This document shows, in pieces, positions 1 through 64,000 of a stretch of DNA of 64,000 nt. The stretch lies in IMG/VR virus record IMGVR_UViG_3300008117_000025, positions 1-64,000 of that record. One strand, given 5' to 3'. The notes under the pieces were generated by a model. The model worked only from the letters and a program-made list of their open reading frames with translations, had not been told where the DNA came from and did not search any database. The first letter of the stretch is position 1; each line of letters starts with the position of its first letter. A program made the position numbers and the translations under genes. Source of the stretch: a virus.

Positions 1-126
1 AAATGCTTTTTGTATTTGCTCCCTCTCCATTGTTTTAGCCTTGGCTATTTCCGCCAAGTAGGAGTTGATTATCCTTATAGGTAATTGCTCTACAAACCAT
101 TCCATTGCTGTTATATTCTGTTTCAT
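1..126 (-). CDS. Partial conserved phage protein, N-terminal 42 residues
   Basis: The reading frame starts with ATG at 126 and runs off the left edge without a stop, so the C-terminus is missing. The visible part contains MEWFVEQLP and ends in a KTMEREQIQKA helix. This layout (EWxxEQL, then MEKEQI) is familiar from short hypothetical proteins of Bacteroidota phages; that recall is from memory and was not searched. Its ATG overlaps the stop of the upstream gene as ATGA, which suggests translational coupling. Function is unknown. Confidence 0.7.
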   Translation of the reverse strand, partial: MKQNITAMEWFVEQLPIRIINSYLAEIAKAKTMEREQIQKAF

Positions 127-506
127 AAACTTTCCATTTTCATCATATCCATTATCATTTCATTTGCTATTTTATACACTCTAAAGAACGCATCCATATC
201 TTCCTCACTAAGATCCAATAACCTACTACCAACGCTAAGCAAATTAACATCGGGTTCACGGCGATTTGGTTCCAACCAAGCAATAACATAACACGTTTCC
301 GGGTTTTTAAAGCATGAACTATCAATAGTGTGATTACTACGTGTCATTGCCCAACCACCACTATCATATTCTATTCTTTCATATCCCTCATCTAATAATT
401 CTTTCTCTGTACCATAGTACATATTCTTTTCCCACTTTACAAATTCATACTCTTTAGGTTTATAAGTGGTTTGTCTGCATTCAATATCGTTAATTCGTAT
501 ATTCAT
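123..506 (-). CDS. Hypothetical acidic phage protein, 127 aa
   Basis: I do not recognise a family. The protein is soluble-looking and has no signal peptide or membrane segment. It has a Tyr/Trp-rich N-terminal half and a Met-rich C-terminal helix (MIMDMMKM). The start is preceded by GTT, the start context favoured across this window. The stop overlaps the ATG of the next gene by four bases, so the two are probably co-translated. Confidence 0.7.
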   Translation of the reverse strand: MNIRINDIECRQTTYKPKEYEFVKWEKNMYYGTEKELLDEGYERIEYDSGGWAMTRSNHTIDSSCFKNPETCYVIAWLEPNRREPDVNLLSVGSRLLDLSEEDMDAFFRVYKIANEMIMDMMKMESL

Positions 507-509
507 AAC

Positions 510-611
510 TTATTTACTTTTATAGTATTTAATCATTTCTTGAATTAACACTATTACTGCTGCTATGCCCATACAAGTAAGACAAAATAAATTAATTGCT
601 TCTATTAACAT
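510..611 (-). CDS. Small single-pass membrane peptide, 33 aa
   Basis: An ATG at 611 opens a 33-codon frame ending TAA at 510. Residues 3-24 are hydrophobic (LFCLTCMGIAAVIVLI core) and are followed by a basic tail, KYYKSK. That is the layout of a small inner-membrane peptide. It fills the gap between two genes on the same strand with almost no spacing, which favours a real gene. Function is unknown. Confidence 0.5.
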   Translation of the reverse strand: MLIEAINLFCLTCMGIAAVIVLIQEMIKYYKSK

Positions 612-616
612 AATAT

Positions 617-829
617 TTAATTTTCGTATGATTTAACTGATGGCAACCCACTATACTCACACACGTCATTTACTTTACTTATTACTTTAGTTACGTGTTT
701 GGTTATGGTCATTCCTATTCCCTCCTTCATTTTAAACGTTATTAACTTATCATTAACGCTAATAACCTTATATGGCCCACCCACCAACGTTTCTATTATA
801 TCGCCTGGTTCTATATTATTCATCTTCAT
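617..829 (-). CDS. Hypothetical small beta-rich protein, about 70 aa
   Basis: The longest frame could begin further upstream at 859, but that would overlap the preceding gene by 44 bases. The ATG at 829 (MKMNNIEPGD) or the one at 823 fits the local spacing better. The GDIIETLVGGPYKVISVND segment looks like a small beta-barrel, SH3-like or Kyprides-Ouzounis-Woese-like; this is a weak structural impression only. No known family is recognised. Confidence 0.6.
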   Translation of the reverse strand: MKMNNIEPGDIIETLVGGPYKVISVNDKLITFKMKEGIGMTITKHVTKVISKVNDVCEYSGLPSVKSYEN

Positions 830-1034
830 CGGGTTCAAGTTGGTTACCACACAAATCAATCAATTCGTTTCTCAACGTTTCATCTTCTACCTCATTACCA
901 TCCTCATCCATTACCTGCCACGAATCAAACCATTCGTTTTCTTGCAAGTTAACGTTGTAAACTGTTCCATCTTCACCTTCAACAGTGAAGTATGCTGTGC
1001 GGAGTACTTGCTGGTCTGTTATTTCGAATTTCAT
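816..1034 (-). CDS. Hypothetical acidic protein, 72 aa
   Basis: This is a short, very acidic protein ending in EPDEDE, with no membrane segment. Strong acidity is common among early phage proteins that bind host factors or mimic DNA, but nothing here identifies a target. It sits between two equally short genes in the same operon and overlaps the start of the next gene by 8-14 bases. Confidence 0.65.
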   Translation of the reverse strand: MKFEITDQQVLRTAYFTVEGEDGTVYNVNLQENEWFDSWQVMDEDGNEVEDETLRNELIDLCGNQLEPDEDE

Positions 1035-1037
1035 AAT

Positions 1038-1325
1038 TTATTTTTTAATTTCATCAAAATAAAACGTTAGTGCCTTATTATCTCCCGTTTCAATGTTAAC
1101 ATAAGTATCACCATACTCCACAACAGCACCCGATTCTATCAAGCGCTTTGCTCGTGCGAGGCGTTTCGCTACTAATGAATCGTTTACATCTGAACGTGGA
1201 TCTTCCATAAATGAAGTGGCTACATATTCACCACCACAACCACATCTGCAATGGTGGTCTTTACCTGAATAGACTTGAGAAATTTGATTGATCGTTGCGC
1301 TGAGGAATTGTTCTTTGTTTATCAT
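1038..1325 (-). CDS. Conserved phage protein with CxCxC cluster, 95 aa
   Basis: The N-terminal third carries HHCRCGCGG (residues 24-32), a compact Cys/His cluster that could bind zinc. The remainder has an alternating basic helix (AKRLARAKRLIESG) and a beta hairpin. Similar short proteins with a YSGKDHxCRCGCGG motif occur in T4-like cyanophages as I remember it; function is unknown there too. The gene has its own promoter and the conserved AAAGGTTATG start context. Confidence 0.7.
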   Translation of the reverse strand: MINKEQFLSATINQISQVYSGKDHHCRCGCGGEYVATSFMEDPRSDVNDSLVAKRLARAKRLIESGAVVEYGDTYVNIETGDNKALTFYFDEIKK

Positions 1326-1337
1326 AACCTTTGATTT

Positions 1338-1366
1338 GTATGAATATAATACTTCTACTTTGACAA
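1338..1366 (-). promoter_or_regulatory. Phage promoter of the recurrent early type
   Basis: Read on the minus strand, TTGTCA (1366-1361) is followed after 12 bases by TATATTCATAC. The same pair recurs upstream of many genes in this window. The -35-like part covers the stop codon of the upstream gene. It drives the CDS starting at 1325. Confidence 0.65.
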
Positions 1367-1636
1367 CCTAATAAAGTTATCTATGAATTCGCTATAGTTA
1401 GGATTCTCAACATACCATAATCTCCTCTTAAGCATTTTACCCTCTTTAAATATCTTAACGTATGTTCTATACACCATTACGTCGTTAGGTCTATCTATGA
1501 ACCACCCTATTTCTTTTTTCAACTCAATATCAAACCCATCCTTGGAGTAATTACTTACTACTGTTTGCTCCTTAATTAGTTTCGTTTCATCTTCCCAATA
1601 AGGTTGAATATCTTCTTTGATGATTTTGGTTTCCAT
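1355..1636 (-). CDS. Hypothetical protein, 93 aa
   Basis: No family is recognised. The protein is charged and rich in aromatic residues, with predicted alternating strands (VMVYRTYVKIF) and a C-terminal helix. It has no export signal. The gene has its own upstream promoter of the recurrent type and stands alone between two such promoters. Confidence 0.7.
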   Translation of the reverse strand: METKIIKEDIQPYWEDETKLIKEQTVVSNYSKDGFDIELKKEIGWFIDRPNDVMVYRTYVKIFKEGKMLKRRLWYVENPNYSEFIDNFIRLSK

Positions 1637-1648
1637 ACTTTTTTATTT

Positions 1649-1677
1649 GTATGAATATATGACCTAAACTCTGCCAA
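1649..1677 (-). promoter_or_regulatory. Phage promoter of the recurrent early type
   Basis: On the minus strand TTGGCAG (1677-1671) precedes TATATTCATAC (1659-1649). Unlike most copies, this one lies fully in the intergenic gap. It serves the CDS starting at 1636. Confidence 0.65.
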
Positions 1678-1728
1678 TAACCGATAATCGTATATACGTA
1701 TAAAGTGGAGTGGTGTGAGAGCCGCAAG

Positions 1729-1992
1729 CTATTCTGTATTGAACCTTTTTAGGTAATCTTCAATAAACTTATCATATTCAATCCAATGTACATAACCATC
1801 ATCCTCGGGATAATCTACTGCTACTAATACTTCATTACTATGACCCTTGGCTATACCTAATATTCCAAACCCTTCACATATTATTCCTATACTATATCCG
1901 GTTTCTAATTTGCTATGTTCCTCCATGATATCAAAATCATGTGGACATTCGGGATCGTTTATTTCGCACCATTGTTTGCTAAAGTCTGCCAT
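1729..1992 (-). CDS. Hypothetical protein, 87 aa
   Basis: The protein starts MADFSKQWCE and has a CxxxxPEC-H pattern near the N-terminus (C9, C16, H18), possibly a partial metal site. A GIICEGFGILGIAKG strand-turn core and an acidic C-terminal helix follow. No known family is recognised. Confidence 0.65.
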   Translation of the reverse strand: MADFSKQWCEINDPECPHDFDIMEEHSKLETGYSIGIICEGFGILGIAKGHSNEVLVAVDYPEDDGYVHWIEYDKFIEDYLKRFNTE

Positions 1993-1993
1993 G

Positions 1994-2095
1994 TTAATTC
2001 CAATTTATGTAGTTAATAGGTGATGTTGGGTTTTCACTGTCAAGTGGAATGTACGCTATATACTCCGATATCCAAAAGAATGTATTATTACTCAT
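1994..2095 (-). CDS. Possible small protein, 33 aa
   Basis: The frame from the ATG at 2095 overlaps the stop of the upstream gene by eight bases and ends one base before the next gene. It encodes an aromatic and Pro-rich peptide (SEYIAYIPLDSENP). Only the tight packing supports it, so it may be spurious. A longer version starting at 2179 is unlikely because it would overlap the neighbour by 92 bases. Confidence 0.4.
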   Translation of the reverse strand: MSNNTFFWISEYIAYIPLDSENPTSPINYINWN

Positions 2096-2267
2096 GTTCG
2101 AAGAATAAATATTCAATACAATCAGCGTACCTATCCATACCCATTTTCTTGTATGTATCGTATGCTGTTTTAATATCACAACACGCGGCTAGTTCCATCA
2201 CTTCGTGAACTACAGTGCGGCCGTAAACAGTGAATGCATCGAATAATAGTGTGAAGTTGTTTATCAT
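2088..2267 (-). CDS. Hypothetical protein, 59 aa
   Basis: I chose the ATG at 2267, which has the GTTATG context, over an upstream in-frame start at 2351 that would run back through the neighbouring gene. The product is a short helical protein with MELAACCDIKTAYDTYKKMG. No family is recognised. Confidence 0.6.
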   Translation of the reverse strand: MINNFTLLFDAFTVYGRTVVHEVMELAACCDIKTAYDTYKKMGMDRYADCIEYLFFEHE

Positions 2268-2322
2268 AACGTTTAATTTGAAATGAAAGTAGGTGGGCAA
2301 TTTTGCCCACCCACTTCTATTA

Positions 2323-2628
2323 TTACTTGTATAAGAAATTTCTAATAGCATCCTTAGCTAATCCAGCTATATCACTTTCATTGAGTTCTAAACTATCCAA
2401 TTCTACTTCTCTATAATTCATAGTTAAATCATAACTATAAACCAAATCCATACTATCATCCACAATTCCAGATGCGATCTGATCTGCTAAATCATTAATT
2501 TGCTCATCAGTGAGTGTTCCTGTTGATTCGGAATCCTCAATGTCATTGATCATTTTAATTACTTGCTCTACGCTGTAGAATCCTGGGAGTTGCTTTTGTA
2601 GTGTCTCGATTGTTTGTTGTTTAGTCAT
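2323..2628 (-). CDS. Hypothetical acidic helical protein, 101 aa
   Basis: The N-terminal half is helical (QQTIETLQKQLPG, then QVIKMINDIED) and the C-terminal half is strongly acidic. There is no signal or membrane segment. The gene has its own recurrent-type promoter and the conserved AAAGGTTATG leader. Function is unknown. Confidence 0.7.
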   Translation of the reverse strand: MTKQQTIETLQKQLPGFYSVEQVIKMINDIEDSESTGTLTDEQINDLADQIASGIVDDSMDLVYSYDLTMNYREVELDSLELNESDIAGLAKDAIRNFLYK

Positions 2629-2653
2629 AACCTTTGATTTTTTATTTTTATTT

Positions 2654-2682
2654 GATTGAATATATAATATTTACTCTGCCTA
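2654..2682 (-). promoter_or_regulatory. Phage promoter of the recurrent early type
   Basis: TAGGCAG (2682-2676) and TATATTCAATC (2664-2654) on the minus strand. It drives the CDS starting at 2628. Confidence 0.65.
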
Positions 2683-2684
2683 TT

Positions 2685-2978
2685 TTAACCTACCAATTCT
2701 TTTATATTATCAAACCAAGCTTGGATATCTAAACAGAATTTTACAGCTCTCTCCTCAGTCTTGGCGTAGGCAAAGAACTGACAAGTCTCTGAATCGAATT
2801 CGATCCCATCACAATCTATATGATCCTGTATATGCTCCTCAACATCGTAATTACTACGATACTCTTTAAAGCAATACTCTCTTTTGAGATTACCTGTGAT
2901 AGTGTAACCCCTGTCTCCTTCATACTTGTTGACTTCGAATCCGAATGGATAAACTTTTTCAAATAATTTTTTTGACAT
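2685..2978 (-). CDS. Hypothetical protein, 97 aa
   Basis: A soluble mixed alpha/beta protein beginning MSKKLFEKVYPFGF, with a central EEHIQDHIDCDGIEFDSE segment and a C-terminal amphipathic helix. No family is recognised. It has its own promoter and leader box. Confidence 0.7.
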   Translation of the reverse strand: MSKKLFEKVYPFGFEVNKYEGDRGYTITGNLKREYCFKEYRSNYDVEEHIQDHIDCDGIEFDSETCQFFAYAKTEERAVKFCLDIQAWFDNIKELVG

Positions 2979-2998
2979 AACCTTTGATTTTTTTATTT

Positions 2999-3028
2999 GT
3001 ATGAATATAATACCAGAATTTAGCCCAT
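2999..3028 (-). promoter_or_regulatory. Phage promoter of the recurrent early type
   Basis: ATGGGCT (3028-3022) and TATATTCATAC (3009-2999) on the minus strand. The -35-like part contains the final Met-Gly-stop codons of the upstream gene. It serves the CDS starting at 2978. Confidence 0.6.
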
Positions 3029-3322
3029 TATATAATCTCCTTCGCCTTGCCCATCAACATAATCGCTATACGTTCTATTAGTTAAATTATTTTGAACATC
3101 ATAAACAGGGACATTTTCAACTTCAATACCCATTTCATCAGCCACACTAAACCATTCATCTAAATAATATAAAGTACCTACTTGTTCTTTAAATTCATCT
3201 TCACTGTAGGTATTATTTAGAAAATGATCTGTAATACCTAAACAAGTATCACCATCATAATGCATCGAAAATCGTCCTACTTCTAATGGGTTAAGTTTTA
3301 GCTCATTAAAATTAATTTTCAT
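3020..3322 (-). CDS. Hypothetical acidic protein, 100 aa
   Basis: An acidic protein (EDEFKEQVGTLYYLDEWF, GQGEGDY) with no membrane segment or cysteine cluster. Its size and acidity resemble phage anti-restriction or DNA-mimic proteins, but no diagnostic motif is visible, so the function stays open. It has its own promoter. Confidence 0.65.
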   Translation of the reverse strand: MKINFNELKLNPLEVGRFSMHYDGDTCLGITDHFLNNTYSEDEFKEQVGTLYYLDEWFSVADEMGIEVENVPVYDVQNNLTNRTYSDYVDGQGEGDYIMG

Positions 3323-3339
3323 ACGTTTTAATTTTATTT

Positions 3340-3367
3340 GTATGAATATAATATCTTTATTCTGCCA
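3340..3367 (-). promoter_or_regulatory. Phage promoter of the recurrent early type
   Basis: TGGCAGA (3367-3361) and TATATTCATAC (3350-3340) on the minus strand. The -35-like part lies inside the last codons of the upstream gene (Leu-Ala-Glu-stop). It serves the CDS starting at 3322. Confidence 0.65.
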
Positions 3368-3899
3368 GCATCAGTCGTTCATGATTGAATTTAGCTATTT
3401 CATTTCTCCCAGCTAACCAACCATACTCTGATTTAAGTTGTTCATATGCTTCATTCATTGGTTTATTAATAACTGAACCTAACATGAATGCAAATGTATT
3501 ATTTGATTCTTCGATTAGTCGCTTATCACCTTTAAGGCTATATACTAATGCTTCACCTACTTCACTAACAAACATACCACTATATAATCCCTTTAGGTTA
3601 TGTTTTTCTACGAATTGATTAGCATGACACCAAATGTATATGTTTTGTTTATCACGTAATAGTTCGGCTGTTTTAAAATCAACTATATACCCATTACTAC
3701 CTCCAAATTGACCAACACTAAACAATCCATTTGGTGAACCATGCCCCAACATTATAATTCGGTTATGAGCCAATATAAGATTTTCCACTTCAGCTATAGT
3801 ATAACCACCAGTAATAACTGTTTTAGTAGGGATATCTTCGTATATCTCTCTTAGAAAGTGAGTCGTTTTATCAAACGGATGTATTACAAGTGTTTTCAT
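3357..3899 (-). CDS. Caspase/CHAT-like fold protein, 180 aa
   Basis: A hydrophobic strand runs into MLGHGSPNGLF (His53), and a second strand runs into IYIWCHANQF (Cys91). A strand-HG followed by a strand-C dyad is the active-site layout of the caspase, CHAT and gingipain clan (CD peptidases). The protein is about the size of a minimal caspase-like domain and has no signal peptide. This assignment is an inference from motif spacing, and a non-peptidase Rossmann-like role remains possible. It overlaps the preceding gene as ATGA. Confidence 0.5.
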   Translation of the reverse strand: MKTLVIHPFDKTTHFLREIYEDIPTKTVITGGYTIAEVENLILAHNRIIMLGHGSPNGLFSVGQFGGSNGYIVDFKTAELLRDKQNIYIWCHANQFVEKHNLKGLYSGMFVSEVGEALVYSLKGDKRLIEESNNTFAFMLGSVINKPMNEAYEQLKSEYGWLAGRNEIAKFNHERLMLAE

Positions 3900-4144
3900 A
3901 TATTGTAGTGTGGAGTGAATTGGTCATCATAATCTAAATTATCTTCCTGCCTTTTTATTTCATCTTCAGCATATTCAATCCAGTCACTTACTGTATCAAA
4001 CATACCTTGAGCATCACCATTAAGGTAAAGATTTATAAGTGCTTCGGCTGATTCCGATGGATATTTCCTTAGGTCTTCAGCTACCTGTAGAGTGAGATTT
4101 CGGATTTGATCTTCGCTTAAAACGCGTGTATTATTTCTATTCAT
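3896..4144 (-). CDS. Hypothetical acidic protein, 82 aa
   Basis: A helical, acidic protein (LSEDQIRNLTLQVAEDLRKYP, DWIEYAEDEIKRQED) of unknown function. Its stop overlaps the ATG of the caspase-like gene, so the two are likely to be co-expressed from the promoter at 4156-4184. Confidence 0.65.
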   Translation of the reverse strand: MNRNNTRVLSEDQIRNLTLQVAEDLRKYPSESAEALINLYLNGDAQGMFDTVSDWIEYAEDEIKRQEDNLDYDDQFTPHYNI

Positions 4145-4155
4145 AACCTTTATTT

Positions 4156-4184
4156 AATTGAATATATGATTCTAACTTTGACAA
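4156..4184 (-). promoter_or_regulatory. Phage promoter of the recurrent early type
   Basis: TTGTCAAAG (4184-4176) and TATATTCAATT (4166-4156) on the minus strand. It should transcribe the acidic protein at 3896 and the caspase-like gene at 3357. Confidence 0.65.
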
Positions 4185-4385
4185 TTAATAATCATCCTCA
4201 TCAAAATCATATCCATCTTCCATATCGGATTCAAAATAAAATTGCCCAATTTCATCTAATTCAGTGTAGTAATCTTCAAGTGTTTGAATGAAATCTTCCA
4301 AATCGAAATTATCAGGTTGACCCTTTTCATTCAGTACATTAGTTGCTACTGTAATCAATTCGCTGAGAATGTCTTTAACTTCCAT
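4185..4385 (-). CDS. Hypothetical very acidic protein, 66 aa
   Basis: The product is almost entirely acidic and helical, ending MEDGYDFDEDDY. Such composition is typical of early phage inhibitors and of DNA mimics, but no partner can be named. It has its own promoter. Confidence 0.65.
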   Translation of the reverse strand: MEVKDILSELITVATNVLNEKGQPDNFDLEDFIQTLEDYYTELDEIGQFYFESDMEDGYDFDEDDY

Positions 4386-4400
4386 TTTTATTTAATTTTT

Positions 4401-4427
4401 AATAAATATATGACTTAAGCTTCGCCC
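4401..4427 (-). promoter_or_regulatory. Phage promoter of the recurrent early type, weaker match
   Basis: GGGCGAA (4427-4421) and TATATTTATT (4410-4401) on the minus strand. The upstream half spans the stop of the preceding gene. It serves the CDS starting at 4385. Confidence 0.55.
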
Positions 4428-4705
4428 ACAACACCTATATAAGGGAAATTTATTCTTCCTCCATTTAAAACGGAGATGATTTCCAATATTGCTTTTTGGC
4501 TATCAATATGGGCTTGTTTACTATCATTAGCATGTTCAATCAATTCATTTATTTTCTTAAGCATACCAATTATATCCATATTTTGGGTATGTTGTTCCCT
4601 ATCTATTTCAATTAATTCCTGTTGTATTTTACGAATATGAAGTATTAAGTATAGGTTTACTAATCCTAATACTACTATCATTATTATTTCCAAAATTCCC
4701 ACCAT
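4415..4705 (-). CDS. Membrane-anchored coiled-coil protein, 96 aa
   Basis: Residues 3-24 form an N-terminal transmembrane helix (GILEIIMIVVLGLVNLYLIL). A long heptad-like helix follows (HIRKIQQELIEIDREQ, then MLKKINELIEHAND). The topology suggests a bitopic protein with a cytoplasmic coiled coil. The function is unknown. It overlaps the upstream gene by 22 bases. Confidence 0.7.
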   Translation of the reverse strand: MVGILEIIMIVVLGLVNLYLILHIRKIQQELIEIDREQHTQNMDIIGMLKKINELIEHANDSKQAHIDSQKAILEIISVLNGGRINFPYIGVVGEA

Positions 4706-4971
4706 TTTTTATTTGATTGAGGTAAACATTTTGAGAATGGATTATTACTAAACGATACTTTACCGTGATATTTAGAAGACATCATATTAAAGAATATCTC
4801 ATGGTATTTTTCAGGTATTGTACTAAAATCAGCTTCAACCTTAACACTCAATTCAATTGGAGTATTTTTTTCCATCACTGTTAGAACCTCATTTAATGTT
4901 ACTAACTGTGATGTTTGAATGTTTAGATGTGAACCAAGCCCAACAAATATTTCTTCTTGTTTCTTCTTCAT
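4684..4971 (-). CDS. Hypothetical protein with C-terminal WWxFW tail, 95 aa
   Basis: I chose the ATG at 4971 (MKKKQEEIFV), with GTT before it, over an upstream start at 5013 that would lie inside the terminator hairpin. The body is mixed alpha/beta. The last ten residues, SNKKWWEFWK, form a basic-aromatic tail likely to touch the membrane. A similar tail ends the protein at 9751-9981. Confidence 0.65.
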   Translation of the reverse strand: MKKKQEEIFVGLGSHLNIQTSQLVTLNEVLTVMEKNTPIELSVKVEADFSTIPEKYHEIFFNMMSSKYHGKVSFSNNPFSKCLPQSNKKWWEFWK

Positions 4972-4984
4972 AACAATAAATGTA

Positions 4985-5010
4985 AGGTGGGGGTTTTGAA
5001 CCCCCAACCT
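4985..5010 (-). terminator. Intergenic hairpin, probable terminator
   Basis: A perfect 7-bp stem, GGGGGTT/AACCCCC (4989-4995 with 4999-5005), closes on a 3-base loop. It is extended by AGGT/ACCT with one bulge. The tail is only moderately U-rich, so termination may be partial. It follows the DUF932-like gene. Confidence 0.6.
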
Positions 5011-5018
5011 CACTTAAA

Positions 5019-5804
5019 TCAAAGGTAACTTTCAGCCAGTTCGAACAATTGTTCGTTTATCTCTATGTCTTTTTGGAAGTTCTTAACCGAACGAGCCTTA
5101 CGCTTACCAGCTCTATATGAACCACCAATTAGTTTTTCTTGTACCCTATTAAACACAGCCCACATATCATTGCCTGCGTCTTGAGGGCGATCAACAGCAA
5201 GTACATCCATAATGTTTACTCTTGCTTTAGTTCTCAATTGCATTGCTTTAGTAGCAAAATCCTGTATTTGATCATCAGTCAATTCAGTTGACTTAAACAA
5301 GTTAATTTTCTGAACCAGGTTAGGTAGTTTAGCAATTATTTCCTGGATTTTAGTTTGTAGTGTTTCAAAGGTGTAGTTAGTGTGCCTAATTGAAACATTG
5401 TTAAAATCAGCATCTGCAACTACCAATCCATTACTACATACCAACCTAAAGATACCTACTCTAAAGTTGAATGCTGCTTTACCATCATGTGAATTGGTAA
5501 GTAGGATCTGTGGAAATGAATCGTCTCCGTCTTTACCCTTAATCATAATATTTGGGTTACGGAATACAACCATGTGTTTTTGGAATCCCTTATATTTACG
5601 GGATTTTACCTCTTGTGCTTTAGTTACTTCCCAACCCAAACTCATCAAATCCTCTACAACACGTGCTGTTGGGGTTTGAATATACTTGTCTGTTAGGTGA
5701 GGTGCTTTTTCAGTTGTAAATACTGATGGAGCGATTGCTTTAATTCTCTCAAGTGAAAATACTTCACCCAGAATCATGTTGTTTGTTTGTAATTCGTTTG
5801 ACAT
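5019..5804 (-). CDS. DUF932/DUF945-like phage/plasmid protein, 261 aa
   Basis: The central segment LLTNSHDGKAAFNFRVGIF followed by RLVCSNGLVVAD is the signature I associate with the DUF932/DUF945 phage/plasmid-like family (TIGR03299 group). Members are about 250-350 residues and common on plasmids and phages, with unknown biochemistry. The C-terminal third is helical and basic (GSYRAGKRKARSVKNFQ), compatible with nucleic-acid contact. The gene is expressed from its own promoter with an AAAGGTTATG start and is closed by a hairpin, so it is a single-gene unit. Confidence 0.8.
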   Translation of the reverse strand: MSNELQTNNMILGEVFSLERIKAIAPSVFTTEKAPHLTDKYIQTPTARVVEDLMSLGWEVTKAQEVKSRKYKGFQKHMVVFRNPNIMIKGKDGDDSFPQILLTNSHDGKAAFNFRVGIFRLVCSNGLVVADADFNNVSIRHTNYTFETLQTKIQEIIAKLPNLVQKINLFKSTELTDDQIQDFATKAMQLRTKARVNIMDVLAVDRPQDAGNDMWAVFNRVQEKLIGGSYRAGKRKARSVKNFQKDIEINEQLFELAESYL

Positions 5805-5833
5805 AACCTTTGATTTTTTAATTATTTAATACA

Positions 5834-5861
5834 CTAAATCTACACTTATTATTCTGACCGA
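5834..5861 (-). promoter_or_regulatory. Possible promoter of the recurrent type
   Basis: The minus strand reads CGGTCAGAATAATAAG followed by TGTAGATTTAG. The match to the other copies is weaker (TAGATTT in place of TATATTC). It would serve the DUF932-like gene. Confidence 0.45.
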
Positions 5862-5862
5862 C

Positions 5863-6057
5863 CTAATTTAGGACGGCTTGTTTAGCATATATAATTGCTT
5901 CACTATACATTTCTTGCTCCCATTCTGTTTCGGGATGGAATTCCTTATTAACCGCCTCAACTAATTTTCTATTATCTGTAATACCACACATTACCATTGA
6001 TGAAACAAGAGCTTCAATTTGCATACATTTAAAGTACATTTCAGCGTTGGTAGTCAT
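5863..6057 (-). CDS. Hypothetical protein, 64 aa
   Basis: The ATG at 6057 (MTTNAEMYFK) follows the stop of the upstream gene by one base. An in-frame start at 6105 would overlap that gene by 47 bases. The product is a helical protein with several Met and Cys residues (MYFKCMQIEALVSSMVMCG). No family is recognised. Confidence 0.65.
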   Translation of the reverse strand: MTTNAEMYFKCMQIEALVSSMVMCGITDNRKLVEAVNKEFHPETEWEQEMYSEAIIYAKQAVLN

Positions 6058-6058
6058 A

Positions 6059-6250
6059 CTATTTAAATTTTTCTTGTTGTTGTTTTCTAAACTTAAGCCA
6101 TTCAAATTGCTCAGCCAAACTTGCTCCTCGTTGTCCTAATTCAGCCCATGTTTCCTCGTGTAATGGTTTACGTTTAGTTTTTTTATGCAATGATCTATCT
6201 AATTTCCTACTCGCTTTGTCTTGTGCTTGATCTTTAGTAATAATTGGCAT
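6059..6250 (-). CDS. Hypothetical basic protein, 63 aa
   Basis: A short, strongly basic helical protein (KLDRSLHKKTKRKP, FRKQQQEKFK). It may bind nucleic acid, but no motif proves this. It lies between the nuclease gene and a small ORF in one transcription unit. Confidence 0.65.
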   Translation of the reverse strand: MPIITKDQAQDKASRKLDRSLHKKTKRKPLHEETWAELGQRGASLAEQFEWLKFRKQQQEKFK

Positions 6251-6253
6251 TTA

Positions 6254-6889
6254 TTATTTATTTATTTTAAATTTAAATCCAGTAATTTGCTCAACCACAC
6301 TAACAGGTACTTCATTATTTTTTAAACCATCTGCTTTACTACCATTATTCTCAAACAAAAATGCTTCGTATGTATTCATTCTCTTATTATATATAACCTT
6401 CCAACATTGTTTAGGTACTGATGTTGTACCTATTTTTTTAGCTACTCCAACTGAACCAGCCCAAATATACAGTGAATCATATTTAAGTGATTCTTCACGT
6501 GTCATTTCTTCTAATGATTTCCAATCACCCCTGTTTAATTGTGGTGTTTGGGGAGTCATATTGCTGAAGTAAAACGATTCAGTCATTTTGACTATATCAC
6601 AAGCACCATCTGCTGCTGGAAATATATGGCCACGATCATATCCTGAGGCATTATAGTCAGCTTGTAAATTAGTGTGTTGTAATAATTTAGGGTCAGGTCC
6701 AAAATTGTCTGTTCGTTTTACTTTGGTTGAACAATTTAACATTGCTCTTGTTAACCACCATTCAACCTTAACAGGGTAATGTTTGGATTTGCTAAATGTT
6801 GTCTTGTAGGCTTTGTGAGTGATTGTAACTGTATCTTGAGCTGAAACAGTAAAACTAATCAATAATAGAAGGGATAATAGGTATTTCAT
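6254..6889 (-). CDS. Secreted DNA/RNA non-specific endonuclease (DRGH family)
   Basis: From the ATG at 6889 the protein has a clear signal peptide (residues 1-17, MKYLLSLLLLISFTVSA, then QDT). It then shows the NUC1/Serratia-nuclease core: YDRGHIFPAAD at about 84-94, with catalytic His88, and FSNMTPQTPQLNRGDW at about 108-123, with the metal-binding Asn. About 211 residues is normal for the family. It probably cleaves DNA and RNA outside the cytoplasm or in the periplasm. Export separates it from the T4-type host-DNA degradation enzymes, which act in the cytoplasm. The start at 6904 (GTG) was not used because it would weaken the signal peptide. Confidence 0.85.
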   Translation of the reverse strand: MKYLLSLLLLISFTVSAQDTVTITHKAYKTTFSKSKHYPVKVEWWLTRAMLNCSTKVKRTDNFGPDPKLLQHTNLQADYNASGYDRGHIFPAADGACDIVKMTESFYFSNMTPQTPQLNRGDWKSLEEMTREESLKYDSLYIWAGSVGVAKKIGTTSVPKQCWKVIYNKRMNTYEAFLFENNGSKADGLKNNEVPVSVVEQITGFKFKINK

Positions 6890-6903
6890 ACCTATAAATA
6901 TCA

Positions 6904-7125
6904 CTACATATCCATTATTGATTTGGAGATAGCCTCATAATATTCTTCTCTTAAACGCCTAACAACAGCCTCAGCGCTTGCTACACCTGCTTTAAACATT
7001 TGATCATTGTGTTGATAACCACGTTCATTGATTACTTTGAAAATTTCTTCAAATAGTTCAAATCCAAAATAAGTACCATCAATTGTTTTATACTTATCAA
7101 AATGTAAGGCGTGTACTGAATTCAT
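6904..7125 (-). CDS. Hypothetical helical protein, 73 aa
   Basis: The ATG at 7125 overlaps the upstream stop as ATGA; an upstream in-frame TTG at 7131 is less likely. The product is a mixed helical protein ending in an amphipathic basic/acidic helix (AVVRRLREEYYEAISK). Function is unknown. Confidence 0.65.
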   Translation of the reverse strand: MNSVHALHFDKYKTIDGTYFGFELFEEIFKVINERGYQHNDQMFKAGVASAEAVVRRLREEYYEAISKSIMDM

Positions 7126-7325
7126 ATCCAATTGTATTTAGATTGTTTAAGTGCTTGTCTTTCACCTGCGCTTCGTGGTTTAGATTCAATTCTAACACCA
7201 GTTGCTTTTAATTTACGGCCTCTTCTCTTATAAGGACATTCCTCAGGTTCATCCCATTTCCATTTCTTTACTTTTTCAAGGAATAATGCTCTATAACTTG
7301 CTAAACGTTCGGCTTCTGTTCTCAT
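7122..7325 (-). CDS. Hypothetical basic protein, 67 aa
   Basis: An Arg/Lys-rich protein with a CPYKRRGRKLKATGV stretch and GERQALKQSKYN at the end. It probably interacts with nucleic acid, but no fold is assigned. It is coupled by four-base overlaps to the genes on both sides. Confidence 0.65.
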   Translation of the reverse strand: MRTEAERLASYRALFLEKVKKWKWDEPEECPYKRRGRKLKATGVRIESKPRSAGERQALKQSKYNWI

Positions 7326-7519
7326 ATTAGTTCAAATATAAGTTCTTGACCTTGACAAATATACTCTAATGTATCAAATTTATTCATGTGATTGAGTGGT
7401 TTAGCCTCATCTTCATTCATTGACCACTGTGGTACACCACCATATTTTAAACCAGTGAAATAACCATACTCACTCATTACAATATACTCTTGTTGTTTAG
7501 TTGGTTTTTTCTTCTTCAT
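7322..7519 (-). CDS. Hypothetical protein, 65 aa
   Basis: The protein starts with five basic residues (MKKKKPTK) and then shows beta-strand-like segments (YIVMSEYGYFTGLKYGG). No family is recognised. It overlaps the next gene by four bases. Confidence 0.65.
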   Translation of the reverse strand: MKKKKPTKQQEYIVMSEYGYFTGLKYGGVPQWSMNEDEAKPLNHMNKFDTLEYICQGQELIFELI

Positions 7520-7522
7520 AAG

Positions 7523-7756
7523 TTAATTTACCATATCAAAACTTATATTACTTTCAGACATCAATTCATGTAATTTATCTCTCACTTCCTGATATGCATC
7601 ATATTTGTCTTCAGGTAAATCATCAGAAGCATATTTAGTTTTGGCTCTTAAATCCTGATCCAATTCCCAAAGTACACTCCAAAAATTAGATGCGTTAGTT
7701 GTTAATGTAAATTCTGTTTGATCATCAGGTAAATTAAATTCTAATATTGCTTTCAT
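7523..7756 (-). CDS. Conserved small phage protein, 77 aa
   Basis: MKAILEFNLPDDQTEFTLTT at the start and a WELDQDLRAKTKYA helix match a small phage protein I recall from diverse phages (MKAILEFNLPED-type). Its role is unknown. The start has the GTTATG context. Confidence 0.75.
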   Translation of the reverse strand: MKAILEFNLPDDQTEFTLTTNASNFWSVLWELDQDLRAKTKYASDDLPEDKYDAYQEVRDKLHELMSESNISFDMVN

Positions 7757-7763
7757 AACTTAT

Positions 7764-7976
7764 TTATTTTATCTTTTTAATTATAAATTGTATTAATTTT
7801 ACTAACAATACTACTGATGCTATTGCATTAAATTCTTCAAATCCTGGTTCTTGATCTGAAATTAATATCCAAATTATGCCAATCAAAATAACTAAACCAT
7901 GAACTCCCCATAACAATGCTATAGGGAGTGCTACTATCATTCCTAGTACTTCTAGTATTTTTAATAGTATTTTCAA
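7764..7976 (-). CDS. Small two-pass membrane protein, 70 aa
   Basis: There are two hydrophobic stretches (about residues 10-40, MIVALPIALLWGVHGLVILI and beyond, and about 50-65), with a basic C-terminus, KKIK. The start is a TTG at 7976 overlapping the upstream TGA as TTGA. An internal ATG at 7940 would shorten it to 58 residues. Function is unknown; such proteins can act in superinfection exclusion. Confidence 0.6.
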   Translation of the reverse strand: MKILLKILEVLGMIVALPIALLWGVHGLVILIGIIWILISDQEPGFEEFNAIASVVLLVKLIQFIIKKIK

Positions 7977-8596
7977 GGTTTAAGATACTTGGGTTTGAGT
8001 ATTAGATCCCAATAGTCAGTTACTATATTATCCTTACCATTTTTACCTAATTGTCTCCATGTTTGTGGACATTTACGTCTACAAAATGCTATACGCTCAC
8101 GTTTAGATTGTTTCTTATCTGAACAATATTCATAGCACACCCATGATTCCCAATAATGACTTTGATGTGGGTGATAAAATGTAGCTGCTATTTGATAACC
8201 AAAGAATACAAATGATATTACTGGGTTCCATTCATGTCTAATATCGTATTGATCCCATTTTGTCTTCCAGCCTAAACCACACATACCGAATCCCACTTTA
8301 AGTGGTACTGAGAATGAATAGCACATCTTTTCTTTATATACCTCATCAAATGATATTACAGTATGTTTGAATTTTGAATCAGGATTTCGTTCATTCCATT
8401 TTATTCTTTCTTCTATTGTTTTCAATGCAGCTTCGGTTGCCAACTTAGGAGTTGCCTTAACCCATTTACGAGGGAGGAAGTATGGAGTACCAACTTGTGT
8501 TTTACCAATATACCATTTAACTTTAAATGGGGTAAATGGGCTAAATAATGCTTTAATCCATCTCAAATCATCTAATATATATTTTAATTTTTTCAT
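7973..8596 (-). CDS. Hypothetical phage protein, 207 aa
   Basis: A Trp/Tyr-rich protein with a basic N-terminus (KVKWYIGKTQVG), a GFGMCGLGWKTKWD segment and a Cys/Arg-rich C-terminus (CSDKKQSKRERIAFCRRKCP). The cysteines (CYEYC, C, C) could form a metal site. I do not recognise a named family. Confidence 0.65.
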   Translation of the reverse strand: MKKLKYILDDLRWIKALFSPFTPFKVKWYIGKTQVGTPYFLPRKWVKATPKLATEAALKTIEERIKWNERNPDSKFKHTVISFDEVYKEKMCYSFSVPLKVGFGMCGLGWKTKWDQYDIRHEWNPVISFVFFGYQIAATFYHPHQSHYWESWVCYEYCSDKKQSKRERIAFCRRKCPQTWRQLGKNGKDNIVTDYWDLILKPKYLKP

Positions 8597-8597
8597 A

Positions 8598-8981
8598 TTA
8601 TTTATATTTAACGTATTCTTTTACTTCTTTAATTTCTGAGTTAAATAGCAAATTAATTTGATTTTTTATTTCAAATCTTTCATCATTAATATAATAAACT
8701 TTCCTTGCCAAACTAATAAATTCACCTTCAAATCGTTGTTCTAATTCTAATATTCTTAATTGATCCTCTACATCCCAAAGCCTAGAATTAACCTCAACTA
8801 AAGATGAATACAAATCAGACATACCAGGATGTTCAAGATATGGTATTGCTGTGTTATGTAGCAGAGCGAATTCATTATTTATGAGTTGTAATTTCTCCTC
8901 ATTTTTTATTTTATCTAATTTGATTTGGAGAATAGATAATTTATCAATCAATTCACCAATGCTAACCTGAATGTGTATCAT
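8598..8981 (-). CDS. DUF6165-like protein, 127 aa
   Basis: The start IQVSIGELIDKLSILQIKLDKI and later segments WDVEDQLRILE and YYINDERFEIKNQINLLF match the DUF6165 pattern (a VSIGELxDKxxIL start and a WxIEDxxR centre) as I remember it. Family members are about 125 residues and are often near glycosyltransferase clusters, with unknown function. The gene overlaps the phosphoesterase gene by one base. Confidence 0.7.
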   Translation of the reverse strand: MIHIQVSIGELIDKLSILQIKLDKIKNEEKLQLINNEFALLHNTAIPYLEHPGMSDLYSSLVEVNSRLWDVEDQLRILELEQRFEGEFISLARKVYYINDERFEIKNQINLLFNSEIKEVKEYVKYK

Positions 8982-9721
8982 TATTTAACTGAATTTATTC
9001 TTAATTTATTGTCTTCTATAATTAAATAATCACCTGACGTGTCCATCGTATCGATGAAATAATATCTACCTCCTGTAAATTGATCTGATCCTTTTAAATC
9101 AATTCGTTTCATATGAGTATGGCCTACAACTTGGATATAATCTTTCTTTAATCCTTTCTCATGTTTCTTATTAGAAGACATTAAAGATCTAGGTCTAATC
9201 CAAATTGGTGTTTGAGTTGAGTTATCACCATACGCATCGAATCCATTGAATTCAAATGCTTTAGGCTTATATCTAAACAATTCATTTAGATCTACTACTA
9301 CACTCTCTTTAGACCAATCATCTTTTCCAAATACTTGATCCATAAACACAGGACTTACGCCAGCATGAGTAAATAAGTAATTATCAAACCCATAAGCCAT
9401 TTGTAAATGATGTCTATTCTCATCTATGACTTGAGTAATTGATGGTGCGATTCTATGTTGATAACCACTTGTGCCTGTATATCCAATTTCGGGGAAATAG
9501 TGATGGTCATGGTTACCAATCAACATTACAACCTCAACTTGTGGGTTATCTTCCTTGTATTTAATAATGTTTTTGAAATTATCTATTTGCTCAACACCAG
9601 GAATGTCATATGAATCAAAGTAATCACCTATAAAGATAAGCCTATCAATAGGTTCTTCTTGATAAATTGCTAATTTCCAGTTAGAGCGTCCGTGGGTATC
9701 ACCCAATACTACTGTCTTCAT
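8981..9721 (-). CDS. Calcineurin-like metallophosphoesterase, 246 aa
   Basis: All canonical dimetal phosphoesterase motifs are present in order: GDTHG (residues 7-11), GDYFDSY (32-38), GNHDHH (about 69-74) and GHTHM near residue 200. The fold hydrolyses phosphomono- or diesters with Mn or Fe. The substrate is unknown; phage relatives include Ser/Thr phosphatases and polynucleotide 3'-phosphatases. It is soluble and full length for a compact family member. Confidence 0.88.
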   Translation of the reverse strand: MKTVVLGDTHGRSNWKLAIYQEEPIDRLIFIGDYFDSYDIPGVEQIDNFKNIIKYKEDNPQVEVVMLIGNHDHHYFPEIGYTGTSGYQHRIAPSITQVIDENRHHLQMAYGFDNYLFTHAGVSPVFMDQVFGKDDWSKESVVVDLNELFRYKPKAFEFNGFDAYGDNSTQTPIWIRPRSLMSSNKKHEKGLKKDYIQVVGHTHMKRIDLKGSDQFTGGRYYFIDTMDTSGDYLIIEDNKLRINSVK

Positions 9722-9750
9722 AACTATAAAAGTATGTTAGTTGATTTGGA

Positions 9751-9981
9751 TTACCAAACTTTCCACCAAGGTTTTTTTGGTTGTTGTTTTGGTTTAGGTA
9801 TTCTATGTACTTTGTTTAATAACAAATTAGCGTGTTTTTGTATTAATAACCTTTCTCCTTGCTCTAATCCACTTATATTAATATGAATTTGTACAGGGGC
9901 TACAATACCATTGGCTTCAATGGATGTTGTAATAACATGATATTCTTTCCCTTTAACGAAGACTGTACGTATCATGCTCAT
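9751..9981 (-). CDS. Hypothetical protein with C-terminal WWxxW tail, 76 aa
   Basis: A small beta-rich body is followed by a basic Pro/Gln linker and the terminal PKKPWWKVW. The same kind of tail ends the unrelated protein at 4684-4971, which suggests a shared membrane- or partner-docking tag. A second ATG lies two codons in. Confidence 0.65.
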   Translation of the reverse strand: MSMIRTVFVKGKEYHVITTSIEANGIVAPVQIHINISGLEQGERLLIQKHANLLLNKVHRIPKPKQQPKKPWWKVW

Positions 9982-9990
9982 AAATATAGT

Positions 9991-11115
9991 TTAATTAGAA
10001 AGTGGTGCTTTAATTGCTGGATGTGATTGATAATTTTCTAATTGTATATCATCTTCTAATAGGCATTTACAGAAATTATCATTTTGAAATGAATTAAATA
10101 CTGCGATAGCGTCTAAAGGTCCTTCACCGCACGAACCGCTTTCAGTAGGCCAGAATTCAGTGTTAATGTTTAACTTAGGTAATTTATAAGGATGTCTTGA
10201 ACATTGCTCAGCTGCTTGCTCAATATGATTACTATATAAATGTACGTCTCCTAAATTACCAATCAATTCATCAGGTATCATATTTACTGCCTTAGCTATT
10301 ATCTCAAGTAACAATCCATATGAAGCAATATTGAATGGTAAACCTAAAAATGTATCTACTGAACGTTGATTCCACATTAAAGAGATTGCTCTAGTTGGAG
10401 TGTTCCATTCATTATTCATTTTCCATTCCATATCTTCGAGACTCCAATTTTGCCAATCCCAGTAGACACGTCGTTTTTCTCGGGATAAGTCCATTCTTTC
10501 TTCCAAACTCAACACTCTCGTATAAACTTGAAATCCATAATGGCAAGGTGGTAATACCATTTGGTCTAATTCACCTACATTCCAAGCACTAACCATCAAT
10601 CGTCTGCTATCTGGATTTGTTTTGAGTTCTTTGATTAGGTTTCCGATTTGGTCTATGTACACATCATCACCGCCATTATTTTTACCATCCCAACTTCTCC
10701 AGTTCTTACCATAAATCGGTCCTAATTCACCCCATATTTTTGCAAACTTATCATCGGTTTTGATTTTGTTGATGAACTCTTCTTGTGAATAAGGTCTAGC
10801 ACCTAATGTTTTAGTATGCTCAAACATATTTTTACTTAGATAGTTCTTATAAGCGTCACCATCCCAAATATGGCAATTATTATCAACTAAGAATTTAATA
10901 TTAGTATCACCTCTCAAGAACCAAAGTAATTCTGTTACCATTGTTTTGAATGCCATCTTCTTTGTAGTTAACAATGGAAATCCTTCCTTCATATTGTGTC
11001 TGATCTGCCAACCGAAGATTGATTTAGTACCTGTTCCTGTACGGTCTTGTTTTTCAACACCAAAGTGGATGATTTGTTGAAGTAATTCTTTATATTGACG
11101 ATCTAGATTATTCAT
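9991..11115 (-). CDS. thyA: Thymidylate synthase (ThyA type)
   Basis: The enzyme makes dTMP from dUMP with methylenetetrahydrofolate. Recognised motifs are DRTGTGT near the start, the active-site LPPCHYGFQVY (catalytic Cys), SRRLMVSAWNV, and the dUMP-binding QRSVDTFLGLPFNIASYG. At 374 residues it is about 110 longer than the E. coli enzyme. Two insertions explain this: one of about 40-50 residues before GELGPIYGKNWR, as in many bacterial ThyA proteins, and a less usual Trp-rich one of about 45 residues just after the catalytic segment (VYWDWQNWSLEDMEWK). It fits the nucleotide-supply role also seen in the dCTP deaminase-like and phosphoribosyltransferase genes. Confidence 0.95.
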   Translation of the reverse strand: MNNLDRQYKELLQQIIHFGVEKQDRTGTGTKSIFGWQIRHNMKEGFPLLTTKKMAFKTMVTELLWFLRGDTNIKFLVDNNCHIWDGDAYKNYLSKNMFEHTKTLGARPYSQEEFINKIKTDDKFAKIWGELGPIYGKNWRSWDGKNNGGDDVYIDQIGNLIKELKTNPDSRRLMVSAWNVGELDQMVLPPCHYGFQVYTRVLSLEERMDLSREKRRVYWDWQNWSLEDMEWKMNNEWNTPTRAISLMWNQRSVDTFLGLPFNIASYGLLLEIIAKAVNMIPDELIGNLGDVHLYSNHIEQAAEQCSRHPYKLPKLNINTEFWPTESGSCGEGPLDAIAVFNSFQNDNFCKCLLEDDIQLENYQSHPAIKAPLSN

Positions 11116-11363
11116 TCAGTTTCATTTGAAATAATATCACCAAATTGACTAGCAGCTTTAGGATTACGCTCGGCAAATATTTCATATGCAACTTGATATC
11201 TACCTAGTTCAACCTGAGTTGGAAATAATTCCCAATGTAATGAATCAGCAACGTGTTGGATACTATCACATTTAGATTGTGCAACAATAATTTTATACTG
11301 TTGGTCTGCTCGTAGCATCACTTCTATAGCTACAAACACAAGGAATATTAGTACGTATTTCAT
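11112..11363 (-). CDS. Membrane-anchored or exported small protein, 83 aa
   Basis: An N-terminal hydrophobic segment (YVLIFLVFVAIEVML) is followed by a helical soluble part (HVADSLHWELFPTQVELGRY). It could be a signal anchor. The gene overlaps thyA by four bases and its upstream neighbour by three, so it is co-transcribed with thyA. Function is unknown. Confidence 0.65.
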   Translation of the reverse strand: MKYVLIFLVFVAIEVMLRADQQYKIIVAQSKCDSIQHVADSLHWELFPTQVELGRYQVAYEIFAERNPKAASQFGDIISNETE

Positions 11364-11506
11364 AATATTTCGTTTTTATCTTCTTCATTAAAAAAATCTT
11401 CACCCTTATAGTCTGGGTGATTTTTCATCATGTAATCAATTCCACCAACCCATAGCCAAGCGATTGATGCTGATAATGCGATTATGAATATAATTAGTCC
11501 CACCAT
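11360..11506 (-). CDS. Small membrane protein, 48 aa
   Basis: The frame from the ATG at 11506 encodes MVGLIIFIIALSASIAWLWVGG followed by an acidic cytoplasmic-looking tail (KGEDFFNEEDKNE). It overlaps both neighbours: 13 bases with the upstream gene, and ATGA with the downstream one. A hydrophobic first half and perfect packing make it a likely real gene. Confidence 0.65.
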   Translation of the reverse strand: MVGLIIFIIALSASIAWLWVGGIDYMMKNHPDYKGEDFFNEEDKNEIL

Positions 11507-11988
11507 CTTGTAATGTTTTGTTCTAGTATTTTAAATAATAATTTGTGAGCTCGTTCTTGATTTGTTTTAGCTATATTAAATGCTTTTTTACCTTTATCCT
11601 TAATTTTAAATTGTTTAGCTATTCTAGGGTATTTTTTAAAATATTCATCATAGCGTTCTGATTTTTCAAATGTTATCATCTCATACATACCTGGATGATC
11701 TTCACTATCAACAAATATAAGTTCTGAGTCGTGATAGTTTTGGTACTCACACGCATAGAATTCATCTTGTATCCTTTCAATCAAACGAACACACAACATC
11801 ATTATTTCAGCATCGCGTTTAGCTGAAACATGGCGATCGTGGTAAACAATATATTCGGCTTGGTTTTTGAGTTTAAATTTAAGTATCTCAAAAATAAAGT
11901 GGTCATCCCAGTCTCTATCTTTCCAGATAATGGGAAACCACCTTACTAAATTACGAATATTCCTAAAGAATTGTTTTATCTTATACAT
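11494..11988 (-). CDS. Conserved phage protein of unknown function, 164 aa
   Basis: The opening FFRNIRNLVRWFPIIWKDRDWDDHFIFEIL and the later DHPGMYEMI resemble a family of about 160 residues that I recall from many large phages (RWIPIIWKDRDWDxxF). The family has no known role. The N-terminal amphipathic helix could bind the membrane surface. A separate promoter lies just upstream. Confidence 0.7.
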   Translation of the reverse strand: MYKIKQFFRNIRNLVRWFPIIWKDRDWDDHFIFEILKFKLKNQAEYIVYHDRHVSAKRDAEIMMLCVRLIERIQDEFYACEYQNYHDSELIFVDSEDHPGMYEMITFEKSERYDEYFKKYPRIAKQFKIKDKGKKAFNIAKTNQERAHKLLFKILEQNITRWWD

Positions 11989-11992
11989 AACT

Positions 11993-12022
11993 ATTAAATA
12001 TAAAACCTATTGTTTGGACAAC
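11993..12022 (-). promoter_or_regulatory. Phage promoter of the recurrent type
   Basis: The minus strand reads TTGTCCAAAC (to about 12013) followed by TATATTTAAT (about 12002-11993). It drives the gene starting at 11988 and probably the thyA operon. Confidence 0.55.
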
Positions 12023-12026
12023 CAAA

Positions 12027-12455
12027 TTATTTAATTGCCAATACAACTGTAATAAACATTACTGCTAATGTAAATAGTTGTTGATTTATTCTTTCCTTTC
12101 TAAATTCACGCTCACGATGTTCATATATTTTTTTATTTGCTAGATATAGTGTTTTAATACTATCTGTTTCGGCTTTAGCTAATCTATAATTATTTAATTC
12201 TTGATTATAACTGTTATATACTTTTTGTAAACGCTGACCATTAAATATCATATATTGATTATGATAATATTTAACTGAGTCAAGGTGTAATTTTAAGCTA
12301 TCTATTTGTTTTTGCTTATCAACAAATACTTTATTTATCTTATCACCATCCTCAACAGACATTACAATAACTTCCTTATTATTTATTTTCTGAATTGTCT
12401 GTGATTGGCAAAAATTTAAACTTAGAGCCAGTATTAGGCTTAACAGTATTCTCAT
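12027..12455 (-). CDS. Exported coiled-coil protein with C-terminal membrane helix; spanin-like candidate
   Basis: An N-terminal signal sequence (MRILLSLILALSLNFCQSQ) precedes a long charged coiled coil (DKQKQIDSLKLHLDSVKYY and onward) and a C-terminal transmembrane helix (LFTLAVMFITVVLAI). Its signal-coding part overlaps the end of the upstream lipoprotein gene by 77 bases in another frame, as Rz/Rz1 pairs often do. A role in disrupting the outer membrane during lysis is an inference from context. Confidence 0.6.
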   Translation of the reverse strand: MRILLSLILALSLNFCQSQTIQKINNKEVIVMSVEDGDKINKVFVDKQKQIDSLKLHLDSVKYYHNQYMIFNGQRLQKVYNSYNQELNNYRLAKAETDSIKTLYLANKKIYEHREREFRKERINQQLFTLAVMFITVVLAIK

Positions 12456-12696
12456 TTAATTCTTGTTTTAATTGGTTTACTTCCTGTTTTAACTCAGTTA
12501 TTTGTTCAGCTGTTTTAGTTATTATTTGCTCTGTTTTCTTATCAGCAGCTTCTATAGCGACTTTATTTGCAGCCCTAACAGAATCTGCTTTACGAAGCAA
12601 CGCTTCAAATTCAGCTTCTTTCTTCATTTCTTCACTCGGCTGTTGACTTACAGCATTACATGAAGCTAAGAATATTAATAATAAAATGAGTCTCAT
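12379..12696 (-). CDS. Coiled-coil outer-membrane lipoprotein; o-spanin-like candidate
   Basis: A lipoprotein signal ends in the lipobox LIFLASC, giving a lipidated Cys13. A long Lys/Glu-rich coiled coil follows (EEMKKEAEFEALLRKAD, then QITELKQEVNQLKQELNE). This matches the outer-membrane partner of a two-component spanin, although most Rz1 proteins are shorter and Pro-rich. It lies downstream of the holin-like gene. Confidence 0.6.
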   Translation of the reverse strand: MRLILLLIFLASCNAVSQQPSEEMKKEAEFEALLRKADSVRAANKVAIEAADKKTEQIITKTAEQITELKQEVNQLKQELNENTVKPNTGSKFKFLPITDNSENK

Positions 12697-13001
12697 TATT
12701 GGGGTATTTTATTTAATGATTCTAATACTTGAATCTTAGAATTAAGGGCAGATGCTTCACCTACAAGTTTAACTACCTGTGTTTGTAAAGTGTCTACTTT
12801 TACTTCTAATCTTTCAATTGTGACGTCTTGTTTACCTACATTCTTTTCATTTGACATTTTGATATCAACATAAAGATAGCCTACTGCTATAATACAAATA
12901 AACATTAGACCCTTAACTGGGTCTTTACTAAATTCTTTAAATGAGATAGGAGGTTTTACTGCTCCTGCTACTGAATCTACTGCTGATTTTTTTGGTGCCA
13001 T
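12696..13001 (-). CDS. Inner-membrane coiled-coil protein; i-spanin-like candidate
   Basis: From the ATG at 13001 (MAPKKSAVDS) there is a cytoplasmic basic N-terminus and one transmembrane helix (GLMFICIIAVGYLYVDI). A periplasmic coiled coil follows (VTIERLEVKVDTLQTQVVKLVGE). Rz-type inner-membrane spanins have this topology. An upstream TTG in the same frame was rejected as a start. Its stop overlaps the lipoprotein ATG by one base. Confidence 0.6.
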   Translation of the reverse strand: MAPKKSAVDSVAGAVKPPISFKEFSKDPVKGLMFICIIAVGYLYVDIKMSNEKNVGKQDVTIERLEVKVDTLQTQVVKLVGEASALNSKIQVLESLNKIPQ

Positions 13002-13008
13002 GTTATTT

Positions 13009-13281
13009 TTATTTACTGTGTTTTCCGTCTTCAAATGCTTTCCATTCTTCTAAATCATCGATGCGTTGTTCTTGTTCTTCGAGCCAAGCCGATTTACGAG
13101 TGCGTTCATCAATAATCTGTTGTACTTTATTATCAGTTTCTTTTTTAAGCTCTTCTATTTCTTTGTGCATAAGCCTAAACTCACTGAAGATACCTCCAGC
13201 GGCAAATGCTACTGTGAGGATACCTACAATGATACTCCAGTTATTGGATAAAAAATTTGATGTTTTACTGTTCTCCATCAT
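13009..13281 (-). CDS. Inner-membrane coiled-coil protein in the lysis cassette, 90 aa
   Basis: The tandem ATGs at 13281 and 13278 have an AAGGAAAAG purine stretch at good spacing, so this start was preferred to one at 13323. One transmembrane helix (WSIIVGILTVAFAAGGIF) is followed by a charged coiled coil (LMHKEIEELKKETDNKV). Topology is again Rz-like. Whether this or the gene at 12696 is the true inner-membrane spanin cannot be decided by eye. Confidence 0.6.
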   Translation of the reverse strand: MMENSKTSNFLSNNWSIIVGILTVAFAAGGIFSEFRLMHKEIEELKKETDNKVQQIIDERTRKSAWLEEQEQRIDDLEEWKAFEDGKHSK

Positions 13282-13519
13282 TAGATTCTTTTCCTTTATT
13301 GATCCATTTATCAACAGAACCAATACCGAAAGAACCTAAAGTTAACCACATAAAGGCATTAAATATAAACTCTTGAATTACAAGTTCTTTACCAAGAGTT
13401 CCAGTAACAATGTCTGCTACAGCAAAAACTACCATCATTACAAATGCACAGAAACCAATAAAACTTTTTTCATTAATGCTGTTGTCGTCGTTAAATAACG
13501 CTTTGAAGAAATTTTTCAT
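13265..13519 (-). CDS. Holin-like protein, 84 aa
   Basis: There are two transmembrane helices (about residues 20-40, IGFCAFVMMVVFAVADIVTG, and about 50-68, FIFNAFMWLTLGSFGIGSVD) with charged ends. That is the size and shape of a class II holin. The FxGFxAFxMMxxFAxxDxxTG layout resembles holins of large T4-like phages as I recall. It heads a five-gene cassette of membrane and coiled-coil proteins. No endolysin is visible in the window. Confidence 0.65.
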   Translation of the reverse strand: MKNFFKALFNDDNSINEKSFIGFCAFVMMVVFAVADIVTGTLGKELVIQEFIFNAFMWLTLGSFGIGSVDKWINKGKESNDGEQ

Positions 13520-13543
13520 ACTTTTAATTTTTAATGGTCAAAT

Positions 13544-13576
13544 AAAAAAAGGTTGTATATATTTCTATATACAACC
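13544..13576 (-). terminator. Rho-independent terminator
   Basis: An 11-bp perfect stem, GGTTGTATATA/TATATACAACC (13551-13561 with 13566-13576), carries a GAAA tetraloop when read on the minus strand. It is followed on that strand by seven U residues. It ends transcription from the lipoprotein gene at 13615. A T-tract on the other side could make it bidirectional. Confidence 0.85.
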
Positions 13577-13614
13577 TCAATTTTTTGCACCAATAAATAT
13601 ACTAAAAGTATAGT

Positions 13615-13791
13615 TTATTTGATTGGGGTTTCATGAGATGATTGACCACCAACACCGACAGAATCAACATTAACTGAATCTACTACTACGGTAGTGTCAA
13701 CTACAGTTGTTGAGTCGTTAGTAACGGTTTCACCTGATCCGCCGCAAGAGATCAAAAACATAGCGGCAACTGCAATAATTGCTTTTTTCAT
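13615..13791 (-). CDS. Small lipoprotein, 58 aa
   Basis: MKKAIIAVAAMFLISC is a textbook lipoprotein signal with Cys16. It is followed by GGSG and a low-complexity Thr/Val/Asp/Ser tail (TTVVDTTVVVDSVNVDSVG). This style of short lipoprotein is common in Flavobacteriia. It has its own promoter upstream and a strong terminator downstream. Function is unknown; a superinfection or surface-coating role is possible. Confidence 0.75.
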   Translation of the reverse strand: MKKAIIAVAAMFLISCGGSGETVTNDSTTVVDTTVVVDSVNVDSVGVGGQSSHETPIK

Positions 13792-13810
13792 ATACTTTAT
13801 TTTATTTACT

Positions 13811-13835
13811 TAAATGTATAAAGATATTTTGACCG
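13811..13835 (-). promoter_or_regulatory. Probable promoter
   Basis: The minus strand reads CGGTCAAAATATC followed by TTTATACATTTA. It resembles the recurrent promoter (GTCAAA, then TATAnnTTTA) and precedes the small lipoprotein gene. Confidence 0.5.
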
Positions 13836-13842
13836 AACCAAA

Positions 13843-14757
13843 TTATTTTAATCCTACTTGAGATGCAATTACAGCAACATCATCCTGGATAAATGTACAT
13901 CCATTAGGAGTTGGTCCTTTCCACCATAATGCTAAGCAATTACCTCCAATAGATCCCATGATTGGTCCACTAATTCCTTCACATGGTTTATAGGTATATA
14001 AGAGATTGCAATTAGCATCGTATGCAGATTGATGATATAATCCTACAGTATGTCCCGATTCATGTGAGGTAGCTACTCTTATTCTTAATGTATTATAAGA
14101 CATAGTATTAGAGAATACAAAGCATGGAGTATTATCACCCCAGAACATACTACCGACATATGCAACACCAGCAACTCCAGGATATATTTCACTAGAAGTA
14201 GTAATTACCACTCTCATTCTTTTTGCTATACTAGCATTAAGATAAACATTCTCGTCTGTAGTTACAATTACATTAAACTTGGCGTAGTCCTTAGACACAC
14301 TATCTAATATAGTTTGTATATCTGCTGGGTATAGTCCACTTGGTGATAATTGTTTAGCTACTCCATTATTCCACATTGGGTTATTTAAATAATAGCCATC
14401 GAAGTCTAATAAAATAACAGACGCTGTTGTTGGTTCATTACCATAGGGATATGGATCGCAAGCATCACCTATGCCATCTTTATCACTGTCTTTTTGATCT
14501 GCATTTTTTACCTTTGGACAATTGTCTACATTGTCTAGAATACCATCTCTATCTGAGTCTTTTAACCTAGTTGATCCTCCTATTCTAGCCATTTCAAACT
14601 CATCTCTTGTCTTAAATGGATCATTGTTAAGTGGGCCAAAGTCACAGACTTCAACTTTTGGATTATCAGGTCGTGTGGTGGTTTTTTCTTTAGTACAGGT
14701 AGCAAATAATAAAATAGTAAATACAAATGCAAATGCAAATGGTAGAAGGTTCTTCAT
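13843..14757 (-). CDS. Lipoprotein zinc metalloprotease (metzincin) with thrombospondin type 3 repeat
   Basis: The protein has a lipoprotein-like signal ending FATC (Cys21). A calcium-binding thrombospondin type 3 segment lies at about residues 67-100 (DSDRDGILDNVDNCP, then DSDKDGIGDACD). A protease domain follows with the metzincin site HESGHTVGLYH (232-242) and a likely Met-turn, IMGS (266-269). The enzyme should be exported and tethered to the outer membrane. Such architecture is typical of Bacteroidota secreted proteases and is rare in phages, so a host origin is likely. Possible roles include attacking rival phages' receptors, processing surface proteins, or acting as a lysogeny-like cargo factor. 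Confidence 0.85.
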   Translation of the reverse strand: MKNLLPFAFAFVFTILLFATCTKEKTTTRPDNPKVEVCDFGPLNNDPFKTRDEFEMARIGGSTRLKDSDRDGILDNVDNCPKVKNADQKDSDKDGIGDACDPYPYGNEPTTASVILLDFDGYYLNNPMWNNGVAKQLSPSGLYPADIQTILDSVSKDYAKFNVIVTTDENVYLNASIAKRMRVVITTSSEIYPGVAGVAYVGSMFWGDNTPCFVFSNTMSYNTLRIRVATSHESGHTVGLYHQSAYDANCNLLYTYKPCEGISGPIMGSIGGNCLALWWKGPTPNGCTFIQDDVAVIASQVGLK

Positions 14758-14794
14758 TATTAATTTTTAATGGGTTCTACCAATAAATATTTCT

Positions 14795-14956
14795 CTATCT
14801 TACAAGTACAATAGGGGAATATATGACTTCTCCATCAATATGTTCTGCTTCAACTCTAATCAAGACCGGCTTTGGAGCCTCTGTTACTTGAGTTGTATTT
14901 TCTTTAGTGCAAGTATTAAATAACAAAGTTACCATAAATAATAAAATATATTTCAT
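14795..14956 (-). CDS. Small lipoprotein, 53 aa
   Basis: MKYILLFMVTLLFNTCTKENTT is a lipoprotein-type signal with Cys16. A Pro-containing linker and a short beta-rich tail (VLIRVEAEHIDGEVIYSP) follow. The stretch around the lipidated Cys (TCTKENTT) closely resembles that of the adjacent metalloprotease (TCTKEKTT), which suggests one was derived from the other. Confidence 0.7.
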   Translation of the reverse strand: MKYILLFMVTLLFNTCTKENTTQVTEAPKPVLIRVEAEHIDGEVIYSPIVLVR

Positions 14957-14959
14957 AGA

Positions 14960-15523
14960 TTAGAATTTTACGAGTACAGAATATTTTTTACGACTTGTTG
15001 AACCATAAGGTACAATACCATTAGGGAATAAAATTGTCACTCGCTTAAATGTTTTTCCATCATTACTAACCATTATACCATAACTTTTAATAGTATGATC
15101 TTCTTCAACATCAAACGTAAGTTTAATTAGATTAGGACCTACTCTTTCTGCGGTAATACCTCCAAATTTAATAGGTAATACAACAGTAGATTGTAATTCA
15201 ACCCAACCATTATCTGGGTTTTGTCTGCAATTTGCCCCTGATTCTCTTTTTACTTTTAAATTTACTTGGGGAGTTTGAGGTGCTGTGATTAGAACTATAG
15301 TCTCTTGTAGACTAGTCATTATTTGAGAGGATGTACCTCCTACTTTATCTATTTTTACTCCTAAATCACAATTAACTTTGTTGATAATTTTGAATATGTG
15401 ACTTCCAGCATTGTAACCAACGTATTCAATTCTCAAAACATTGTTTTCATTTAATTGACCTCCATTTTGGGAGTAACCAAACAAATACAATAACAACATA
15501 ACAAATAACAATAACTTTTTCAT
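14960..15523 (-). CDS. Secreted beta-rich protein, 187 aa
   Basis: A strong signal peptide (MKKLLLFVMLLLYLFGYSQ) is followed by an all-beta domain that looks fibronectin-like or Ig-like (GGITAERVGPNLIKLTFDVE). Two cysteines may form a disulfide. No known family is recognised. It is the promoter-proximal member of a run of exported genes (15523 down to 13615) lying between the RNA block and the lysis cassette. Confidence 0.7.
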   Translation of the reverse strand: MKKLLLFVMLLLYLFGYSQNGGQLNENNVLRIEYVGYNAGSHIFKIINKVNCDLGVKIDKVGGTSSQIMTSLQETIVLITAPQTPQVNLKVKRESGANCRQNPDNGWVELQSTVVLPIKFGGITAERVGPNLIKLTFDVEEDHTIKSYGIMVSNDGKTFKRVTILFPNGIVPYGSTSRKKYSVLVKF

Positions 15524-15544
15524 TTTAGGTACGGTTTAGATTAA

Positions 15545-15573
15545 AAAATAAGGGGCAACCTTGCGGTCGCCCC
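15545..15573 (-). terminator. Rho-independent terminator
   Basis: A 9-bp stem, GGGGCGACC/GGTTGCCCC (15573-15565 with 15560-15552, one G-U pair), carries a GCAA tetraloop and is followed by TTATTTTTT on the minus strand. It is a strong terminator that closes the RNA block. Confidence 0.88.
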
Positions 15574-15866
15574 TGTAAATTGATGGGAATAACGATTACC
15601 CATAACCCCTGAACGGACCCCTTTTCACCCACTATCCACAAAGATGATCAGTCGATGTGTTGAGATAGGCTGGATTGTCTACCAGCGACGCCTGCGGAGA
15701 TCGTCATTGAATTTCTTCGGCGTATCCAGAGCACTGTTGGGTTGCGCATTCTACCCTTAGTGATGGTGGTTTTATCTCATCCGTCTGTAGTACCCAGCTC
15801 AATAGCTTTTCAGCTATATCACCAGTGCCTTAGCCCCTCTCAAGAGCTTATTCGGCCACAGTTTGT
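15545..15866 (-). ncRNA. Structured non-coding RNA of unknown family, about 320 nt
   Basis: No convincing coding frame exists here, and the GC content is clearly above that of the flanks. On the minus strand there are several clean hairpins: ATAGCT-GAAA-AGCTAT (15802-15817), GGCTGG/CCAGCC-type (15668-15687), and ATGGGTAAT-CGTT-ATTCCCAT (15583-15603). A longer CTATC/GATAG enclosure is also visible. The element ends in the strong terminator at 15545-15573 and starts just after an AT-rich box beside the tmRNA 3' end. It matches none of the RNAs I can recognise by eye (RNase P, 6S, SRP, group I intron). The 5' end is uncertain. Confidence 0.65.
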
Positions 15867-15882
15867 ATATATAAATATATTA
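15866..15882 (-). promoter_or_regulatory. AT-rich TATATTTATATA box, possible promoter
   Basis: The minus strand reads ATATATTTATATATAC between the tmRNA 3' end and the structured RNA. Similar TATATTTAT boxes precede several late or replication genes. It may start the RNA at 15866. Confidence 0.35.
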
Positions 15883-15886
15883 AATT

Positions 15887-16285
15887 TGGTGGAGATGGTG
15901 GGATTCGAACCCACGTCTTACTAAGTACCTATAATACTAGCGTTTCACATGCTTAGATCTGAACAAGTCTGATCAGTAGGGCTGACCGTTATGGTCGTTT
16001 CCACCACCCTATTTTATGACTATAGGGAAAACTACGGCTCGCAATATGCGTCCGGATGCCGTCTCTATAGCGTACGACTCGCTGTTGTGTTCTGTTCCTA
16101 GGCTCTCTACCGCCCGATGCGGACTAGGCTGCTAAAGCGTAATCGGCGCCTACGAAAGACATCAAGTCTTCGAAGGTCATAGTTGACATTTCGTCAGTTA
16201 TTGTTTTGTAGCTTTTTAAGACGACACTACCGAACGTCTGCATGTAGTACTATCGATCGCAAAGCAATCAATACCAAACATCCCC
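15887..16285 (-). ncRNA. ssrA: Transfer-messenger RNA (tmRNA)
   Basis: The RNA begins GGGGATG (16285) and ends CATCTCC-ACCA (15887), forming a 7-bp acceptor stem. That stem contains the G3-U pair needed for alanine charging, and the CCA is encoded. The 3' domain GACGTGGGTTCGAATCCCACC and the upstream CUAAGCAUGU segment match bacterial tmRNA. The tag frame starts after AAAACAATAACT, probably at GAC (16195), and runs 23 codons to ...ADYALAA then TAG (16126-16124). It should rescue stalled ribosomes and tag products for ClpXP-type proteolysis. The 23-residue tag is longer than the usual 8-15. Confidence 0.93.
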
Positions 16286-16291
16286 ATATTA

Positions 16292-16615
16292 TCAAAGAAC
16301 TTCTGTTTTCAATTTACGACCTCTTTTCTTACCCTCCAAAATTTTCTTTATTTCAGCACACAATTCATATTCTTCCATTACTATTAAATCATTCATACAA
16401 TTACTAAGTAATTCTTTGTATTGTGATTTATCAATGGTAAACACTAATCCATCTAAATTTTTGAAGGTAATATCAAATATATCTATCTGATCTTTACCTC
16501 GTTTAAAGGCACTTAACACACATTTAGCCATTTTTAAAACAATATCTGGGTCTCTACCTTTGAGTTTAAGGTAAAACTCATCACTGTTTTTTAAATTTAA
16601 ATAATGACATGCCAT
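16292..16615 (-). CDS. Hypothetical protein, 107 aa
   Basis: The ATG at 16615 (MACHYLNLKN) is used because the longer frame starting at 16657 reads into the tRNA gene. The product is a basic helical protein with EEYELCAEIKKILEGKKRGRK at the end, reminiscent of the UVR motif of UvrB/UvrC (EEYExAAxIRD), which mediates protein contacts. The resemblance is short and may be chance. It lies between tmRNA and tRNA-Leu. Confidence 0.65.
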   Translation of the reverse strand: MACHYLNLKNSDEFYLKLKGRDPDIVLKMAKCVLSAFKRGKDQIDIFDITFKNLDGLVFTIDKSQYKELLSNCMNDLIVMEEYELCAEIKKILEGKKRGRKLKTEVL

Positions 16616-16630
16616 GTCTATAACTATTAG

Positions 16631-16717
16631 TGCCCCCAGCGGGAATCGAACCCGCACTCGCTTTTTCGGCGAACAGGATTTTAAGTCCTGCGTGTCTACC
16701 TATTCCACCACAAGGGC
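16631..16717 (-). tRNA. tRNA-Leu (anticodon UAA)
   Basis: An 87-nt class II tRNA. The acceptor is GCCCTTG/TGGGGGC with discriminator A. The D-arm is TGGTGGAATAGGTAGACAC. The anticodon arm is CAGGA-CTTAAAA-TCCTG. A long variable arm follows (GCCGAAAAAGC core), then the T-arm GCGGG-TTCGATT-CCCGC. CCA is not encoded. UUA is a favoured Leu codon in this AT-rich genome, so the tRNA plausibly supplements the host. Confidence 0.95.
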
Positions 16718-16863
16718 AAGAGTGGGTCTATTCCCCACAGTCAGAAGAACTTGAAACTTACCTACGCACCAGTGAGGTATTCTTCGTGGTTGTTCACAGA
16801 GCTTGTTCAGCGTGCACCATTCCAAGTTGTCGTGCGTGTCAATTAAGACGTACTGTGTTCAGG
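16718..16863 (-). other. Non-coding spacer, possibly part of a structured RNA
   Basis: This 146-nt stretch between tRNA-Leu and the tRNA-like element has no coding frame. It includes a GTGGG-GAATAGA-CCCAC hairpin (16722-16738) whose 7-base loop looks like an anticodon arm, and a second run, GCTGAACAAGCTCTGTGAAC. It may be the tail of the upstream tRNA-like transcript or a decayed tRNA. Its identity is unresolved. Confidence 0.4.
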
Positions 16864-17020
16864 CTGTAAGGGAAGGAGTCGAACCTTCACGCTGCGATTC
16901 AGTAATGGACAAAATAGCCGGCTTTGTGGTCAACCCATATCTATTTACCTATTTCGTTTTTCAGCGCCCACGAGACGAGTGGGGGTGTCTGCCAGACCTA
17001 GGTCATTTCACCACCTTACA
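16864..17020 (-). other. tRNA-like element, 157 nt, expanded or intron-bearing
   Basis: The ends form a perfect 7-bp acceptor stem, TGTAAGG/CCTTACA (17020-17014 with 16871-16865), with discriminator G. The 3' part has a canonical T-arm, GAAGG-TTCGACT-CCTTC. The 5' part has a Leu/Ser-like D-arm (TGGTGAAAT ... TGGCAGACACC) interrupted by the perfect 10-bp palindrome GACCTAGGTC. A CCCAC-TCGTCTC-GTGGG hairpin sits in the anticodon position but lacks the invariant U33. About 70 extra nucleotides lie where a variable arm should be. It is not a standard tRNA. It may be a tRNA with an insertion, a tRNA mimic or a decayed gene. Confidence 0.55.
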
Positions 17021-17021
17021 A

Positions 17022-17219
17022 TCATTGTTTTCTCTCTTTATATAACCTAATCCATGTCATTGAGACATCGACTGCCATTAAAACGGGAGCCATTACTAGA
17101 ATAGCTAGTGTTTCTAGGGCTGGAGTTGCATAGAGAGGATCGTTATTTTTCTTACTGTAACTATTATACATTTTATAGATACAATAAATAACTGATATTA
17201 TATAAATTGCTAAGATCAT
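17022..17219 (-). CDS. Small membrane protein, 65 aa
   Basis: Two hydrophobic segments (MILAIYIISVIYCIY at the N-terminus and ETLAILVMAPVLMAVDVSM in the middle) are separated by a polar loop. The C-terminus is basic. It overlaps its upstream gene by four bases, supporting a real gene. Function is unknown. Confidence 0.65.
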   Translation of the reverse strand: MILAIYIISVIYCIYKMYNSYSKKNNDPLYATPALETLAILVMAPVLMAVDVSMTWIRLYKERKQ

Positions 17220-17425
17220 GCTGATAAAATTACTTCTGCGATTTTAGATTCTGAAGCTGCTTTAACTTCAAATTCTTGTTCGCCTTGAGCTGTAAGGTAT
17301 TCTACTATTCTAGCTTCTGCTTCAGTTACTGACATAGCATCTACTAGATAGTTTACACTTTGCTTTTTTAATTTACCATTCACTTCTACTGTGAATTGTA
17401 CTTTAACTTGAAAATATTGTGCCAT
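17216..17425 (-). CDS. DUF4494-like protein, 69 aa
   Basis: The motif NYLVDAMSVTEAEARIVEYL closely follows the DUF4494 pattern (YLVDALSFTEAEARI) that I recall from Bacteroidota genomes and their phages. DUF4494 proteins are small, beta-rich and of unknown function. The match supports a Bacteroidota host. Confidence 0.7.
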   Translation of the reverse strand: MAQYFQVKVQFTVEVNGKLKKQSVNYLVDAMSVTEAEARIVEYLTAQGEQEFEVKAASESKIAEVILSA

Positions 17426-17427
17426 TA

Positions 17428-17718
17428 TTATTGTTTTTCGTATGTTGAATAATCATATAAATGAGGTCTGTATTTTAGGAGCGCTTTAGAAAATTTGGAA
17501 CGCTGTCTAAATTGTTCTGGTGTTTCATCTTCACTACGCATTGGTCTCATATTCATAAAATAGTCAATGTCGTCATTAGTTAGTTGGGTTTCATTTGCAA
17601 ACATCATCATCTTAGTAAACCCAAGTGAACCTACTAACTGTACTCCTGCTCTCCAAGCTTGTTTTATTTCTGCTGATAGTTGAAACTCTGAAAATTGTTG
17701 TGCTAATTCGTAACGCAT
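17428..17718 (-). CDS. Hypothetical protein, 96 aa
   Basis: A soluble helical protein containing IKQAWRAGVQLVGSLGFTKMMMFANE and an acidic-basic C-terminal half. No family is recognised. It has its own recurrent-type promoter. Confidence 0.65.
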   Translation of the reverse strand: MRYELAQQFSEFQLSAEIKQAWRAGVQLVGSLGFTKMMMFANETQLTNDDIDYFMNMRPMRSEDETPEQFRQRSKFSKALLKYRPHLYDYSTYEKQ

Positions 17719-17732
17719 ATTTTTTATTTATA

Positions 17733-17760
17733 GATTAAATATACAACCTTATTTTGCCTA
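17733..17760 (-). promoter_or_regulatory. Phage promoter of the recurrent type
   Basis: TAGGCAAAATAAGG (from 17760) and TATATTTAATC (17743-17733) on the minus strand. The -35-like part begins in the stop codon of the HNH-like gene. It drives the CDS starting at 17718 and the two genes after it. Confidence 0.6.
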
Positions 17761-18360
17761 ATCCAAAAGACCTAATGCTTTCATATTCTCAAGATGAGCC
17801 TCATCTAAGTCCCACTCATGAGCCACTGCTTTAACCTCAGTATTGTCTTCAATATGGCGCACTTGATCTGGGGTAAGTGGGTCAGCAACAAGTAGAAAAT
17901 AATCGTTGTAACACAATAACTCAAGATTATCAAGAAGATAATTATTGCGGTTGCCATCTTTGAAATTTAATAATAGGGGTATTTTATAATCAGTTACTCT
18001 GCGTTCACAGAAGCCACAATGGTAACATTCTTCCTTTAAGTAACCTTCTTTTATTCCTTTAAATTTGATTTTTTCTGGGGTGAAGGATTCCCATCCTGTT
18101 CCGGTTTCAAATATGAGTTTAACATTTGGATCTCGCTTTCGGTTAGGGAGGAATTTTGGGATGCCTTTTCCACTTTGGTTTTTATGAGAGTCAAATAGAG
18201 TAGGCGAATGAGGGTCGGATTCATCTAGTCTAAATAATTTAGCATATGGTTTATAATGTTGATACGAGCAGCCTAAGTAACGAGCAGCAGCACGATTCGA
18301 TTTTGTAAATCGCATTGCGCGCAGAATGTCTTCTCTGCTAAATACTTTTGCTAAAGGCAT
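17758..18360 (-). CDS. HNH-like protein with N-terminal helix-turn-helix, 200 aa
   Basis: Residues 8-40 (SREDILRAMRFTKSNRAAARYL then GCSYQHYK) look like a Fis-type helix-turn-helix. The C-terminal half has a zinc-site CYHCGFCERR followed by LLLNFKDGNRNNYLLDNLELLCYN, the layout of HNH/recombination-endonuclease-VII-like domains. In the usual HNH motif the DG-N and NLxxLC parts remain, but the first catalytic His is not obvious, so nuclease activity is uncertain. It may be a homing-type or packaging-associated nuclease or a DNA-binding regulator. Confidence 0.6.
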   Translation of the reverse strand: MPLAKVFSREDILRAMRFTKSNRAAARYLGCSYQHYKPYAKLFRLDESDPHSPTLFDSHKNQSGKGIPKFLPNRKRDPNVKLIFETGTGWESFTPEKIKFKGIKEGYLKEECYHCGFCERRVTDYKIPLLLNFKDGNRNNYLLDNLELLCYNDYFLLVADPLTPDQVRHIEDNTEVKAVAHEWDLDEAHLENMKALGLLD

Positions 18361-18363
18361 AAC

Positions 18364-18771
18364 TTATTTTTTCTTTTTATTCCTTAAATGATTAGCCAAA
18401 TTCCAAAGGTCAGTTGGATTTTCAAGTGGAATTGGATGTCCATCTTGATCTAATAATTGATTTACTGACCCATCTGGGTTTAGTCTTTCATATATGTAGA
18501 AGAATATAACTTCACCTGCTTCTCTTCCAAAATGGAGAGTAAATAATCTATCTATAACCTCAAAAAATTTCTCATCGTATTCATAAAGGTCTAACTTTAA
18601 TTCAGTATGAAGTAAATTACCTCGTACTTGTATTTCCTCCATAGCCAGAACTGCTTTTTCAAACATTTCTCTACTAATATCGTCTTCAGTTTTTCTCTTA
18701 CGCTTTAACGTTGTATCAGTACCAATTATACTTTCAATCGACGTTTTTATCCCTTGAGTATGCTCTTCCAT
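18364..18771 (-). CDS. Hypothetical phage protein, 135 aa
   Basis: A helical protein with a basic N-terminal patch (LKRKRKTEDDISREMFEKAV) and FFEVIDRLFTLHFGREAGEVIFFYIYERLNPDG-type central helices. The C-terminus is KKKK. Proteins of this size with a YERLNPDGS-like phrase are familiar from large phages, but their function is unknown. Confidence 0.65.
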   Translation of the reverse strand: MEEHTQGIKTSIESIIGTDTTLKRKRKTEDDISREMFEKAVLAMEEIQVRGNLLHTELKLDLYEYDEKFFEVIDRLFTLHFGREAGEVIFFYIYERLNPDGSVNQLLDQDGHPIPLENPTDLWNLANHLRNKKKK

Positions 18772-18773
18772 AA

Positions 18774-19091
18774 CTACAATTTATTGATTAAATCTCTACA
18801 TTCAATACACTTATTATATTCTTCCTTTTCAGCATAATAATCAAGAGCTGTTTCTAGAGATGATTTCCACTTATCTTTTTTTAATTCGATATAGTATTCT
18901 GAATTAGCTACTTCGAATAATGAAATAGATTTTTTATTTTTATTAATTCCCTCTTTAATAGCAACTACAGTTTCGTCTATAACAATTTGGATTATTTCAG
19001 GAGTTTCTGTTAGTATACTATAAGATACTCCTGGTAGCAAACTTACTCTGAATACAGGTATCTTTCGCCTCATTTTTTTAGTTTTAATCAT
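18774..19091 (-). CDS. Hypothetical protein, 105 aa
   Basis: A basic N-terminus, a beta-rich centre (VFRVSLLPGVSYSILTETPE) and a helical C-terminus ending in EYNKCIECRDLINKL. No family is recognised. It is tightly packed with its neighbours, and the start has the GTTATG context. Confidence 0.65.
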   Translation of the reverse strand: MIKTKKMRRKIPVFRVSLLPGVSYSILTETPEIIQIVIDETVVAIKEGINKNKKSISLFEVANSEYYIELKKDKWKSSLETALDYYAEKEEYNKCIECRDLINKL

Positions 19092-19093
19092 AA

Positions 19094-19402
19094 CTACACA
19101 GCAGGAGGAGGAGGTGGTGTTTCAGTACTACCCCCACCACTAATTGCATTTTTAATAAATAATTTAAAATCAGCAATTGGGATTAAGAATCCAATTACAT
19201 TTGAATATGGTACATCTGTATCCTGAGATACAGTTAAATTATATTGGGATAATCCTTGAGTTAATTTAGCTTGTAATTTTTGAGTTGCTTCTGCTTTAGC
19301 ATCACCTTCAATTGCCTGTGGCAATACAAATTGTACTTTGATACCCTTTTTAGTTGGGTTATGATTAACGTCTACTCTTAATTTAGGTTTTACTTCAGCC
19401 AT
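19094..19402 (-). CDS. Hypothetical protein with Pro-rich tail, 102 aa
   Basis: A small alpha/beta domain (LRVDVNHNPTKKGIKVQFVLP, then NVIGFLIPIADFKLFI) is followed by GGGSTETPPPPPAV. The flexible Pro-rich tail may mediate assembly. No family is recognised. It lies downstream of the ClpP-like gene. Confidence 0.65.
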   Translation of the reverse strand: MAEVKPKLRVDVNHNPTKKGIKVQFVLPQAIEGDAKAEATQKLQAKLTQGLSQYNLTVSQDTDVPYSNVIGFLIPIADFKLFIKNAISGGGSTETPPPPPAV

Positions 19403-19426
19403 TACAAATATGTTTATGTATAAATA

Positions 19427-19963
19427 TTATAAAATTTCGTTTACTAGCCCATATTTATGTGCTACTTTAACATCAAAATACCATTCTCCTTGCTTATCTT
19501 TAACATCTTTTAACATCTTAGGTGTAAATTTTGTTCTAGATAATAAATAGCTATCACAAATTTTATCGATACGTTCCACTTCTTTTAATTCCTGTTTATG
19601 ATGTACCACTTTACCTTCAACAGGATACCCAGCTTCATGATACATAAACGTAGCATTTTTACTTGCCATTCGTTGGTGTCCAGCCGCGTATATTATTAGA
19701 GCCATGGACATTGCTGAACCATGACATATAGTATAAACTGGAGTCAGCGAATTATCAATTACATCTATTAAGGCAAGCCCGCTATATACTTCTCCTCCAA
19801 ATGAATTGATTATTAGTTTAATTGGTTCTACTTGCGTTTTTTTAGCGTCCTCCTCATTAATTTCATATATTAACTGAATAATATCATTGATTATTTCTGA
19901 ATCAATGTCTCCTAGTGTTAGTGTTCTGCTAAGTTTGGGTTTGTAGTCGGAACGCCTTGCCAT
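19427..19963 (-). CDS. ClpP-like serine protease, 178 aa
   Basis: The ClpP/crotonase fold is clear: LIINSFGGEVYSGLALIDVI (strand and oxyanion turn), then CHGSAMSMALIIYAAG with the nucleophile Ser in GSAMSM, then FMYHEAG with the catalytic His. The C-terminus WYFDVKVAHKYGLVNEIL matches the family. It is slightly shorter than host ClpP (about 195). Phage copies can act as prohead proteases or reroute host proteolysis. No capsid gene adjoins it here, so the role is open. Confidence 0.85.
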   Translation of the reverse strand: MARRSDYKPKLSRTLTLGDIDSEIINDIIQLIYEINEEDAKKTQVEPIKLIINSFGGEVYSGLALIDVIDNSLTPVYTICHGSAMSMALIIYAAGHQRMASKNATFMYHEAGYPVEGKVVHHKQELKEVERIDKICDSYLLSRTKFTPKMLKDVKDKQGEWYFDVKVAHKYGLVNEIL

Positions 19964-19978
19964 ATACTCAAGTTTCTC

Positions 19979-19991
19979 TCATAAATATAAG
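19979..19991 (-). promoter_or_regulatory. TATATTTATG box, possible late promoter
   Basis: The minus strand reads CTTATATTTATGAG, 16-28 bases upstream of the ClpP-like start codon. It belongs to the second, AT-only class of boxes seen in this window. Confidence 0.35.
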
Positions 19992-19994
19992 ACT

Positions 19995-20762
19995 CTAAAA
20001 GATTAATTTTGAATTATTAATAGGATTATGTTTAGCATAGGTTCCCCATTTATAATAGAAATATTCATGGCATTGTTGTTCAATTTGTTGATTTTTTACT
20101 GTATCTTCAGGTAATCGTGTTCCTAGTGATACAAAGTGATAGAAATGACAATTGTATGTTCTTAACATTTTCATTCCTACCATTTCACATTTCATAAAAA
20201 ATTCCCAATCTACTACCCAATGCCCTGGGTATGACTCATCCCATCCACCTATTTTTAAGTAGTCTTTTTTAGACATAAAGATAGGGAGTGTTGAGCCTGT
20301 TTCCTCAATTTTATCTTCAATTAGGTTTACTTCATATTTCCAAAATGCTTTTAAATCAAATGTTTTAGGATCACGTCCTAAATCTTTAATATGAAATTGC
20401 CTAAACATACTAGGTGTAGGTTCAATTTGATTTGGAGATATTACTGAATTAGGAGTATACATCTTTGTTAAGTATGTATCCCAATTTGAGGGAAATACAT
20501 TATCATCATTAACAATTAGAATTAATTCATTTGAGGCGTTATAAACTCCTAAATTAGTTGCTCTACACAGTCCTTGATTTTCACCTAAATCGAGTATATC
20601 AATTTTGTCTTTATATTTTTCTAATACCTCTTTATTTAAATCATAATAACCATCTACCACAACAATTATTTGGTTATTATGTATTTGTCCTTCAATAGCA
20701 GATTGAAGGCATAAATCCAATGCTTCTGGTTCTTTATATGCTGGTATTATTACAGATATCAT
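19995..20762 (-). CDS. Family 2 glycosyltransferase, 255 aa
   Basis: The N-terminus MISVIIPAYKEPEALDLCL and the metal-binding IVNDDNVFPS are typical of GT-A fold family 2 enzymes using nucleotide sugars. The later WDESYPGHWVVDWEFFMKC segment is the usual acceptor-site region (GGWDE ... ED-like). It is the last gene of the glycan cassette and overlaps the upstream gene by 29 bases. Confidence 0.88.
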   Translation of the reverse strand: MISVIIPAYKEPEALDLCLQSAIEGQIHNNQIIVVVDGYYDLNKEVLEKYKDKIDILDLGENQGLCRATNLGVYNASNELILIVNDDNVFPSNWDTYLTKMYTPNSVISPNQIEPTPSMFRQFHIKDLGRDPKTFDLKAFWKYEVNLIEDKIEETGSTLPIFMSKKDYLKIGGWDESYPGHWVVDWEFFMKCEMVGMKMLRTYNCHFYHFVSLGTRLPEDTVKNQQIEQQCHEYFYYKWGTYAKHNPINNSKLIF

Positions 20763-21426
20763 TCCAATTAGTTAAAGGTGATAACCAAGCTGTTTCTCCA
20801 TGAGTTGAATAACCTGGTATTGGGGTTATTAAGCTACGTCCTTTATCTCGCAACTCCAAAAACATTTGAAAATCATGAGGGTGAGTTGTTGAGGTCCATT
20901 TTCTGAGTATAGGTTCGTCTTCACGAAGTGTTTTTACTTTAGCTGCAAATGTCATTGTTGTTGAATTAGTTAGTTTCCAATGACATGATTCTGATAGAAA
21001 TACTTTAGTATATTCACCTCCTCCCTCTACAAACGGATTAGCTCCGTCCATATACTTATCGGGATGGTCATATAATGCAGTATAATCTGTTCCCATATTG
21101 AAGGCCTCAAGTAATATTTTATCAGATGTAGGTCGATGTAGATAATCGTTTTCAATAAAATAAACTATTTCATCATTATTATAGCTTAAAGCTTCATCTA
21201 ATGCTAAATTAAAAGTCCCAGCTCCGTGACCTACATTTACTTTTATAATATTAGATTGATATTTACTTATTATTTCGTCTGTTAATTCAGAAGTATTATC
21301 AGCAATAACCAACCAATCAGCTTCTTTAAAACATACAGAAGCATTTCTTAAACAATTTTCATTATTGATATAATTAGGTTTTACCTTATTATACCCTGCA
21401 TCTGATATTCTATATATTATTTTCAT
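20734..21426 (-). CDS. GT-A-like glycosyltransferase, 230 aa
   Basis: The ATG at 21426 overlaps the upstream stop (TAATG). The frame has ADWLVIADNTSELTDE, VGHGAGTFNLALDEAL and YFIENDYLH, where the END stands for the DxD metal motif. This layout resembles uncharacterised GT-A glycosyltransferases of phages and capsule loci. Donor and acceptor are unknown. Confidence 0.65.
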   Translation of the reverse strand: MKIIYRISDAGYNKVKPNYINNENCLRNASVCFKEADWLVIADNTSELTDEIISKYQSNIIKVNVGHGAGTFNLALDEALSYNNDEIVYFIENDYLHRPTSDKILLEAFNMGTDYTALYDHPDKYMDGANPFVEGGGEYTKVFLSESCHWKLTNSTTMTFAAKVKTLREDEPILRKWTSTTHPHDFQMFLELRDKGRSLITPIPGYSTHGETAWLSPLTNWNDICNNTSI

Positions 21427-22130
21427 TATTTTATTATATAACAACCTGGTGGGAATCCTGAATTATCTAGTGTATGGGTTTTATTAAGGTCTAATTTTTC
21501 ATTAGTTACTGGGTGTAGGATAAATTCAGGTAGGTTTTTTTCTTTGAAAAAATATTTAATTGCATCTAAAGTTTCATATAAACAAGAATCATCAAATATT
21601 ATATATCCCCCTGGTTGGACTTTATTGTATAATTCTTCTAGTACTTCTAAGGTAGCAGAATAAGCATCTACATCTATTCGTAATAGGGCTACTTTTTCAA
21701 TTCCAGATGTAGGTAAAGTATCTTTTACAAATCCTTTTAAAAACTTAATTCGGTCTTGATCTCCTAACCCATAATGTTCAAAATGGGATTTTACTTCTTC
21801 TAAACTAATAGCAAGGGGCCCAATTGCATTATATGTAAATAGAGGAGTATGTCTTTCTTTTTCATATTGGTGTTTAGCTCCTTCTAAAGGCTGAAATCCT
21901 TGAAATGAATCACTCACCCAGATATTTTTATCTGAGAATACGTGGCTTAAAAATATACTAAAACCTCCTCTCCAGCATCCACATTCAACAACATCCCCAT
22001 CTATATTAGATATATTTTCATAATTATTAAGTATAGTGTTAAACTCATTTAAACTAACCATTGTGATTTTATTACCAATAATATCCTGGATTAGTTCTTC
22101 ATAAGTAGTGATAGATTCTGTTGATTTCAT
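21426..22130 (-). CDS. TylF/MycF-family O-methyltransferase, 234 aa
   Basis: The SAM-binding loop DGDVVECGCWRGGFS, the WVSDSFQGFQ segment and the metal-binding ALLRIDVDAYSATLEVLEEL followed by GGYIIFDD are hallmarks of the macrocin O-methyltransferase family. These enzymes methylate sugar hydroxyls with SAM and Mg. In this cassette it most likely caps or modifies a deoxysugar. Confidence 0.85.
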   Translation of the reverse strand: MKSTESITTYEELIQDIIGNKITMVSLNEFNTILNNYENISNIDGDVVECGCWRGGFSIFLSHVFSDKNIWVSDSFQGFQPLEGAKHQYEKERHTPLFTYNAIGPLAISLEEVKSHFEHYGLGDQDRIKFLKGFVKDTLPTSGIEKVALLRIDVDAYSATLEVLEELYNKVQPGGYIIFDDSCLYETLDAIKYFFKEKNLPEFILHPVTNEKLDLNKTHTLDNSGFPPGCYIIK

Positions 22131-23023
22131 ATTGTTTTATTATTTATAAGGTAATTAATACGTTTACTAATATATTGGGAAGTTTTTTCTCTAAAATTTT
22201 CTCTTTGAGAGGGAATATCGTTTAATATTATATGGTTTTTATAGAAAGAGGTATAATCCATTTTACCATGCTCATATATTGTTTGTCCTTCTAAAACATA
22301 CTGTTGATAATCCAATCCTTTACTTCTACATATATCAGCAACAGTCATAGAATATAAATCCCACCCTCCATATCCACTCCAGTCATTCTCAACCGGGGCT
22401 ATATCATTATAAAAGGATTTATTATATAAATCAAACCACCCAGCATATTTACTATGTTGAAGAGGTCTTAAAGTAACCTCCTGAGTTGAATTTGCTTGGT
22501 TAAATGCAATGCGAAATATATCTTGTTCAGTATATTGATTATAGGGAACATCATGATAAATTGGGTTGACAAGTGGATCCCAAGTACTATCCCATAGTTT
22601 AGCTATTTGGGGAGTAATAGTAAAATATTTATTTGGAATTTGTTTTGATGCTTCAATTAAGTAATATAATGCCTGTTCACTGAACCAAATATCGGGGCAT
22701 ATACTAATATACCCATCTGTATTATTATCAATTGATTCTTTTTCTAAATCAAGATGACCATATAATTGATCTCCACTATATATTTTTGAATTATGTGTAA
22801 TTTTTTTAGCTAATATTTTTTCTAAATCTTTATACTTATCTATAAAGAATTCTTTAGATAATTTAGATTCATCCCAATTAATAATATAACTAGATAAATT
22901 TAAACATGAATCTAATACAATATCATCTTTAATATAAGGAAGTGATTTAGCTATTCGATCATATGTTAATAAAGCCAAATCAATCTCCCAGGGCATTATG
23001 TGATATCTTATTTTATAAATCAT
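22127..23023 (-). CDS. Putative glycosyltransferase, 298 aa
   Basis: I do not recognise a GT family with certainty. The central ICPDIWFSEQALYYLIEAS and the later GYGGWDLYSMTVADICR resemble acceptor-site phrases of GT-A enzymes. The gene is bound by four-base overlaps to the methyltransferase and the epimerase genes. Context supports a glycosyltransferase or sugar-modifying role. Confidence 0.55.
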   Translation of the reverse strand: MIYKIRYHIMPWEIDLALLTYDRIAKSLPYIKDDIVLDSCLNLSSYIINWDESKLSKEFFIDKYKDLEKILAKKITHNSKIYSGDQLYGHLDLEKESIDNNTDGYISICPDIWFSEQALYYLIEASKQIPNKYFTITPQIAKLWDSTWDPLVNPIYHDVPYNQYTEQDIFRIAFNQANSTQEVTLRPLQHSKYAGWFDLYNKSFYNDIAPVENDWSGYGGWDLYSMTVADICRSKGLDYQQYVLEGQTIYEHGKMDYTSFYKNHIILNDIPSQRENFREKTSQYISKRINYLINNKTI

Positions 23024-23784
23024 TTTAATTTATTATAAATTTCTACAATTCCTTGCTCTAATCCAATATAAGGTAAATTAATGGGTTTTTCGGCCCCTAT
23101 ATAAGATTCCCCATATTCTTGCATTATATGAATTGGCACTTCATAATCAGATAAAGTATTTATTTTTTCTACTATATTTTTTAGAGTAACAGCAATTGAG
23201 TATCTACATTCAGTTTCCTTTGGAGGGTTGGACTCATTAATATAGTATTCTACTATTTGAATAAAATCAGGCATATATATAAAATCCATATATTTGTTTT
23301 GATATATTATTATAGGTTCTTTATTTATATATCTATTAATACTTGCTTTAATAAATCTAGTATCTAATTCATTTTCATCAAACACACCAAATATTCTTAT
23401 ATTATAAAAATTAGGTATATTAGTTATGGAGTTCCTAATAACCAGTTTACTCAAACCATAAGGAGTATCAGGGAAATATATTTCAGCTCCAGAACCAAAA
23501 TGAATAAGTTTATTAAAATGATTTTGATTTGATAATAGATTATAATACATTTTTAAATTATCATCCATTATACCCCAATTTGTATCTTTTGGATTAGTTA
23601 TTCCGGAAGCAGCACAGTGTATTACAACATCAAACCAAGTATCTAAAAAATAAAAATCAACATCTTCAGAATTAGTTAAATCACATTTATTTCTAGTAAT
23701 AGTAGCTACTTCATACTTATCTTTTAAAGCATTATATAGCGATTTGCCTATATAACCGTTAGTTCCTGTAATTAGAATTTTCAT
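23020..23784 (-). CDS. NAD-dependent epimerase/dehydratase (extended SDR), 254 aa
   Basis: The Rossmann motif GTNGYIGKSL begins at residue 7 and the active-site YGLSK (Tyr/Lys) lies near residue 130. HCAASG and RIFGVFDEN fit extended SDRs acting on nucleotide sugars. The protein is shorter than typical (about 310), with a reduced C-terminal substrate domain. The exact reaction is not clear. Confidence 0.8.
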   Translation of the reverse strand: MKILITGTNGYIGKSLYNALKDKYEVATITRNKCDLTNSEDVDFYFLDTWFDVVIHCAASGITNPKDTNWGIMDDNLKMYYNLLSNQNHFNKLIHFGSGAEIYFPDTPYGLSKLVIRNSITNIPNFYNIRIFGVFDENELDTRFIKASINRYINKEPIIIYQNKYMDFIYMPDFIQIVEYYINESNPPKETECRYSIAVTLKNIVEKINTLSDYEVPIHIMQEYGESYIGAEKPINLPYIGLEQGIVEIYNKLK

Positions 23785-24317
23785 TTTGTCTTAGAATAAT
23801 CCGCAAACTCAACTAATATAGTGCTAACTCCATCTTCACGACCTAATGCTTTTTCATAAGCAGGCATTATTTCTTCTGGTTCATTTAATTCAATTACTTC
23901 TATATTCTTAAGCATGGAACGAAATGCATCTGAGAAATTACCTTTATGTTGACATTGGGGGTCTACTGGGTGTTCACTTCCAACGGCTACTCTAATAATA
24001 ACTTTAGGGGTACATTTACCATTAGACATAGTTATAAACTTATCTAAATGATTTACTATTTGATCTGTTCCCATTAATATAAAATTCCATCTAGGATATG
24101 TTGATACGGGGATCATACCTTCAATAGCCATTCCGTTTGCTAGTCCTGATTGTAGATATTCAGCTACAGGGAGTTCTATTTTTTTATTATCAGGAAGGTG
24201 TTTTAATGAATCATATAGTCCTGTTCCTTCATATTCTACTGCTTGTCCTATAAACATTGTTTTAGGATGCTCAGCTAGAAAACTCATTGCTCGTTTTAAT
24301 TCTTCAAAATATTTCAT
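23781..24317 (-). CDS. Transketolase-like Pyr domain, E1-beta-like subunit, 178 aa
   Basis: The segment FIGQAVEYEGTGLYDSL, the LPVAEYLQSGLANGMAIEG phrase with its activating Glu, and IRVAVGSEHP match the pyrimidine-binding domain of 2-oxoacid dehydrogenase E1-beta subunits. The protein stops after this domain and lacks the C-terminal transketolase domain. It should pair with the gene product at 24321 to bind thiamine diphosphate. Confidence 0.75.
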   Translation of the reverse strand: MKYFEELKRAMSFLAEHPKTMFIGQAVEYEGTGLYDSLKHLPDNKKIELPVAEYLQSGLANGMAIEGMIPVSTYPRWNFILMGTDQIVNHLDKFITMSNGKCTPKVIIRVAVGSEHPVDPQCQHKGNFSDAFRSMLKNIEVIELNEPEEIMPAYEKALGREDGVSTILVEFADYSKTK

Positions 24318-24320
24318 ATA

Positions 24321-24950
24321 TTAAAATTGAACCCTCACACCAGCACCAGCATGGGGGTATTTTTCATTATTGTATTGATAGTAATATAAGTTCTTTTGTT
24401 TGAGTATCCCACCTTTATATTCGGTTTCTAAATAATAAGGTTTATTTCTATTCCAAATATCTGGGGTTGGGGTGCAAACTGATTTTTTATTATCTTCAAC
24501 AATGAATGTAATAGGTAAATTGTGGTTTAGACTGTATTTATAAGCCTCATGGAATGCTCCAGTTTCAGCACTCATATCTCCAACCCAACACCATACTCTG
24601 TTTGACTTACCTTGCAATTTAAGAGCAAATGCAATTCCAGCTGCAATTGAAGGGATACCACCAACAATTGAACTGCAAATGAATTTATATTCAGGTAAGT
24701 TCATAACCATAGACTTACCATTCATTATATTTTCTCTTATTATTTCTTTAGGAATGCCTTTAAGTAATCCTTGGTAGTGGTTTCTCCAAGTACAACACAC
24801 CCAATCATTTTCAATATCAATTTCTTTAAATACTTCTATTATTGATTCTTCATTCCCCGAATACAAATGAATAGGTGCTTTAATACTACCTGCATTAAAT
24901 GTATCTCCTATTTCTGTTTCAAAGGATATTAATTCTTCCTTGGTTACCAT
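24321..24950 (-). CDS. Thiamine-diphosphate-binding E1-alpha-like subunit, 209 aa
   Basis: The motif VGDMSAETGAFHEAYKYSL followed by LPITFIVEDNKKS is the GDG...N thiamine-diphosphate/Mg site in the E1-alpha form (GDxxxxxGxFHEA). At 209 residues it contains little more than the PP domain. With the neighbouring Pyr-domain protein it forms a minimal split TPP enzyme inside a sugar cassette. It may transfer a two-carbon or acetyl unit to a keto sugar, which is an inference from the adjacent RfbH. Confidence 0.8.
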   Translation of the reverse strand: MVTKEELISFETEIGDTFNAGSIKAPIHLYSGNEESIIEVFKEIDIENDWVCCTWRNHYQGLLKGIPKEIIRENIMNGKSMVMNLPEYKFICSSIVGGIPSIAAGIAFALKLQGKSNRVWCWVGDMSAETGAFHEAYKYSLNHNLPITFIVEDNKKSVCTPTPDIWNRNKPYYLETEYKGGILKQKNLYYYQYNNEKYPHAGAGVRVQF

Positions 24951-25888
24951 ATGAACTTATTTTTATAATATTTTATAATATGAGATAATTCTTCATCAAA
25001 TTTCATTTTAGGTTCCCAACCTAATGCTCTTAATTTAGAATCATCTAAGGCATATCTAACATCTTGTCCTACTCTAGAATATGTAAAATCTAAATGTTTA
25101 GATGGTGTTTCAAACCCATATTCATATATCACTTTACAGACTGTGTCTATATTTGATTGTTCAAACCCACCAGCAATATTGTATATTTCATTTTCTACTT
25201 CTGCTTCAATAATAGTAATAATAGCTTCTGCAGTATCACTAGCATGTAACCAATTTCTAATAGGTGTACCATTATTATGTAAAGGTATTTTTCTACCTAA
25301 TTCTAAATACTTACATGTTTTAGGAATTAATTTTTCAACATATTGACCAATACCATAATTGTTAGTTGGTCTAACAATAATGTAAGGTAATTTATATGTT
25401 CTAGCCCAAGCTAATACTAACATATCAGCTGCTGCTTTAGTTGCTGAGTATGGGTTAGATGGTTTAAGTAGGTCAGTTTCAGTATGAGCACCCTCATCTA
25501 TGTCACCATATACTTCATCAGTACTGAAGTGAAGTAGTATTGGTGTTTTGGAGGTTTCTTGTCTGTAATTTTTAATTAGTTCTAATAGGTTGTGAACACC
25601 ATTAATATTGGAATGAATAAACTCATCACTATTAGCTATTGAATTACCAACATGGGTCTCAGCAGCAGTATTAATTATATAATCACATTCATACAAAAAT
25701 TTCAAATCATTTATATCACAATGTACAAATGAAAAATTTTTATATTGTTTAAATTCATTTAGTAGTGTTTTATTAGCGGCGTACGTCATTTTATCTATAC
25801 CTTTAACATACCACCCTTTTTTTAGACAGATCCTTGTAATATAAGATCCTATAAATCCTAAACACCCTGTTATATATACTATTTTCAT
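24944..25888 (-). CDS. dTDP-glucose 4,6-dehydratase-like SDR, 314 aa
   Basis: The motifs are GCLGFIGSY (cofactor), NTAAETHVGNSI, STDEVYGD, and YSATKAAADMLVLAW with the catalytic Tyr/Lys. RPTNNYGIGQ and the later IRNWLHASDTAEAI are typical of RfbB-type dehydratases. The THVGNSI and STDEVYG phrases place it with RmlB rather than the GDP-mannose branch. It may act on CDP-glucose to feed RfbH. Confidence 0.85.
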   Translation of the reverse strand: MKIVYITGCLGFIGSYITRICLKKGWYVKGIDKMTYAANKTLLNEFKQYKNFSFVHCDINDLKFLYECDYIINTAAETHVGNSIANSDEFIHSNINGVHNLLELIKNYRQETSKTPILLHFSTDEVYGDIDEGAHTETDLLKPSNPYSATKAAADMLVLAWARTYKLPYIIVRPTNNYGIGQYVEKLIPKTCKYLELGRKIPLHNNGTPIRNWLHASDTAEAIITIIEAEVENEIYNIAGGFEQSNIDTVCKVIYEYGFETPSKHLDFTYSRVGQDVRYALDDSKLRALGWEPKMKFDEELSHIIKYYKNKFIW

Positions 25889-25889
25889 T

Positions 25890-26723
25890 TTAGTTTTTAT
25901 TTATAGAAATCCACTCTTTTGGAAAATAATTTCCATTAATTATATTATTTAAAGAAGGATGATTTAGATAATTATAAGGACAAATAACTCTTTTATCTGG
26001 GTTTTGATTTAGGTAAGCACCCCACCAACTAAAAGTACTATTTGCAATTATATTATGATCACAAAGAGTCATTAGGCACATATCTTTAAATCTATCTAAA
26101 TTTTCAACATAAACACAATTATCTAATTTAAAATTTTCTTTTACCCATTCTATTCCATTTGAAAAGATTAAATACTTTATTTTTTTATTAGGAAAAATAG
26201 ATTGAATAACGTTAATTGCTTCTTTATAATATTCCAAAGATAAATTTAAAGATGAAACTTGTAAATAATCTCCTCTTCTAAAATGAATTGATACTAATAT
26301 TTCATCTTTTTGTTTTATATTAGAAATGTAATTTGAACAGAAATCTTTAATTTCATCTTTAAAAGTAAAAGTTTCTATTATCTTTTTTTGGATTGGATGA
26401 AATATTTCATAAGTATTAAAAATCCCGCTAATATTATAATTTTGATTTGAATCTAAATAAAATAATCGCTCATCTACGGATTGGCTTTCGTCTAAATCAA
26501 TACTATATATGTCAAGATTATTAACATCTGAAATAGGGGATATATTGATTTGGGATTGGAAGGGTTCATTTAATGGGAACCCCCATCTTCTTTCTATATA
26601 TTCCTTAACAAATAGTATATCTAGTCCTGTTTTTTCACTTATAGCTAATAAAGAAGCATATTGTGACATTTGTGAGCCAAAATCACAGGAGATTGATATA
26701 TCTAATTGAGTTATAAATCCCAT
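25890..26723 (-). CDS. Family 11 alpha-1,2-fucosyltransferase-like, 277 aa
   Basis: The phrase VSIHFRRGDYL is the conserved HxRRGDY motif of family 11 fucosyltransferases that binds GDP-fucose. DHNIIANSTFSWWGAYLN is the second family motif (NSTFSWWGAxL). Length is normal (about 280). With Gmd and Fcl encoded next door, the phage can make its own donor. The acceptor is unknown. Confidence 0.88.
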   Translation of the reverse strand: MGFITQLDISISCDFGSQMSQYASLLAISEKTGLDILFVKEYIERRWGFPLNEPFQSQINISPISDVNNLDIYSIDLDESQSVDERLFYLDSNQNYNISGIFNTYEIFHPIQKKIIETFTFKDEIKDFCSNYISNIKQKDEILVSIHFRRGDYLQVSSLNLSLEYYKEAINVIQSIFPNKKIKYLIFSNGIEWVKENFKLDNCVYVENLDRFKDMCLMTLCDHNIIANSTFSWWGAYLNQNPDKRVICPYNYLNHPSLNNIINGNYFPKEWISINKN

Positions 26724-26728
26724 TTTAT

Positions 26729-28069
26729 TTAATGGCTTTTCATAAAAGCATCAACTACCTGCTCAATATAATCTAACTGCTCATCAGTAATTCCGGGATA
26801 TACTCCTAGGAAGAATGTATCTAGAGTAGTTTTAGTTGCTATTGGGAATTGAGTTCTTGGATTTTCATATTCCTTAGCTAGTTTTTCATGGGCAGGATGG
26901 AAAAGAGCATTGCCTGTAAAATAAGACCTAGTTTGGATTTTTGCTCCTTCCATATGATTGACCATTTCAGATTTAGTAAAAGGAGTATTATCTTTTAATG
27001 TTACTAGATAACCAAACCAAGAAACATCTGCTTTATCATTCCATGTAGGCATGTAAAAATATTCAGAATATTTAGAAAATATATTATATAAGCGATTAAA
27101 ATTATATTTTCTTCGAGCATGCATTTCATCAAGCTTATCTAATTGAGCAAGACCCATTGCTGCTTGCATTTCAGTTGGTTTTAGATTATATCCAATTTCT
27201 TCAAACACATACCTATGATCAAAAATAATATCATCCTGTTCTTTAAACCAAGCACCAAATCTACAACCGCATGCTGTACCTTCTGTTACATTTCCTGGTT
27301 TAGCCGAATTACAATAACATGCTCTACCCCAATCTCTGAGTGAGGCTAGAGCCATTCTCTTTTTAGCTGAATTAACAGCTACAAACCCACCTTCACCCAT
27401 TGTCATATGATGTGCTGGGAAGAAGGAGCAAGTTGAGATATCCCCAAAGGTTCCTAGGGGTTTTCCGTCCCAGGTACTACCTAAGGCGTCGCAAGTATCT
27501 TCTAAATAAATCAAATCGTATTTCTTTACTATATCCATAAGTCTATCCATATCAGGAGGATTACCTAATACGTGTGCAAAGATTATACCTTTAATTTCTT
27601 TATTAACATCTTTTTCAAGTAAATCTTCAACTTGATCCAGATTAAGGTTTAAATTAGGAAGTTCAACATCAACAAAAACAGGAACAAATCCACTTTGAAT
27701 CAAGGGATTGATTGTTGTGGGAAAACATACTACAGGAGTAATAAATTTAGAACCTTTAGGTAATTCACCACCACGTTTAGTTGTTAAAAGAGATACCATA
27801 AGCAAATTAGCAGAACTACCTGAATTTACTACAATACCGTCTTTCTTACCAAGTAGCGGTGCAAATTTTAGCTCAAATTCTCTTCCTTTTTCTCCCAAAA
27901 TAAACCACTCATCTAATAAAGAGTTAACACCTGCTACAAACTCCTTATCATCATAGAATGGACCTGAATATTGCACCCAGTCTTTACCGGCTTCCCATTT
28001 TTTATTTTTCTTTTTTTCTTTTACATAAGCACTGATGGCATCTAATATAGCCTGTTTTGCTGTATTCAT
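26729..28069 (-). CDS. rfbH: RfbH-type PLP/iron-sulfur hexulose 3-dehydratase, 446 aa
   Basis: The protein is a DegT/AHBA-like aminotransferase-fold enzyme in which the PLP lysine is replaced: FFPAHHMTMGEGG carries His near residue 220-221. That is diagnostic of CDP-6-deoxy-4-keto-glucose 3-dehydrase (E1). Cys193, Cys251 and Cys253 match the known C-x57-C-x-C spacing of the 2Fe-2S ligands, and a further CGC lies at 267-269. It makes 3,6-dideoxy sugar intermediates. The usual reductase partner is not seen here. Confidence 0.9.
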   Translation of the reverse strand: MNTAKQAILDAISAYVKEKKKNKKWEAGKDWVQYSGPFYDDKEFVAGVNSLLDEWFILGEKGREFELKFAPLLGKKDGIVVNSGSSANLLMVSLLTTKRGGELPKGSKFITPVVCFPTTINPLIQSGFVPVFVDVELPNLNLNLDQVEDLLEKDVNKEIKGIIFAHVLGNPPDMDRLMDIVKKYDLIYLEDTCDALGSTWDGKPLGTFGDISTCSFFPAHHMTMGEGGFVAVNSAKKRMALASLRDWGRACYCNSAKPGNVTEGTACGCRFGAWFKEQDDIIFDHRYVFEEIGYNLKPTEMQAAMGLAQLDKLDEMHARRKYNFNRLYNIFSKYSEYFYMPTWNDKADVSWFGYLVTLKDNTPFTKSEMVNHMEGAKIQTRSYFTGNALFHPAHEKLAKEYENPRTQFPIATKTTLDTFFLGVYPGITDEQLDYIEQVVDAFMKSH

Positions 28070-28070
28070 C

Positions 28071-28883
28071 TTATACTAATTTATTAAGTTTAAATATTTC
28101 TAAAATCTTATCTACTATATTTTGTTCATAATTAACATATTGTAATGCTAGTTTGTAATTTTCCTCAATAATGTCCTTTTTAGATTCATAATACTGAGGT
28201 GTTAATTTATTTGAAAGGTAAATAAAATCATCTGGATTTTCAAATTTAATTACACCTTTTTCATTAAAAAAATTATCTATATTTGAACATCCCCAATATA
28301 TTGGGATTGTTTTTAGTAGGAAACAATCTAATATTTTTTCACTAAACCACCCTCTATGTGAAAAGTTCTCAATAGCTACACCAAACATAGAATCACTAAA
28401 TATTTCTTCCTTATCAATTCGAGCTTTTTCAATATTACTTCTGTCTCCGTATGTGTGGAAGAATTTAGTAGGAACTTTAATTTCATTTTTTCTAGCTAAT
28501 ATCTCATGCCTCATTTGATGACCATATGATTTTAATAAAGTACCACACAAATGGGCAATTTTAAATTCTTTAGAATGGTTTACTTCATATTGGTGCGGCT
28601 TAAACCAGGTATGACCAAAAGGTAAAAATATTGCATTCTCGCAGCTATTTAATATTTTATCATCCCAGGTTATTATAATATTAAATAAATCTTTATTTTG
28701 AATAACCCAATCGTGTTTACCAAAATATTCATTAGGTTCATATAATGTTATAATATTAATGGGGGATAATTCCTCTTGGGACTGAGGTATACATTCAACG
28801 AATAAGGAAAAATCAAGATCTTTAAGATGATCTAGTTTTTCTTCAAATATTTTTTTATCTAAAAAATCAATTTTTAGTTTCAC
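28071..28883 (-). CDS. Family 10 fucosyltransferase-like glycosyltransferase, 270 aa
   Basis: The segment FGVAIENFSHRGWFSEKIL and the following TIPIYWGCSNIDNFF give the family 10 pattern (ENS...TEK...P.YWG) of alpha-1,3/1,4-fucosyltransferases, which bind GDP-fucose. It lacks a membrane anchor. It lies beside gmd and overlaps it by 17 bases, consistent with use of the same donor. Confidence 0.83.
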   Translation of the reverse strand: MKLKIDFLDKKIFEEKLDHLKDLDFSLFVECIPQSQEELSPINIITLYEPNEYFGKHDWVIQNKDLFNIIITWDDKILNSCENAIFLPFGHTWFKPHQYEVNHSKEFKIAHLCGTLLKSYGHQMRHEILARKNEIKVPTKFFHTYGDRSNIEKARIDKEEIFSDSMFGVAIENFSHRGWFSEKILDCFLLKTIPIYWGCSNIDNFFNEKGVIKFENPDDFIYLSNKLTPQYYESKKDIIEENYKLALQYVNYEQNIVDKILEIFKLNKLV

Positions 28884-29850
28884 TATTATAATAATTTAAC
28901 CAGTATTCAATCATTTCATCTAACATTGTTTCAAAAGTATATTTTGGAGACCATCCTAGTGCTCTTAATTTAGATGAATCCCCTTTTAACACATCTAATT
29001 CCTCAGGCCTAAAATATTTTTCATCTTTAACTACATATTCTTTCCAATCTAAACCCAATGATAAAAATACATAATCACATAATTCTTTAACAGTATGAGA
29101 AACTCCAGTAGCACAAACAAAATCATCTGGGTTTGGTTGTTGTAGGATCAACCACATTGCTTCTACATAATCCTTTGCATGTCCCCAATCTCTAGAAGCA
29201 TCTAGATTACCTAATTTAAGCTCATTAGATAATTTTAATTTAATTTTAACTGCTTCTTTTACTACTTTGTTAGTAACAAAATTAGTACCACGTCTTGAAG
29301 ATTCATGATTAAATAAAATACCATTTGAAATAAACATATTATAAGAATTTCTATAATTTCTACAAATGTTATATCCAAACACTTTAGCACACCCATAAGG
29401 AGAAACAGGATGCATTGGAGTAGTTTCTCTTTGAAAACCATCATCATCAATACAATTACCAAACATTTCAGAAGAAGAAGCTTGATATATTTTAGCATCA
29501 GGTTTAATAAGCCTAACAGCTTCAAGTAAATTTAATACTCCTATTCCTGTAGTGTTAGCAGTATAAATTGGTTGATCAAATGAAATTCTAACATGAGATT
29601 GAGCTCCTAAATTATAGATTTCATCTGGTTGGATTACTTGGATTGCTTTAATAAGGGAGGATAGATCTGTTAAGTCAGCATATATTAATTTGACTTGATC
29701 AAATATACTATCTAAACGAGCAGTTTGGTTTTCAGATACAGAATTGCGCTTTAAAATACCATATACTTCATATCCTTTACTTAGCAAAAATTCAGCTAAA
29801 TAACTACCATCCTGTCCATTTATACCTGTTATAAGTGCTTTAGAAATCAT
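28867..29850 (-). CDS. gmd: GDP-mannose 4,6-dehydratase
   Basis: The motif GINGQDGSYLAEFLL at residues 9-23, the NLGAQSHV phrase, SSSEMFG, SPYGCAKVFGY (Tyr/Lys) and NHESSRRGTNFVTNKV are all diagnostic of Gmd. It converts GDP-D-mannose to GDP-4-keto-6-deoxymannose, the first step to GDP-L-fucose. At 327 residues it is nearly full length. It overlaps the downstream and upstream sugar genes by a few bases. Confidence 0.93.
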   Translation of the reverse strand: MISKALITGINGQDGSYLAEFLLSKGYEVYGILKRNSVSENQTARLDSIFDQVKLIYADLTDLSSLIKAIQVIQPDEIYNLGAQSHVRISFDQPIYTANTTGIGVLNLLEAVRLIKPDAKIYQASSSEMFGNCIDDDGFQRETTPMHPVSPYGCAKVFGYNICRNYRNSYNMFISNGILFNHESSRRGTNFVTNKVVKEAVKIKLKLSNELKLGNLDASRDWGHAKDYVEAMWLILQQPNPDDFVCATGVSHTVKELCDYVFLSLGLDWKEYVVKDEKYFRPEELDVLKGDSSKLRALGWSPKYTFETMLDEMIEYWLNYYNSETKN

Positions 29851-30764
29851 AATACATTGTTTTCAAGTATATAATCGTATGTTTGCTTTATCCCACTATA
29901 TAAATTTCTAGAATTAAAAGATGGTATTTTTAATTTTAATAAATCAGTTGATACATCTTTTCTATATTGTCCATTTGGTTTAGTAGTATCAAATTCAATA
30001 TTTAAATAACTAGCATTACATGCTTCAAGAGCAATTTCAGCCATTTGTTTAATTGTTAAATTCTCAGAAATAGCTACATTCATGTTATCATAAATCTCAT
30101 TTTCTAAACAATAATTGATAACATACGCTAAATCATCAGAATGCATAAATTGTCTTAATGGAGATCCATCCCCAAACAATATTATTTTGGAATCATTATT
30201 AACTTTGGCTTTATGTATCTTTTTAATTAAAGCCGCTATAAAATGACTATTATCTCCATATTTATCAAATTCACCATATAAATTACAAGGAATTAAATAT
30301 TGATACTTAGTCCCATATTGATTATTATAAGCATCAATTTGAACAGCTAATGAGCGTTTAGCATAACCATAGGAGAAATTAGTTAATGCTGGAGGGCCAA
30401 TATGTAAATCATTTTCTATCATAGGATAACTAGAGACTACATCGGGGTAAGCGCATGTGCTTAGTATTCCTATAAATCTTTTTACTCCGCTTAGATAGGA
30501 ATATTTTACTAATTGTGTATTCATTAATACATTATCATCAAAATATTCAGCAGGTTTTGCAATATTATCTATTATACCTCCTACTTTAGCAGCTAGGTGT
30601 ATAATAGCATCTGGGGATTCCTTGATGAGCATTTGTTGGATTCCCTCTCTTGTTGTTAGATTATAGTCTTTGGAGGAAATATAAGTAGCATGAGGTAGAT
30701 ATTTTTGTAATGATCTACCTACCATTCCTGTTCCCCCAGTAATTAAAGTTTTATAATTGCTCAT
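29847..30764 (-). CDS. fcl: GDP-L-fucose synthase
   Basis: The motifs are GGTGMVGRSL (NADP), HLAAKVGGI, LSTCAYPD, FSYGYAKRSLAVQ (active-site Tyr/Lys) and CNLYGEFDKYG, which mark WcaG/Fcl. It epimerises and reduces the Gmd product to GDP-L-fucose. The ATG at 30764 (MSNYKT) was chosen over one at 30773. It forms a two-gene donor pathway with gmd. Confidence 0.92.
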   Translation of the reverse strand: MSNYKTLITGGTGMVGRSLQKYLPHATYISSKDYNLTTREGIQQMLIKESPDAIIHLAAKVGGIIDNIAKPAEYFDDNVLMNTQLVKYSYLSGVKRFIGILSTCAYPDVVSSYPMIENDLHIGPPALTNFSYGYAKRSLAVQIDAYNNQYGTKYQYLIPCNLYGEFDKYGDNSHFIAALIKKIHKAKVNNDSKIILFGDGSPLRQFMHSDDLAYVINYCLENEIYDNMNVAISENLTIKQMAEIALEACNASYLNIEFDTTKPNGQYRKDVSTDLLKLKIPSFNSRNLYSGIKQTYDYILENNVL

Positions 30765-31371
30765 AAAAAGCATTTTGTTTTTCTTGTCTTTTAATATCTT
30801 TTGGATGAAATAAACAGTATTCTTCTAGTTCAGGTAAAGGAGAAAATTCTTTAAATCCATCTAATCTCTCATGTACTTTATTTATCCATTTTATATTAGG
30901 AATGTTTTTCCAAATTCTCCATTGATAGTCAGGAAAGTTAACCCAACCTTTATCATTAACATTCCATCTCCATTTTTGTATATGCTGATCAGTTAAGTCC
31001 GAAACAGTATTTATCCTTGGGACAAGCATAACTTCAACACTGGGGTTATAAGCGAGTATTTTTGGTAAGCTCTCAATAAACCAAGGATGAATATATTCAT
31101 CTGCATCTATTTGGAAAATATAATCTTTTAAGCATTCTTTAGCAAGATTATTTTTAAATGAGGCAAAATCATTATTAAGAGGAAATTCAATTACTCTAAG
31201 ATTTGCTCTTCCAAAGTCAAAGCATGTAGATCTAACTTCTACTGTTGCTGTTTTATCTAGTTGAATAACTATTTCATCTTCAGGTCTTATAGATTCAGTT
31301 AGTATTTCTAATAGTCTATCTAATTCAACATGCTCATTACAAGCAGTAATAGCGTAACTAATTGTGGACAT
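30751..31371 (-). CDS. Family 2 glycosyltransferase, WaaE-like, 206 aa
   Basis: The start ATG at 31371 (MSTISYAITACNEH) follows the upstream stop by a few bases; an earlier TTG was rejected. Motifs are SYAITACNEHVELDRLL, DYIFQIDADEYIHP with the DAD metal site, and a C-terminal W-rich region ending in HERLDG, as in LPS core and capsule glucosyltransferases. The donor sugar is unknown. Confidence 0.83.
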   Translation of the reverse strand: MSTISYAITACNEHVELDRLLEILTESIRPEDEIVIQLDKTATVEVRSTCFDFGRANLRVIEFPLNNDFASFKNNLAKECLKDYIFQIDADEYIHPWFIESLPKILAYNPSVEVMLVPRINTVSDLTDQHIQKWRWNVNDKGWVNFPDYQWRIWKNIPNIKWINKVHERLDGFKEFSPLPELEEYCLFHPKDIKRQEKQNAFYEQL

Positions 31372-31375
31372 AACA

Positions 31376-31771
31376 TTATTTTTTCTTTTCAAAGAAACCT
31401 ATATAATCAAGAGCTTCCATAAAATCTTTTTCCTCAAAATGTTTTACTGTTATCATATCTGCTTTTCCATCCTTAGATTGTACTGCAGCCCACTTCCATT
31501 CATCTTTATTTTTGCCGTCAGCAAATATCATTGATTTATCTTCTAGAATTACAGTACTTGGATACCAATGTAACCCATTTTCATCTTTAAATTTAAGATC
31601 TTTATAAAGTTGGGGCATTACTGATTCTGTTACTTCTAATTTATCTTCTGTTAGAGTTGAATTAGATGTGAATCCACACCCAAAACAACTCCAAATAGTT
31701 AATACATCATTAAATACTTCATGACAAGCATTACCTCCACATCTAGGACAATCTATAAGTTGTTCTTTCAT
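31376..31771 (-). CDS. Zinc-ribbon protein, 131 aa
   Basis: The N-terminus has CPRCGG (C8, C11) and CFGCGF (C29, C32), a typical four-Cys zinc ribbon. The rest is a small alpha/beta domain. The product resembles uncharacterised phage zinc-finger proteins. It lies within the glycan operon, but no link to sugar chemistry is evident. Confidence 0.75.
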   Translation of the reverse strand: MKEQLIDCPRCGGNACHEVFNDVLTIWSCFGCGFTSNSTLTEDKLEVTESVMPQLYKDLKFKDENGLHWYPSTVILEDKSMIFADGKNKDEWKWAAVQSKDGKADMITVKHFEEKDFMEALDYIGFFEKKK

Positions 31772-33069
31772 TAGTCTACCTTTTTAAGTTTAGGTAATTC
31801 AATTTTCTTCAATTGAGGAAGTTTAAGTTGTACTGGCTTAGGTACTTGTTCATTTAGTATAGAGATTAATCTTTCAGACATTTTTTCTAAACTAAATTCG
31901 GTACGTGAACGGTAAGCTTGTCTTTTTGCTCCATCAACATACTTTTTATAATTTTTATAAATATCTTCAAACACATCAGATGCTTTTTTATAATCAACAG
32001 TAAACCATTTACTTTCAGTTGTAATCATATTAGCTACAGCGGCGGATGGATGAACATTTGTTAGTTCTCCAGGGAGCATAATTGACATTTCTGGATCGAG
32101 AAAATCTGTATGTCCACTCCAGTTGCTGGCTATTACTGGTTTTTGGGAAAGTGATGCTTCAAGAAGTGGTCGACCGTATCCTTCACCTTTAGTGAATGTA
32201 GTAAATGCTTTTACTTTGGGGTGGTTATATAATTCATTTATTTGTTCGTCTTCTAACTCACCATGAAGTAAATAAACATTAGGTAAATCACCTCCTACAC
32301 TTTCTTGAATGCGTCTAATCTTATCAAGCATTTCTTCTCTATCCATAACTGAATAAGTAGCACTACTTGTTTTTAGGATTAGACCTGGTTTTTGTTTTTT
32401 GTCTTTGAATGTTTCAAGGAAAGTTTTAATTAGCATTCCTGTATCTTTTCTGTCTTGTCCTAATTCTCCTTGTAACCAATGTCCAACATAAAGAAAATTA
32501 AATTCTTCACTTACTAAATCATTAATTACATCATTAATTTCACCTTCAACATTATCTAGTTTTTTATATATTTCAGTATTTACACCTTCAAATAATACTT
32601 CAACAGGAGAAGTTAATTCTACTCTTCTTACTACTTGATGTGATTGATTGTCTTTTTCTTCAAATTTACTATTTTCAAATGTTTGTTTAGTAAAATTAGA
32701 AGATACTAGATTTAAATTCATTCTATTTAAACCATCAATCCAACTAGGATCACAGAGTGTAGTTTCAATACCCGCGGTAATACCAATATTAAATTTACCT
32801 ACTGGTTGGAATTCATTTGGTACTGTAATTTGGATCCAGCAATCTGGTTGTTTTGGGAGTTGAGGAGTTTGTAAAATACAATCTTTAAGTAACTTATGAT
32901 CGGGATTATTATTATCTAAAAATCCCCATGATGTATTACCCCAACGTTGAGCAAGTATTTTTACATCAAATTTACCTGATTTTATAATTGGTAGTACTAT
33001 GTCTCTAGATCGCCCACCATATCCAGAAAAGGTATCAATTGGGCAGCTTATAACTATTAGTGGTTTCAT
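31771..33069 (-). CDS. Family 4-like glycosyltransferase, 432 aa
   Basis: The GT-B fold is indicated by a Gly-rich N-terminus (DTFSGYGGRSRDI), a middle NFLYVGHWLQGE strand, and the C-terminal donor site FTKGEGYGRPLLEASLSQKPV then ASNWSGHTDFL. That is the family 4 EGxGxPxxEA pattern. It probably acts in the cytoplasm on a nucleotide sugar. It is adjacent to another GT-B enzyme. Confidence 0.85.
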   Translation of the reverse strand: MKPLIVISCPIDTFSGYGGRSRDIVLPIIKSGKFDVKILAQRWGNTSWGFLDNNNPDHKLLKDCILQTPQLPKQPDCWIQITVPNEFQPVGKFNIGITAGIETTLCDPSWIDGLNRMNLNLVSSNFTKQTFENSKFEEKDNQSHQVVRRVELTSPVEVLFEGVNTEIYKKLDNVEGEINDVINDLVSEEFNFLYVGHWLQGELGQDRKDTGMLIKTFLETFKDKKQKPGLILKTSSATYSVMDREEMLDKIRRIQESVGGDLPNVYLLHGELEDEQINELYNHPKVKAFTTFTKGEGYGRPLLEASLSQKPVIASNWSGHTDFLDPEMSIMLPGELTNVHPSAAVANMITTESKWFTVDYKKASDVFEDIYKNYKKYVDGAKRQAYRSRTEFSLEKMSERLISILNEQVPKPVQLKLPQLKKIELPKLKKVD

Positions 33070-33070
33070 A

Positions 33071-34531
33071 TTATTGTGCGATAACGTGTTTTACAAAATG
33101 TTTAGGTTCTTTTAATGCTTCTACTTTAATTAATTCAAAAGCATATCTTGGTTCCCATTTATTAAAGGTTTCATCAATTGATTCAACTACATTCTTACAC
33201 ATATTTTTTGCTGATTGCATTGATTCATCTGATGTAACCCACTCTCGAGCAGCCTCACATTGCTCTTTATATAATTCGGGATTATTTATTTTTGAATTAT
33301 ATACAGCTTCAATTTGTTTGGCAATATCGTGTGGATCCATTCTATCATCAAATATATAAGGCGTAGGAACTGAACCTATTAAGCTAATATTACTTGGAAA
33401 TACTGGGTAAGCCCATCTGCCGTGTTTTTTATATTTACCCCTATGATTGGAACCAAATTCTTCTGTAAATTTAACCCATTCTCCATTTTCATCTTCAAAA
33501 CGCATTTGATCTTGCATACCACCAGTTACACCAGCAATAATAGGTTTACCACACATCATTCCTTCAGTAAGTGATAATCCCCATCCTTCATTTGAACTTA
33601 TTAAAGCAACAACATCAGCTGAGTTGTAAAGTAAATTCATTATGTTAGTTGGGTATCTTCCATTTGAAAATGTAACATTGTATTTAGGATTATTACCATA
33701 TAACATTTGATGTACTGCAGGAAGATCAGTTCCATTTTCATCTACTGGTTGGGTATGAAGTGTAAAGATACATTCTTTAGCTTTATCTTCTGGGAGGGAA
33801 TCAATGAATATCTTCCAGGCAAGCATCAAATCAGGAACTGATTTACGGCGAATGTTTCTTGCATTATATAAAAGATTAAATTTATATTCTTTTCCTCCAA
33901 ATAATTTATCTTTAAATTCTTTAAGTGCAAGATATTCAGGATGGGAAGAATCAATAGGGAAGAAATGATTTTCATTAATTCCATGAGGAACATACTTAAT
34001 TACTTTTTCAGCTGCTAATTCAGGACCAAGAACACATCTATTAATGTTTTCCGTTTGTTTTGAAATAGCCATTAAACAATCGCATGATTCATAATATGAT
34101 TTATTATACATTGGATAAGGCAAATCATCCCAAATATTTAAATAAATCAAAGGAATTTTCTTTCTAATTTCCTGTTCCATCTGAAATAACCAAACCCAAT
34201 ATCTTGGATCTGTAAAGATCATAATTGCATCTGGGTTTTCAAGATCCATTAATTGGCGAATTAGTTCTGGGCTGCCATAGCCATCGATTGGGTAGAGATA
34301 AACACTAGCATCTTCAATACCTGCTATATTGTTAGTATCACCATTAAGATCAAATCGTTTCCCTTTTTCAGGATGGTTAATAGCACCCCCTACATTTACC
34401 CAATTATAATGATGAGCTGTACCTAAAACTATTTCGCGTGCCATAGTAGAGATACCACTTGTCATTCTAATATCATCACAAAGCAACATTATTTTTTTTC
34501 GCTGTGCTTGCGGAATATAACCTTCTTTCAT
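33071..34531 (-). CDS. Family 4-like glycosyltransferase, 486 aa
   Basis: The N-terminus IMLLCDDIRMTSGISTMARE and the donor-site SSNEGWGLSLTEGMMCGKPI followed by GVTGGMQDQM mark a GT-B enzyme of family 4. The protein is the longest in the cassette and the first transcribed of its genes. It may start the glycan chain. Confidence 0.83.
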   Translation of the reverse strand: MKEGYIPQAQRKKIMLLCDDIRMTSGISTMAREIVLGTAHHYNWVNVGGAINHPEKGKRFDLNGDTNNIAGIEDASVYLYPIDGYGSPELIRQLMDLENPDAIMIFTDPRYWVWLFQMEQEIRKKIPLIYLNIWDDLPYPMYNKSYYESCDCLMAISKQTENINRCVLGPELAAEKVIKYVPHGINENHFFPIDSSHPEYLALKEFKDKLFGGKEYKFNLLYNARNIRRKSVPDLMLAWKIFIDSLPEDKAKECIFTLHTQPVDENGTDLPAVHQMLYGNNPKYNVTFSNGRYPTNIMNLLYNSADVVALISSNEGWGLSLTEGMMCGKPIIAGVTGGMQDQMRFEDENGEWVKFTEEFGSNHRGKYKKHGRWAYPVFPSNISLIGSVPTPYIFDDRMDPHDIAKQIEAVYNSKINNPELYKEQCEAAREWVTSDESMQSAKNMCKNVVESIDETFNKWEPRYAFELIKVEALKEPKHFVKHVIAQ

Positions 34532-34541
34532 ATAACTAATT

Positions 34542-34736
34542 TTAAATACTACCTGTAAATTGTGTGTCTAATTGATTGTGAATATTTTTTCTGAAGTCTT
34601 CATTTGTTAGGTAAAGATACATTGCTCTTTCTGTTAATTTTTGAACGCTGAACTTATACTTAACACAAGCAATTTTGAATTGCTCAAATAAATCTTCAGG
34701 AACTTTCACGCTTGTTAATTGCATTTTGTTTCCCAT
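34542..34736 (-). CDS. Small ribbon-helix-helix-like protein, 64 aa
   Basis: The segment MQLTSVKVPEDLFEQFKIAC followed by a second helix (SVQKLTERAMYLYL) fits the strand-helix-helix layout of Arc/MetJ-type DNA binders. It is the gene immediately upstream of the glycan cassette and could regulate it or replication genes. The assignment is by secondary-structure pattern only. Confidence 0.6.
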   Translation of the reverse strand: MGNKMQLTSVKVPEDLFEQFKIACVKYKFSVQKLTERAMYLYLTNEDFRKNIHNQLDTQFTGSI

Positions 34737-34749
34737 AATATTATATTTT

Positions 34750-34763
34750 GATATAAATATATA
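34750..34763 (-). promoter_or_regulatory. TATATATTTATATC box, possible promoter
   Basis: The minus strand reads TATATATTTATATC, 14 bases upstream of the ribbon-helix-helix gene. It may initiate transcription of the 14.5-kb glycan cassette. Confidence 0.4.
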
Positions 34764-34769
34764 CGCTTA

Positions 34770-35714
34770 TTAGGAAGAATGCATTTTATCACAAAGTTCT
34801 TGTTTATTATTATAGGGGCACCACTTACATGATTTTTCACCTACATTTTTAAGATACGACTTTATTTTAGGTTTACCAACTTCATCAAAGCAATCGCTAA
34901 TAAAAGATTGAAATTGTTCTATTGTTTGTTTTCGCTTGGTTTTTCCACTAGCGGGTTTGAATGACTGAACCCTGGGAATAGGGTATTCAGCTTGTTCATA
35001 GATTTTGCGCTTAACGATGAAGAATTCGACTTCGATTTGTTCAACGTCCCATCCAAATTGTCTAGCGAAGTATTCTTTGTATAGTAGGACTTGAGCAACT
35101 TTTTGATCGTCTCTTTTTTCACTGTCACTCCATCCACGTGTCGACGTTTTGATATCATATATATAAACTTTTTTTAAATCTTCATCATATAGAGCAAAGT
35201 CAATGAATGCTTTGTAGTAGATGTTATTTGCTATTTTTAAAAGTAAAGGTAATTCAATACCTAATAATTTCATTTTACGAATAGTGAATAATTTATTTCT
35301 ATTCTTTTTAATCCAACTCAACATAGTAATCCCATCATTGAAGAACTCACCCATTTCCTCAGCATTAGTGAAATGTAATCCTGCTGCTTTATATTCTTCA
35401 GCATACACTTCTCTAAATCGCTCTTGAAATAGAGCTTCTAGATCCATTTTATCAGCAGATGCTCCACTCTCATTATACATTGTAGTAATATATGATTGAA
35501 GTGTTTCATGAAAAGCCGTACCAAACACGGTATGAATACTAGCTTGGTACGGCTGTTTATTCTCTACATAGGTTAAATACCATTTGTGAGGGCATGAACT
35601 CCACATTGAGAATTGAGAGTATGAGACGCTACGCTGGAAACTATGATTTATTTCTGGCGGTTGGTAGTTTTTGATTTTTAGCTCGACCTCAGATAACTTT
35701 TTCTTGGCTGCCAC
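34770..35714 (-). CDS. PD-(D/E)XK nuclease with iron-sulfur cluster, Cas4/RecB-like, 314 aa
   Basis: Recognised parts are an N-terminal SYSQFSMWSSCPHKWYL (first cluster Cys), FGTAFHETLQ, the catalytic AFIDFALYDED ... VYIYDIKTS (D...DxK) and QVLLYKEYFA. The C-terminal CKWCPYNNKQELC supplies three more cysteines. This is the AddB/Cas4 arrangement of a 4Fe-4S-stabilised nuclease. It likely processes DNA ends during replication or recombination. Confidence 0.88.
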   Translation of the reverse strand: MAAKKKLSEVELKIKNYQPPEINHSFQRSVSYSQFSMWSSCPHKWYLTYVENKQPYQASIHTVFGTAFHETLQSYITTMYNESGASADKMDLEALFQERFREVYAEEYKAAGLHFTNAEEMGEFFNDGITMLSWIKKNRNKLFTIRKMKLLGIELPLLLKIANNIYYKAFIDFALYDEDLKKVYIYDIKTSTRGWSDSEKRDDQKVAQVLLYKEYFARQFGWDVEQIEVEFFIVKRKIYEQAEYPIPRVQSFKPASGKTKRKQTIEQFQSFISDCFDEVGKPKIKSYLKNVGEKSCKWCPYNNKQELCDKMHSS

Positions 35715-35904
35715 TTATGTATTCTTGTTTTATTTTTTCTAGGTATAGGATAGCATCCATATGTTCTTGTTTAGCGTGTTCAATCCACTCTATTAAAGTT
35801 AAATCGGTACGATCTAAATCAACACCATATTTTGCTTTACCTTTAGCAGCACGAACAGCAAACTGATCTATAATTGAAGTGACAATTGAGTCTAGTTTAT
35901 CCAT
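35689..35904 (-). CDS. MazG-like/DUF5664-like small phage protein, 71 aa
   Basis: The phrase AKGKAKYGVDLDRTDLTLIEW followed by IEHAKQEHMDAILYLEKI is familiar from small phage proteins related to MazG-like helical bundles. The acidic ExxxD-type helix is present but catalytic residues cannot be confirmed. It overlaps the nuclease gene by 26 bases. Confidence 0.6.
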   Translation of the reverse strand: MDKLDSIVTSIIDQFAVRAAKGKAKYGVDLDRTDLTLIEWIEHAKQEHMDAILYLEKIKQEYISGSQEKVI

Positions 35905-36268
35905 TGATTTGGTTTATAATATTTTCTAATTCATCTTTAGAAAGCATATCAATATATTCCTTAGCTTCACTTTTACTTATTTCATAATAAGTGGCTACTG
36001 CTTCTACTTGATCTACTTTATATTCCTTTTTGTTCTTAGCTTTAATATATTTAAGATACTTATACTGTTTTGGAATAAGATCTTTATATAGATTATAAAG
36101 ATACTCACCTTTCATCTGCCAAGTATTCTTTTGTACTATATTAACCACTTCACAATAATCAGGATCCATACTTAAATAACGATTGATCATCCAGTTATTC
36201 CAACCTTCATCTCCTAAGTATGGTCCCTTATTAGTTGTAATATTTTTAAGATGGTCAAATATATTCAT
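35897..36268 (-). CDS. Clamp loader small subunit, gp62-like, 123 aa
   Basis: The early WMINRYLSMDPDYCEVVNIVQ phrase matches T4-type gp62 proteins of large phages, which have a short N-terminal segment followed by a helical region. The position, a few genes from the gp44-like ATPase, supports the call. It would form the gp44/gp62 complex that loads the sliding clamp. T4 gp62 is longer (187 residues). Confidence 0.7.
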   Translation of the reverse strand: MNIFDHLKNITTNKGPYLGDEGWNNWMINRYLSMDPDYCEVVNIVQKNTWQMKGEYLYNLYKDLIPKQYKYLKYIKAKNKKEYKVDQVEAVATYYEISKSEAKEYIDMLSKDELENIINQING

Positions 36269-36486
36269 TAGTAATATCTTGAGTCGTTTTGATTTTTATT
36301 AGCAGTATTAGTTAACATAATATAATGATCTAATTCTGACTTTAAATCTAGGTATTTTTTAAATAAACCTTGGAGTTCAGTTTCTAGAAATTTAATTTTT
36401 TCATCTGATGCTTTTAAAGTTTCGGCTAGTCCCATTATTTGGGCTTTTAAAGCACTATTTTCTTGTTGTAGCTCGTTTGCTTTCAT
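36268..36486 (-). CDS. Coiled-coil protein, about 72 aa
   Basis: A heptad-rich helix, ELQQENSALKAQIMGLAETL followed by DEKIKFLETELQGLFKKYLDL, covers most of the protein. The ATG at 36486 avoids overlap; an alternative ATG at 36513 would add nine residues. Function is unknown. Confidence 0.65.
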   Translation of the reverse strand: MKANELQQENSALKAQIMGLAETLKASDEKIKFLETELQGLFKKYLDLKSELDHYIMLTNTANKNQNDSRYY

Positions 36487-36496
36487 TTTATATCTA

Positions 36497-36736
36497 TTAA
36501 ATATTTTCAGCATTATTTCTTAATTGCAAAGGAATAAATTCTTCATTTACATGGCCACACTTACTACAAACAAATACAGGAATTGGAATCATAGCATCCT
36601 GTGCTGTACCTGTGATAAAGCGAGAGGCTTTGCGAAGCATTACCCCTTCTTGAAATATTTCATTACTGCATTCATCACACGACATTCCTGTAGTTTTATC
36701 TAATGTGATATTTAGATTCATTTGTTCTTGACTCAT
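36497..36736 (-). CDS. Zinc-ribbon protein, 79 aa
   Basis: Two Cys pairs (CDEC at 20-23 and CSKCG at 57-61) form a zinc ribbon around a beta core, FQEGVMLRKASRFITG. Short zinc-ribbon proteins of this type accompany replication genes in many large phages. Function is unknown. Confidence 0.7.
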   Translation of the reverse strand: MSQEQMNLNITLDKTTGMSCDECSNEIFQEGVMLRKASRFITGTAQDAMIPIPVFVCSKCGHVNEEFIPLQLRNNAENI

Positions 36737-36748
36737 ATTACTTGTTTT

Positions 36749-36931
36749 TTAGTATTTTTTTAATTCATCTTCTAACCATTCTTCTTTACTTTTCGGTTCG
36801 AATAGTTCTGCTGCTTTTGCAGCCTTTGGAGAAAGTAAAGCAATTAATTCAGCTTTATCAGCTTGATATTTGCTTATAAATTCTTCGTAATACTTATCAA
36901 CATTTTCTAATAACTCTTCTTTTGTTATCAT
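36749..36931 (-). CDS. Hypothetical small helical protein, 60 aa
   Basis: The product is a charged helical protein, EELLENVDKYYEEFISKYQ, ending EWLEDELKKY. It overlaps the clamp-loader gene by four bases, suggesting translation coupled with the replisome. No family is recognised. Confidence 0.6.
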   Translation of the reverse strand: MITKEELLENVDKYYEEFISKYQADKAELIALLSPKAAKAAELFEPKSKEEWLEDELKKY

Positions 36932-37848
36932 ATTACTTGTTTTTTAGTTATTTCTAATATTTTTGCTATTGCAGCTGCAAAGTTAATTTCTTTATCTGGT
37001 ACTACACCTGCTCTCCAAATATGGTCATCTAATATAACTGATAATTCAGCATCGTGACCATAACTAAATTCAGATAATTGCTCAAACATATAGCGATAAG
37101 CAACTTGAAAATCGTCTACTTGCGCGTCAGCTACAAGTTGGCGAGCTTGATACCAAGCATCTTTATCGCGTTTTTTCAATATTTGAATTAGTTGTTTAGT
37201 CCAGTCTACATTAAGAGCAACCCATTCATATTTCCCATCTTTAACACCTGCTTGTAAATTCTTAATAATTGAACGAACATCAGGATAAAATTCCTTAACT
37301 AGTAATGCTACATTTTGAAGATCATATACTATACCTTCAACATCAAGGATATTAGTGCAAACATGCCTTGCAACATCACCTTTAGATGGTGGTTTTAGAA
37401 TATGAATTTCACAGCGTGATTGAAGAGGCTCAATCAAACGTTCAATGTAATTACAAGTAAGTACAAAGCGAGTTGTGATTGAATACTCTTCAATTAGATT
37501 ACGAAGCGCTGCTTGTGCGGGCTGAGTTAAGAAATCAGCCTCATCTAGAATGACAACCTTAAGCGGTTGGAATGTTGATGTGGAGGCAAATTGTTTTACT
37601 TTATCTCTAATAATATCAATACCATTTTCATCACTAGCATTAATGTAAAGATAATCACATTTAATGTTTTTAACAATTAATTTTGCTAGTGTGGTTTTAC
37701 CTGTACCTGCTGTACCGGTGAAGATGAAATGGGGTATATCGTTTTTAGATATACAATCGGAGATGCGGTTTTTAACCGCATCATTTCCGATGTATTGTTC
37801 TAATGTTTCTGATCTATATTTCTCAATCCAGAGAGAGTGTTGCTTCAT
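36928..37848 (-). CDS. Clamp loader ATPase, gp44-like, 306 aa
   Basis: The AAA+ motifs are all visible: FTGTAGTGKTTLAK (Walker A, about residues 43-56), KVVILDEADFLT (Walker B), the sensor phrase RFVLTCNYIERLIEPLQSRC with the SRC arginine finger. The size matches T4 gp44 (319). It hydrolyses ATP to open and load the gp45 clamp. Confidence 0.93.
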   Translation of the reverse strand: MKQHSLWIEKYRSETLEQYIGNDAVKNRISDCISKNDIPHFIFTGTAGTGKTTLAKLIVKNIKCDYLYINASDENGIDIIRDKVKQFASTSTFQPLKVVILDEADFLTQPAQAALRNLIEEYSITTRFVLTCNYIERLIEPLQSRCEIHILKPPSKGDVARHVCTNILDVEGIVYDLQNVALLVKEFYPDVRSIIKNLQAGVKDGKYEWVALNVDWTKQLIQILKKRDKDAWYQARQLVADAQVDDFQVAYRYMFEQLSEFSYGHDAELSVILDDHIWRAGVVPDKEINFAAAIAKILEITKKQVI

Positions 37849-37868
37849 AACTATTATTTTGTTTTAAA

Positions 37869-39479
37869 TTACATTCCAAATTGTGACAAATCAACCTCAT
37901 CTTTCTTTTTCTCAGCTGGTTTATCATGGATAACACATTCTGTCATTAGGAGTGTAACCGCAGCTGCTGCTGCGTTTTCAAGTGCACAACGTACTACTTT
38001 AGTAGGATCGATAATACCTGATTTGAAAGCATCTACTGTTCTTTCCTCGTTGATGTCAGGAACAGCGTTTTTTTCTTTTAGCGCTTGGATCCACTCATAA
38101 TAGTCTTCACCAGCATTAGTTAGAATTTTTTGGAGGGGTTGGTTACATGCTTTAAATACAATTTGACCTCCCAATCCAAAATCACTGTTATCTCTATTTT
38201 TAATTACATTTTTAGCATTAAATAGAGCCATACCTGCACCTGGTAAGATACCCTCTTCAAGTGCTGCTTTAGTTGCTTGGAGAGCATCGTCAATGCGGTC
38301 TTTTCTTTCCTTCATTTCTACTTCAGTACCTCCACCTACATTGATAATAGCTACACCACCTACAATCTTAGCAAGGCGATCTTGTAAACGCTCGATTTCG
38401 TATGGTGAATTTGCTTGATCGATTTGAGCTTTTAATTCATCAATGCGAGCATCTATTTTCTCAGTTTCACCTTTACCATCAACAATTGTAGTAGTATCTT
38501 TACCTACAGTGATTGTTCTAGCACTACCTAACCAGGACATATTAAACTTATCCAGTTTCATTCCTTTTTGTGGTGAAACCAAAGTACCACCAGTTACAAT
38601 AGCAATATCTTCAAGGATAAGTGTTCTACGATCTCCAAAGTCAGGTGCTTTGACAGCTACCACTTTTAAAATACCTCTCATTTTATTTACAATGAGTGTT
38701 GAAAGTGCTTCACCATCAATATCTTCAGCTACAATCAATAACGACTTATTATCTGAGGAAATGCGTTCGAGGATAGGGAGGAGATCTTTTACAGCGCTAA
38801 TTCTACCATCAAACAATAAAATAGAGGCATCAGTAAGTACTGCTTGCATTGTATTATTATCAGTCACCATATAAGGTGATTTATAACCTCTATCAAACTG
38901 AAGACCTTCTACTACTTCAAGTGATGTTTCACCTGAACGAGATTCTTCCACTGTTACAATACCATCTCTTCCTACTTTATCAATTGCTGTAGCAACTAAT
39001 TCTCCAATTTCCTCATCCCCATTAGCTGAGAGTGTAGCAATTTGTTTAATTTGCTTTTCATCAGTGATATCTACAGATGATGCTCTCAATTCAGATACTA
39101 CATCCTTAACTGCTTCTTCAATACCACGTTTTACTTGAGTAACATTAACTGATGGTTTTGATGTTGCCTCAAGTGCTTGGTCAGCAACAGACCATGCTAG
39201 TAGAGTTGAAGTAGTGGTTCCATCACCTGCTTGATCAACTGTTTTTTGTGCTGCTTGTTTAATTACAGTTGCAGCCATGTTTTCAATTGGATCTTCTAAA
39301 GTAATGGTTTTAGCAACAGTAACACCATCTTTAGTTGATGCTACTTGTCCATGATCTTTTTCAATCAATACATTACGCCCAAAAGGACCCATTGTTACTG
39401 TTACAGCATCGTGTACTTTTTTAATACCGGCTTGTAGTTTTTCTTTCGCTTCACGATCAAATTTAATTATTTTACTCAT
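37869..39479 (-). CDS. groEL: Chaperonin GroEL
   Basis: Family motifs include VTMGPFGRNVLI, AGDGTTTSTLLA, the VEGLQFDRGYKSPYMVT phrase and GGTEVEMKERKDRIDDALQATKAA. The ATP-site residues DGTTT are intact. The 536-residue length is close to E. coli GroEL (548). The usual C-terminal GGM-repeat tail is replaced by a charged end, EVDLSQFGM. It should fold phage proteins together with the adjacent GroES. Confidence 0.96.
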   Translation of the reverse strand: MSKIIKFDREAKEKLQAGIKKVHDAVTVTMGPFGRNVLIEKDHGQVASTKDGVTVAKTITLEDPIENMAATVIKQAAQKTVDQAGDGTTTSTLLAWSVADQALEATSKPSVNVTQVKRGIEEAVKDVVSELRASSVDITDEKQIKQIATLSANGDEEIGELVATAIDKVGRDGIVTVEESRSGETSLEVVEGLQFDRGYKSPYMVTDNNTMQAVLTDASILLFDGRISAVKDLLPILERISSDNKSLLIVAEDIDGEALSTLIVNKMRGILKVVAVKAPDFGDRRTLILEDIAIVTGGTLVSPQKGMKLDKFNMSWLGSARTITVGKDTTTIVDGKGETEKIDARIDELKAQIDQANSPYEIERLQDRLAKIVGGVAIINVGGGTEVEMKERKDRIDDALQATKAALEEGILPGAGMALFNAKNVIKNRDNSDFGLGGQIVFKACNQPLQKILTNAGEDYYEWIQALKEKNAVPDINEERTVDAFKSGIIDPTKVVRCALENAAAAAVTLLMTECVIHDKPAEKKKDEVDLSQFGM

Positions 39480-39482
39480 ATT

Positions 39483-39773
39483 TTATTTTTCTAAAATTGC
39501 CAATAAATCTTGTTCTTTCATTACAATGTATTCTTCCCCTTCAACGGTCATTTTGGTTCCACCAAAGGCAGGAAATACTGCTGTTTCACCTACTTGAACT
39601 CCAGTTGCAAGCCAAGTCCCCGTAACTGAATAGATTCCAGGTCCAACAGCTACTATTTCACCCATAAGTGGTTTTTCTTTTCCCATATCCGGTACTACAA
39701 TGTTTCCGTACATTGTTTCAGTTTCGTCTAATTGTTTAATCACAACGTGATTATAAAGTGGTTTTATCTTCAT
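39483..39773 (-). CDS. groES: Co-chaperonin GroES
   Basis: The segments KIKPLYNHVVIKQ, GEIVAVGPG and GETAVFPAFGGTKMTVEGEEY match the Cpn10 fold; the mobile loop is represented by TETMYGNIVVP. At 96 residues it is standard. It precedes groEL by three bases, as in host operons, and differs from T4 Gp31, which is a diverged functional replacement for GroES. Confidence 0.92.
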   Translation of the reverse strand: MKIKPLYNHVVIKQLDETETMYGNIVVPDMGKEKPLMGEIVAVGPGIYSVTGTWLATGVQVGETAVFPAFGGTKMTVEGEEYIVMKEQDLLAILEK

Positions 39774-39960
39774 ATTTCATTTTTTGTTTGTGTGCAAATA
39801 AAGCATCTTCTAAAAGCTCAATAGGAAATTCAATTGGACCATATTCGCCATCTGAGCAGTCAAATATGACTTTATCTTCATAAAGATCTAGATGAGCTAT
39901 CCTACTATAGCGAGCTTCTGTCCTGAATACTGTTGTTAAATTTTTTATAAATCTATTCAT
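39751..39960 (-). CDS. Hypothetical protein, 69 aa
   Basis: A small beta-rich protein with a basic N-terminus (MNRFIKNLTTVFRTEARY) and an acidic central DLYEDKVIFDCSDGEYGPIEFP. It overlaps groES by 23 bases. No family is recognised. Confidence 0.6.
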   Translation of the reverse strand: MNRFIKNLTTVFRTEARYSRIAHLDLYEDKVIFDCSDGEYGPIEFPIELLEDALFAHKQKMKYEDKTTL

Positions 39961-39965
39961 AACTT

Positions 39966-39985
39966 GAAGATAATGACAGGTCTTC
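39966..39985. repeat. Inverted repeat, left copy, downstream of hsp20
   Basis: The sequence GAAGATAATGACAGGTCTTC is matched, in opposite orientation and with one extra base, by the copy at 40470-40490. Each copy is itself a partial palindrome (GAAGA...TCTTC). The pair brackets the hsp20 gene. Confidence 0.8.
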
Positions 39986-39997
39986 GGTTTTCAAAAC

Positions 39998-40423
39998 TTA
40001 TTTAATTGTAACCTTTTTAGGTGCTTTTTCCTCTGCATAAGGAATATCTATAATAAGCAAACCCTTATCCATATTGGCTTCTAATTTAGCTAAATTAAGT
40101 TTAGAAGCTACCTTCCATGCTAAATCAAAAGAGCGACGAGTAATACCTCTTTGTATATAGGATTTCTCTACTCCTTCTGTTACTTGTTTATCGTGGGTAA
40201 TTCTTAATATATCGGACTCTACTAGAATTTCTATATCTGATTTGTTAAGTCCTACTACTGCGAGTTCAAATCGTAAACCTGTTTCTGTTTCGTAAATATC
40301 AACTGGGTAGTTGATTTTGCTTTCAATTGTGTTAAATGTTGAGTTAGTGTCTAGGATATTTTTCCAAACGACATCAAATGGATCGAATGTCCAATTACTG
40401 TTCCAACGTGTTAGTTGTGTCAT
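39998..40423 (-). CDS. Small heat-shock protein (Hsp20/alpha-crystallin)
   Basis: The alpha-crystallin domain spans about residues 40-138 with YPVDIYETETGLRFELAVVG, the LNKSDIEILVESDILRITHD strands and the GLLIIDIPY end strand (the I-x-I-like part follows). The Hsp20 hallmark A-x-x-x-n-G-V-L is represented by ANMDKGLLIIDIP. The ATG at 40423 was preferred over 40441. It would hold unfolding phage proteins. The inverted repeats on both sides are unusual. Confidence 0.9.
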   Translation of the reverse strand: MTQLTRWNSNWTFDPFDVVWKNILDTNSTFNTIESKINYPVDIYETETGLRFELAVVGLNKSDIEILVESDILRITHDKQVTEGVEKSYIQRGITRRSFDLAWKVASKLNLAKLEANMDKGLLIIDIPYAEEKAPKKVTIK

Positions 40424-40469
40424 AGTTTTTGTTTTGTGCATCCCTAAGGTATGCGGTTAATTAATAGGT

Positions 40470-40490
40470 GAAGACCTGTCATGTATCTTC
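40470..40490. repeat. Inverted repeat, right copy, upstream of hsp20
   Basis: The sequence GAAGACCTGTCATGTATCTTC is the reverse complement of the left copy (39966-39985), apart from a one-base indel. It lies in the hsp20 leader, 47 bases before the start codon. It may be an operator or an RNA structural element. Confidence 0.8.
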
Positions 40491-40494
40491 GATA

Positions 40495-40509
40495 ATAAAT
40501 ATATACGGA
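40495..40509 (-). promoter_or_regulatory. TATATATTTATT box, possible promoter of hsp20
   Basis: The minus strand reads CGTATATATTTATTATC just upstream of the right inverted repeat. It is of the same class as the box at 34750-34763. Confidence 0.4.
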
Positions 40510-41241
40510 TTAGTTTTTAGGTGGGAGATAATATGTGCTTTTGATAGAGTTTTCTGTATTGAATTCTAGTTTCAAAATACCATTCTCATCAAAATAGCCT
40601 ATTCCTTCTGCACCTTTATTTTCTGTAAATATTTCAAATAAGTAGTTTGCATTATACTGGAATTCAGATGATGGGAGTTCCATTTCAGCATTTGGTGTTT
40701 GGAAGCTAATTTTATCATCGTGTGATGTTTTGCCTCCTAATGTGAAATAAATACCTTTATCTCCTTCACCATTAAATAATGCTTGTATTTTCACTTCATC
40801 GCTACCTAATGCTTTCTTTGCTTTATTATATCGCTCAATAAATTCAGAATCAATATTAAATGAATATCCGAATGTGATTTGGGATTCATCTAACACCATT
40901 GTTTCCATAGGCATCATTCTTAGATCAGCAAGATGATAAGTCAAATCATATTCCATATCAGCAATATTCAATTTAGTGGAAGTGTTGTTTTTAGTTTCAA
41001 CGTTTAATTGAATGAATTGGTTTGTAATACCAATTAATTTAAGGAGTTTATTTGTATCATAAATTCCTAATGTACAATCGTCAAGATCAAAATTATCTGC
41101 TTCAACTGACCCTGCTAGATCTTTAGTTGCAGATGTAAATAATATCTGTACTTTCTTATCTTTAATTGTCCACTTTACCTTTTCGTGTATTCCATTCAAG
41201 TAATACTTCTCAATAACCGATACTAATAGTTGTTTTTCCAT
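40510..41241 (-). CDS. Sliding clamp, gp45-like, 243 aa
   Basis: The protein has a two-domain clamp-like pattern without enzymatic motifs; its similarity to T4 gp45 lies in size (228 in T4), in an acidic beta-rich composition, and in phrases such as NFDLDDCTLGIYDTNKLLKLIG. Its position directly downstream of a replisome block, next to the polymerase and near the loader, is the main support. It should encircle DNA as a trimer and tether the polymerase. Confidence 0.8.
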   Translation of the reverse strand: MEKQLLVSVIEKYYLNGIHEKVKWTIKDKKVQILFTSATKDLAGSVEADNFDLDDCTLGIYDTNKLLKLIGITNQFIQLNVETKNNTSTKLNIADMEYDLTYHLADLRMMPMETMVLDESQITFGYSFNIDSEFIERYNKAKKALGSDEVKIQALFNGEGDKGIYFTLGGKTSHDDKISFQTPNAEMELPSSEFQYNANYLFEIFTENKGAEGIGYFDENGILKLEFNTENSIKSTYYLPPKN

Positions 41242-41242
41242 A

Positions 41243-41581
41243 TTATTTCCAAAATAATTGTATTAAAATTATGCAAACTCCTAGGCCCAAACAAGTAAGT
41301 GTTTTAAGTGTTAAAGGTTCTCTAAATAAATAATGAGACATAAATGTAAATACTACTACTCCTATTCCAAAGCCTATTAAACGTGATGGCCATATTGCAC
41401 CGTCATATGCTTCTACAAAGTTTCTTACTGATGCCATAAAGACGTATGATATAGGGACTCCTAAAAATGCAGTTAAAATTGGATGATTTTTAAACCATTC
41501 TATTTTTAATTGTCCTTGTAACTGGACAAATGTAAGTATTTGGGCTAAAGTTCCAAGTAATATTCCGTATAGTATTTTCAT
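41243..41581 (-). CDS. DMT/SMR-like membrane protein, 112 aa
   Basis: Four hydrophobic segments are seen (about residues 2-22, 33-52, 66-86 and 92-110). The ending PLTLKTLTCLGLGVCIILIQLF resembles small multidrug resistance or DMT-family transporters (EPLTLKTLxGLxLIxxGVxLIQL). The transported solute is unknown. It is an unusual passenger between the polymerase and clamp genes. Confidence 0.65.
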   Translation of the reverse strand: MKILYGILLGTLAQILTFVQLQGQLKIEWFKNHPILTAFLGVPISYVFMASVRNFVEAYDGAIWPSRLIGFGIGVVVFTFMSHYLFREPLTLKTLTCLGLGVCIILIQLFWK

Positions 41582-44157
41582 TATATAAATTTAAAGAATT
41601 TATTTACTTTATCATTTAATGAGGGGAAATTCCATCCTAAATCCTCATAAATGCCTTTTAGTTTATTTAGTAGTGCTGATTCAAATCCCTCTTCCCTATC
41701 AGCAAATTCATCAATTAATTTAACAATGAAATCAGGATCATTGCCTGTAAATCCAATTACATCAATATTGTATGGATTGGTTTTTAATTGAATATATTTC
41801 ATTTTATCACCAACAGTAAACAATGGATATTGTTTTTGTACTTTTCTAAATTTAAGTAAGTCGTTATAGTAGATAGCTGCTTTAGTATTGATTGGGCATT
41901 TTAATTTTAATGTTGAAAATATTTCACCTGTTTTAGGAGCACGCTCAATATATGATTCTATATTCTTTACTCCTGTTGGTTTAGCTACCTCTTCAATAGG
42001 CATTGTTTTAACATATTTTTTAAAATCAATTATTTGCTGGTCGATTTCTGCTTTGGGTTTACCAAACATAATATCTTGAATTAGTTTCTCTCCAAATTTA
42101 GAATACATTGGAGTCATATTTGATTTCATCAAATCTAATCCTTTCATATCTAATTCATCAACAGTAACACCTTCTTTATTTACAATGTACATTGCATAAC
42201 GACGTTTACCTGCGAAATATCCCCTTTCAATAATTACCTCTTGCTTTAATTCAAAATAATGATCACGTTTACCTACATTAAAGTATTCTCTAGTTACACG
42301 ATTAATATTATCGTTTGCTGCTTTCTGTATTTCAGTAGTAATTTCTAGTGTTGCTTTAATATATTCATCCTTAGTTTTAGTTTCTGGGTAGCGTTGTAGT
42401 ACTAGATCCTTAACTTGAATGAATAGTGAATCGGTATCTGATGTTACAACGTAGTCTTTATCTTCAGTACCTAGTTGTTTATTCATCCATTCATTACAGA
42501 ATTTAATTGATTCTTGAGTTACACGTTGACCTGTTAATGTAATGGCTTTAGATATCATTTTATGACCATCAGTATAGCGCCAACCATTAATAGCATAACA
42601 ACCATAAACGTCATTTAATTTAATTTTATATGCGTGTTGTCTACGATTATAGAATTCACCTTTAACAGCATCACCTGATTTGTATGCTTTTTTCATTGCA
42701 TTTTTGTATTCAACGCGTTTGTTAAACCAATCCGTTAATACATCACATACTACTGATGAGCGATCTGTTCTAAACATAGCACCTGATGCTGCTAGTAACC
42801 AATTGTTTTCTTTAATAAGAGCAATTAGTGTTCCTACTTTTACAGTTGCTTGTTGTGTAGTTTGCTTTGGGGTTAGTTTTTCAATTGTAATTACATCTTC
42901 AGGATCCATTTGTTTTAGATCATCTAATGTCCAATTATTATCGTATTTATCTTTATTTACAATACGACCAACGAATGTCTCAATTCCAATATTTAAAGAA
43001 CGAATAATAGACGGATACAACGAGGTAAAGTCCAAATCAATAACCCACTCATATAATCCTGGTACTGGGTCTTTTAAGTAGCCTCCAGCATATTCTTCAT
43101 GTGCTTCTTTTAGTGATGGGTTTGTAGTTGTAGGTTTATTTGGTGAAACTATACCTTGGCGTTTTAGATAAGTAAGGATAGCTCCATCATTTAATACAGT
43201 TGATAGGTAGATCATTTCATAAGGCACATGACACAAATGACAAATAGCAACTGTTAATTCAATAAATTTAAATTTCTTTTCTAATTCAATAATAATTTCT
43301 ACGTCGCGAAGATTATATTCGATAAATTTATTTGGGTCTTCTCTAAATAATCTATCAAGATTACCTTCATAATCTATTTTACCTAAATTAACATATTTAG
43401 TTCCTATATCATTTAATTTATAGGATGGCTCGTTTTTAGGATTATATTTTTTATATAATAATAGATAATCAAGATGATTAATACCTCCTAATTCAATTGG
43501 TTGAGATGTATCCCATTCAGTAAATTTAATTTTGCGAATTGGAGATAAACGAGCAGCCTCATCTCTACCTAATACATTACATATTCTGTAGTAGAGATAT
43601 GGTACGTCAAAGAACCCACTATTCCATCCTGTAATAATAGTAGGGTCAACTGATTCCCATAATTCAAGAAATAGTGATAGTAATTCTTCCTCACTGCTGC
43701 AGGGTACTACTTGTCTATTATCTTCTTTTATTGCTTGTAGTTGCTTTTTCTCATCTAGAATAAGACAATAATATACTTTAGTTGTAGCATCATACAATGA
43801 AATTGAAGTAATTTTCATTGGTGCTGTCTTAATATATTCAGTAGTTAAAGCACCACCAATTTCACACTCAATATCAAAGTAAATAACATTTTGCCACTCA
43901 GGAGTGTCGTCACTATCTTTATACTTATCAATTAGTACTGCTGTTAGACGATCAATGTCTGATTCGTATAGATGGTTGTCATTCCATTCATATTTGGTAA
44001 CTACTTTTGCTAGTTTACCGTCTAATGTTGGAATAGTACCATTACTATCTATTTGATAGCGAGGGATAGTGTATTGAAATTCACTCCATCCATTTTTATC
44101 ATCACGTAAATGAAATTTGTAGTTCGGTTTCCCGTCGTAGTAGATTGCTTGATACAT
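41581..44157 (-). CDS. Family B DNA polymerase, gp43-like, 858 aa
   Basis: The exonuclease motif ExoI is VIYFDIECE (D95, E97). NSGFFDVPYLYYR carries ExoII. Polymerase motif A is DLDFTSLYPSIIRSLNIG near residue 375, motif B is KIKLNDVYGCYA, and motif C is TSDTDSLFI near residue 575. The length is close to T4 gp43 (898). It has its own promoter and should be the replicative polymerase with proofreading. Confidence 0.95.
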   Translation of the reverse strand: MYQAIYYDGKPNYKFHLRDDKNGWSEFQYTIPRYQIDSNGTIPTLDGKLAKVVTKYEWNDNHLYESDIDRLTAVLIDKYKDSDDTPEWQNVIYFDIECEIGGALTTEYIKTAPMKITSISLYDATTKVYYCLILDEKKQLQAIKEDNRQVVPCSSEEELLSLFLELWESVDPTIITGWNSGFFDVPYLYYRICNVLGRDEAARLSPIRKIKFTEWDTSQPIELGGINHLDYLLLYKKYNPKNEPSYKLNDIGTKYVNLGKIDYEGNLDRLFREDPNKFIEYNLRDVEIIIELEKKFKFIELTVAICHLCHVPYEMIYLSTVLNDGAILTYLKRQGIVSPNKPTTTNPSLKEAHEEYAGGYLKDPVPGLYEWVIDLDFTSLYPSIIRSLNIGIETFVGRIVNKDKYDNNWTLDDLKQMDPEDVITIEKLTPKQTTQQATVKVGTLIALIKENNWLLAASGAMFRTDRSSVVCDVLTDWFNKRVEYKNAMKKAYKSGDAVKGEFYNRRQHAYKIKLNDVYGCYAINGWRYTDGHKMISKAITLTGQRVTQESIKFCNEWMNKQLGTEDKDYVVTSDTDSLFIQVKDLVLQRYPETKTKDEYIKATLEITTEIQKAANDNINRVTREYFNVGKRDHYFELKQEVIIERGYFAGKRRYAMYIVNKEGVTVDELDMKGLDLMKSNMTPMYSKFGEKLIQDIMFGKPKAEIDQQIIDFKKYVKTMPIEEVAKPTGVKNIESYIERAPKTGEIFSTLKLKCPINTKAAIYYNDLLKFRKVQKQYPLFTVGDKMKYIQLKTNPYNIDVIGFTGNDPDFIVKLIDEFADREEGFESALLNKLKGIYEDLGWNFPSLNDKVNKFFKFI

Positions 44158-44162
44158 AACCC

Positions 44163-44190
44163 TTAAATATACTAAATTACTTTGACAAAG
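44163..44190 (-). promoter_or_regulatory. Phage promoter of the recurrent type
   Basis: The minus strand reads CTTTGTCAAAGTAATTTAG followed by TATATTTAAGGGTTATG. TTGTCAAAG is identical to the copies at 1361 and 4176. It drives the DNA polymerase gene. Confidence 0.65.
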
Positions 44191-44198
44191 CCAAAATA

Positions 44199-44567
44199 TT
44201 AAACTTCATCTACTACATTAAAGGATATACCTGAGTTAGCAAATATATTTCTAGACAATTCAAAGATTGTAGTACCGGAGGAAGGACAAGCATCATTTCC
44301 AGATGCCCAATAAAATCCATATTGTGTTGATGTATTATTAGGATCTACTATTCTAACACGAATATTATTTACACTAGTACCTTGAGAAGCTTCTAAAGTA
44401 CAAGTAAAGTTATTAATTAAACTACCTATTAAATTAAATGTACTACCATTATCTACAGATACATAGAATTGTGGATCTATGCCTGGAGGATTTGTTGAGT
44501 CTAGTCGGCCATATAGGCTCACAGTATAGGTTACAGCAGCAGGTTGTATCCATATTTTAAAAGGCAT
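44199..44567 (-). CDS. Probable virion or tail protein, 122 aa
   Basis: A beta-rich protein with YTVSLYGRLDSTNPPGIDP and VNNIRVRIVDPNNTSTQYG, with no signal peptide. The gene is the distal member of the tail-fibre operon. Composition and context suggest a small structural or adhesin-accessory protein. No family is recognised. Confidence 0.55.
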   Translation of the reverse strand: MPFKIWIQPAAVTYTVSLYGRLDSTNPPGIDPQFYVSVDNGSTFNLIGSLINNFTCTLEASQGTSVNNIRVRIVDPNNTSTQYGFYWASGNDACPSSGTTIFELSRNIFANSGISFNVVDEV

Positions 44568-44578
44568 AAAGATATAAT

Positions 44579-45160
44579 TTAAGTATAATCAGGTAAAATT
44601 ACAAAATATAGATATTGTCCTTTATTAGAATCATAAGTATAGTTGTAATTAAAATTTAAATTTAATGGAGTTGATAAAGATTCTGTTATTGTTGTGGCAG
44701 ATCCTGAGCCACTTCCATTATTGCTCCAGGGTTTTCCATAAAAAACATACATTCTCGATACACCGTAATTATTACTCCCAGATATATTAATAGACCATGT
44801 TGTATTTGAAGTACCAGCATCTATAATCAACATTGTTGATGGAATAATAGAAGTATCATAAGTAAAATGGGATTGTAAAGTACCAGTTACTGAAGAGGAA
44901 ATATAGAGTGTACGGTCATACCCATACCAGGCGGACATTGATAGATTCTGTTTACTCATAGTAACAGGATTGCCGGAAAGAGACCATCTAGAACCAGAGG
45001 AAAGATAATTTATAGGTGTATAAACACCAGAATTAGGGTAATAGGTACTAAATTGACTTCCAGCAGCCCATTCACTAAAGGCATAATTAGATAATGAACT
45101 TTGAGACATCTCTGTCCTTACATCATTAAATGATATTTGTCCGCTATTTGGTAATGCCAT
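44579..45160 (-). CDS. Tail-fibre-associated protein, 193 aa
   Basis: The start MALPNSGQISFNDVRTEMSQ is a phrase common at the N-terminus of phage tail and fibre proteins (ALPxSGQISFxDV). Ser/Tyr/Asn-rich beta segments follow, ending FNYNYTYDSNKGQYLYFVI. It overlaps the giant fibre gene by 17 bases. Likely a structural or adhesion component. Confidence 0.7.
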   Translation of the reverse strand: MALPNSGQISFNDVRTEMSQSSLSNYAFSEWAAGSQFSTYYPNSGVYTPINYLSSGSRWSLSGNPVTMSKQNLSMSAWYGYDRTLYISSSVTGTLQSHFTYDTSIIPSTMLIIDAGTSNTTWSINISGSNNYGVSRMYVFYGKPWSNNGSGSGSATTITESLSTPLNLNFNYNYTYDSNKGQYLYFVILPDYT

Positions 45161-48100
45161 TTACCTTCAATTTTAATTCATTAATTTGTGTTTGTTGTTC
45201 CTTAATTGCTTCAACTAACAAACCTACCATTTTAGAATAATCTAACGCTAAATATCCATCTTCTCTTTCTATTACTATCTCAGGTAATACTTCTTGTACT
45301 TCCTGAGCTATCAATCCTATGCTTGGAGTTGATTTGGTTACTTCACCTGCATTATCATTCCACTTCCATTTAACACCATTTAGTTTTAATAGTTTATCTA
45401 AGGCGTTTATAATAGGAGTGACATCATCTTTTAAGCGTTTATCTGAGGAGGAGAAGGCTGTTATGTCACCGGTTGCTGTAATAGCTCCTGTTACTGCTAG
45501 TGTAGACCCATTAAATGTTAAGTTAGTTTCAGCAACAGCAGCATTTGAACTTCCATCAGAAGTTAATACTCTATTATCACTAGCATTTGATATTGTAGTA
45601 AATCCAGTGCCGCTTGAACCGCTTGAACCGCTTGAACCAGGTGAACCAGGAGAACCCGTGTTACCACTAGTGCCGCTTGATCCACTTGAACCAGGTGAAC
45701 CAGGAGAACCCGTGTTACCGCTAGTACCGCTTGAGCCACTTGATCCACTTGAACCAGGTGAACCAGGAGAACCCGTGTTACCGCTAGTACCGCTTGAGCC
45801 ACTTGATCCTCTTGTACCGCTAGTACCACTTGAACCACTAGAACCTGTTTGTCCACTTGTTCCACTAGAACCAGCTGAACCTGCAGAGCCACTAGTACCA
45901 CTTGAACCGCTTGATCCAGCAGTACCGCTTGAGCCTGGTGAGCCAGGAGAACCTGTATTACCACTAGTACCGCTTGAGCCTGGTGAGCCAGGAGCGCCAT
46001 TAGCACCGCTAGTACCACTTGAGCCACTTAAGCCACTAGTACCGCTTGAGCCAGGAGCACCATTAGCACCGCTTGTACCACTTGATCCAGGAGCACCATT
46101 AGCACCGCTTGTACCACTTGAACCACTTGTACCACTAGTACCGCTTGATCCGCTTGAACCGCTAGTACCGCTTGAGCCACTTAAACCACTAGTACCACTT
46201 GAGCCGTTTTGACCACTTGTACCGCTTGAACCGCTTGCACCATTTTGACCACTTGTACCGCTTGAACCATTAACTCCACTAGTACCACTTGAGCCAGCTG
46301 AACCACTAGTACCACTTGAGCCACTTGATCCGCTTGTGCCACTTGAGCCGTTTTGACCTGAAGTACCGCTTGAACCGTTTTGACCTGAAGTACCACTTGA
46401 GCCATTTTGGCCGCTAGTACCGCTAGAGCCAGATGAGCCAGCTGAGCCTGAGGTTCCACTCGATCCGCTAGTACCGCTAGAGCCATTAGCTCCACTAGTA
46501 CCACTAGAACCAGAAGTTCCTGAACTTCCACTTGTTCCTGATGTTCCAGAACTTCCACTTGTTCCTGATGTTCCAGAACTACCAGAGGTGCCACTACTTC
46601 CGTTTTGGCCTGAAGTGCCACTTGAGCCATTCTGACCTGAAGTGCCGCTTGAACCTGATGTTCCAGATGAACCGGGTTGACCAGGAACACCTCCTACATT
46701 TATTTGCCAATCAGTATAAGGTCCACCAGATCCAAAAGTTGTTGTAACATTTATAATTAATTGATTAGTACCTGAAGTATAACTTGTAACAGTTCCTTCC
46801 ATTCTAGTAGCATAATCTGCTGCTCTTGCTGCAATTACAGTTTGGCCATTTGTGTATGCTAAACCAGCTGTAGTTACAGTGAATGTTTTACTTCCAGTTC
46901 CTATTGATTGAGATGTAGTAGAAGTTGTAGCGTATTTGTCTCCGTTCTGACCAGAGGTACCAGCTGAACCTGATGAACCACTAGTTCCTGATGAACCACT
47001 AGTTCCTGATGAACCTGAAGAACCTGAGGTGCCGCTTGAACCGCTTGATCCGCTTGTGCCGCTTGAGCCGTTTTGACCGCTAGTGCCGCTTGAGCCATTT
47101 TGACCTGAAGTACCGCTTGAGCCACTTAAGCCACTAGTACCGCTTGAGCCAGCTGAGCCACTAGTACCGCTTGAGCCAGCTGAGCCACTAGTACCGCTTG
47201 AGCCACTAGAACCACTAGAACCACTAGTACCACTTGAGCCATTTTGGCCTGATGTGCCGCTAGAGCCATTTTGACCTGATGTGCCGCTTGAACCATTGGC
47301 TCCACTAGTACCACTTGAGCCAGCTGAACCGCTAGTACCGCTTGAGCCATTTTGGCCTGATGTGCCGCTAGAGCCATTTTGACCTGATGTACCACTTGAG
47401 CCGTTAGCCCCTGATGTACCGCTTGAACCGCTAGAGCCATTAGCTCCACTAGTACCGCTTGAACCATTTTGACCAGAAGTACCACTAGAGCCTCTTGTGC
47501 CACTTGAACCGCTTGAGCCGCTTGATCCGCTTGTGCCGCTTGAACCGTTCTGGCCTGATGTACCACTTGATCCATTTTGACCACTAGTACCGCTAGAACC
47601 GTTTTGGCCTGATGTGCCACTTGATCCACTCGTACCGCTTGAACCACTTGAGCCGGCTGAGCCGTTGGTACCACTTGAACCACTTGAGCCACTTGTTCCG
47701 GATGAACCATTTTGACCTGAAGTACCGCTTGAGCCATTAGCTCCTGAGGTACCTGATGAGCCGTTTTGGCCGCTTGTGCCGCTTGAGCCGTTTTGGCCGC
47801 TAGTACCGCTTGAACCACTTGTTCCACTAGTACCGCTTGAACCACTTGTTCCACTAGTACCGCTTGAGCCACTTAAGCCACTAGTACCGCTTGAACCACT
47901 AGAACCACTTGAGCCAGATGATCCATTTACTCCACTAGTACCAGATGAACCACTTAAGCCACTAGTACCGCTTGAACCACTTGAGCCGGCTGAACCGCTA
48001 GTACCACTTGAGCCACTTGATCCCCTAGTTCCTGAGGAACCACTTGAGCCAGAAGTGCCACTTGATCCACTTGAGCCACTGCTACCACTTGTACCTGATG

Positions 48101-51100
48101 TACCAAATGATAAACCTGAGGTGCCTGAAGAACCTGTAGAACCAGCTGTACCTGATGAACCAGCTGTACCAGATGATCCTGGGGCTCCTTGGCCTACTAA
48201 TACATTTCCTAATACTCCGTACACGCGTAGGCTATAGACTGCCCAAGTACCAGCAGTAATAGAAGATACTGCTATTGTAACGTTACCACCTGAAGTTAAT
48301 GCTTCAGAATATTTTGCAGGTGCTCTGTATATTGCAGTATCACCATTACCAGAAGCCAAGTGTTCTAACGTAATTGTTTCTTTAACAGATCCACTATATG
48401 ATAATGTAAATACTATTGTTACGTCTTGAGCCGAGGTTGCTGTTAATCCTATCTCAGCTTCAGCTATAATATTGGAATAATTGTTAGAAGGTACAGTGTA
48501 TGTTTTGATATTAGCATTTGTGCCTGTGCCTGTATTAGTTGTTTCATCAGCATATAATAATACAGTTGAACCTGTTAAGTTAACTGTTGTTGCTCCTACA
48601 ATATATGAAGCAGACACTGCATATGATGCTGTGTTTGCAAATGATGCTGTGCCAGATAAAGATCCTGTAAATCCTTGAGTTGAAGTGGTTGAACCACTAA
48701 CAACTAAACTACCTGTTATAGTTGCAGAACCAGTATATGGGAATGAAGCACCTGCATTTAATGCATAAGATGATGTAGCAGCATATGAAGATGTACCTAA
48801 TAGGCTACCTGTAAAGCTATTAGCAATTATAGAACCTGTTATATTAAAGGTGCCACTTACAAAGCTCATACTAACAGAAGCGGTTGCTGCATTTGTGCTA
48901 CCATCTGACAATAATATTCTTCCAATAGCTGGGGTGTTGATTGTTTCAAATCCTACACCGCTTGTGCCACTTGTACCACTTGATCCTCTTGTACCACTTG
49001 AACCTGAAGATCCAGCAGATCCAGATGAGCCGGAGGTACCGCTTGAACCATTAGCACCGCTTGTTCCAGATGATCCAGATGTACCGCTTGATCCGCTAGT
49101 ACCAGTAGAACCACTTGTACCTGTAGAGCCGCTTGTTCCACTTGATCCACTTAAACCGCTTGTACCACTAGAGCCAGTTTGACCACTAGTACCGGATGAA
49201 CCGGTTTGACCACTAGTACCACTTGAACCGCTTGTACCAGATAAACCACTTGTACCTGTAGAGCCGCTTGTTCCACTTGATCCACTTAAACCGCTTGTAC
49301 CACTAGAGCCAGTTTGACCACTAGTACCACTTGAACCGCTTGTACCGCTTGAGCCACTTGAGCCACTAGTACCGCTTGAACCTCTTGTTCCACTAGTACC
49401 ACTAGAACCACTAGTACCACTTGAGCCACTTAATCCACTAGTACCACTAGAACCGCTTATGCCGCTAGAACCACTTGAACCACTTGTTCCGCTTGATCCA
49501 CTAGTACCGCTTGATCCACTTGAACCACCTGTTCCGCTTGATCCGCTTGAGCCACTAGTACCGCTTGATCCGCTAGTACCGCTTGAGCCACTTGAACCAC
49601 TCGTTCCAGATAACCCACTTGTACCTGCTGAACCACTTGATCCGCTAGTGCCGCTTGAGCCACTTGAGCCACTTGTTCCGGATGAGCCAGATGAGCCTGA
49701 AGTGCCAGATGAACCTGAACTACCATTAGCTCCTGAAGTACCAGAGCTACCTGAGCTACCGTCACCACCAGAAGCGCCTGCAAGGTTTACTTCCCAGCTA
49801 GTATATGTTCCTGATCCTATAACTAAATTAGGAGTTCCGTATGTTAATAATCCATTAGATGGATTGTAAGATTCAACAGGAACTTCTTGATAATTAGTAA
49901 GATTATATGCAAGAATTGCTGTTTGAGCAATTGAATATGCTAAATTAATTCCAACAGTTAAACTTCCACTTAGTCCTAATGTTACAGAACTTGTAGATGA
50001 TGTTAAGTATCTATCTCCTGATAAGCCAGCTGTGCCTGAGGAACCAGATGAGCCAGAGCTACCGCTAGTTCCTGAACTACCTGAAGTACCATTAGTACCA
50101 CTTGAGCCGGAGCTACCACTAGTTCCTGAGCTTCCACTTGAGCCTGAGGTGCCGCTTGAGCCATTTTGGCCTGAAGTACCGCTTGAGCCACTTGATCCAG
50201 AAGTACCTGCTGAACCAGATGTACCTGCTGAGCCCGAAGAACCAGTTGAGCCTGATGTACCACTTGAACCACTTGTACCACTTGACCCAGATGTACCGCT
50301 TGAACCGCTTGAACCTGAGGTACCGGTTGAACCAGAAGTACCGGATGAGCCCGAAGAACCAGTTGAGCCTGATGTACCACTTGTACCTGATTCTCCTGAA
50401 GTGCCTGAGGAGCCACTAGAACCTGTTGTACCACTTGAACCTGAAGAGCCTGAAGTGCCTGTTGAACCAGATGTACCTGCTGAGCCTGAAGAGCCAGTTG
50501 TACCAGATGAACCGCTTGTGCCTGATTCTCCTGAAGTACCTGTTGATCCGCTAGTACCACTAGAGCCTGAAGTGCCGCTTGAACCTGTAGTACCACTTGA
50601 GCCGCTAGAGCCACTTAAGCCTGATGTACCACTTGAACCACTTGTACCACTGGTACCGTTTGTACCGCTTGAGCCACTTGTACCTGATTCTCCACTTGTA
50701 CCTGATTCACCACTAGTGCCAGAAGAACCTGCAGTACCTGAAGTGCCTTGTACTAATAATTCCCAGTTAGGATTAGATGTAGGAACAGCACTTCCTGCTG
50801 GTATATCTATAGTTGCTATATATGAAGATTCATTGTAGTAGGTAAGATCATTTATAATATAGTTAGTATAATCATTCCATTCTCCTTTCCATGCAAGTCC
50901 AGTACCTGCTGCACCCGGTATACCTGTTAAGCGAATTGACCAGTTACAACACTCACCTGTTCCTTCAAAACTATATGGTTTAAAATTAAGATTTCCCGTT
51001 GTTGGGTTATAAGATATAACTTCACCTGTTATTACATTACAATTATCATTACAGATTAATTGAATAAAATCACCAGCACCAAATGAAAGATCTGTACTAG

Positions 51101-51179
51101 TAGTTATTGTTAAATCACAATAATTACTAGTTTCACAAGATCCAGAAGAAACACAACAATCATCTATAATTCGGGACAT
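45144..51179 (-). CDS. Giant collagen-like tail fibre with C-terminal S74 chaperone, 2011 aa
   Basis: Domain order: a Cys-rich N-terminus with a beta module (about residues 15-95), then a CBM5/12-like module (AWKGEWNDYTNYIINDLTYY, about 96-147). Gly-X-Y repeats follow at about 148-385, a second beta module at 389-466, and repeats to about 740. A beta-rich adhesin region with TGSL/ASYA repeats spans about 740-996. More repeats, a third beta module at 1416-1500 and further repeats run to about 1860. The end is a peptidase S74 domain (FSSSDKRLKDDVTPIINAL, then GLIAQEVQEVLPE). S74 domains trimerise fibres and cleave themselves off. The triplets are built from Ser, Thr, Ala, Asn and Gln and contain almost no Pro. 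Confidence 0.85.
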   Translation of the reverse strand: MSRIIDDCCVSSGSCETSNYCDLTITTSTDLSFGAGDFIQLICNDNCNVITGEVISYNPTTGNLNFKPYSFEGTGECCNWSIRLTGIPGAAGTGLAWKGEWNDYTNYIINDLTYYNESSYIATIDIPAGSAVPTSNPNWELLVQGTSGTAGSSGTSGESGTSGESGTSGSSGTNGTSGTSGSSGTSGLSGSSGSSGTTGSSGTSGSSGTSGSTGTSGESGTSGSSGTTGSSGSAGTSGSTGTSGSSGSSGTTGSSGSSGTSGESGTSGTSGSTGSSGSSGTSGSTGTSGSSGSSGTSGSSGTSGSSGTSGSTGSSGSAGTSGSAGTSGSSGSSGTSGQNGSSGTSGSSGSSGTSGSSGSSGTNGTSGSSGTSGSSGSSGSSGTAGLSGDRYLTSSTSSVTLGLSGSLTVGINLAYSIAQTAILAYNLTNYQEVPVESYNPSNGLLTYGTPNLVIGSGTYTSWEVNLAGASGGDGSSGSSGTSGANGSSGSSGTSGSSGSSGTSGSSGSSGTSGSSGSAGTSGLSGTSGSSGSSGTSGSSGTSGSSGSSGTGGSSGSSGTSGSSGTSGSSGSSGISGSSGTSGLSGSSGTSGSSGTSGTRGSSGTSGSSGSSGTSGSSGTSGQTGSSGTSGLSGSSGTSGSTGTSGLSGTSGSSGTSGQTGSSGTSGQTGSSGTSGLSGSSGTSGSTGTSGSTGTSGSSGTSGSSGTSGANGSSGTSGSSGSAGSSGSSGTRGSSGTSGTSGVGFETINTPAIGRILLSDGSTNAATASVSMSFVSGTFNITGSIIANSFTGSLLGTSSYAATSSYALNAGASFPYTGSATITGSLVVSGSTTSTQGFTGSLSGTASFANTASYAVSASYIVGATTVNLTGSTVLLYADETTNTGTGTNANIKTYTVPSNNYSNIIAEAEIGLTATSAQDVTIVFTLSYSGSVKETITLEHLASGNGDTAIYRAPAKYSEALTSGGNVTIAVSSITAGTWAVYSLRVYGVLGNVLVGQGAPGSSGTAGSSGTAGSTGSSGTSGLSFGTSGTSGSSGSSGSSGTSGSSGSSGTRGSSGSSGTSGSAGSSGSSGTSGLSGSSGTSGVNGSSGSSGSSGSSGTSGLSGSSGTSGTSGSSGTSGTSGSSGTSGQNGSSGTSGQNGSSGTSGANGSSGTSGQNGSSGTSGSSGSSGTNGSAGSSGSSGTSGSSGTSGQNGSSGTSGQNGSSGTSGQNGSSGTSGSSGSSGSSGTRGSSGTSGQNGSSGTSGANGSSGSSGTSGANGSSGTSGQNGSSGTSGQNGSSGTSGSAGSSGTSGANGSSGTSGQNGSSGTSGQNGSSGTSGSSGSSGSSGTSGSAGSSGTSGSAGSSGTSGLSGSSGTSGQNGSSGTSGQNGSSGTSGSSGSSGTSGSSGSSGTSGSSGTSGSSGSAGTSGQNGDKYATTSTTSQSIGTGSKTFTVTTAGLAYTNGQTVIAARAADYATRMEGTVTSYTSGTNQLIINVTTTFGSGGPYTDWQINVGGVPGQPGSSGTSGSSGTSGQNGSSGTSGQNGSSGTSGSSGTSGTSGSSGTSGTSGSSGTSGSSGTSGANGSSGTSGSSGTSGSAGSSGSSGTSGQNGSSGTSGQNGSSGTSGQNGSSGTSGSSGSSGTSGSAGSSGTSGVNGSSGTSGQNGASGSSGTSGQNGSSGTSGLSGSSGTSGSSGSSGTSGTSGSSGTSGANGAPGSSGTSGANGAPGSSGTSGLSGSSGTSGANGAPGSPGSSGTSGNTGSPGSPGSSGTAGSSGSSGTSGSAGSAGSSGTSGQTGSSGSSGTSGTRGSSGSSGTSGNTGSPGSPGSSGSSGSSGTSGNTGSPGSPGSSGSSGTSGNTGSPGSPGSSGSSGSSGTGFTTISNASDNRVLTSDGSSNAAVAETNLTFNGSTLAVTGAITATGDITAFSSSDKRLKDDVTPIINALDKLLKLNGVKWKWNDNAGEVTKSTPSIGLIAQEVQEVLPEIVIEREDGYLALDYSKMVGLLVEAIKEQQTQINELKLKVNGITK
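45605..50745. repeat. Interrupted GSSGTSG-coding repeat tract (gene 45144)
   Basis: Short 9-18-base units coding Gly-X-Y triplets (GSS, GTS, GQN, GAN, GSA, GLS) are tandemly repeated. Four blocks are separated by unique modules near 46690-46940, 48190-48960 and 49770-50010. Codons vary between copies, so the repeat is conserved more at protein than at DNA level, though many exact local repeats remain. Confidence 0.9.
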
Positions 51180-51206
51180 CTATATTGATTTTTATTTTAC
51201 ATTACT

Positions 51207-51410
51207 TTAAAAAGGTGGAACATCACATAATGTTTTTGATATTATTTCACCACATCCTCCTGAAACTGTATAACAATAGGTACCATCTGAATAGAAATTA
51301 TCTGGTACAGGTGAATTAAAGGAAGAGTCGGTGTATATAAAACTACCAACATTAAGTATTATAGATCTACTATAAAAACATCCATAAATTGGAACAAAAA
51401 TAGGGCCCAT
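51207..51410 (-). CDS. Small Cys-containing structural protein, 67 aa
   Basis: The segment GSFIYTDSSFNSPVPDNFYS then GTYCYTVSGGCG parallels a stretch of the neighbouring 400-residue protein (GCFLYTDSSLTTIADTGTYY then GTNCLVVNDSG). The shared module suggests a small stand-alone copy of a virion domain. Function is unknown. Confidence 0.6.
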   Translation of the reverse strand: MGPIFVPIYGCFYSRSIILNVGSFIYTDSSFNSPVPDNFYSDGTYCYTVSGGCGEIISKTLCDVPPF

Positions 51411-51447
51411 ATTTATATTTTACAATAATTATTTAAAGTTTATATAT

Positions 51448-52650
51448 TTAACATCCACAAGGATTATTCCAAGTTCCACATTGTGAGTTGGGGTAATCAT
51501 TAAAATAATCACTATTTACTATATCTGCGGGTGGTTGAATAGGAGGAAGTATATTTTGTGTTGTTATAGAACCATATCTAACACAATCTGAAAGTGTATA
51601 TAGATATAATTGCCCCTCAGGTTCAAAAGTTGAATTTTCTGTTGTTATTAAACCATACTGTGTAGTTCCACTACAATCAACATATTTAAAAGATCCTGTT
51701 TCAGCTGCATATAATAATATATTTTGGAAACATCCATTAAATGCTTTATATACTATACAAGCTCCTGCACAATCTGGTGTAACTAAAGGACCAACTGCTG
51801 AGTCTCTTCTTGCTAAACAGTGTGCAACTGGAGTACAAGAGCCTAGATCAGTAATTACACCACTATCATTTACAACTAAACAATTAGTACCATCATAATA
51901 AGTACCAGTATCTGCTATTGTTGTTAAAGAAGAGTCTGTGTATAGGAAGCATCCAACTTCTAGATCGCAACAATCACTGTATATAGTAGGTGATAAAGCT
52001 TGAGTTGAATATGTTACTATAACAAGTCCATTTCCACCAACACCACCATTTCTTGTTGAAGAACCTAAATCAGTATTTGCTCCTCCTGATCCACCACCCC
52101 CAAAGCTAGCTCCTGGATTTCCATTATTTCCTGGGGTTACTCCATTTGCTCCTAATCCTCCATAAAAATTTGTTGCTGATCCTCCAACATTATTTACTGC
52201 ATTGCTTCCACTATTAGTAGAACCGGCACCTCCTCCTCCTCCACCAGACCCTGCATCTACTCCATTTCCTCCATTTCCACCTTTAAATATTATATCACCA
52301 ACACACCCTGCTGTACTACCAGAAGCTCCAGTAGCATATGCTGGCGTTGCTCCAGTAGCATTATTGCCATTTATCCCTCCTTTAGCATAAACTACATTAA
52401 TATTATCAAACCAAGAATCTCTATTACCCGCTCCACCTTGACCAACAGTAACTGTATATCCTTGTCCTGGGTTAACAGGATAATTCATTTTTTTAGCATA
52501 TGCACCTCCAGATCCACCACCACCACGACCTCCAAGGCGAGTAGAAAGTCCACCTGATCCCCCAGCTCCCCATGCTTCTATAGTTACATGATTAACATTG
52601 GCTGGTACTGTAAAGGTTCCATTTGTATAAAAAAATTCTTTTTGTCTCAT
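51448..52650 (-). CDS. Glycine-rich tail-fibre / receptor-binding protein, 400 aa
   Basis: The N-terminus has the phage glycine-rich-domain phrase GTFTVPANVNHVTIEAWGAGG, then a Gly-rich region (about residues 30-215) with repeats such as GGGGSGGANTD, typical of polyglycine-sandwich tip adhesins. The C-terminal half is Cys-rich, with modules YTDSSLTT...GTNCLVV, CLARRDSAVGP and GCFQNILLYAAE. It probably binds the host receptor at the fibre tip. Confidence 0.75.
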   Translation of the reverse strand: MRQKEFFYTNGTFTVPANVNHVTIEAWGAGGSGGLSTRLGGRGGGGSGGAYAKKMNYPVNPGQGYTVTVGQGGAGNRDSWFDNINVVYAKGGINGNNATGATPAYATGASGSTAGCVGDIIFKGGNGGNGVDAGSGGGGGGAGSTNSGSNAVNNVGGSATNFYGGLGANGVTPGNNGNPGASFGGGGSGGANTDLGSSTRNGGVGGNGLVIVTYSTQALSPTIYSDCCDLEVGCFLYTDSSLTTIADTGTYYDGTNCLVVNDSGVITDLGSCTPVAHCLARRDSAVGPLVTPDCAGACIVYKAFNGCFQNILLYAAETGSFKYVDCSGTTQYGLITTENSTFEPEGQLYLYTLSDCVRYGSITTQNILPPIQPPADIVNSDYFNDYPNSQCGTWNNPCGC

Positions 52651-52690
52651 ATAAAAACTAATTTATTAATATTTTTAACAACTAATACAA

Positions 52691-55600
52691 TTAATTACAT
52701 CCTTCAACACATCCTCTTGCATAGTTATCTTCTGCTTCACAGCAATCACCTGGTGTTTCTGATGTTGGAGTATATCCTACACAGAATGAACAATATATTG
52801 GGCATTCTTCAAGTGGGAGAGTAATACAGGTAGTACTGGTTCCTGAGAGTTTAACTGAAGTACCACTTGTACCTGAACTACCTGATGTACCAGATGAACC
52901 GGAGGTTCCTGAACTACCACTAGATCCACTTGTACCTGAACTACCTGATGAACCTGAAGTACCTGTAGAGCCTGATGTACCTGTTGAACCAGATGTTCCT
53001 GAACTACCACTTGATCCACTTGATCCTGTTGTACCTGATGAACCTGAAGTGCCAGTTGATCCGCTAGTACCTGATGAACCGCTAGTACCTGATGAACCCG
53101 ATGATCCACCAGAACCACTTGTACCTGCTGAGCCTGCAGATCCACTTGTACCTGTTGAGCCTGAGCTTCCTCCAGTACCTGAACTTCCTGAGCTACCATT
53201 TGCCCCACTTGTTCCTGAACTTCCTGATGTTCCGCTTGAGCCACTAGTACCAGAAGTACCACTTGAGCCTGAATTGCCAGAAGTACCTGATGATCCTCTT
53301 GTGCCGGAGGTTCCACTAGAACCTGAAGTTCCACTAGAGCCTGAAGTGCCGGATGTACCAGAACTACCATCAATTCCTGATGTACCAGATGAACCAGAGG
53401 TGCCATTAGAACCCGAAATGCCGGATGTTCCTGAACTACCATCAATCCCTGATGTTCCTGATGAGCCTGAACTACCTGATGTACCTGAACTACCTGATGT
53501 ACCAGATGAGCCAGATGTTCCAGAGCTACCATTTGTGCCTGAAATACCAGATGTACCTGAACTACCAGATGTACCAGATGAGCCAGATACGCCGGAAGTA
53601 CCAGCGTCTCCTGTTATACCACTAGTACCTGAGGTACCATTTGATGTGCCTGATGTACCTGTTGTGCCTGATGTACCAAATGAATATCCTGAAGACCCAG
53701 CAGTTCCTGAAGTACCAAATGATATACCGGATGTACCTGCTGAACCTGAAGAACCTGTTGTACCTGCTGTACCATTGCCTGAGGTTCCACTTGTACCAGT
53801 TTGACCACTTGTACCGCTTGATCCACGAGTACCACTAGTACCACTTGTACCACTAGTACCATTTGTTCCTGAAATACCTGAAGTACCGCTTGAGCCTGTT
53901 GTACCTGAAGTACCAGTTGTGCCTGAAGTGCCATTAGTACCATCTGCACCTGAGGTTCCAGAAGATCCATTAGTACCATTTATTCCTGAAGTACCATTAG
54001 TACCTGAAATACCAGAAGTACCATTTGAACCACTAACACCTGAAGAGCCAGAAGTACCAAAAGTACCATCAGAGCCAGAAGTGCCAGAAGAACCACTTGA
54101 ACCGTCAACTCCGGAAGAACCAGAACTACCTGATGTACCATGGGTTCCACTTGATCCTGAACTACCTGATGAGCCTGAAGAACCAGCTGACCCAGCTGAT
54201 CCAGCTGTTCCTGATGAGCCTGCAGAACCTGCAGAGCCAGCAGTACCTGCAGAGCCGGATGAACCACTTGATCCAGAGCTTCCTGAAGAACCACTAGAGC
54301 CAGCTTCACCACTTGTTCCTGAACTTCCATCTTCTCCGTCTACTCCTGATAATCCTGAAGAACCAGAACTACCACTAGTACCTGTCTCTCCACTAGTACC
54401 GGAACTTCCTTCAGTTCCTGATGTACCTGAAGTGCCATTTATTCCTGATGAACCTGAAGTGCCATTAGATGTACCTGAGGTACCTGTTGTGCCTGAAGTA
54501 CCGTATGTGTATCCAGAAGAACCAGCTGTGCCGGAGGTACCAAATGATAGACCTGAAGTGCCTGCTGAACCTGATGATCCTGTTTCTCCGCTTGTACCTG
54601 AAGTACCTGTTTCTCCGCTTGTACCTGAAGTACCTGTTTCTCCGCTTGTACCTGAAGTACCAGATGTGCCTGAGGTACCTGTTGTACCACTTGTACCTGC
54701 TGTACCACTTGTACCTGTTTCTCCACTAGTACCAGAGGAACCAGATGTACCAAAAGTACCTGATAAACCTGAAGTACCGCTTGATCCTGTTGTACCTGAA
54801 GTACCAGTTGTACCACTTGTACCTTGTGTTCCACTAGTGCCGCTAGTACCTGTTGTGCCTGATGTACCTGTTGTACCGCTTGTTCCAGCAGTTCCATTAC
54901 CTGAAGTGCCTGATGTACCAGCAGTTCCGTTACCTGAGGTACCACTTGTACCTGCAGTTCCATTACCTGAAGTACCTGAGGTACCTGATGAGCCTGAAGT
55001 ACCTGTTGTACCGCTTGTTCCAGCAGTTCCATTACCTGAAGTGCCTGATGTACCTGTTGTGCCTGATGTGCCTGTTGTGCCTGATGTACCTGTTGTGCCG
55101 CTTGAACCTGAAGTGCCTGATGTACCTGTTGTGCCTGATGTACCTGTTGTGCCTGAAGTGCCAGCAGTTCCGTTACCTGAGGTACCACTTGTACCTGCAG
55201 TTCCATTACCTGAAGTGCCAGAAGTACCTGTTGTACCTGAAGTACCGTTTGATGTACCTGATGTACCTGTTGTACCTGATGTACCGTATGTGTATCCTGA
55301 AGATCCTGCTGTACCCGACGTACCGAATGATATACCTGATGTACCTGCTGAACCTGAAGAACCTGTTGTGCCTGATGTACCACTGCCTGAAGTACCACTT
55401 GTACCTGTTTCTCCACTAGTACCACTTGATCCTCTAGTACCACTAGTACCGCTTGTACCTGCAGTTCCATTACCTGAAGTGCCTGATGAGCCTGATGAGC
55501 CTGTAGTACCAGAAGTACCTGAAGTACCTGTTGTACCGCTTGTGCCTGATGAGCCTGTAGTACCAGAAGTACCTGAAGTGCCTGTTGTACCTGTTGTGCC

Positions 55601-56815
55601 GCTTGTTCCTTGTGTTCCACTGATACCGCTTGTACCTGTTGTGCCTGAAGTACCAGTTGTACCACTTGTGCCTGATGTACCTGTTGTACCAGAAGTACCA
55701 GTTGTTCCTGAAGTACCTGTTGTGCCGCTTGTTCCCGTAGTACCGCTTGTTCCCGTAGTACCGCTAGTACCTGTTGTACCGCTTGTTCCCGTAGTACCGC
55801 TAGTGCCTGATGTGCCTGTTGTGCCTGAAGTGCCTGTTGTACCGCTCGTGCCTGAGGTACCTGTTGTACCGCTAGTACCTGTTGTACCTGATGTGCCGCT
55901 AGTACCTGTTATACCTGATGTACCTGTTGTGCCGCTTGTACCTGAAGTGCCTGATGTGCCACTTATACCGCTTGTTCCACGAGCACCACTAGTACCTGAT
56001 GTTCCTGTTGTACCTGATGTACCTGTTGTGCCACTTGTGCCGGTTGTACCTGATGTGCCTGTTGTGCCGCTTGAACCTGAGGTGCCGGATGTACCTGTTG
56101 TACCAGAAGTGCCTCTTGATCCACTTGAACCTGAACTTCCAGCAGATCCAGATATACCTGATGTGCCAGAAGAACCATCTGAACCTGAAGTACCGCTTGA
56201 GCCTGTTGTACCTGAAGTACCTGAGGTGCCGCTTGTACCAGTAGTACCAGAAGTGCCTGTTGTGCCTGAAGTACCTGTTGTGCCTGCTGTACCACTTGTA
56301 CCTGCTGTACCTGAAGTACCAGCAGCAGAGCGGGCATATTTTGTTAAAATATCAAGAATATTATATATATCAGCATCAGTGAGCCAACCACCTAATGATC
56401 CTAGTCTTGTTATATCTCCAGTAGGATCTATAAATATTCCTTTAACTTCAGCTGGGTAGTTTTCAACTCCTGTATATTCAGTAGCATTTGCTAGTATTTG
56501 AACATTAGTATCTTCTAAAACACAACAAACTTCAGTTTCAGTTTGAAGAGATATAGAAGCAACTCTATATATTTTCCCATATGCTAGATTCCCTCCTTCA
56601 GCATATAGCATTCCAACTTTCACATCACGTCCATCTATTTGACCATCTGTACTACCAGCTGCTTGGTCAGAATATATAGTAAAACAGCATTGAAAAAGAT
56701 ATGATGCTCCATCAAATATACTCCCAGGATCCGAAAACGTTGGGGTTGTTGGGGAACCAGAACCTGGTTTAAGTAGTGCTCTAATTACTAATGAAGAGTT
56801 AGCTGCAGTGGGCAT
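52691..56815 (-). CDS. Collagen-like fibre protein with Cys-rich tail, 1374 aa
   Basis: The unique head (about residues 1-165) is beta-rich with SYLFQCCFTIYSDQAAG. A Gly-X-Y tract of about 1150 residues follows, dominated by GTSGTTGTSG and later GSSGTSG. Three near-identical aromatic cassettes (SFGTSGTAGSSGYTYGTSG type) interrupt it. The tail (about 1325-1374) has nine or so Cys residues (CITLPLEECPIYCSFC, then CCEAED), which could lock trimers by disulfides. No S74 domain is present. Likely a virion fibre or whisker. Confidence 0.8.
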   Translation of the reverse strand: MPTAANSSLVIRALLKPGSGSPTTPTFSDPGSIFDGASYLFQCCFTIYSDQAAGSTDGQIDGRDVKVGMLYAEGGNLAYGKIYRVASISLQTETEVCCVLEDTNVQILANATEYTGVENYPAEVKGIFIDPTGDITRLGSLGGWLTDADIYNILDILTKYARSAAGTSGTAGTSGTAGTTGTSGTTGTSGTTGTSGTSGTSGTTGSSGTSGSDGSSGTSGISGSAGSSGSSGSRGTSGTTGTSGTSGSSGTTGTSGTTGTSGTTGTSGTTGTSGTSGARGTSGISGTSGTSGTSGTTGTSGITGTSGTSGTTGTSGTTGTSGTSGTTGTSGTTGTSGTSGTTGTSGTTGTSGTTGTSGTTGTSGTTGTSGTTGTSGTTGTSGTSGTTGTSGTTGTSGISGTQGTSGTTGTTGTSGTSGTTGSSGTSGTTGTSGTSGTTGSSGSSGTSGNGTAGTSGTSGTRGSSGTSGETGTSGTSGSGTSGTTGSSGSAGTSGISFGTSGTAGSSGYTYGTSGTTGTSGTSNGTSGTTGTSGTSGNGTAGTSGTSGNGTAGTSGTTGTSGTTGTSGTSGSSGTTGTSGTTGTSGTTGTSGTSGNGTAGTSGTTGTSGSSGTSGTSGNGTAGTSGTSGNGTAGTSGTSGNGTAGTSGTTGTSGTTGTSGTSGTQGTSGTTGTSGTTGSSGTSGLSGTFGTSGSSGTSGETGTSGTAGTSGTTGTSGTSGTSGTSGETGTSGTSGETGTSGTSGETGSSGSAGTSGLSFGTSGTAGSSGYTYGTSGTTGTSGTSNGTSGSSGINGTSGTSGTEGSSGTSGETGTSGSSGSSGLSGVDGEDGSSGTSGEAGSSGSSGSSGSSGSSGSAGTAGSAGSAGSSGTAGSAGSAGSSGSSGSSGSSGTHGTSGSSGSSGVDGSSGSSGTSGSDGTFGTSGSSGVSGSNGTSGISGTNGTSGINGTNGSSGTSGADGTNGTSGTTGTSGTTGSSGTSGISGTNGTSGTSGTSGTRGSSGTSGQTGTSGTSGNGTAGTTGSSGSAGTSGISFGTSGTAGSSGYSFGTSGTTGTSGTSNGTSGTSGITGDAGTSGVSGSSGTSGSSGTSGISGTNGSSGTSGSSGTSGSSGTSGSSGSSGTSGIDGSSGTSGISGSNGTSGSSGTSGIDGSSGTSGTSGSSGTSGSSGTSGTRGSSGTSGNSGSSGTSGTSGSSGTSGSSGTSGANGSSGSSGTGGSSGSTGTSGSAGSAGTSGSGGSSGSSGTSGSSGTSGSTGTSGSSGTTGSSGSSGSSGTSGSTGTSGSTGTSGSSGSSGTSGSSGSSGTSGSSGTSGSSGTSGTSVKLSGTSTTCITLPLEECPIYCSFCVGYTPTSETPGDCCEAEDNYARGCVEGCN
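52850..56325. repeat. GTSGTTG/GSSGTSG-coding repeat tract (gene 52691)
   Basis: This is the longest uninterrupted block, about 3.5 kb. The half nearer the gene start is rich in GTT triplets and the other half in GSS, so it expanded in at least two phases. Aromatic cassettes lie near 53640-53760, 54460-54570 and 55245-55350. Confidence 0.9.
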
Positions 56816-56823
56816 ACTTTATT

Positions 56824-59800
56824 TTATATTAGGAAGATTATATAGGCTGTTGTTGTATTTGAAGTAACACTAGTTGCTGAACCAATTCCAGTGATAGTAA
56901 ACGTTGGGTAAGTTCCAGATGAATGATCTTGATTAACAGAAGCTAGTGCATTATTTGTAGTATACCCTGATGACATTGCTGTTCTTAGATTTACCTGGTT
57001 TGGAGATCCTGCTGTACCTATTGAAACAACAGAGCAATAATATATAGGAACTGAACGATTTGATATAGGTCTAGTAGCTGAAATTGATGTTGATGAAGCT
57101 ACACTAAATGACCATCCATTAGCTGTTAAGTCTTCTCCATTAGGACCAACAGCGCTAGCTATTGAATTTACAGCTCCTGCAACTATATTTAAAGTAACAA
57201 CATATTTTCCACCTGCAGATGATGTACCAGAAGTACCAGAAGAACCTGTTCCTCCAGTTTGGCCACTAGTTCCTGAAGTACCATTTGAAGTACCTGAGGT
57301 GCCTGTTGTACCGGAAGTACCATATGATAAACCTGATGAGCCTGCTGTACCTGAAGTACCGAATGATAGGCCTGAAGTACCAGATGAGCCAGTTTCTCCC
57401 GATGTTCCACTAGAGCCTGAGGTACCTGTTGATCCACTTGTTCCACTTGAACCACTTGAGCCATTAACACCACTTGTACCGCTTGAACCGGTTGTACCGC
57501 TTGATCCGCTTGTGCCTGTAGATCCACTAGTACCACTTGAACCGCTTGTTCCGTTTGAACCATTTTGACCAGATGTACCACTTGAACCAGTTGTACCGCT
57601 TGAGCCGCTTGTACCAGTAGAGCCACTTGTTCCACTTGAACCGCTAGTACCATTTGAACCACTTTGGCCAGATGTACCACTAGAGCCAGCTGTACCACTT
57701 GAGCCACTTGTGCCTGTAGAGCCTGATGTTCCGCTTGATCCACTTGATCCGCTTGTACCTGTAGAACCTGATGTGCCGCTTGAACCGCTTGATCCGCTTG
57801 TGCCACTTGATCCGTCTATACCTGAAGTACCACTTGAGCCTGAAGTACCACTAGAGCCTCTTGTGCCGCTTGAACCGCTTGAGCCACTAGTACCGCTTGA
57901 TCCACTAGTACCGCTTGATCCGCTTGTACCACTTGATCCACTTGATCCGCTTGATCCAGAAGTACCACTTGAACCACTTGATCCAGAAGTACCACTTGAA
58001 CCACTTGAACCATCTACTCCGCTAGTACCAGATGAGCCAGATGTACCAGTAGAGCCACTAGTGCCACTAGTTCCAGATGAACCTGAACTACCAGTTTCGC
58101 CACTAGTTCCTGAAGAACCCGAACTACCAGTTTCACCACTTGTACCAGATGAACCTGAAGTGCCAGTTGATCCACTAGTTCCTGAAGAACCCGAACTACC
58201 AGTTTCGCCGCTAGTTCCAGATGAACCATTTGTTCCATTTTCGCCACTTGTACCACTTGAACCACTTGATCCAGTTTCACCACTTGTACCTGATGAACCT
58301 CTTGTACCACTAGTTCCACTTGTACCTGATGAACCTCTTGTACCACTAGTTCCTGAAGAACCGGATGTACCTGAACTACCATCTACTCCACTTGTTCCTG
58401 AAGAGCCGTTTGTTCCTGAAACTCCAGAGGTGCCACTTGAACCTGAAGTACCGCTTGAGCCTGTTGTACCGCTAGTACCTGTTGTACCTGATGTACCGTT
58501 TGATGTACCTGAAGTACCTGTTGTACCTGAAGTACCGTATGAAAAGCCTGATGAACCTGCTGTACCTGATGTACCGAATGATATACCTGAGGTACCTGCG
58601 GAGCCGGATGAGCCGGTTGTTCCTGCTGTACCATCATTACCTGAAGTACCGCTTGAGCCAGTTACTCCACTTGTTCCTGATGAACCTCTTGTACCTGATG
58701 TACCTGAGGTGCCTGATGAGCCTGAAGTGCCGGATGAGCCTGAAGTACCAGATGAGCCGTTTGTTCCAGTTATACCACTTGTTCCAGATGAACCCCGTGT
58801 TCCACTTGAACCGGATGTACCAGATGAGCCTCTTGTACCGCTAGTTCCTGATGTACCAGATGAGCCTCTTGTACCGCTAGTTCCTGATGAACCGGATGTG
58901 CCACTTGAACCAGATGAACCACTAGTACCGGATGATCCTCTAGTACCGGATGAACCGCTTGTACCGGATGACCCTCTAGTACCGGATGTACCACTTGTAC
59001 CGCTTGAACCTGAAGTGCCAGCGCTACCACTAGTACCGGATGAACCTCTTGTACCACTAGTTCCTGATGAACCGGATGTGCCACTTGTTCCTGAAGTGCC
59101 AGATGTACCAACACTTCCGCTTGTTCCAGAAGAACCACTAGTTCCTGAAGAACCGGATGTGCCTGCACTTCCACTTGTACCTGAGCTGCCATTTGTACCT
59201 GATTCTCCAGAAGTACCAGATGATCCATTTGTCCCGGATATACCTGATGTGCCTGATGAGCCGTTGCTTCCAGATACACCTGATGTGCCTGAACTACCAC
59301 TTGTTCCTGAAGATCCGCTAGAACCTGATGTACCACTTGACCCTGAAGAGCCTGATGTACCTGATGAGCCACTAGAACCAGATGATCCTCTAGTGCCAGA
59401 TGAACCGGAAGAACCAGCTGAACCACTAGTACCAGAAGTACCAGCTGAGCCGGAAGTACCAGCGGTTCCAGATGAACCACTTGTGCCAGCAGACCCACTT
59501 GTTCCACTTGAACCTGATGTTCCTGAGGTGCCACCAGTGCCTGATGAACCTGAGGTGCCGCTTGAACCAGAAGAACCATTAGCACCAGAGGTGCCACTAG
59601 AGCCAGCAGTACCACTAGTACCAGAAGTATTAGTGGTAGTGGTTCTATAATATAATTGCTTAGACGTCGTATCGAATACAACGTAATTTGTTAATGCGTT
59701 TTCAGTTAGGGTTGCTTTTACACTTCCTGTAATGTCTACAGAACCTGTCATTTTAAATGACCCACTAACACTTAATAAGTTGCCAATTATAGCTGTGCTT

Positions 59801-60078
59801 CCAGATAGATAACTTGCACTAACTGCTGTTATTGCATTATTAGCCCAGCTTGAAGTACCATATAAAGAGCCAGTTAAATTATTAAGAACAGCACGACCAT
59901 CAACTGTAAAAAATCCAAGTACAGAGGTAGATCCAGTAATATTAATATTACTACCAGACATGTTAGTAAGAAGGTAGACAAAATTACCATCACCTTCAGG
60001 CCATGTTAACTCTGAGCCTTTTATGGCTATAGTGTTTCCCGCGTTGGCCGCAGAACTTATACGCAGTATTAATCCCAT
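56824..60078 (-). CDS. Collagen-like fibre protein with C-terminal beta domain, 1084 aa
   Basis: The head (about residues 1-150) contains FVYLLTNMSGSNINITGSTS and TGSLYGTSSWANNAITAVSA, which match the TGSL/ASYA repeats of the 2011-residue fibre. The Gly-X-Y tract covers about 150-955, with two aromatic cassettes. The last 130 residues form a beta-rich tip domain (GGKYVVTLNIVAGAVNSIAS onward). It is the first gene of the fibre operon. Confidence 0.8.
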   Translation of the reverse strand: MGLILRISSAANAGNTIAIKGSELTWPEGDGNFVYLLTNMSGSNINITGSTSVLGFFTVDGRAVLNNLTGSLYGTSSWANNAITAVSASYLSGSTAIIGNLLSVSGSFKMTGSVDITGSVKATLTENALTNYVVFDTTSKQLYYRTTTTNTSGTSGTAGSSGTSGANGSSGSSGTSGSSGTGGTSGTSGSSGTSGSAGTSGSSGTAGTSGSAGTSGTSGSAGSSGSSGTRGSSGSSGSSGTSGSSGSSGTSGSSGSSGTSGSSGTSGVSGSNGSSGTSGISGTNGSSGTSGESGTNGSSGTSGSAGTSGSSGTSGSSGTSGSVGTSGTSGTSGTSGSSGTSGTRGSSGTSGSAGTSGSSGTSGTSGTRGSSGTSGSSGTRGSSGTSGSSGSSGTSGSSGTSGTRGSSGTSGTSGTRGSSGTSGSSGTRGSSGTSGITGTNGSSGTSGSSGTSGSSGTSGTSGTRGSSGTSGVTGSSGTSGNDGTAGTTGSSGSAGTSGISFGTSGTAGSSGFSYGTSGTTGTSGTSNGTSGTTGTSGTTGSSGTSGSSGTSGVSGTNGSSGTSGVDGSSGTSGSSGTSGTRGSSGTSGTSGTRGSSGTSGETGSSGSSGTSGENGTNGSSGTSGETGSSGSSGTSGSTGTSGSSGTSGETGSSGSSGTSGETGSSGSSGTSGTSGSTGTSGSSGTSGVDGSSGSSGTSGSSGSSGTSGSSGSSGSSGTSGSSGTSGSSGTSGSSGSSGTRGSSGTSGSSGTSGIDGSSGTSGSSGSSGTSGSTGTSGSSGSSGTSGSTGTSGSSGTAGSSGTSGQSGSNGTSGSSGTSGSTGTSGSSGTTGSSGTSGQNGSNGTSGSSGTSGSTGTSGSSGTTGSSGTSGVNGSSGSSGTSGSTGTSGSSGTSGETGSSGTSGLSFGTSGTAGSSGLSYGTSGTTGTSGTSNGTSGTSGQTGGTGSSGTSGTSSAGGKYVVTLNIVAGAVNSIASAVGPNGEDLTANGWSFSVASSTSISATRPISNRSVPIYYCSVVSIGTAGSPNQVNLRTAMSSGYTTNNALASVNQDHSSGTYPTFTITGIGSATSVTSNTTTAYIIFLI
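57215..59630. repeat. GSSGTSG-coding repeat tract (gene 56824)
   Basis: About 2.4 kb of Gly-X-Y triplet repeats with occasional GET, GEN, GVD, GID, GTR and GSN variants. Charged residues (Glu, Asp, Arg) enter at intervals, as in collagens where they stabilise the triple helix. Confidence 0.9.
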
Positions 60079-60095
60079 GAAAATATATATTTACT

Positions 60096-60110
60096 ACATA
60101 TAAATATACA
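60096..60110 (-). promoter_or_regulatory. TGTATATTTATATGT box, possible late promoter
   Basis: The minus strand reads TGTATATTTATATGT, 18-32 bases upstream of the fibre operon start. It is of the AT-only class seen before other structural and late genes. Confidence 0.4.
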
Positions 60111-60129
60111 TCTCTATGGGCAGCTTTAT

Positions 60130-60663
60130 TTATAGTGAACTTCTTTGTTTGTCATTTTGCCACTGACCATTATACTTTTCAGCAGTATTACATTCATGAA
60201 AATAGATTTGTGCTACTCTAGCATCTTTTTCAATGAATATTGTTTCATAAACATAAAGTAATGTACCCATATTTTGGGTTTCAAAACCAGGATCAAATAC
60301 AGGACTATTAATAATTGCTCCATTACGGTAAAGAGATGAGCGTTGTTTAATAAATGCTACTCTATTATCTGGGATTTTACATCCTTCATGGAATGTAATA
60401 TCATATACACCTTCATAAAGTAGCCATCCATTTACTCCATCTAGATTAATAGATTCGAGGGGGGTATAGGTAGTTAGTTCGGTTTTATCTTTAAGTACCT
60501 TACCAATTTTACTGTTATTAGATAAATTATAGGCACCACCTATTTTATTACCTATTTTCTGTACTGCTTTAAGACTAAGATCATAACCAACTTGTGCTGG
60601 TTTACCTTGTGTTGTTTCTAGAAGGAGTAAACCTTCATCTACTATTTGTTTTACGTTTAACAT
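60130..60663 (-). CDS. dCTP deaminase / dUTPase-family enzyme, 177 aa
   Basis: The segment RVAFIKQRSSLYRNGAIINS followed by PVFDPGFETQ is the trimeric dUTPase/dCTP-deaminase signature (RSSLxRxG ... xDPGFxG). GYDLSL near the start is the other conserved piece. It converts dCTP to dUTP, or dUTP to dUMP, feeding ThyA. Which of the two is not decidable by eye. Confidence 0.78.
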   Translation of the reverse strand: MLNVKQIVDEGLLLLETTQGKPAQVGYDLSLKAVQKIGNKIGGAYNLSNNSKIGKVLKDKTELTTYTPLESINLDGVNGWLLYEGVYDITFHEGCKIPDNRVAFIKQRSSLYRNGAIINSPVFDPGFETQNMGTLLYVYETIFIEKDARVAQIYFHECNTAEKYNGQWQNDKQRSSL

Positions 60664-60675
60664 ATTATAAATGTA

Positions 60676-60846
60676 TTAAAGTTCTTCTACAATTCCAAGT
60701 ATTTCGGCTCCAATTAACAAACCACCAGCAGCATTAAAATACCATTGATCAGCATACATTAATGCTAATCCAGCTAGTATTCTAACTACTGATTTAATTA
60801 TACTAATTCTAAAATGCCAATTTGTTTTACTTTCCTTTTGTTGCAT
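60676..60846 (-). CDS. Small membrane protein, 56 aa
   Basis: A basic N-terminus (QQKESKTNWHFRISIIKS) is followed by a hydrophobic hairpin: VVRILAGLALMYADQWYFNA and GGLLIGAEILGIVEEL. It overlaps the phosphoribosyltransferase gene by 20 bases. Similar short proteins accompany nucleotide genes in large phages, but the function is unknown. Confidence 0.65.
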   Translation of the reverse strand: MQQKESKTNWHFRISIIKSVVRILAGLALMYADQWYFNAAGGLLIGAEILGIVEEL

Positions 60847-61234
60847 AATCTGCTGTTGTTTGTGAGTCTTTTTGTTCCCATGGATATACTATCCACTTAT
60901 CTCTAGGGGCTAAACTATAATAGAAATCGGGTTTAACGATTGCTGCTTGTTTATAATGGATGGTTGCTGTAGTGAAGAATTGATGGTGTTCCTTGAGTGT
61001 TTCTCCTGAATCACATATATCATCTACAACTAGGATATTTTCATAATCACCGAAGTCATTATGAGAATCAACATAAGGTAATCCCAGCTTATGAGAGAGT
61101 AGCACAGCGGGGATTAATCCTCCCCTAGGTAAACCAGTGATAGCCTCTATAGATTCATCACTTTGTTTAATTTGATGTGCTAGACTCTCAACAGCAGCCT
61201 CAATATCTTTCCAATCTAAATATATCTTATCCAT
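60827..61234 (-). CDS. Purine/xanthine-type phosphoribosyltransferase, 135 aa
   Basis: The segment GLPRGGLIPAVLLSHKLG (about residues 33-50) and the PRPP motif ILVVDDICDSGETL (about 67-80) identify a type I phosphoribosyltransferase. The C-terminal WIVYPWEQ resembles xanthine-guanine enzymes. It would salvage a purine base or act in a modified-base route. It abuts folE (one-base overlap). Confidence 0.85.
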   Translation of the reverse strand: MDKIYLDWKDIEAAVESLAHQIKQSDESIEAITGLPRGGLIPAVLLSHKLGLPYVDSHNDFGDYENILVVDDICDSGETLKEHHQFFTTATIHYKQAAIVKPDFYYSLAPRDKWIVYPWEQKDSQTTADYATKGK

Positions 61235-61869
61235 TATTTAAATTTAGCTCCGTTTACTTCAATTGCATGAAGGAATTCTTCACGAATCAAATTATCCTTT
61301 TCCATAAACACACCACTGAATTTATTTGTAGTCATTACAGATGGATGTTTAATTCCACGATGTGAGCAACAAGTGTGTTTACAAGCAATACTAACTGCTA
61401 CTGATGGGCAATCCATTTTAGTTGCAAGATAATCGTGAATTTGTTGAGTAAGTGATTCTTGCATTTGTGGTCTACGAGAGAACCATTCTACAATACGATT
61501 CAATTTACTTAATCCAATTACATTTTCACCTGGTACATATGCTACAGTTGCATATCCTGTAAATGCAAGATTATGATGTGCACACATACTAACGATAGGA
61601 ATACCTGATTGGATTACTAGTCCATCATATCCATCATCGTTAGGAAATACTGTAATGTTAGGTTCATCTGTGATTGATCCTACAATAAGATCTTTCAGCC
61701 ATGCTTTAGCTACACGACGAGGTGTATCTTCAGTTTGTCTATCTGCTTTATAATCAAATCCTACTGCGTTAAGGAATTCGCCGTATGCTACAGCTGCTTT
61801 TTCAATCATTTGCTCTACTTCTTCTGGTGTGCGAGCTAAACTACCATTTGATTTAGTTAGTAACTTCAT
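61234..61869 (-). CDS. folE: GTP cyclohydrolase I
   Basis: Key motifs are MCAHHNLAFTGYATVAYVPG (zinc-ligand Cys and His), IGLSKLNRIVEWFSRRPQMQE and CKHTCCSHRG. At 211 residues it matches FolE (about 220). It converts GTP to dihydroneopterin triphosphate, the entry step to preQ0 and to folate. With QueE and a QueC-like gene nearby, a 7-deazaguanine role is more likely than folate. Confidence 0.95.
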   Translation of the reverse strand: MKLLTKSNGSLARTPEEVEQMIEKAAVAYGEFLNAVGFDYKADRQTEDTPRRVAKAWLKDLIVGSITDEPNITVFPNDDGYDGLVIQSGIPIVSMCAHHNLAFTGYATVAYVPGENVIGLSKLNRIVEWFSRRPQMQESLTQQIHDYLATKMDCPSVAVSIACKHTCCSHRGIKHPSVMTTNKFSGVFMEKDNLIREEFLHAIEVNGAKFK

Positions 61870-62020
61870 TGTTTATTAATTGTGGATTTGTTTCTAAAAT
61901 ATTTGCTATTGAATGTACGATCTCTTCTGGTCCAAATGAAGTTTTCCAGTCACAGTCTTCTGTTACCTGGTCTACCCATTGCATGTAGAGTTTATATAGT
62001 TCGTCTCTGTTGATTTGCAT
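61853..62020 (-). CDS. Conserved small phage protein, 55 aa
   Basis: The frame from the ATG at 62020 starts MQINRDELYKLYMQWVDQV and contains CDWKTSFGPEEIVHSIANIL. This phrase recurs in short hypothetical proteins of flavobacterial phages as I recall. The end overlaps the start of folE by 17 bases. Function is unknown. Confidence 0.65.
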   Translation of the reverse strand: MQINRDELYKLYMQWVDQVTEDCDWKTSFGPEEIVHSIANILETNPQLINNEVTN

Positions 62021-62021
62021 G

Positions 62022-62192
62022 TTATACGTTTAATGTTTTTGATTTTACTCCAGAACGAATAGTTGCATCAATGGAATATTTTTTAAGTATTTCAGCTACC
62101 AATCTACAATCTTCACTTTTAGTAAATTCATTCATGTTATCGACTGTGGTTTCAAGTTCTATCCAGAATTTTACCTCTATACTATTTTCCAT
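62022..62192 (-). CDS. Hypothetical small protein, 56 aa
   Basis: The ATG at 62192 opens a 56-residue frame (MENSIEVKFWIELETTVDN, then LVAEILKKYSIDATIRSG), predicted to be mixed alpha/beta. It overlaps the membrane peptide upstream by 11 bases and precedes the next gene by one base. No family is recognised. Confidence 0.6.
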   Translation of the reverse strand: MENSIEVKFWIELETTVDNMNEFTKSEDCRLVAEILKKYSIDATIRSGVKSKTLNV

Positions 62193-62295
62193 CTTTATCT
62201 ATTTTATTAGCCCATTTAATAGCTAGCCATAGCATACCTAAAGGTATACCTGCAGCTACTATTATACCTAATATTAGATTAATTATATTATACAT
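62182..62295 (-). CDS. Small membrane peptide, 37 aa
   Basis: The frame encodes MYNIINLILGIIVAAGIPLG and a second hydrophobic part (MLWLAIKWA) before a charged end, KIDKDGK. Overlaps of eight bases with queE and 11 bases with the next gene support it. Function is unknown. Confidence 0.55.
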   Translation of the reverse strand: MYNIINLILGIIVAAGIPLGMLWLAIKWANKIDKDGK

Positions 62296-63124
62296 TAAGT
62301 GTTTTATTCCACGCAGCAATATGAAGACGAGTCAATCCACGGAAACGATATTTCTTAGCCATTTCTAAACAGAATTGAGTACGCTCTTCAAAATCTCTAA
62401 CATCATCCAACCCAGGCATACAAACTACATTCTTAAGAGGTATATTAAGCGGTTTAACGAAATCTTCAAATATTTCCTTAATATCGTCTTCAGTACTAAT
62501 AACGAATTTGAACTGGTAGTTTTTATGTTCCATAATGCGTTTAAGAGCGGCTTCGCTAAAGCGCTGAGATTTACTCATGCCTGAATTGGCTAGTTTAGGT
62601 GAGCAGTTGATTTGATCAAGCATCACAAATAGCTTATCATCAATATAGACTGTACCATTAGTTTCAATTTCATAGTATGGCTTGACGGTATTGTCAAGGT
62701 GCCTTGCAAGCCAATAATTAGTAAAATTAGTGATTGCTTGTTGATGACCTTTGATTGTTGGTTCACCACCAGTCCAGATAATATGAACATCACCATTCAA
62801 AATATCATCATATACACCTTCTTCTTTCCAACGATTAATCAAATAATCAAATTCTTTATCTTCACCTCTCCACAACCACTGGCTTGTAGAATCACAAGTC
62901 CAAGTTGCTTTACCTGTTGCATGTAAGTCACCTGTGAAGATTTCTCCGTCTTCTAGTTCTTGGTCTTTAGCGAGTTGATTTGTAAATGCTCTACTCATAC
63001 CGCAAGTTAGGTTACAAATACCTAAACGAACAAAGTAGGAGGGCACTCCCGAGGAGATACCCTCACCTTGGACAGAGTAGAAGTCACTAGATATTAATAA
63101 TTTGTTTGGATCGATTTTGCTCAT
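62288..63124 (-). CDS. queE: 7-carboxy-7-deazaguanine synthase (radical SAM)
   Basis: The ATG at 63124 (MSKIDPNKLL) is used. FYSVQGEGISSGVPSYFVRLG is the QueE N-terminal signature. The cluster cysteines are C37 and C41 (CNLTC) and, after an insertion of about 35 residues, C77 (TWTCDST). The later IWTGGEPTIKGHQQ and YEIETNGT are typical QueE elements. It turns CPH4 into CDG using SAM. The expanded cysteine loop is noteworthy. Confidence 0.92.
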   Translation of the reverse strand: MSKIDPNKLLISSDFYSVQGEGISSGVPSYFVRLGICNLTCGMSRAFTNQLAKDQELEDGEIFTGDLHATGKATWTCDSTSQWLWRGEDKEFDYLINRWKEEGVYDDILNGDVHIIWTGGEPTIKGHQQAITNFTNYWLARHLDNTVKPYYEIETNGTVYIDDKLFVMLDQINCSPKLANSGMSKSQRFSEAALKRIMEHKNYQFKFVISTEDDIKEIFEDFVKPLNIPLKNVVCMPGLDDVRDFEERTQFCLEMAKKYRFRGLTRLHIAAWNKTLNV

Positions 63125-63243
63125 TTCAATAATGTTTTTATATAAGTAAAGATAAGACCAATATTTGGCCACTCAGTTATTGCTAGAAGACTAAGGTGTT
63201 TTTCACCACATAGTCCTAATGTATGTTCTATAACGTGTATCAT
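63121..63243 (-). CDS. Small conserved phage protein, 40 aa
   Basis: A short frame starts MIHVIEHTLGLCGEKHLSLL and ends in a hydrophobic NIGLIFTYIKTLL helix. The stop overlaps the queE start as ATGA, so it is probably translated together with queE. Very similar short openings (MIHIxEHTLGLCGE) occur in other phages as I recall. Confidence 0.6.
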   Translation of the reverse strand: MIHVIEHTLGLCGEKHLSLLAITEWPNIGLIFTYIKTLLK

Positions 63244-63249
63244 AATCAA

Positions 63250-63284
63250 AAATTAAAAAAGGTCCCAACCGAAGTTGGGACCTT
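63250..63284 (-). terminator. Rho-independent terminator
   Basis: An 11-bp perfect stem, AAGGTCCCAAC/GTTGGGACCTT (63259-63269 with 63274-63284), has a UUCG tetraloop when read on the minus strand and a TTTTTTAATTTTT tail. It follows the small helix-turn-helix gene and separates it from queE. Confidence 0.93.
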
Positions 63285-63294
63285 AGGGGTGAAA

Positions 63295-63531
63295 TTAGGC
63301 AGTAGCCAATTCACTAGTTTTGGTACGGCGACGGGCCAAATTGTACATCGCATTAGCAAGGGTGTCATTTACACGACGATCACCACTTTTAACGTAGTTT
63401 ACAAAACGTGTAGTGTAACCTGTTTCTTCTGCGAGACGAGTGGTGTCTCCTTGGCGTTGACGAGCTTTGTAGAAGGCCAACTTTGCTGTTCTGTTCATGT
63501 AATTTGCACGAACGTTTGTTTGATAACTCAT
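63295..63531 (-). CDS. Small basic DNA-binding-like protein, 78 aa
   Basis: The sequence DTTRLAEETGYTTRFVNYVKSG resembles a helix-turn-helix (turn ...TGY...). The protein is Arg-rich (RQRQGDTTR, LARRRTKTS) and has no export signal. It may regulate the QueC/QueE/FolE genes around it. It is followed by a strong terminator. Confidence 0.65.
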   Translation of the reverse strand: MSYQTNVRANYMNRTAKLAFYKARQRQGDTTRLAEETGYTTRFVNYVKSGDRRVNDTLANAMYNLARRRTKTSELATA

Positions 63532-63546
63532 ATAACTGATTATTGA

Positions 63547-64000
63547 TTACGAATTGTGTTCTGCTAATACTTTTTCTACATGGGCTTTAGCTACTTCCCA
63601 ACTAACAGGTCCGGTTTCATCAGCATAATCTACAGGATCAGGACGACCTAATCTAATAAATGCTTCAATACGCTCTACTGATGCTGCTGATTTGTAATCT
63701 GAAAACCAATATCCTTCTTTTGATTCATATAAAACTATATCTCCATCTAATGTTTGAGCTTTAGGAATCCAAATTGGTTTATAAGATGTATTTGTGCGCT
63801 TATAGACTTCATCAAAGTTAAGACCAAGTTTTTGACAAGCCAACTCTCCATCTTTTAAGATATCAAATTTATTTACTTCAAGATAAGGAGTATAAATTGA
63901 TACTAAATGTGAATCCCAGTTACCAATAACAAAAGCATCAAAATCAGCATCTCTAAATTCTTGTCTACAATCAGGATAAATAGCATGATCACCAGCATGG
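63547..64000 (-). CDS. queC: QueC-like 7-cyano-7-deazaguanine synthase, C-terminal part (gene runs off the window)
   Basis: The frame is open to the right edge, so the N-terminus is missing. Only a TTG lies at 63843, and the coding signal continues upstream. AGDHAIYPDCRQEFR at the left end of the visible protein is the QueC phrase (GDHAIYPDCRxEF). The C-terminus SVERIEAFIRLGRPDPVDYA fits the QueC end. The four zinc cysteines usual in that region (TxSCY ... ACGxCDSC) are absent: TNTSYKP and YKSAASVER are found instead. The enzyme would convert CDG to preQ0. Confidence 0.85.
   Translation of the reverse strand, partial: HAGDHAIYPDCRQEFRDADFDAFVIGNWDSHLVSIYTPYLEVNKFDILKDGELACQKLGLNFDEVYKRTNTSYKPIWIPKAQTLDGDIVLYESKEGYWFSDYKSAASVERIEAFIRLGRPDPVDYADETGPVSWEVAKAHVEKVLAEHNS

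Follow-up and report, generated by a model that had tools for sequence, protein, structure and literature searches.

A structured phage RNA with two palindromic loops, distantly related to manA, in a tmRNA/tRNA cluster

The locus and its genomic context

The window analyzed here is a stretch of 64,000 nucleotides (positions 1 to 64,000) of the virus record IMGVR_UViG_3300008117_000025 in IMG/VR, a record of 182,846 bases that contains a single copy of the structured RNA described below. The conserved span of this RNA runs on the minus strand from approximately position 15,866 to the end of a terminator at approximately 15,543, just 3' of a tmRNA gene (Table 1). The initial annotation had described the stretch as an RNA adjacent to but separate from the tmRNA, with elevated GC, no coding frame, a GAAA-capped hairpin and a terminator, and all of these features were recovered. 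The tmRNA was independently called by Rfam and ARAGORN, the GC content is 0.47 compared with 0.30-0.33 in most of the flanking gene windows, and the sole overlapping open reading frame of at least 60 amino acids (15742-15924) is antisense and extends into the tmRNA gene. The terminator stem consists of 10 pairs (15574-15551) followed by TATTTTTT.

No strand had been given in that annotation, and the minus strand was assigned in the present analysis. Folding of the minus strand gave -99.8 kcal/mol (z -1.75, with 3 of 100 shuffles equally good), which by itself is mildly unusual and not decisive; the RNA is judged to be real because of its conservation and covariation rather than its fold energy. 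A plus-strand transcript was rejected, as its fold is weaker (z -1.26) and no terminator-like site lies at the end of the stretch on that strand.

Table 1. Positions of the RNA, its structural elements and neighboring features in the window
Feature	Position	Strand	Characteristics
Structured RNA	15545..15866	minus	core of ~295 nt plus terminator; 31 distinct homologues, covariation
Intrinsic terminator	15543..15574	minus	10-bp GC-rich stem and U run
P10 hairpin	15583..15603	minus	AUGGGUAAUCGUUAUUCCCAU; 100% of cells paired
P4 helix	3' strand 15612..15618, 5' strand 15779-15785	minus	closes central multi-branch domain
P9 arm ending in hairpin B	15632..15668	minus	CACAUCG-ACUGAUCAU-CUUUGUG; P9 100% of cells paired
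Loop B palindrome	15645..15650	minus	UGAUCA in 9-nt loop; self-complementary in 30/31 members (97%)
P8 hairpin	15669..15686	minus	GGUAG..CAA loop; 100% of cells paired
P7 arm	15688..15723	minus	invariant GAUCUNNGC in loop; 98.7% of cells paired, double changes at 3/5 pairs
Hairpin A arm	15732..15762	minus	78-84% of cells paired, with double changes
Loop A palindrome	15743..15748	minus	UGCGCA; self-complementary in 18/19 alignable members (95%)
P3 arm	15794..15825	minus	GAAA tetraloop cap; P3 85%, distal stem 93% of cells paired; double changes
Hairpin P2a	15832..15848	minus	conserved UUGAGAG then UAAGGC; 100% of cells paired, double changes at 5/7 pairs
5' conserved element	15848..15859	minus	GUGGCCGAAUAA; GUG[GA]C.GAAUAA in nearly all members
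Promoter-like motif (candidate)	15868..15877	minus	TATTTATATA, in the 20-nt spacer from tmRNA 3' end to RNA
tmRNA gene	15887..16285	minus	directly upstream of RNA; Rfam 79.3 bits, E 3.8e-29; ARAGORN
rrn boxA-like motif	16288..16300	minus	GUUCUUUGAUAAU (also given as GTTCTTTGATAAT), just upstream of tmRNA
Conserved element	16718-16842	minus	~125 nt, directly upstream of tRNA-Leu; 11 distinct homologues
Conserved tRNA-like RNA	16863-17022	minus	~160 nt; 37 distinct homologues
GroEL-like chaperonin	37869-39479	minus	phage-encoded; phrog_5725, E 7e-151

The surroundings of the RNA differ among the three clades of homologues described below. In five members of clade 1 (the window, L023, L092, L087 and L113), it starts 6-24 nt past the 3' end of a tmRNA. 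A terminator of its own ends the RNA in the window and in the majority of clade 1; the stem of this terminator varies in sequence, while pairing is preserved in most clade-1 members. The RNA also occurs without an adjacent tmRNA, namely in clades 2 and 3 and in L063, L038 and L090. In clade 2 it begins about 7 nt after one tRNA and stops 10-15 nt before the next, and in clade 3 a GTTCTTTGACATTTG motif is found upstream and a tRNA downstream. In both of these clades the RNA lies 10-30 nt before a tRNA and has no terminator, and tRNA maturation could set its 3' end. What lies downstream varies: in clade 1 unrelated small ORFs or, in some members, tRNAs, and in the other two clades tRNAs.

Several putative expression signals were identified. 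The 10-mer TATTTATATA occurs twice in the 64-kb window, and in six homologues (L020, L063, L038, L103, L086 and L095) TATTTATA precedes the RNA by 15-70 nt; both are candidate promoters. A motif nearly identical to the boxA-like one, GTTCTTTGACATATTG, is present about 200 nt before the 23S rRNA in a Mucilaginibacter genome (L311, at about 1501; the start of the 23S rRNA was recognized by eye), and because of this position the motif is read as a probable rrn-type boxA. The host-like boxA motif GTTCTTTGA stands just before the phage tmRNA and also, in clade 3, just before the RNA itself. Stable-RNA genes of these phages may borrow rRNA antitermination.

Two other conserved elements were observed in the cluster. 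Neither ARAGORN nor Rfam called the RNA at 16863-17022. It has a 7-bp stem resembling an acceptor stem, a D-arm-like portion, an anticodon-like stem whose loop carries the nearly invariant motif CGUCU, a T arm and a variable arm spanning about 75 nt; it appears to be a tRNA-like RNA with a giant variable arm. Two tandem copies of this type (10115-10271 and 10280-10427) were found in one contig, L029. The element preceding tRNA-Leu carries UUGACACGCACG at its start and a T-arm-like hairpin at its end.

Homologues and their distribution

About 60 related contigs were gathered via neighboring proteins (ClpP-like and HNH-like), and five of these proved to carry the RNA on nucleotide comparison. 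The set then grew through pattern scans and profile searches to 31 distinct sequences from approximately 40 IMG/VR viral contigs, which form three clades separated by well-supported branches on the RNA tree. Every record searched whole contained at most one copy. No homologue was detected by blastn of named phages or plasmids, or under strict filters in 395 Bacteroidota genomes, and a pattern scan of genome contigs yielded no true member among the matches listed, which is not evidence of absence. A search of 62 loci from phage relatives without a previously known RNA matched only L288, L293 and L299, which themselves originated from the RNA pattern scan. The RNA is missing from eight of eight long relatives (155-179 kb), implying that it is an accessory, dispensable gene.

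Secondary structure and covariation

Covariation analysis, which had been suggested along with the initial annotation, was carried out on the homologues and revealed a strong signal. On alignment A4, 94.0% of cells are paired in a 68-pair structure, compared with 77.3% in shuffled alignments and at most 46% when the structure is slid along the alignment. Double changes were found at 45 of the 68 pairs (shuffled mean 32.6), comprising 382 cells versus 131.9 in shuffles. Moreover, an unbiased scan of all column pairs recovered the same helices, together with a terminal helix joining the two ends of the RNA.

The 5' part of the molecule comprises this terminal helix, the GUGRC-GAAUAA element with hairpin P2a, and the GAAA-capped arm P3, in which CUGAAAAG is nearly invariant across the alignment. 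In the central part, the long helix P4 (95.4% of cells paired, double changes at 5/7 pairs) encloses hairpin A, P7, P8 and P9 with hairpin B, and P10 follows. The stem of hairpin B is paired in 85% of cells, with double changes at 5/7 pairs; the alignment of hairpin A is blurred by indels in the loop flanks.

Relationship with manA RNA

The only Rfam families reaching their cut-offs in the window are tmRNA and one tRNA. An Rfam search, also proposed earlier, assigned the RNA of the window and of 11 homologue loci to no family at the gathering score; models of RNase P, SRP, 6S, group I introns, ROOL, GOLLD and OLE likewise gave no cut-off match in the window or these loci. The suggestion of a new phage RNA class is therefore upheld in part, since a genuine structured RNA without a cut-off match is present, but it is a distant relative of manA RNA (RF01745) rather than wholly new.

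Among Rfam matches under the threshold, manA ranks first within the RNA in all three clades. When the RF01745 model was searched against the 182,846 bases of the genome to which the window belongs, this RNA was the best site (19.9 bits, E 5.1e-4, model positions 1-192 covered), followed by a site with E 0.14. Clade-2 records matched at E 8.5e-8 to 3.4e-7, and 14 control genomes gave no match. The best homologue score (31.1 bits, in clade 2) falls below the Rfam gathering score of 55.2 bits, and the similarity is statistically significant across the whole model. In the reverse direction, model R1 searched without filters against 501 bases of cyanophage P-SSM2 found manA as its best hit (E 9.2e-4; next hit 0.68), and found nothing in P-SSM2 manA under default filters. 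On the basis of these sub-threshold but consistent and reciprocal covariance-model matches, we conclude that the RNA is a distant, enlarged manA homologue lying below the membership cut-off of Rfam.

Both RNAs occur in large tailed phages and share the terminal helix, a multi-branch domain in the center, a 5' element in which GUGACUGAAUAA is followed by a hairpin and UAAGGU, and a GUGGGUANNCAGNAAUCCCAC hairpin on the 3' side. The GUGACUGAAUAA element is almost the same in the two RNAs, as is the P10 hairpin. The combination of this element with a GGGUA..CAG.A.UCCC 3' hairpin, as in manA, is found here as well. GUGACUGAA(U/C)AA occurs in 7/7 cyanophage manA RNAs checked, and a single position separates the P10 hairpin of homologue L286, GUGGGUAUUCAGUAAUCCCAC, from the consensus hairpin of manA, GUGGGUAUACAGUAAUCCCAC. 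On the other hand, the RNA is about 295 positions long versus 192 for manA, has extra arms (among them both palindromic hairpins), and forms a separate unit within tmRNA/tRNA clusters, with a terminator or a tRNA behind it, whereas manA lies in 5' UTRs before metabolic genes. The boxA motif hints at Bacteroidota as hosts of the present phages, against cyanophages for manA. Weinberg et al. (2010; PMC2864571) described manA as an element of 5' UTRs and a candidate riboswitch, and it was later reported in one further cyanophage with its role left open (PMC9964418). Cyanophage manA RNAs often precede genes, and that of P-SSM2 ends 15 nt before purL.

Two palindromic loops

A scan of all 6-column windows of the alignment identified only two that are at least 95% self-complementary, which correspond to loops A and B; the next window reached 19%. 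Among the alignable members, loop A reads UGCGCA in 16 and UGUACA in two, and UGGCCA serves as loop A in two further members in which the loop is displaced by indels. Loop B reads UGAUCA in 25 members and UAGCUA in five. On the RNA tree, UGUACA appears in two well-separated clades and UGGCCA requires two origins. When the loops were scored as self-pairs, 12 cells were double-changed and none was changed on one side only, with 97.4% paired. Since adjacent nucleotides cannot pair within one molecule, such self-pair covariation points to pairing between identical molecules, and the switching of palindromic words suggests that copies of the RNA pair with each other via loops A and B.

Exceptions were also found. 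The loop A of clade 3 retains only a weak GCGU self-match involving G-U, and L117 carries a long insertion. In L129 (1335-1645), an insertion replaces the loop B palindrome and loop A offers wobble pairing only, making it a natural exception to the kissing-loop rule. The predicted accessibility of the loops is variable (0.22-0.98).

The argument from palindrome switching also underlies the symmetric kissing loops OLE B3 and GOLLD B8 (PMC12286853). Like ROOL and GOLLD, the present RNA is phage-encoded, non-coding and near tRNA genes, and it shares symmetric kissing loops with palindrome switching with ROOL, GOLLD and OLE (PMC12286853), here as a sequence signature only. In OLE, a loop tetranucleotide switches among the palindromes GGCC, GAUC and AGCU (PMC12286853), much as loops A and B do. 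In contrast, GOLLD exceeds 800 nt and the RNA here is well under half that length; OLE is not described as an RNA of phage tRNA clusters in PMC12286853; and no match to any of the three covariance models was seen in the window stretch (E threshold 10) or in L301 and L119 (E threshold 1).

Alternative explanations

Different readings of the loops were considered. The RNA might act in trans as a monomer, its palindromic loops having another RNA or a symmetric protein as partner and not each other. Hairpin loops in many regulatory RNAs serve as antisense seeds, and the loops here are conserved and predicted to be partly accessible. A target-directed seed, however, has no need of self-complementarity, and the all-palindromic word switches, the lack of one-sided changes and the repeated independent gains would need a special reason, making this reading rather unlikely. 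It is also conceivable that loop B forms an intramolecular pseudoknot through GAUC-GAUC pairing with the P7 loop, leaving at most one intermolecular contact. The GAUC of the P7 loop is invariant and complementary to UGAUCA, and the pairing is possible in clades 1 and 3, but the clade-2 combination of UAGCUA in loop B with GAUCU in the P7 loop makes it impossible, and the palindrome is still kept there; this alternative is considered improbable.

Regarding function, the annotation of manA and the placement of the P-SSM2 copy before purL would favor a cis-regulatory element or riboswitch acting on the same-strand gene 14960-15523, which begins about 20 nt past the window terminator. Because the downstream genes are not conserved, such a role is disfavored here; moreover, the terminator stem is not one of the conserved helices, and clades 2 and 3 lack it. 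This possibility is regarded as very improbable. A by-product of the tmRNA, i.e., a duplicated or permuted piece, has almost no probability. The tmRNA_permuted family (RF04321) matched weakly across the end of the tmRNA and a portion of the RNA (22.4 bits, E 0.015, against a cut-off of 47 bits), but the aligned part is the true tmRNA 3' end plus a short stem, and the RNA has a structure of its own and occurs without an adjacent tmRNA, so this candidate was rejected as contradicted by the homologues.

Proposed model and implications

The explanation that we favor, and consider reasonably probable, is that a stand-alone, trans-acting, manA-homologous phage RNA of about 300 nt belongs to the stable-RNA cluster and that its copies are joined by two symmetric kissing loops. 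It would be transcribed by read-through from the tmRNA or from the spacer promoter, possibly aided by the rrn-type boxA, and would fold into a closed multi-helix domain. Copies would then pair A with A and B with B, and two independent self-complementary contacts per molecule could string them into chains or close them into rings, giving dimers or larger assemblies made only of RNA, of a kind that may resemble those of OLE, ROOL and GOLLD. Our best guess is that the assembly would act on translation or some other host machinery in infected cells, as a scaffold or as a sequestering particle.

The broader proposal, that a phage RNA of only about 300 nt self-assembles into rings or cages via two kissing loops and that the manA superfamily includes trans-acting structural RNAs of tRNA/tmRNA clusters, is more tentative, with a somewhat less than even chance of being correct. 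Oligomerization may not hold across the superfamily, since no matching variable palindromic loops were seen in the cyanophage manA RNAs examined and these often lie before genes. The literature found gives no established function for manA since 2010 and files it as a cis-regulator; a stand-alone branch with signatures of oligomerization provides a testable alternative to that view. If the RNA assembles, it would be a far smaller addition to the short list of natural RNA-only assemblies, convenient for structural work, and would tie self-assembling RNAs more closely to phage tRNA clusters.

Follow-up and report, generated by a model that had tools for sequence, protein, structure and literature searches.

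Three giant collagen-like genes with almost no proline

The stability of collagen is attributed to proline, hydroxyproline or charge, and the viral DNA analysed here (a stretch of 64,000 nucleotides of IMG/VR record IMGVR_UViG_3300008117_000025, hereafter the window) raises the question of what is encoded by three giant genes whose Gly-X-Y triplets are poor in these stabilisers, and how their products might hold together. The genes, termed A, B and C, are the following:

45144..51179 (-), fibre A, 2011 aa; ATG start, 434 Gly-X-Y triplets, Pfam Collagen E 1.3e-174, Peptidase_S74 E 1.5e-17
52691..56815 (-), fibre B, 1374 aa; ATG start, 320 triplets, Pfam Collagen E 1.5e-133
56824..60078 (-), fibre C, 1084 aa; ATG start, 249 triplets, Pfam Collagen E 1e-103

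The triplet totals count strict Gly-X-Y runs of at least six triplets each. PF01391 scores were 566.6, 435.1 and 339.5 bits for A, B and C, compared to a cut-off of 27.2, placing all three in the family, and the longest in-register Gly runs span 130, 95 and 126 triplets, while 500 shuffles gave at most 9, 12 and 9. Open reading frames, Gly-X-Y runs, Pfam assignment and shuffles agree on three giant collagen-like genes of 2011, 1374 and 1084 residues, as proposed in the initial annotation of this DNA. The composition it described, triplets of Ser, Thr, Ala, Asn and Gln with nearly no Pro, was borne out as well: Ser and Thr dominate the X and Y positions, followed by Gln, Asn and Ala, and the proteins contain 15, 0 and 0 prolines, respectively. 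Charged residues occupy only 2-4% of the X and Y positions, which rules out the suggested charge pairs as a general means of stabilisation. Stabilising imino acids and charge at X and Y are typical of collagens, though not strictly defining for the collagen repeat, and A, B and C have next to none of either. On the host-guest scale, Ser at Y and Thr at X are poor for triple-helix stability, and the mean score was 25-26 in the window tracts, compared to 30-36 in relatives with Gln-type tracts. Long antisense open reading frames across the tracts arise as a side effect of the codon pattern.

An exchangeable cassette at the polB/dCTP deaminase junction

The three genes were initially described as neighbours, which holds insofar as they share one cluster, but A and B are not directly adjacent because a 400-aa Gly_rich_2 gene sits between them. 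The remaining features of the cluster are:

44158..60129 (-), exchangeable cargo cassette, 15.97 kb, between polB and the dCTP deaminase gene (dcd), delimited by junction comparison among relatives
51448..52650 (-), protein X, 400 aa, Gly-rich and Cys-rich, Gly_rich_2 (PF21722 E 1e-14; phrog_863 'tail fiber assembly' E 5.5e-13)
44579..45160 (-), T193, a small protein that may act at the tip, 40% identical to an L014 protein of 190 aa
44199..44567 (-), U122, likewise small, on the polymerase side of the cassette

In 14 of the 32 relatives with both genes (15 if L035, whose dcd match is truncated, is counted) the dcd/polB junction measures only 41-45 bp, and the others carry 0.8-9.1 kb of unrelated cargo there, including tip-like proteins. 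The cluster is an exchangeable cargo cassette, in which whole fibres are swapped as units. Location among tail genes is usual for tail fibres, though not strictly defining, and the cassette is instead flanked by dCTP deaminase and polB; genes resembling tail genes occur elsewhere in the genome, together with a second fibre cluster at 103-117 kb. Two further Ser/Thr collagen-like genes (571 and 2357 aa) are found outside the window, at 108-117 kb of the 182,846-b record. PHROG matches were mostly to 'tail fiber protein' and 'collagen like minor tail'.

Protein X is a candidate tip adhesin or assembly factor, and may be a gp38-type Gly-rich adhesin with a polyglycine-II sandwich. Its single-sequence fold prediction reached a pLDDT of only 36, and the structure search returned no solved homolog. 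The L014 counterpart of T193 is encoded directly downstream of the L014 collagen gene, while no relative of U122 was found in Pfam, PHROG or the relatives' genomes.

Domain architecture

The tracts are interrupted and capped by distinct domains:

50895..51125 (-), A, beta module copy 1, the Cys-rich version at the N-terminus; many Ser/Thr-type fibres have homologous modules
50010..50747 (-), A, tract 1, 82 triplets
49770..50015 (-), A, beta module copy 2 (alignment; AlphaFold pLDDT 93.9)
48951..49778 (-), A, tract 2, 92 triplets
48180..48953 (-), A, fibre domain of 258 aa between tracts 2 and 3, up to 74% identity to stretches of the genome's 2357-aa collagen-like protein
46935..48188 (-), A, tract 3, 139 triplets, single GLSF break
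46680..46943 (-), A, beta module copy 3 (sequence comparison with modules of other fibres)
45603..46691 (-), A, tract 4, 121 triplets, with nearly all prolines
45273..45446 (-), A, Peptidase_S74 intramolecular chaperone, S-D-K-R-L-K motif (Pfam E 1.5e-17)
52694..52861 (-), B, Cys-rich C-terminal tail (from sequence)
59623..60078 (-), C, anchor domain at the N-terminus, 65% and 62% identical to N-termini of collagen-like fibres in L013 and L014
56827..57219 (-), C, C-terminal tip domain, 131 aa, no recognised family
55235..55336 (-), recurrent interruption block GISFGTSGTAGSSGYTYGTSGTTGTSGTSNGTSG, copy 1 of 5
54452..54553 (-), interruption block GISFGTSGTAGSSGYTYGTSGTTGTSGTSNGTSG, copy 2
53627..53728 (-), interruption block GISFGTSGTAGSSGYTYGTSGTTGTSGTSNGTSG, copy 3
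58486..58587 (-), interruption block GISFGTSGTAGSSGYTYGTSGTTGTSGTSNGTSG, copy 4
57271..57372 (-), interruption block GISFGTSGTAGSSGYTYGTSGTTGTSGTSNGTSG, copy 5

The three different endings that had been noted were all recovered: S74 in A, a Cys-rich tail for B, and for C a C-terminal domain of 131 aa. Only A ends in an S74 domain that has the conserved Ser and the Lys downstream of it; B and C have no S74. The domain of A aligns with the long tail fibre distal subunit 6f45 (E 1.5e-7) and the tail fibre 8jov (E 1e-5), which likewise carry a C-terminal S74 with an S-D-x-R-x-K motif; the shafts of these two fibres are not known to be collagen-like. The second beta module matches modules in public phage proteins named 'Collagen triple helix repeat' (best E 1.2e-10), and although its predicted fold is confident, a search of solved structures gave no match with an E value below 0.001. 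No relative of the Cys-rich tail of B was found among the relatives and the fetched viral loci. The N-terminus of B had no close relative in viral contigs and one weak match among the fetched loci (L185, 28% identity), and the tip domain of C had no relative in viral contigs.

Selection on the tract sequence

Because no same-tract ortholog of A, B or C was at hand, codon constraint was measured on comparable pairs of Ser/Thr tracts from other contigs. Changes in Gly codons were almost exclusively synonymous, with 42 synonymous and 0 nonsynonymous changes in one pair (L150/L154), 105 and 1 in another (L155/L162), and 272 and 4 in L118/L121, whose members are more distant from each other. Ser at the Y position was strongly constrained (pN/pS 0.05-0.26), and the X position only loosely (0.2-0.7). 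In the best-aligned pairs, indels comprised whole triplets, both in Ser/Thr-type tracts and in Gln-type tracts (the MALS gene). The Gly register is under selection in these related Ser/Thr and Gln tracts, and within the window itself the evidence for this is indirect: synonymous codons vary freely and no Gly in register is substituted. The tracts are constrained protein sequence, and not floppy linkers or assembly noise.

Distribution and related systems

The same fibre class was found in more than 120 IMG/VR stretches and in one public 735-kb phage; Ser/Thr collagen-like fibres are not new, and are widespread in environmental phages. The initial annotation had called the three tracts striking, which is upheld only in part: relatives carry at least five collagen-like genes or one of 3469 aa, and the type is common. 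The latter gene, in G015, has 1045 Ser/Thr triplets, no Pro and one run of 997 triplets. G015, G007, G009, G017, L013 and L014 share the polymerase group of the window genome and likewise carry clusters of collagen-like genes, but all except G015 have GAQ/GDQ/GDK/GTQ tracts, and only L013 and L014 have collagen-like genes at the dcd/polB junction. Relatives combine classical GAQ/GDK/GPQ tracts with the same anchor and S74 domain, and the L013 and L014 fibres that share the anchor of C differ from it in tract chemistry, with tracts of a Gln/Thr/Ala type. The public phage (LR756501, uncultured) has neighbouring giant reading frames of 2816, 2373 and 1665 aa that contain Ser/Thr triplets together with the beta module seen in A; it differs in belonging to another phage lineage, in lacking annotation and in having occasional Glu/Asp at X or Y.

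Among known phage fibres, EPclA/B of E. coli O157 prophages, phi18:1 gp52, phi17:1 gp52 and PHROG 1806/5073/6320 resemble A-C in their N-terminal phage domain, Gly-X-Y shaft, C-terminal domain, tail-gene character and Pfam Collagen assignment. Their tracts, however, contain Pro, Gln and charged residues, whereas the shafts of A-C are nearly only Gly/Ser/Thr and several times longer. EPcl tracts contain 22% charged residues, and the collagen-like fibre proteins of the O157 prophages assemble into triple-helical trimers (PMC3368898). Mass spectrometry detected phi18:1 gp52, which carries the annotation of a collagen-repeat tail fibre, in free virions of a Cellulophaga phage (PMC13288928). Phi17:1 was considered as a Ser/Thr-type isolate and rejected, its tract being of the GEQGIQ type. 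The bacterial proteins Scl and BclA form triple helices without hydroxyproline, as A-C presumably do, but Scl has abundant charged and polar residues and BclA carries glycans. The residues most often found in bacterial collagens are Pro at X and Thr at Y (PMC8968730). The Ser/Thr pattern gave many raw matches in bacterial genomes, in high-GC genomes, and a text search for GTSG/GSSG motifs and phage returned no relevant paper in the literature covered.

Alternative explanations

That the tracts are an assembly or repeat artefact, a concern already raised in the initial annotation, is scarcely credible: this is a metagenomic viral contig with many tandem repeats, but the longest exact repeat is 85 bp, none reaches 100 bp, frames stay open over 6 kb and similar genes occur in many independent contigs. 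Somewhat less far-fetched, though still very improbable, is a flexible, unstructured Gly/Ser spacer grown by slippage. The composition resembles engineered Gly-Ser linkers, and internal repeats are indeed longer than in codon-shuffled controls, which points to repeat expansion, but the near-absolute conservation of Gly codons, whole-triplet indels and the absence of in-register Gly substitutions in the window led us to mostly reject it. Another fold with Gly at every third position, for instance bundled polyproline/polyglycine II helices, appears unlikely. The register rule and the X/Y asymmetry would fit any Gly-X-Y polyproline-II packing, the composition is poor for triple helices and a Gly-rich protein (X) lies in the same cassette; however, turn-free runs of 95-130 triplets (997 in G015) are unsuited to a folded-back bundle, and relatives place collagen-like tracts on the same anchor and S74 domain.

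A doubtful but more serious alternative is that the tracts form a triple helix that is stable only once phage enzymes have put sugars on Ser/Thr, chiefly on Y-Ser, with the phage supplying its own sugar-nucleotide pathway and glycosyltransferases. Glycosylation, also offered initially as a stabiliser, is a possibility given the two glycosylation islands in the genome, one at 19995-34531 of the window (GMD, GDP-fucose synthase-like, RfbH, GT2, GT10, GT11 and GT1 genes) and one at 89-98 kb, adjoining the second fibre cluster. The strong retention of Y-Ser is consistent with it, and threonine glycosylation that stabilises collagen and glycosylated BclA have been described (PMC3368898, PMC8968730). 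No tie to tract type was seen, however: tested against Gln-type contigs, glycosyltransferases were no commoner with Ser/Thr tracts (GT2 in 14 of 24 contigs with 32 matches, versus 12 of 17 Gln-type contigs with 22), so glycosylation is unproven. Relatives without any collagen tract have 6 and 4 GT2 domains, and the targets of the islands may instead be DNA, other proteins of the virion or glycans on the host surface. Within the polymerase group, 2OG oxygenases occur only in members with large collagen clusters (five in G000, one or two in G007, G009, G015 and G017, none in G002, G003, G018 and G020). This pattern is only a lead, since the group is small, related and examined post hoc, and outside it such oxygenases are rare with both tract types.

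Proposed function and significance

We consider it likely that A, B and C are swappable, collagen-like, trimeric adhesion fibres of a large tailed phage, whose host is probably a member of the Bacteroidota. The collagen-like fibre reading is well supported by Gly invariance, whole-triplet indels, the terminal S74 and the anchor common to relatives' fibres. On the virion, each fibre would be fixed by its N-terminal domain, a very long triple-helical Gly-X-Y rod would serve as a spacer, and the C-terminal domain would act in assembly or receptor binding. In A, the S74 intramolecular chaperone may fold and register the trimer and then cleave itself off; with 0.286 nm per residue, the triplet part of A would reach roughly 370 nm and exceed the virion in length. 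The small beta modules and short aromatic interruptions could form joints or side knobs. Since the genes lie in a swappable cassette, the phage can gain, lose or replace whole fibres.

The tracts go without all three stabilisers over 100-1000 triplets, yet follow a strict collagen register rule in many phages. Tentatively, they may represent a proline-free, charge-free collagen class in which Y-Ser is the working residue, through phage-made O-glycans or a new hydration network, giving stable shafts of several hundred nm on free-living phages. They offer a natural means of testing whether triple helices form from Gly-Ser/Thr repeats by themselves or with sugars attached. The dcd/polB cassette, whose cargo related phages swap or lack, illustrates that such fibres are exchanged as whole units, and the tracts bear on the reach of a phage from virion to receptor.

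Composition and layout of the fibre genes

The collagen-like fibres encoded by genes A, B and C are real and well constrained, and their cassette, which is exchangeable, lies within the first 64 kb of the 182,846-b virus record IMGVR_UViG_3300008117_000025. From N- to C-terminus, they are built as follows.

45144-51179, minus strand: A, 2011 aa; Cys-rich beta module, tract, module, tract, 258-aa fibre domain, tract, module, tract, S74 chaperone
51448-52650: X gene, Gly_rich_2 and Cys-rich protein between A and B
52691-56815, minus strand: B, 1374 aa; unique N-domain, tract with breaks, Cys-rich tail
56824-60078, minus strand: C, 1084 aa; anchor domain, tract, unique tip

The initial annotation had described three giant, Pro-poor genes made mostly of Gly-X-Y triplets and ending in S74, Cys-rich and tip domains, and all of this was borne out. 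Triplets with mainly Ser and Thr at X and Y form the bulk of each protein, in-register Gly runs reach 130, 95 and 126 triplets in A, B and C (at most 12 in residue shuffles), Pro numbers 15, 0 and 0, and Pfam Collagen scores lie well above cut-off. The genes had also been called neighbouring, which holds for B and C, while A and B are separated by the X gene. Breaks in the triplet rule are sparse and patterned (GISF, GLSF, GYTY, GFSY, GTSN, GNGTA), and a 34-residue block with three breaks, present in five copies across B and C, was absent from every other virus's fetched locus. A second fibre site at 108-117 kb of the record holds two further Ser/Thr collagen-like genes, adjoining a fibre-like gene with DUF5122 repeats. 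On the plus strand, an antisense ORF (53919-56459, 846 aa, VP(E/L)VP repeats) is a by-product of tract codon use and a trap for gene callers.

The possibility that the tracts are assembly artefacts was ruled out, since exact repeats in 45144-60078 stop at 85 bp, short of 100 bp, a length that ordinary reads can span. Repeats nevertheless exceed the length found in codon-shuffled controls, showing that local duplication helped lengthen the tracts.

Selection on the glycine register

The GSSGTS hexapeptide of A occurs 106 times in 69 distinct DNA sequences, the window tracts use all four Gly and six Ser codons, and no in-register Gly replacement was found in them. Codon constraint was assessed on Ser/Thr-type genes from independent viral contigs found by DNA pattern, which are not orthologs of A, B or C. 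Repeat alignment can favour Gly-on-Gly pairing, a bias from which the 98.5% identical pair L150/L154 is safe; here, synonymous and nonsynonymous differences numbered 42:0 for Gly, 25:14 for X and 23:8 for Y. The corresponding values for L118/L121 were 272:4, 171:275 and 201:122. Tract indels in both pairs and in L155/L162 were always multiples of three residues, with odd lengths in a few weaker, poorly aligned pairs. Similarly, in the Gln-type MALS gene of three related records (G007, G009, G017), 18/18 tract indels were multiples of three and Gly had changed in 1/162 and 1/166.

Gly codon constraint and whole-triplet indels demonstrate that the register matters, and that Y is kept better than X in the compared Ser/Thr tracts. 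The pattern agrees with a triple helix, or with other packing that requires Gly at every third place, and speaks against a floppy linker. The Ser/Thr tracts of survey loci L098-L177 contain recurrent in-register Gly replacements (152 in about 20,500 triplets; GASQTS, GVSATS, GTSATS, GLSQTS and similar), perhaps as built-in kinks.

Distribution of Ser/Thr fibres and the dcd/polB junction

Collagen matches were found in 7/20 related records, chiefly the longest. Among these relatives, G015 carries a 3469-aa ORF (108098-118504, no Pro) whose 1045 Gly-Ser/Thr-Ser triplets include a single unbroken run of 997. A DNA pattern scan of IMG/VR matched at least 120 stretches; the 80 loci listed hold 95 Ser/Thr-rich ORFs, which contain up to 952 triplets (median 131) although many are cut by locus ends. 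Neighbouring giant genes of the same type occur in the public 735-kb phage LR756501, and the beta module of A turns up again in publicly deposited proteins under the name 'Collagen triple helix repeat'. The Ser/Thr tract is thus a widespread variant of the collagen-like phage fibre; the three-gene set deemed striking is real, but its type is not exceptional. A literature search found the variant little described, and nothing closer.

The cassette lies between dcd (dCTP deaminase) and polB (DNA polymerase). Among polymerase relatives, 32 loci carry both genes, some being near-duplicates, so that counts do not equal independent events. In 14 of them the junction spans only 41-45 bp (L035, with a truncated dcd match, would make a fifteenth); the others hold 0.8-9.1 kb of cargo there, including tip-like proteins and glycosyltransferases, compared to 15.97 kb (44158-60129) in the window phage. 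The junction is thus a cargo site and hypervariable hotspot. No recombinase was seen there (window 44158-60129, L009-L052). The empty junction forms a hairpin of about 43 bp.

The C N-terminus shares 65% and 62% identity with those of the collagen-like fibres at L013 and L014; the tracts there are rich in Gln, Thr and Ala, in contrast to the Ser/Thr tract of C. That the anchor and the Gly-X-Y rule persist while shaft chemistry changes argues, more strongly than any other comparison, for a single structural job of the shaft.

Neighbouring genes and host

A sugar island precedes the cassette.

19995-34531: GDP-mannose dehydratase, GDP-fucose synthase-like, dTDP-glucose dehydratase-like, RfbH (448.8 bits, NCBIfam cut-off 423), TylF methyltransferase, split E1-alpha/beta-like TPP enzyme, GT2, GT10, GT11, GT1

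The set resembles a phage-borne pathway to fucose and a dideoxy sugar. Further on, window 60827-63172 and record positions 63547-64446 carry GTP cyclohydrolase I, a radical SAM gene resembling QueE, which scored under the cut-off, and a gene judged QueC-like by eye; together they point to possible 7-deazaguanine DNA modification. The phage-encoded GroEL (37869-39479) is nearest to that of Flavobacterium phage immuto (57% identity), and polB to Microcystis phage Mel-JY01 (36%); the host is likely a member of the Bacteroidota.

Stabilisation of the shaft

Charge pairs had been suggested as a stabiliser, a proposal at odds with the D/E/K/R share of X/Y positions (about 2%, 3% and 4% in A, B and C); judging by composition, both Pro and charge pairs are excluded as general stabilisers of these tracts. 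The genome has two glycosyltransferase islands (19995-34531 and 89-98 kb) that could serve glycosylation of the Ser/Thr tracts, but GT2 genes are equally frequent with Gln-type tracts and in tract-less relatives, leaving no specific link to Ser/Thr tracts. Five tandem 2OG-Fe(II) oxygenase genes (record positions 98765-101875) lie beside the second fibre cluster, and genes of this kind also lie close to collagen clusters in G007, G009, G015 and G017, with none in four other relatives. Within the polymerase group they are confined to members with large collagen clusters, a small and related sample. Given this sample and the missing GT2 link, glycosylation is kept as a rival only, and a rather improbable one.
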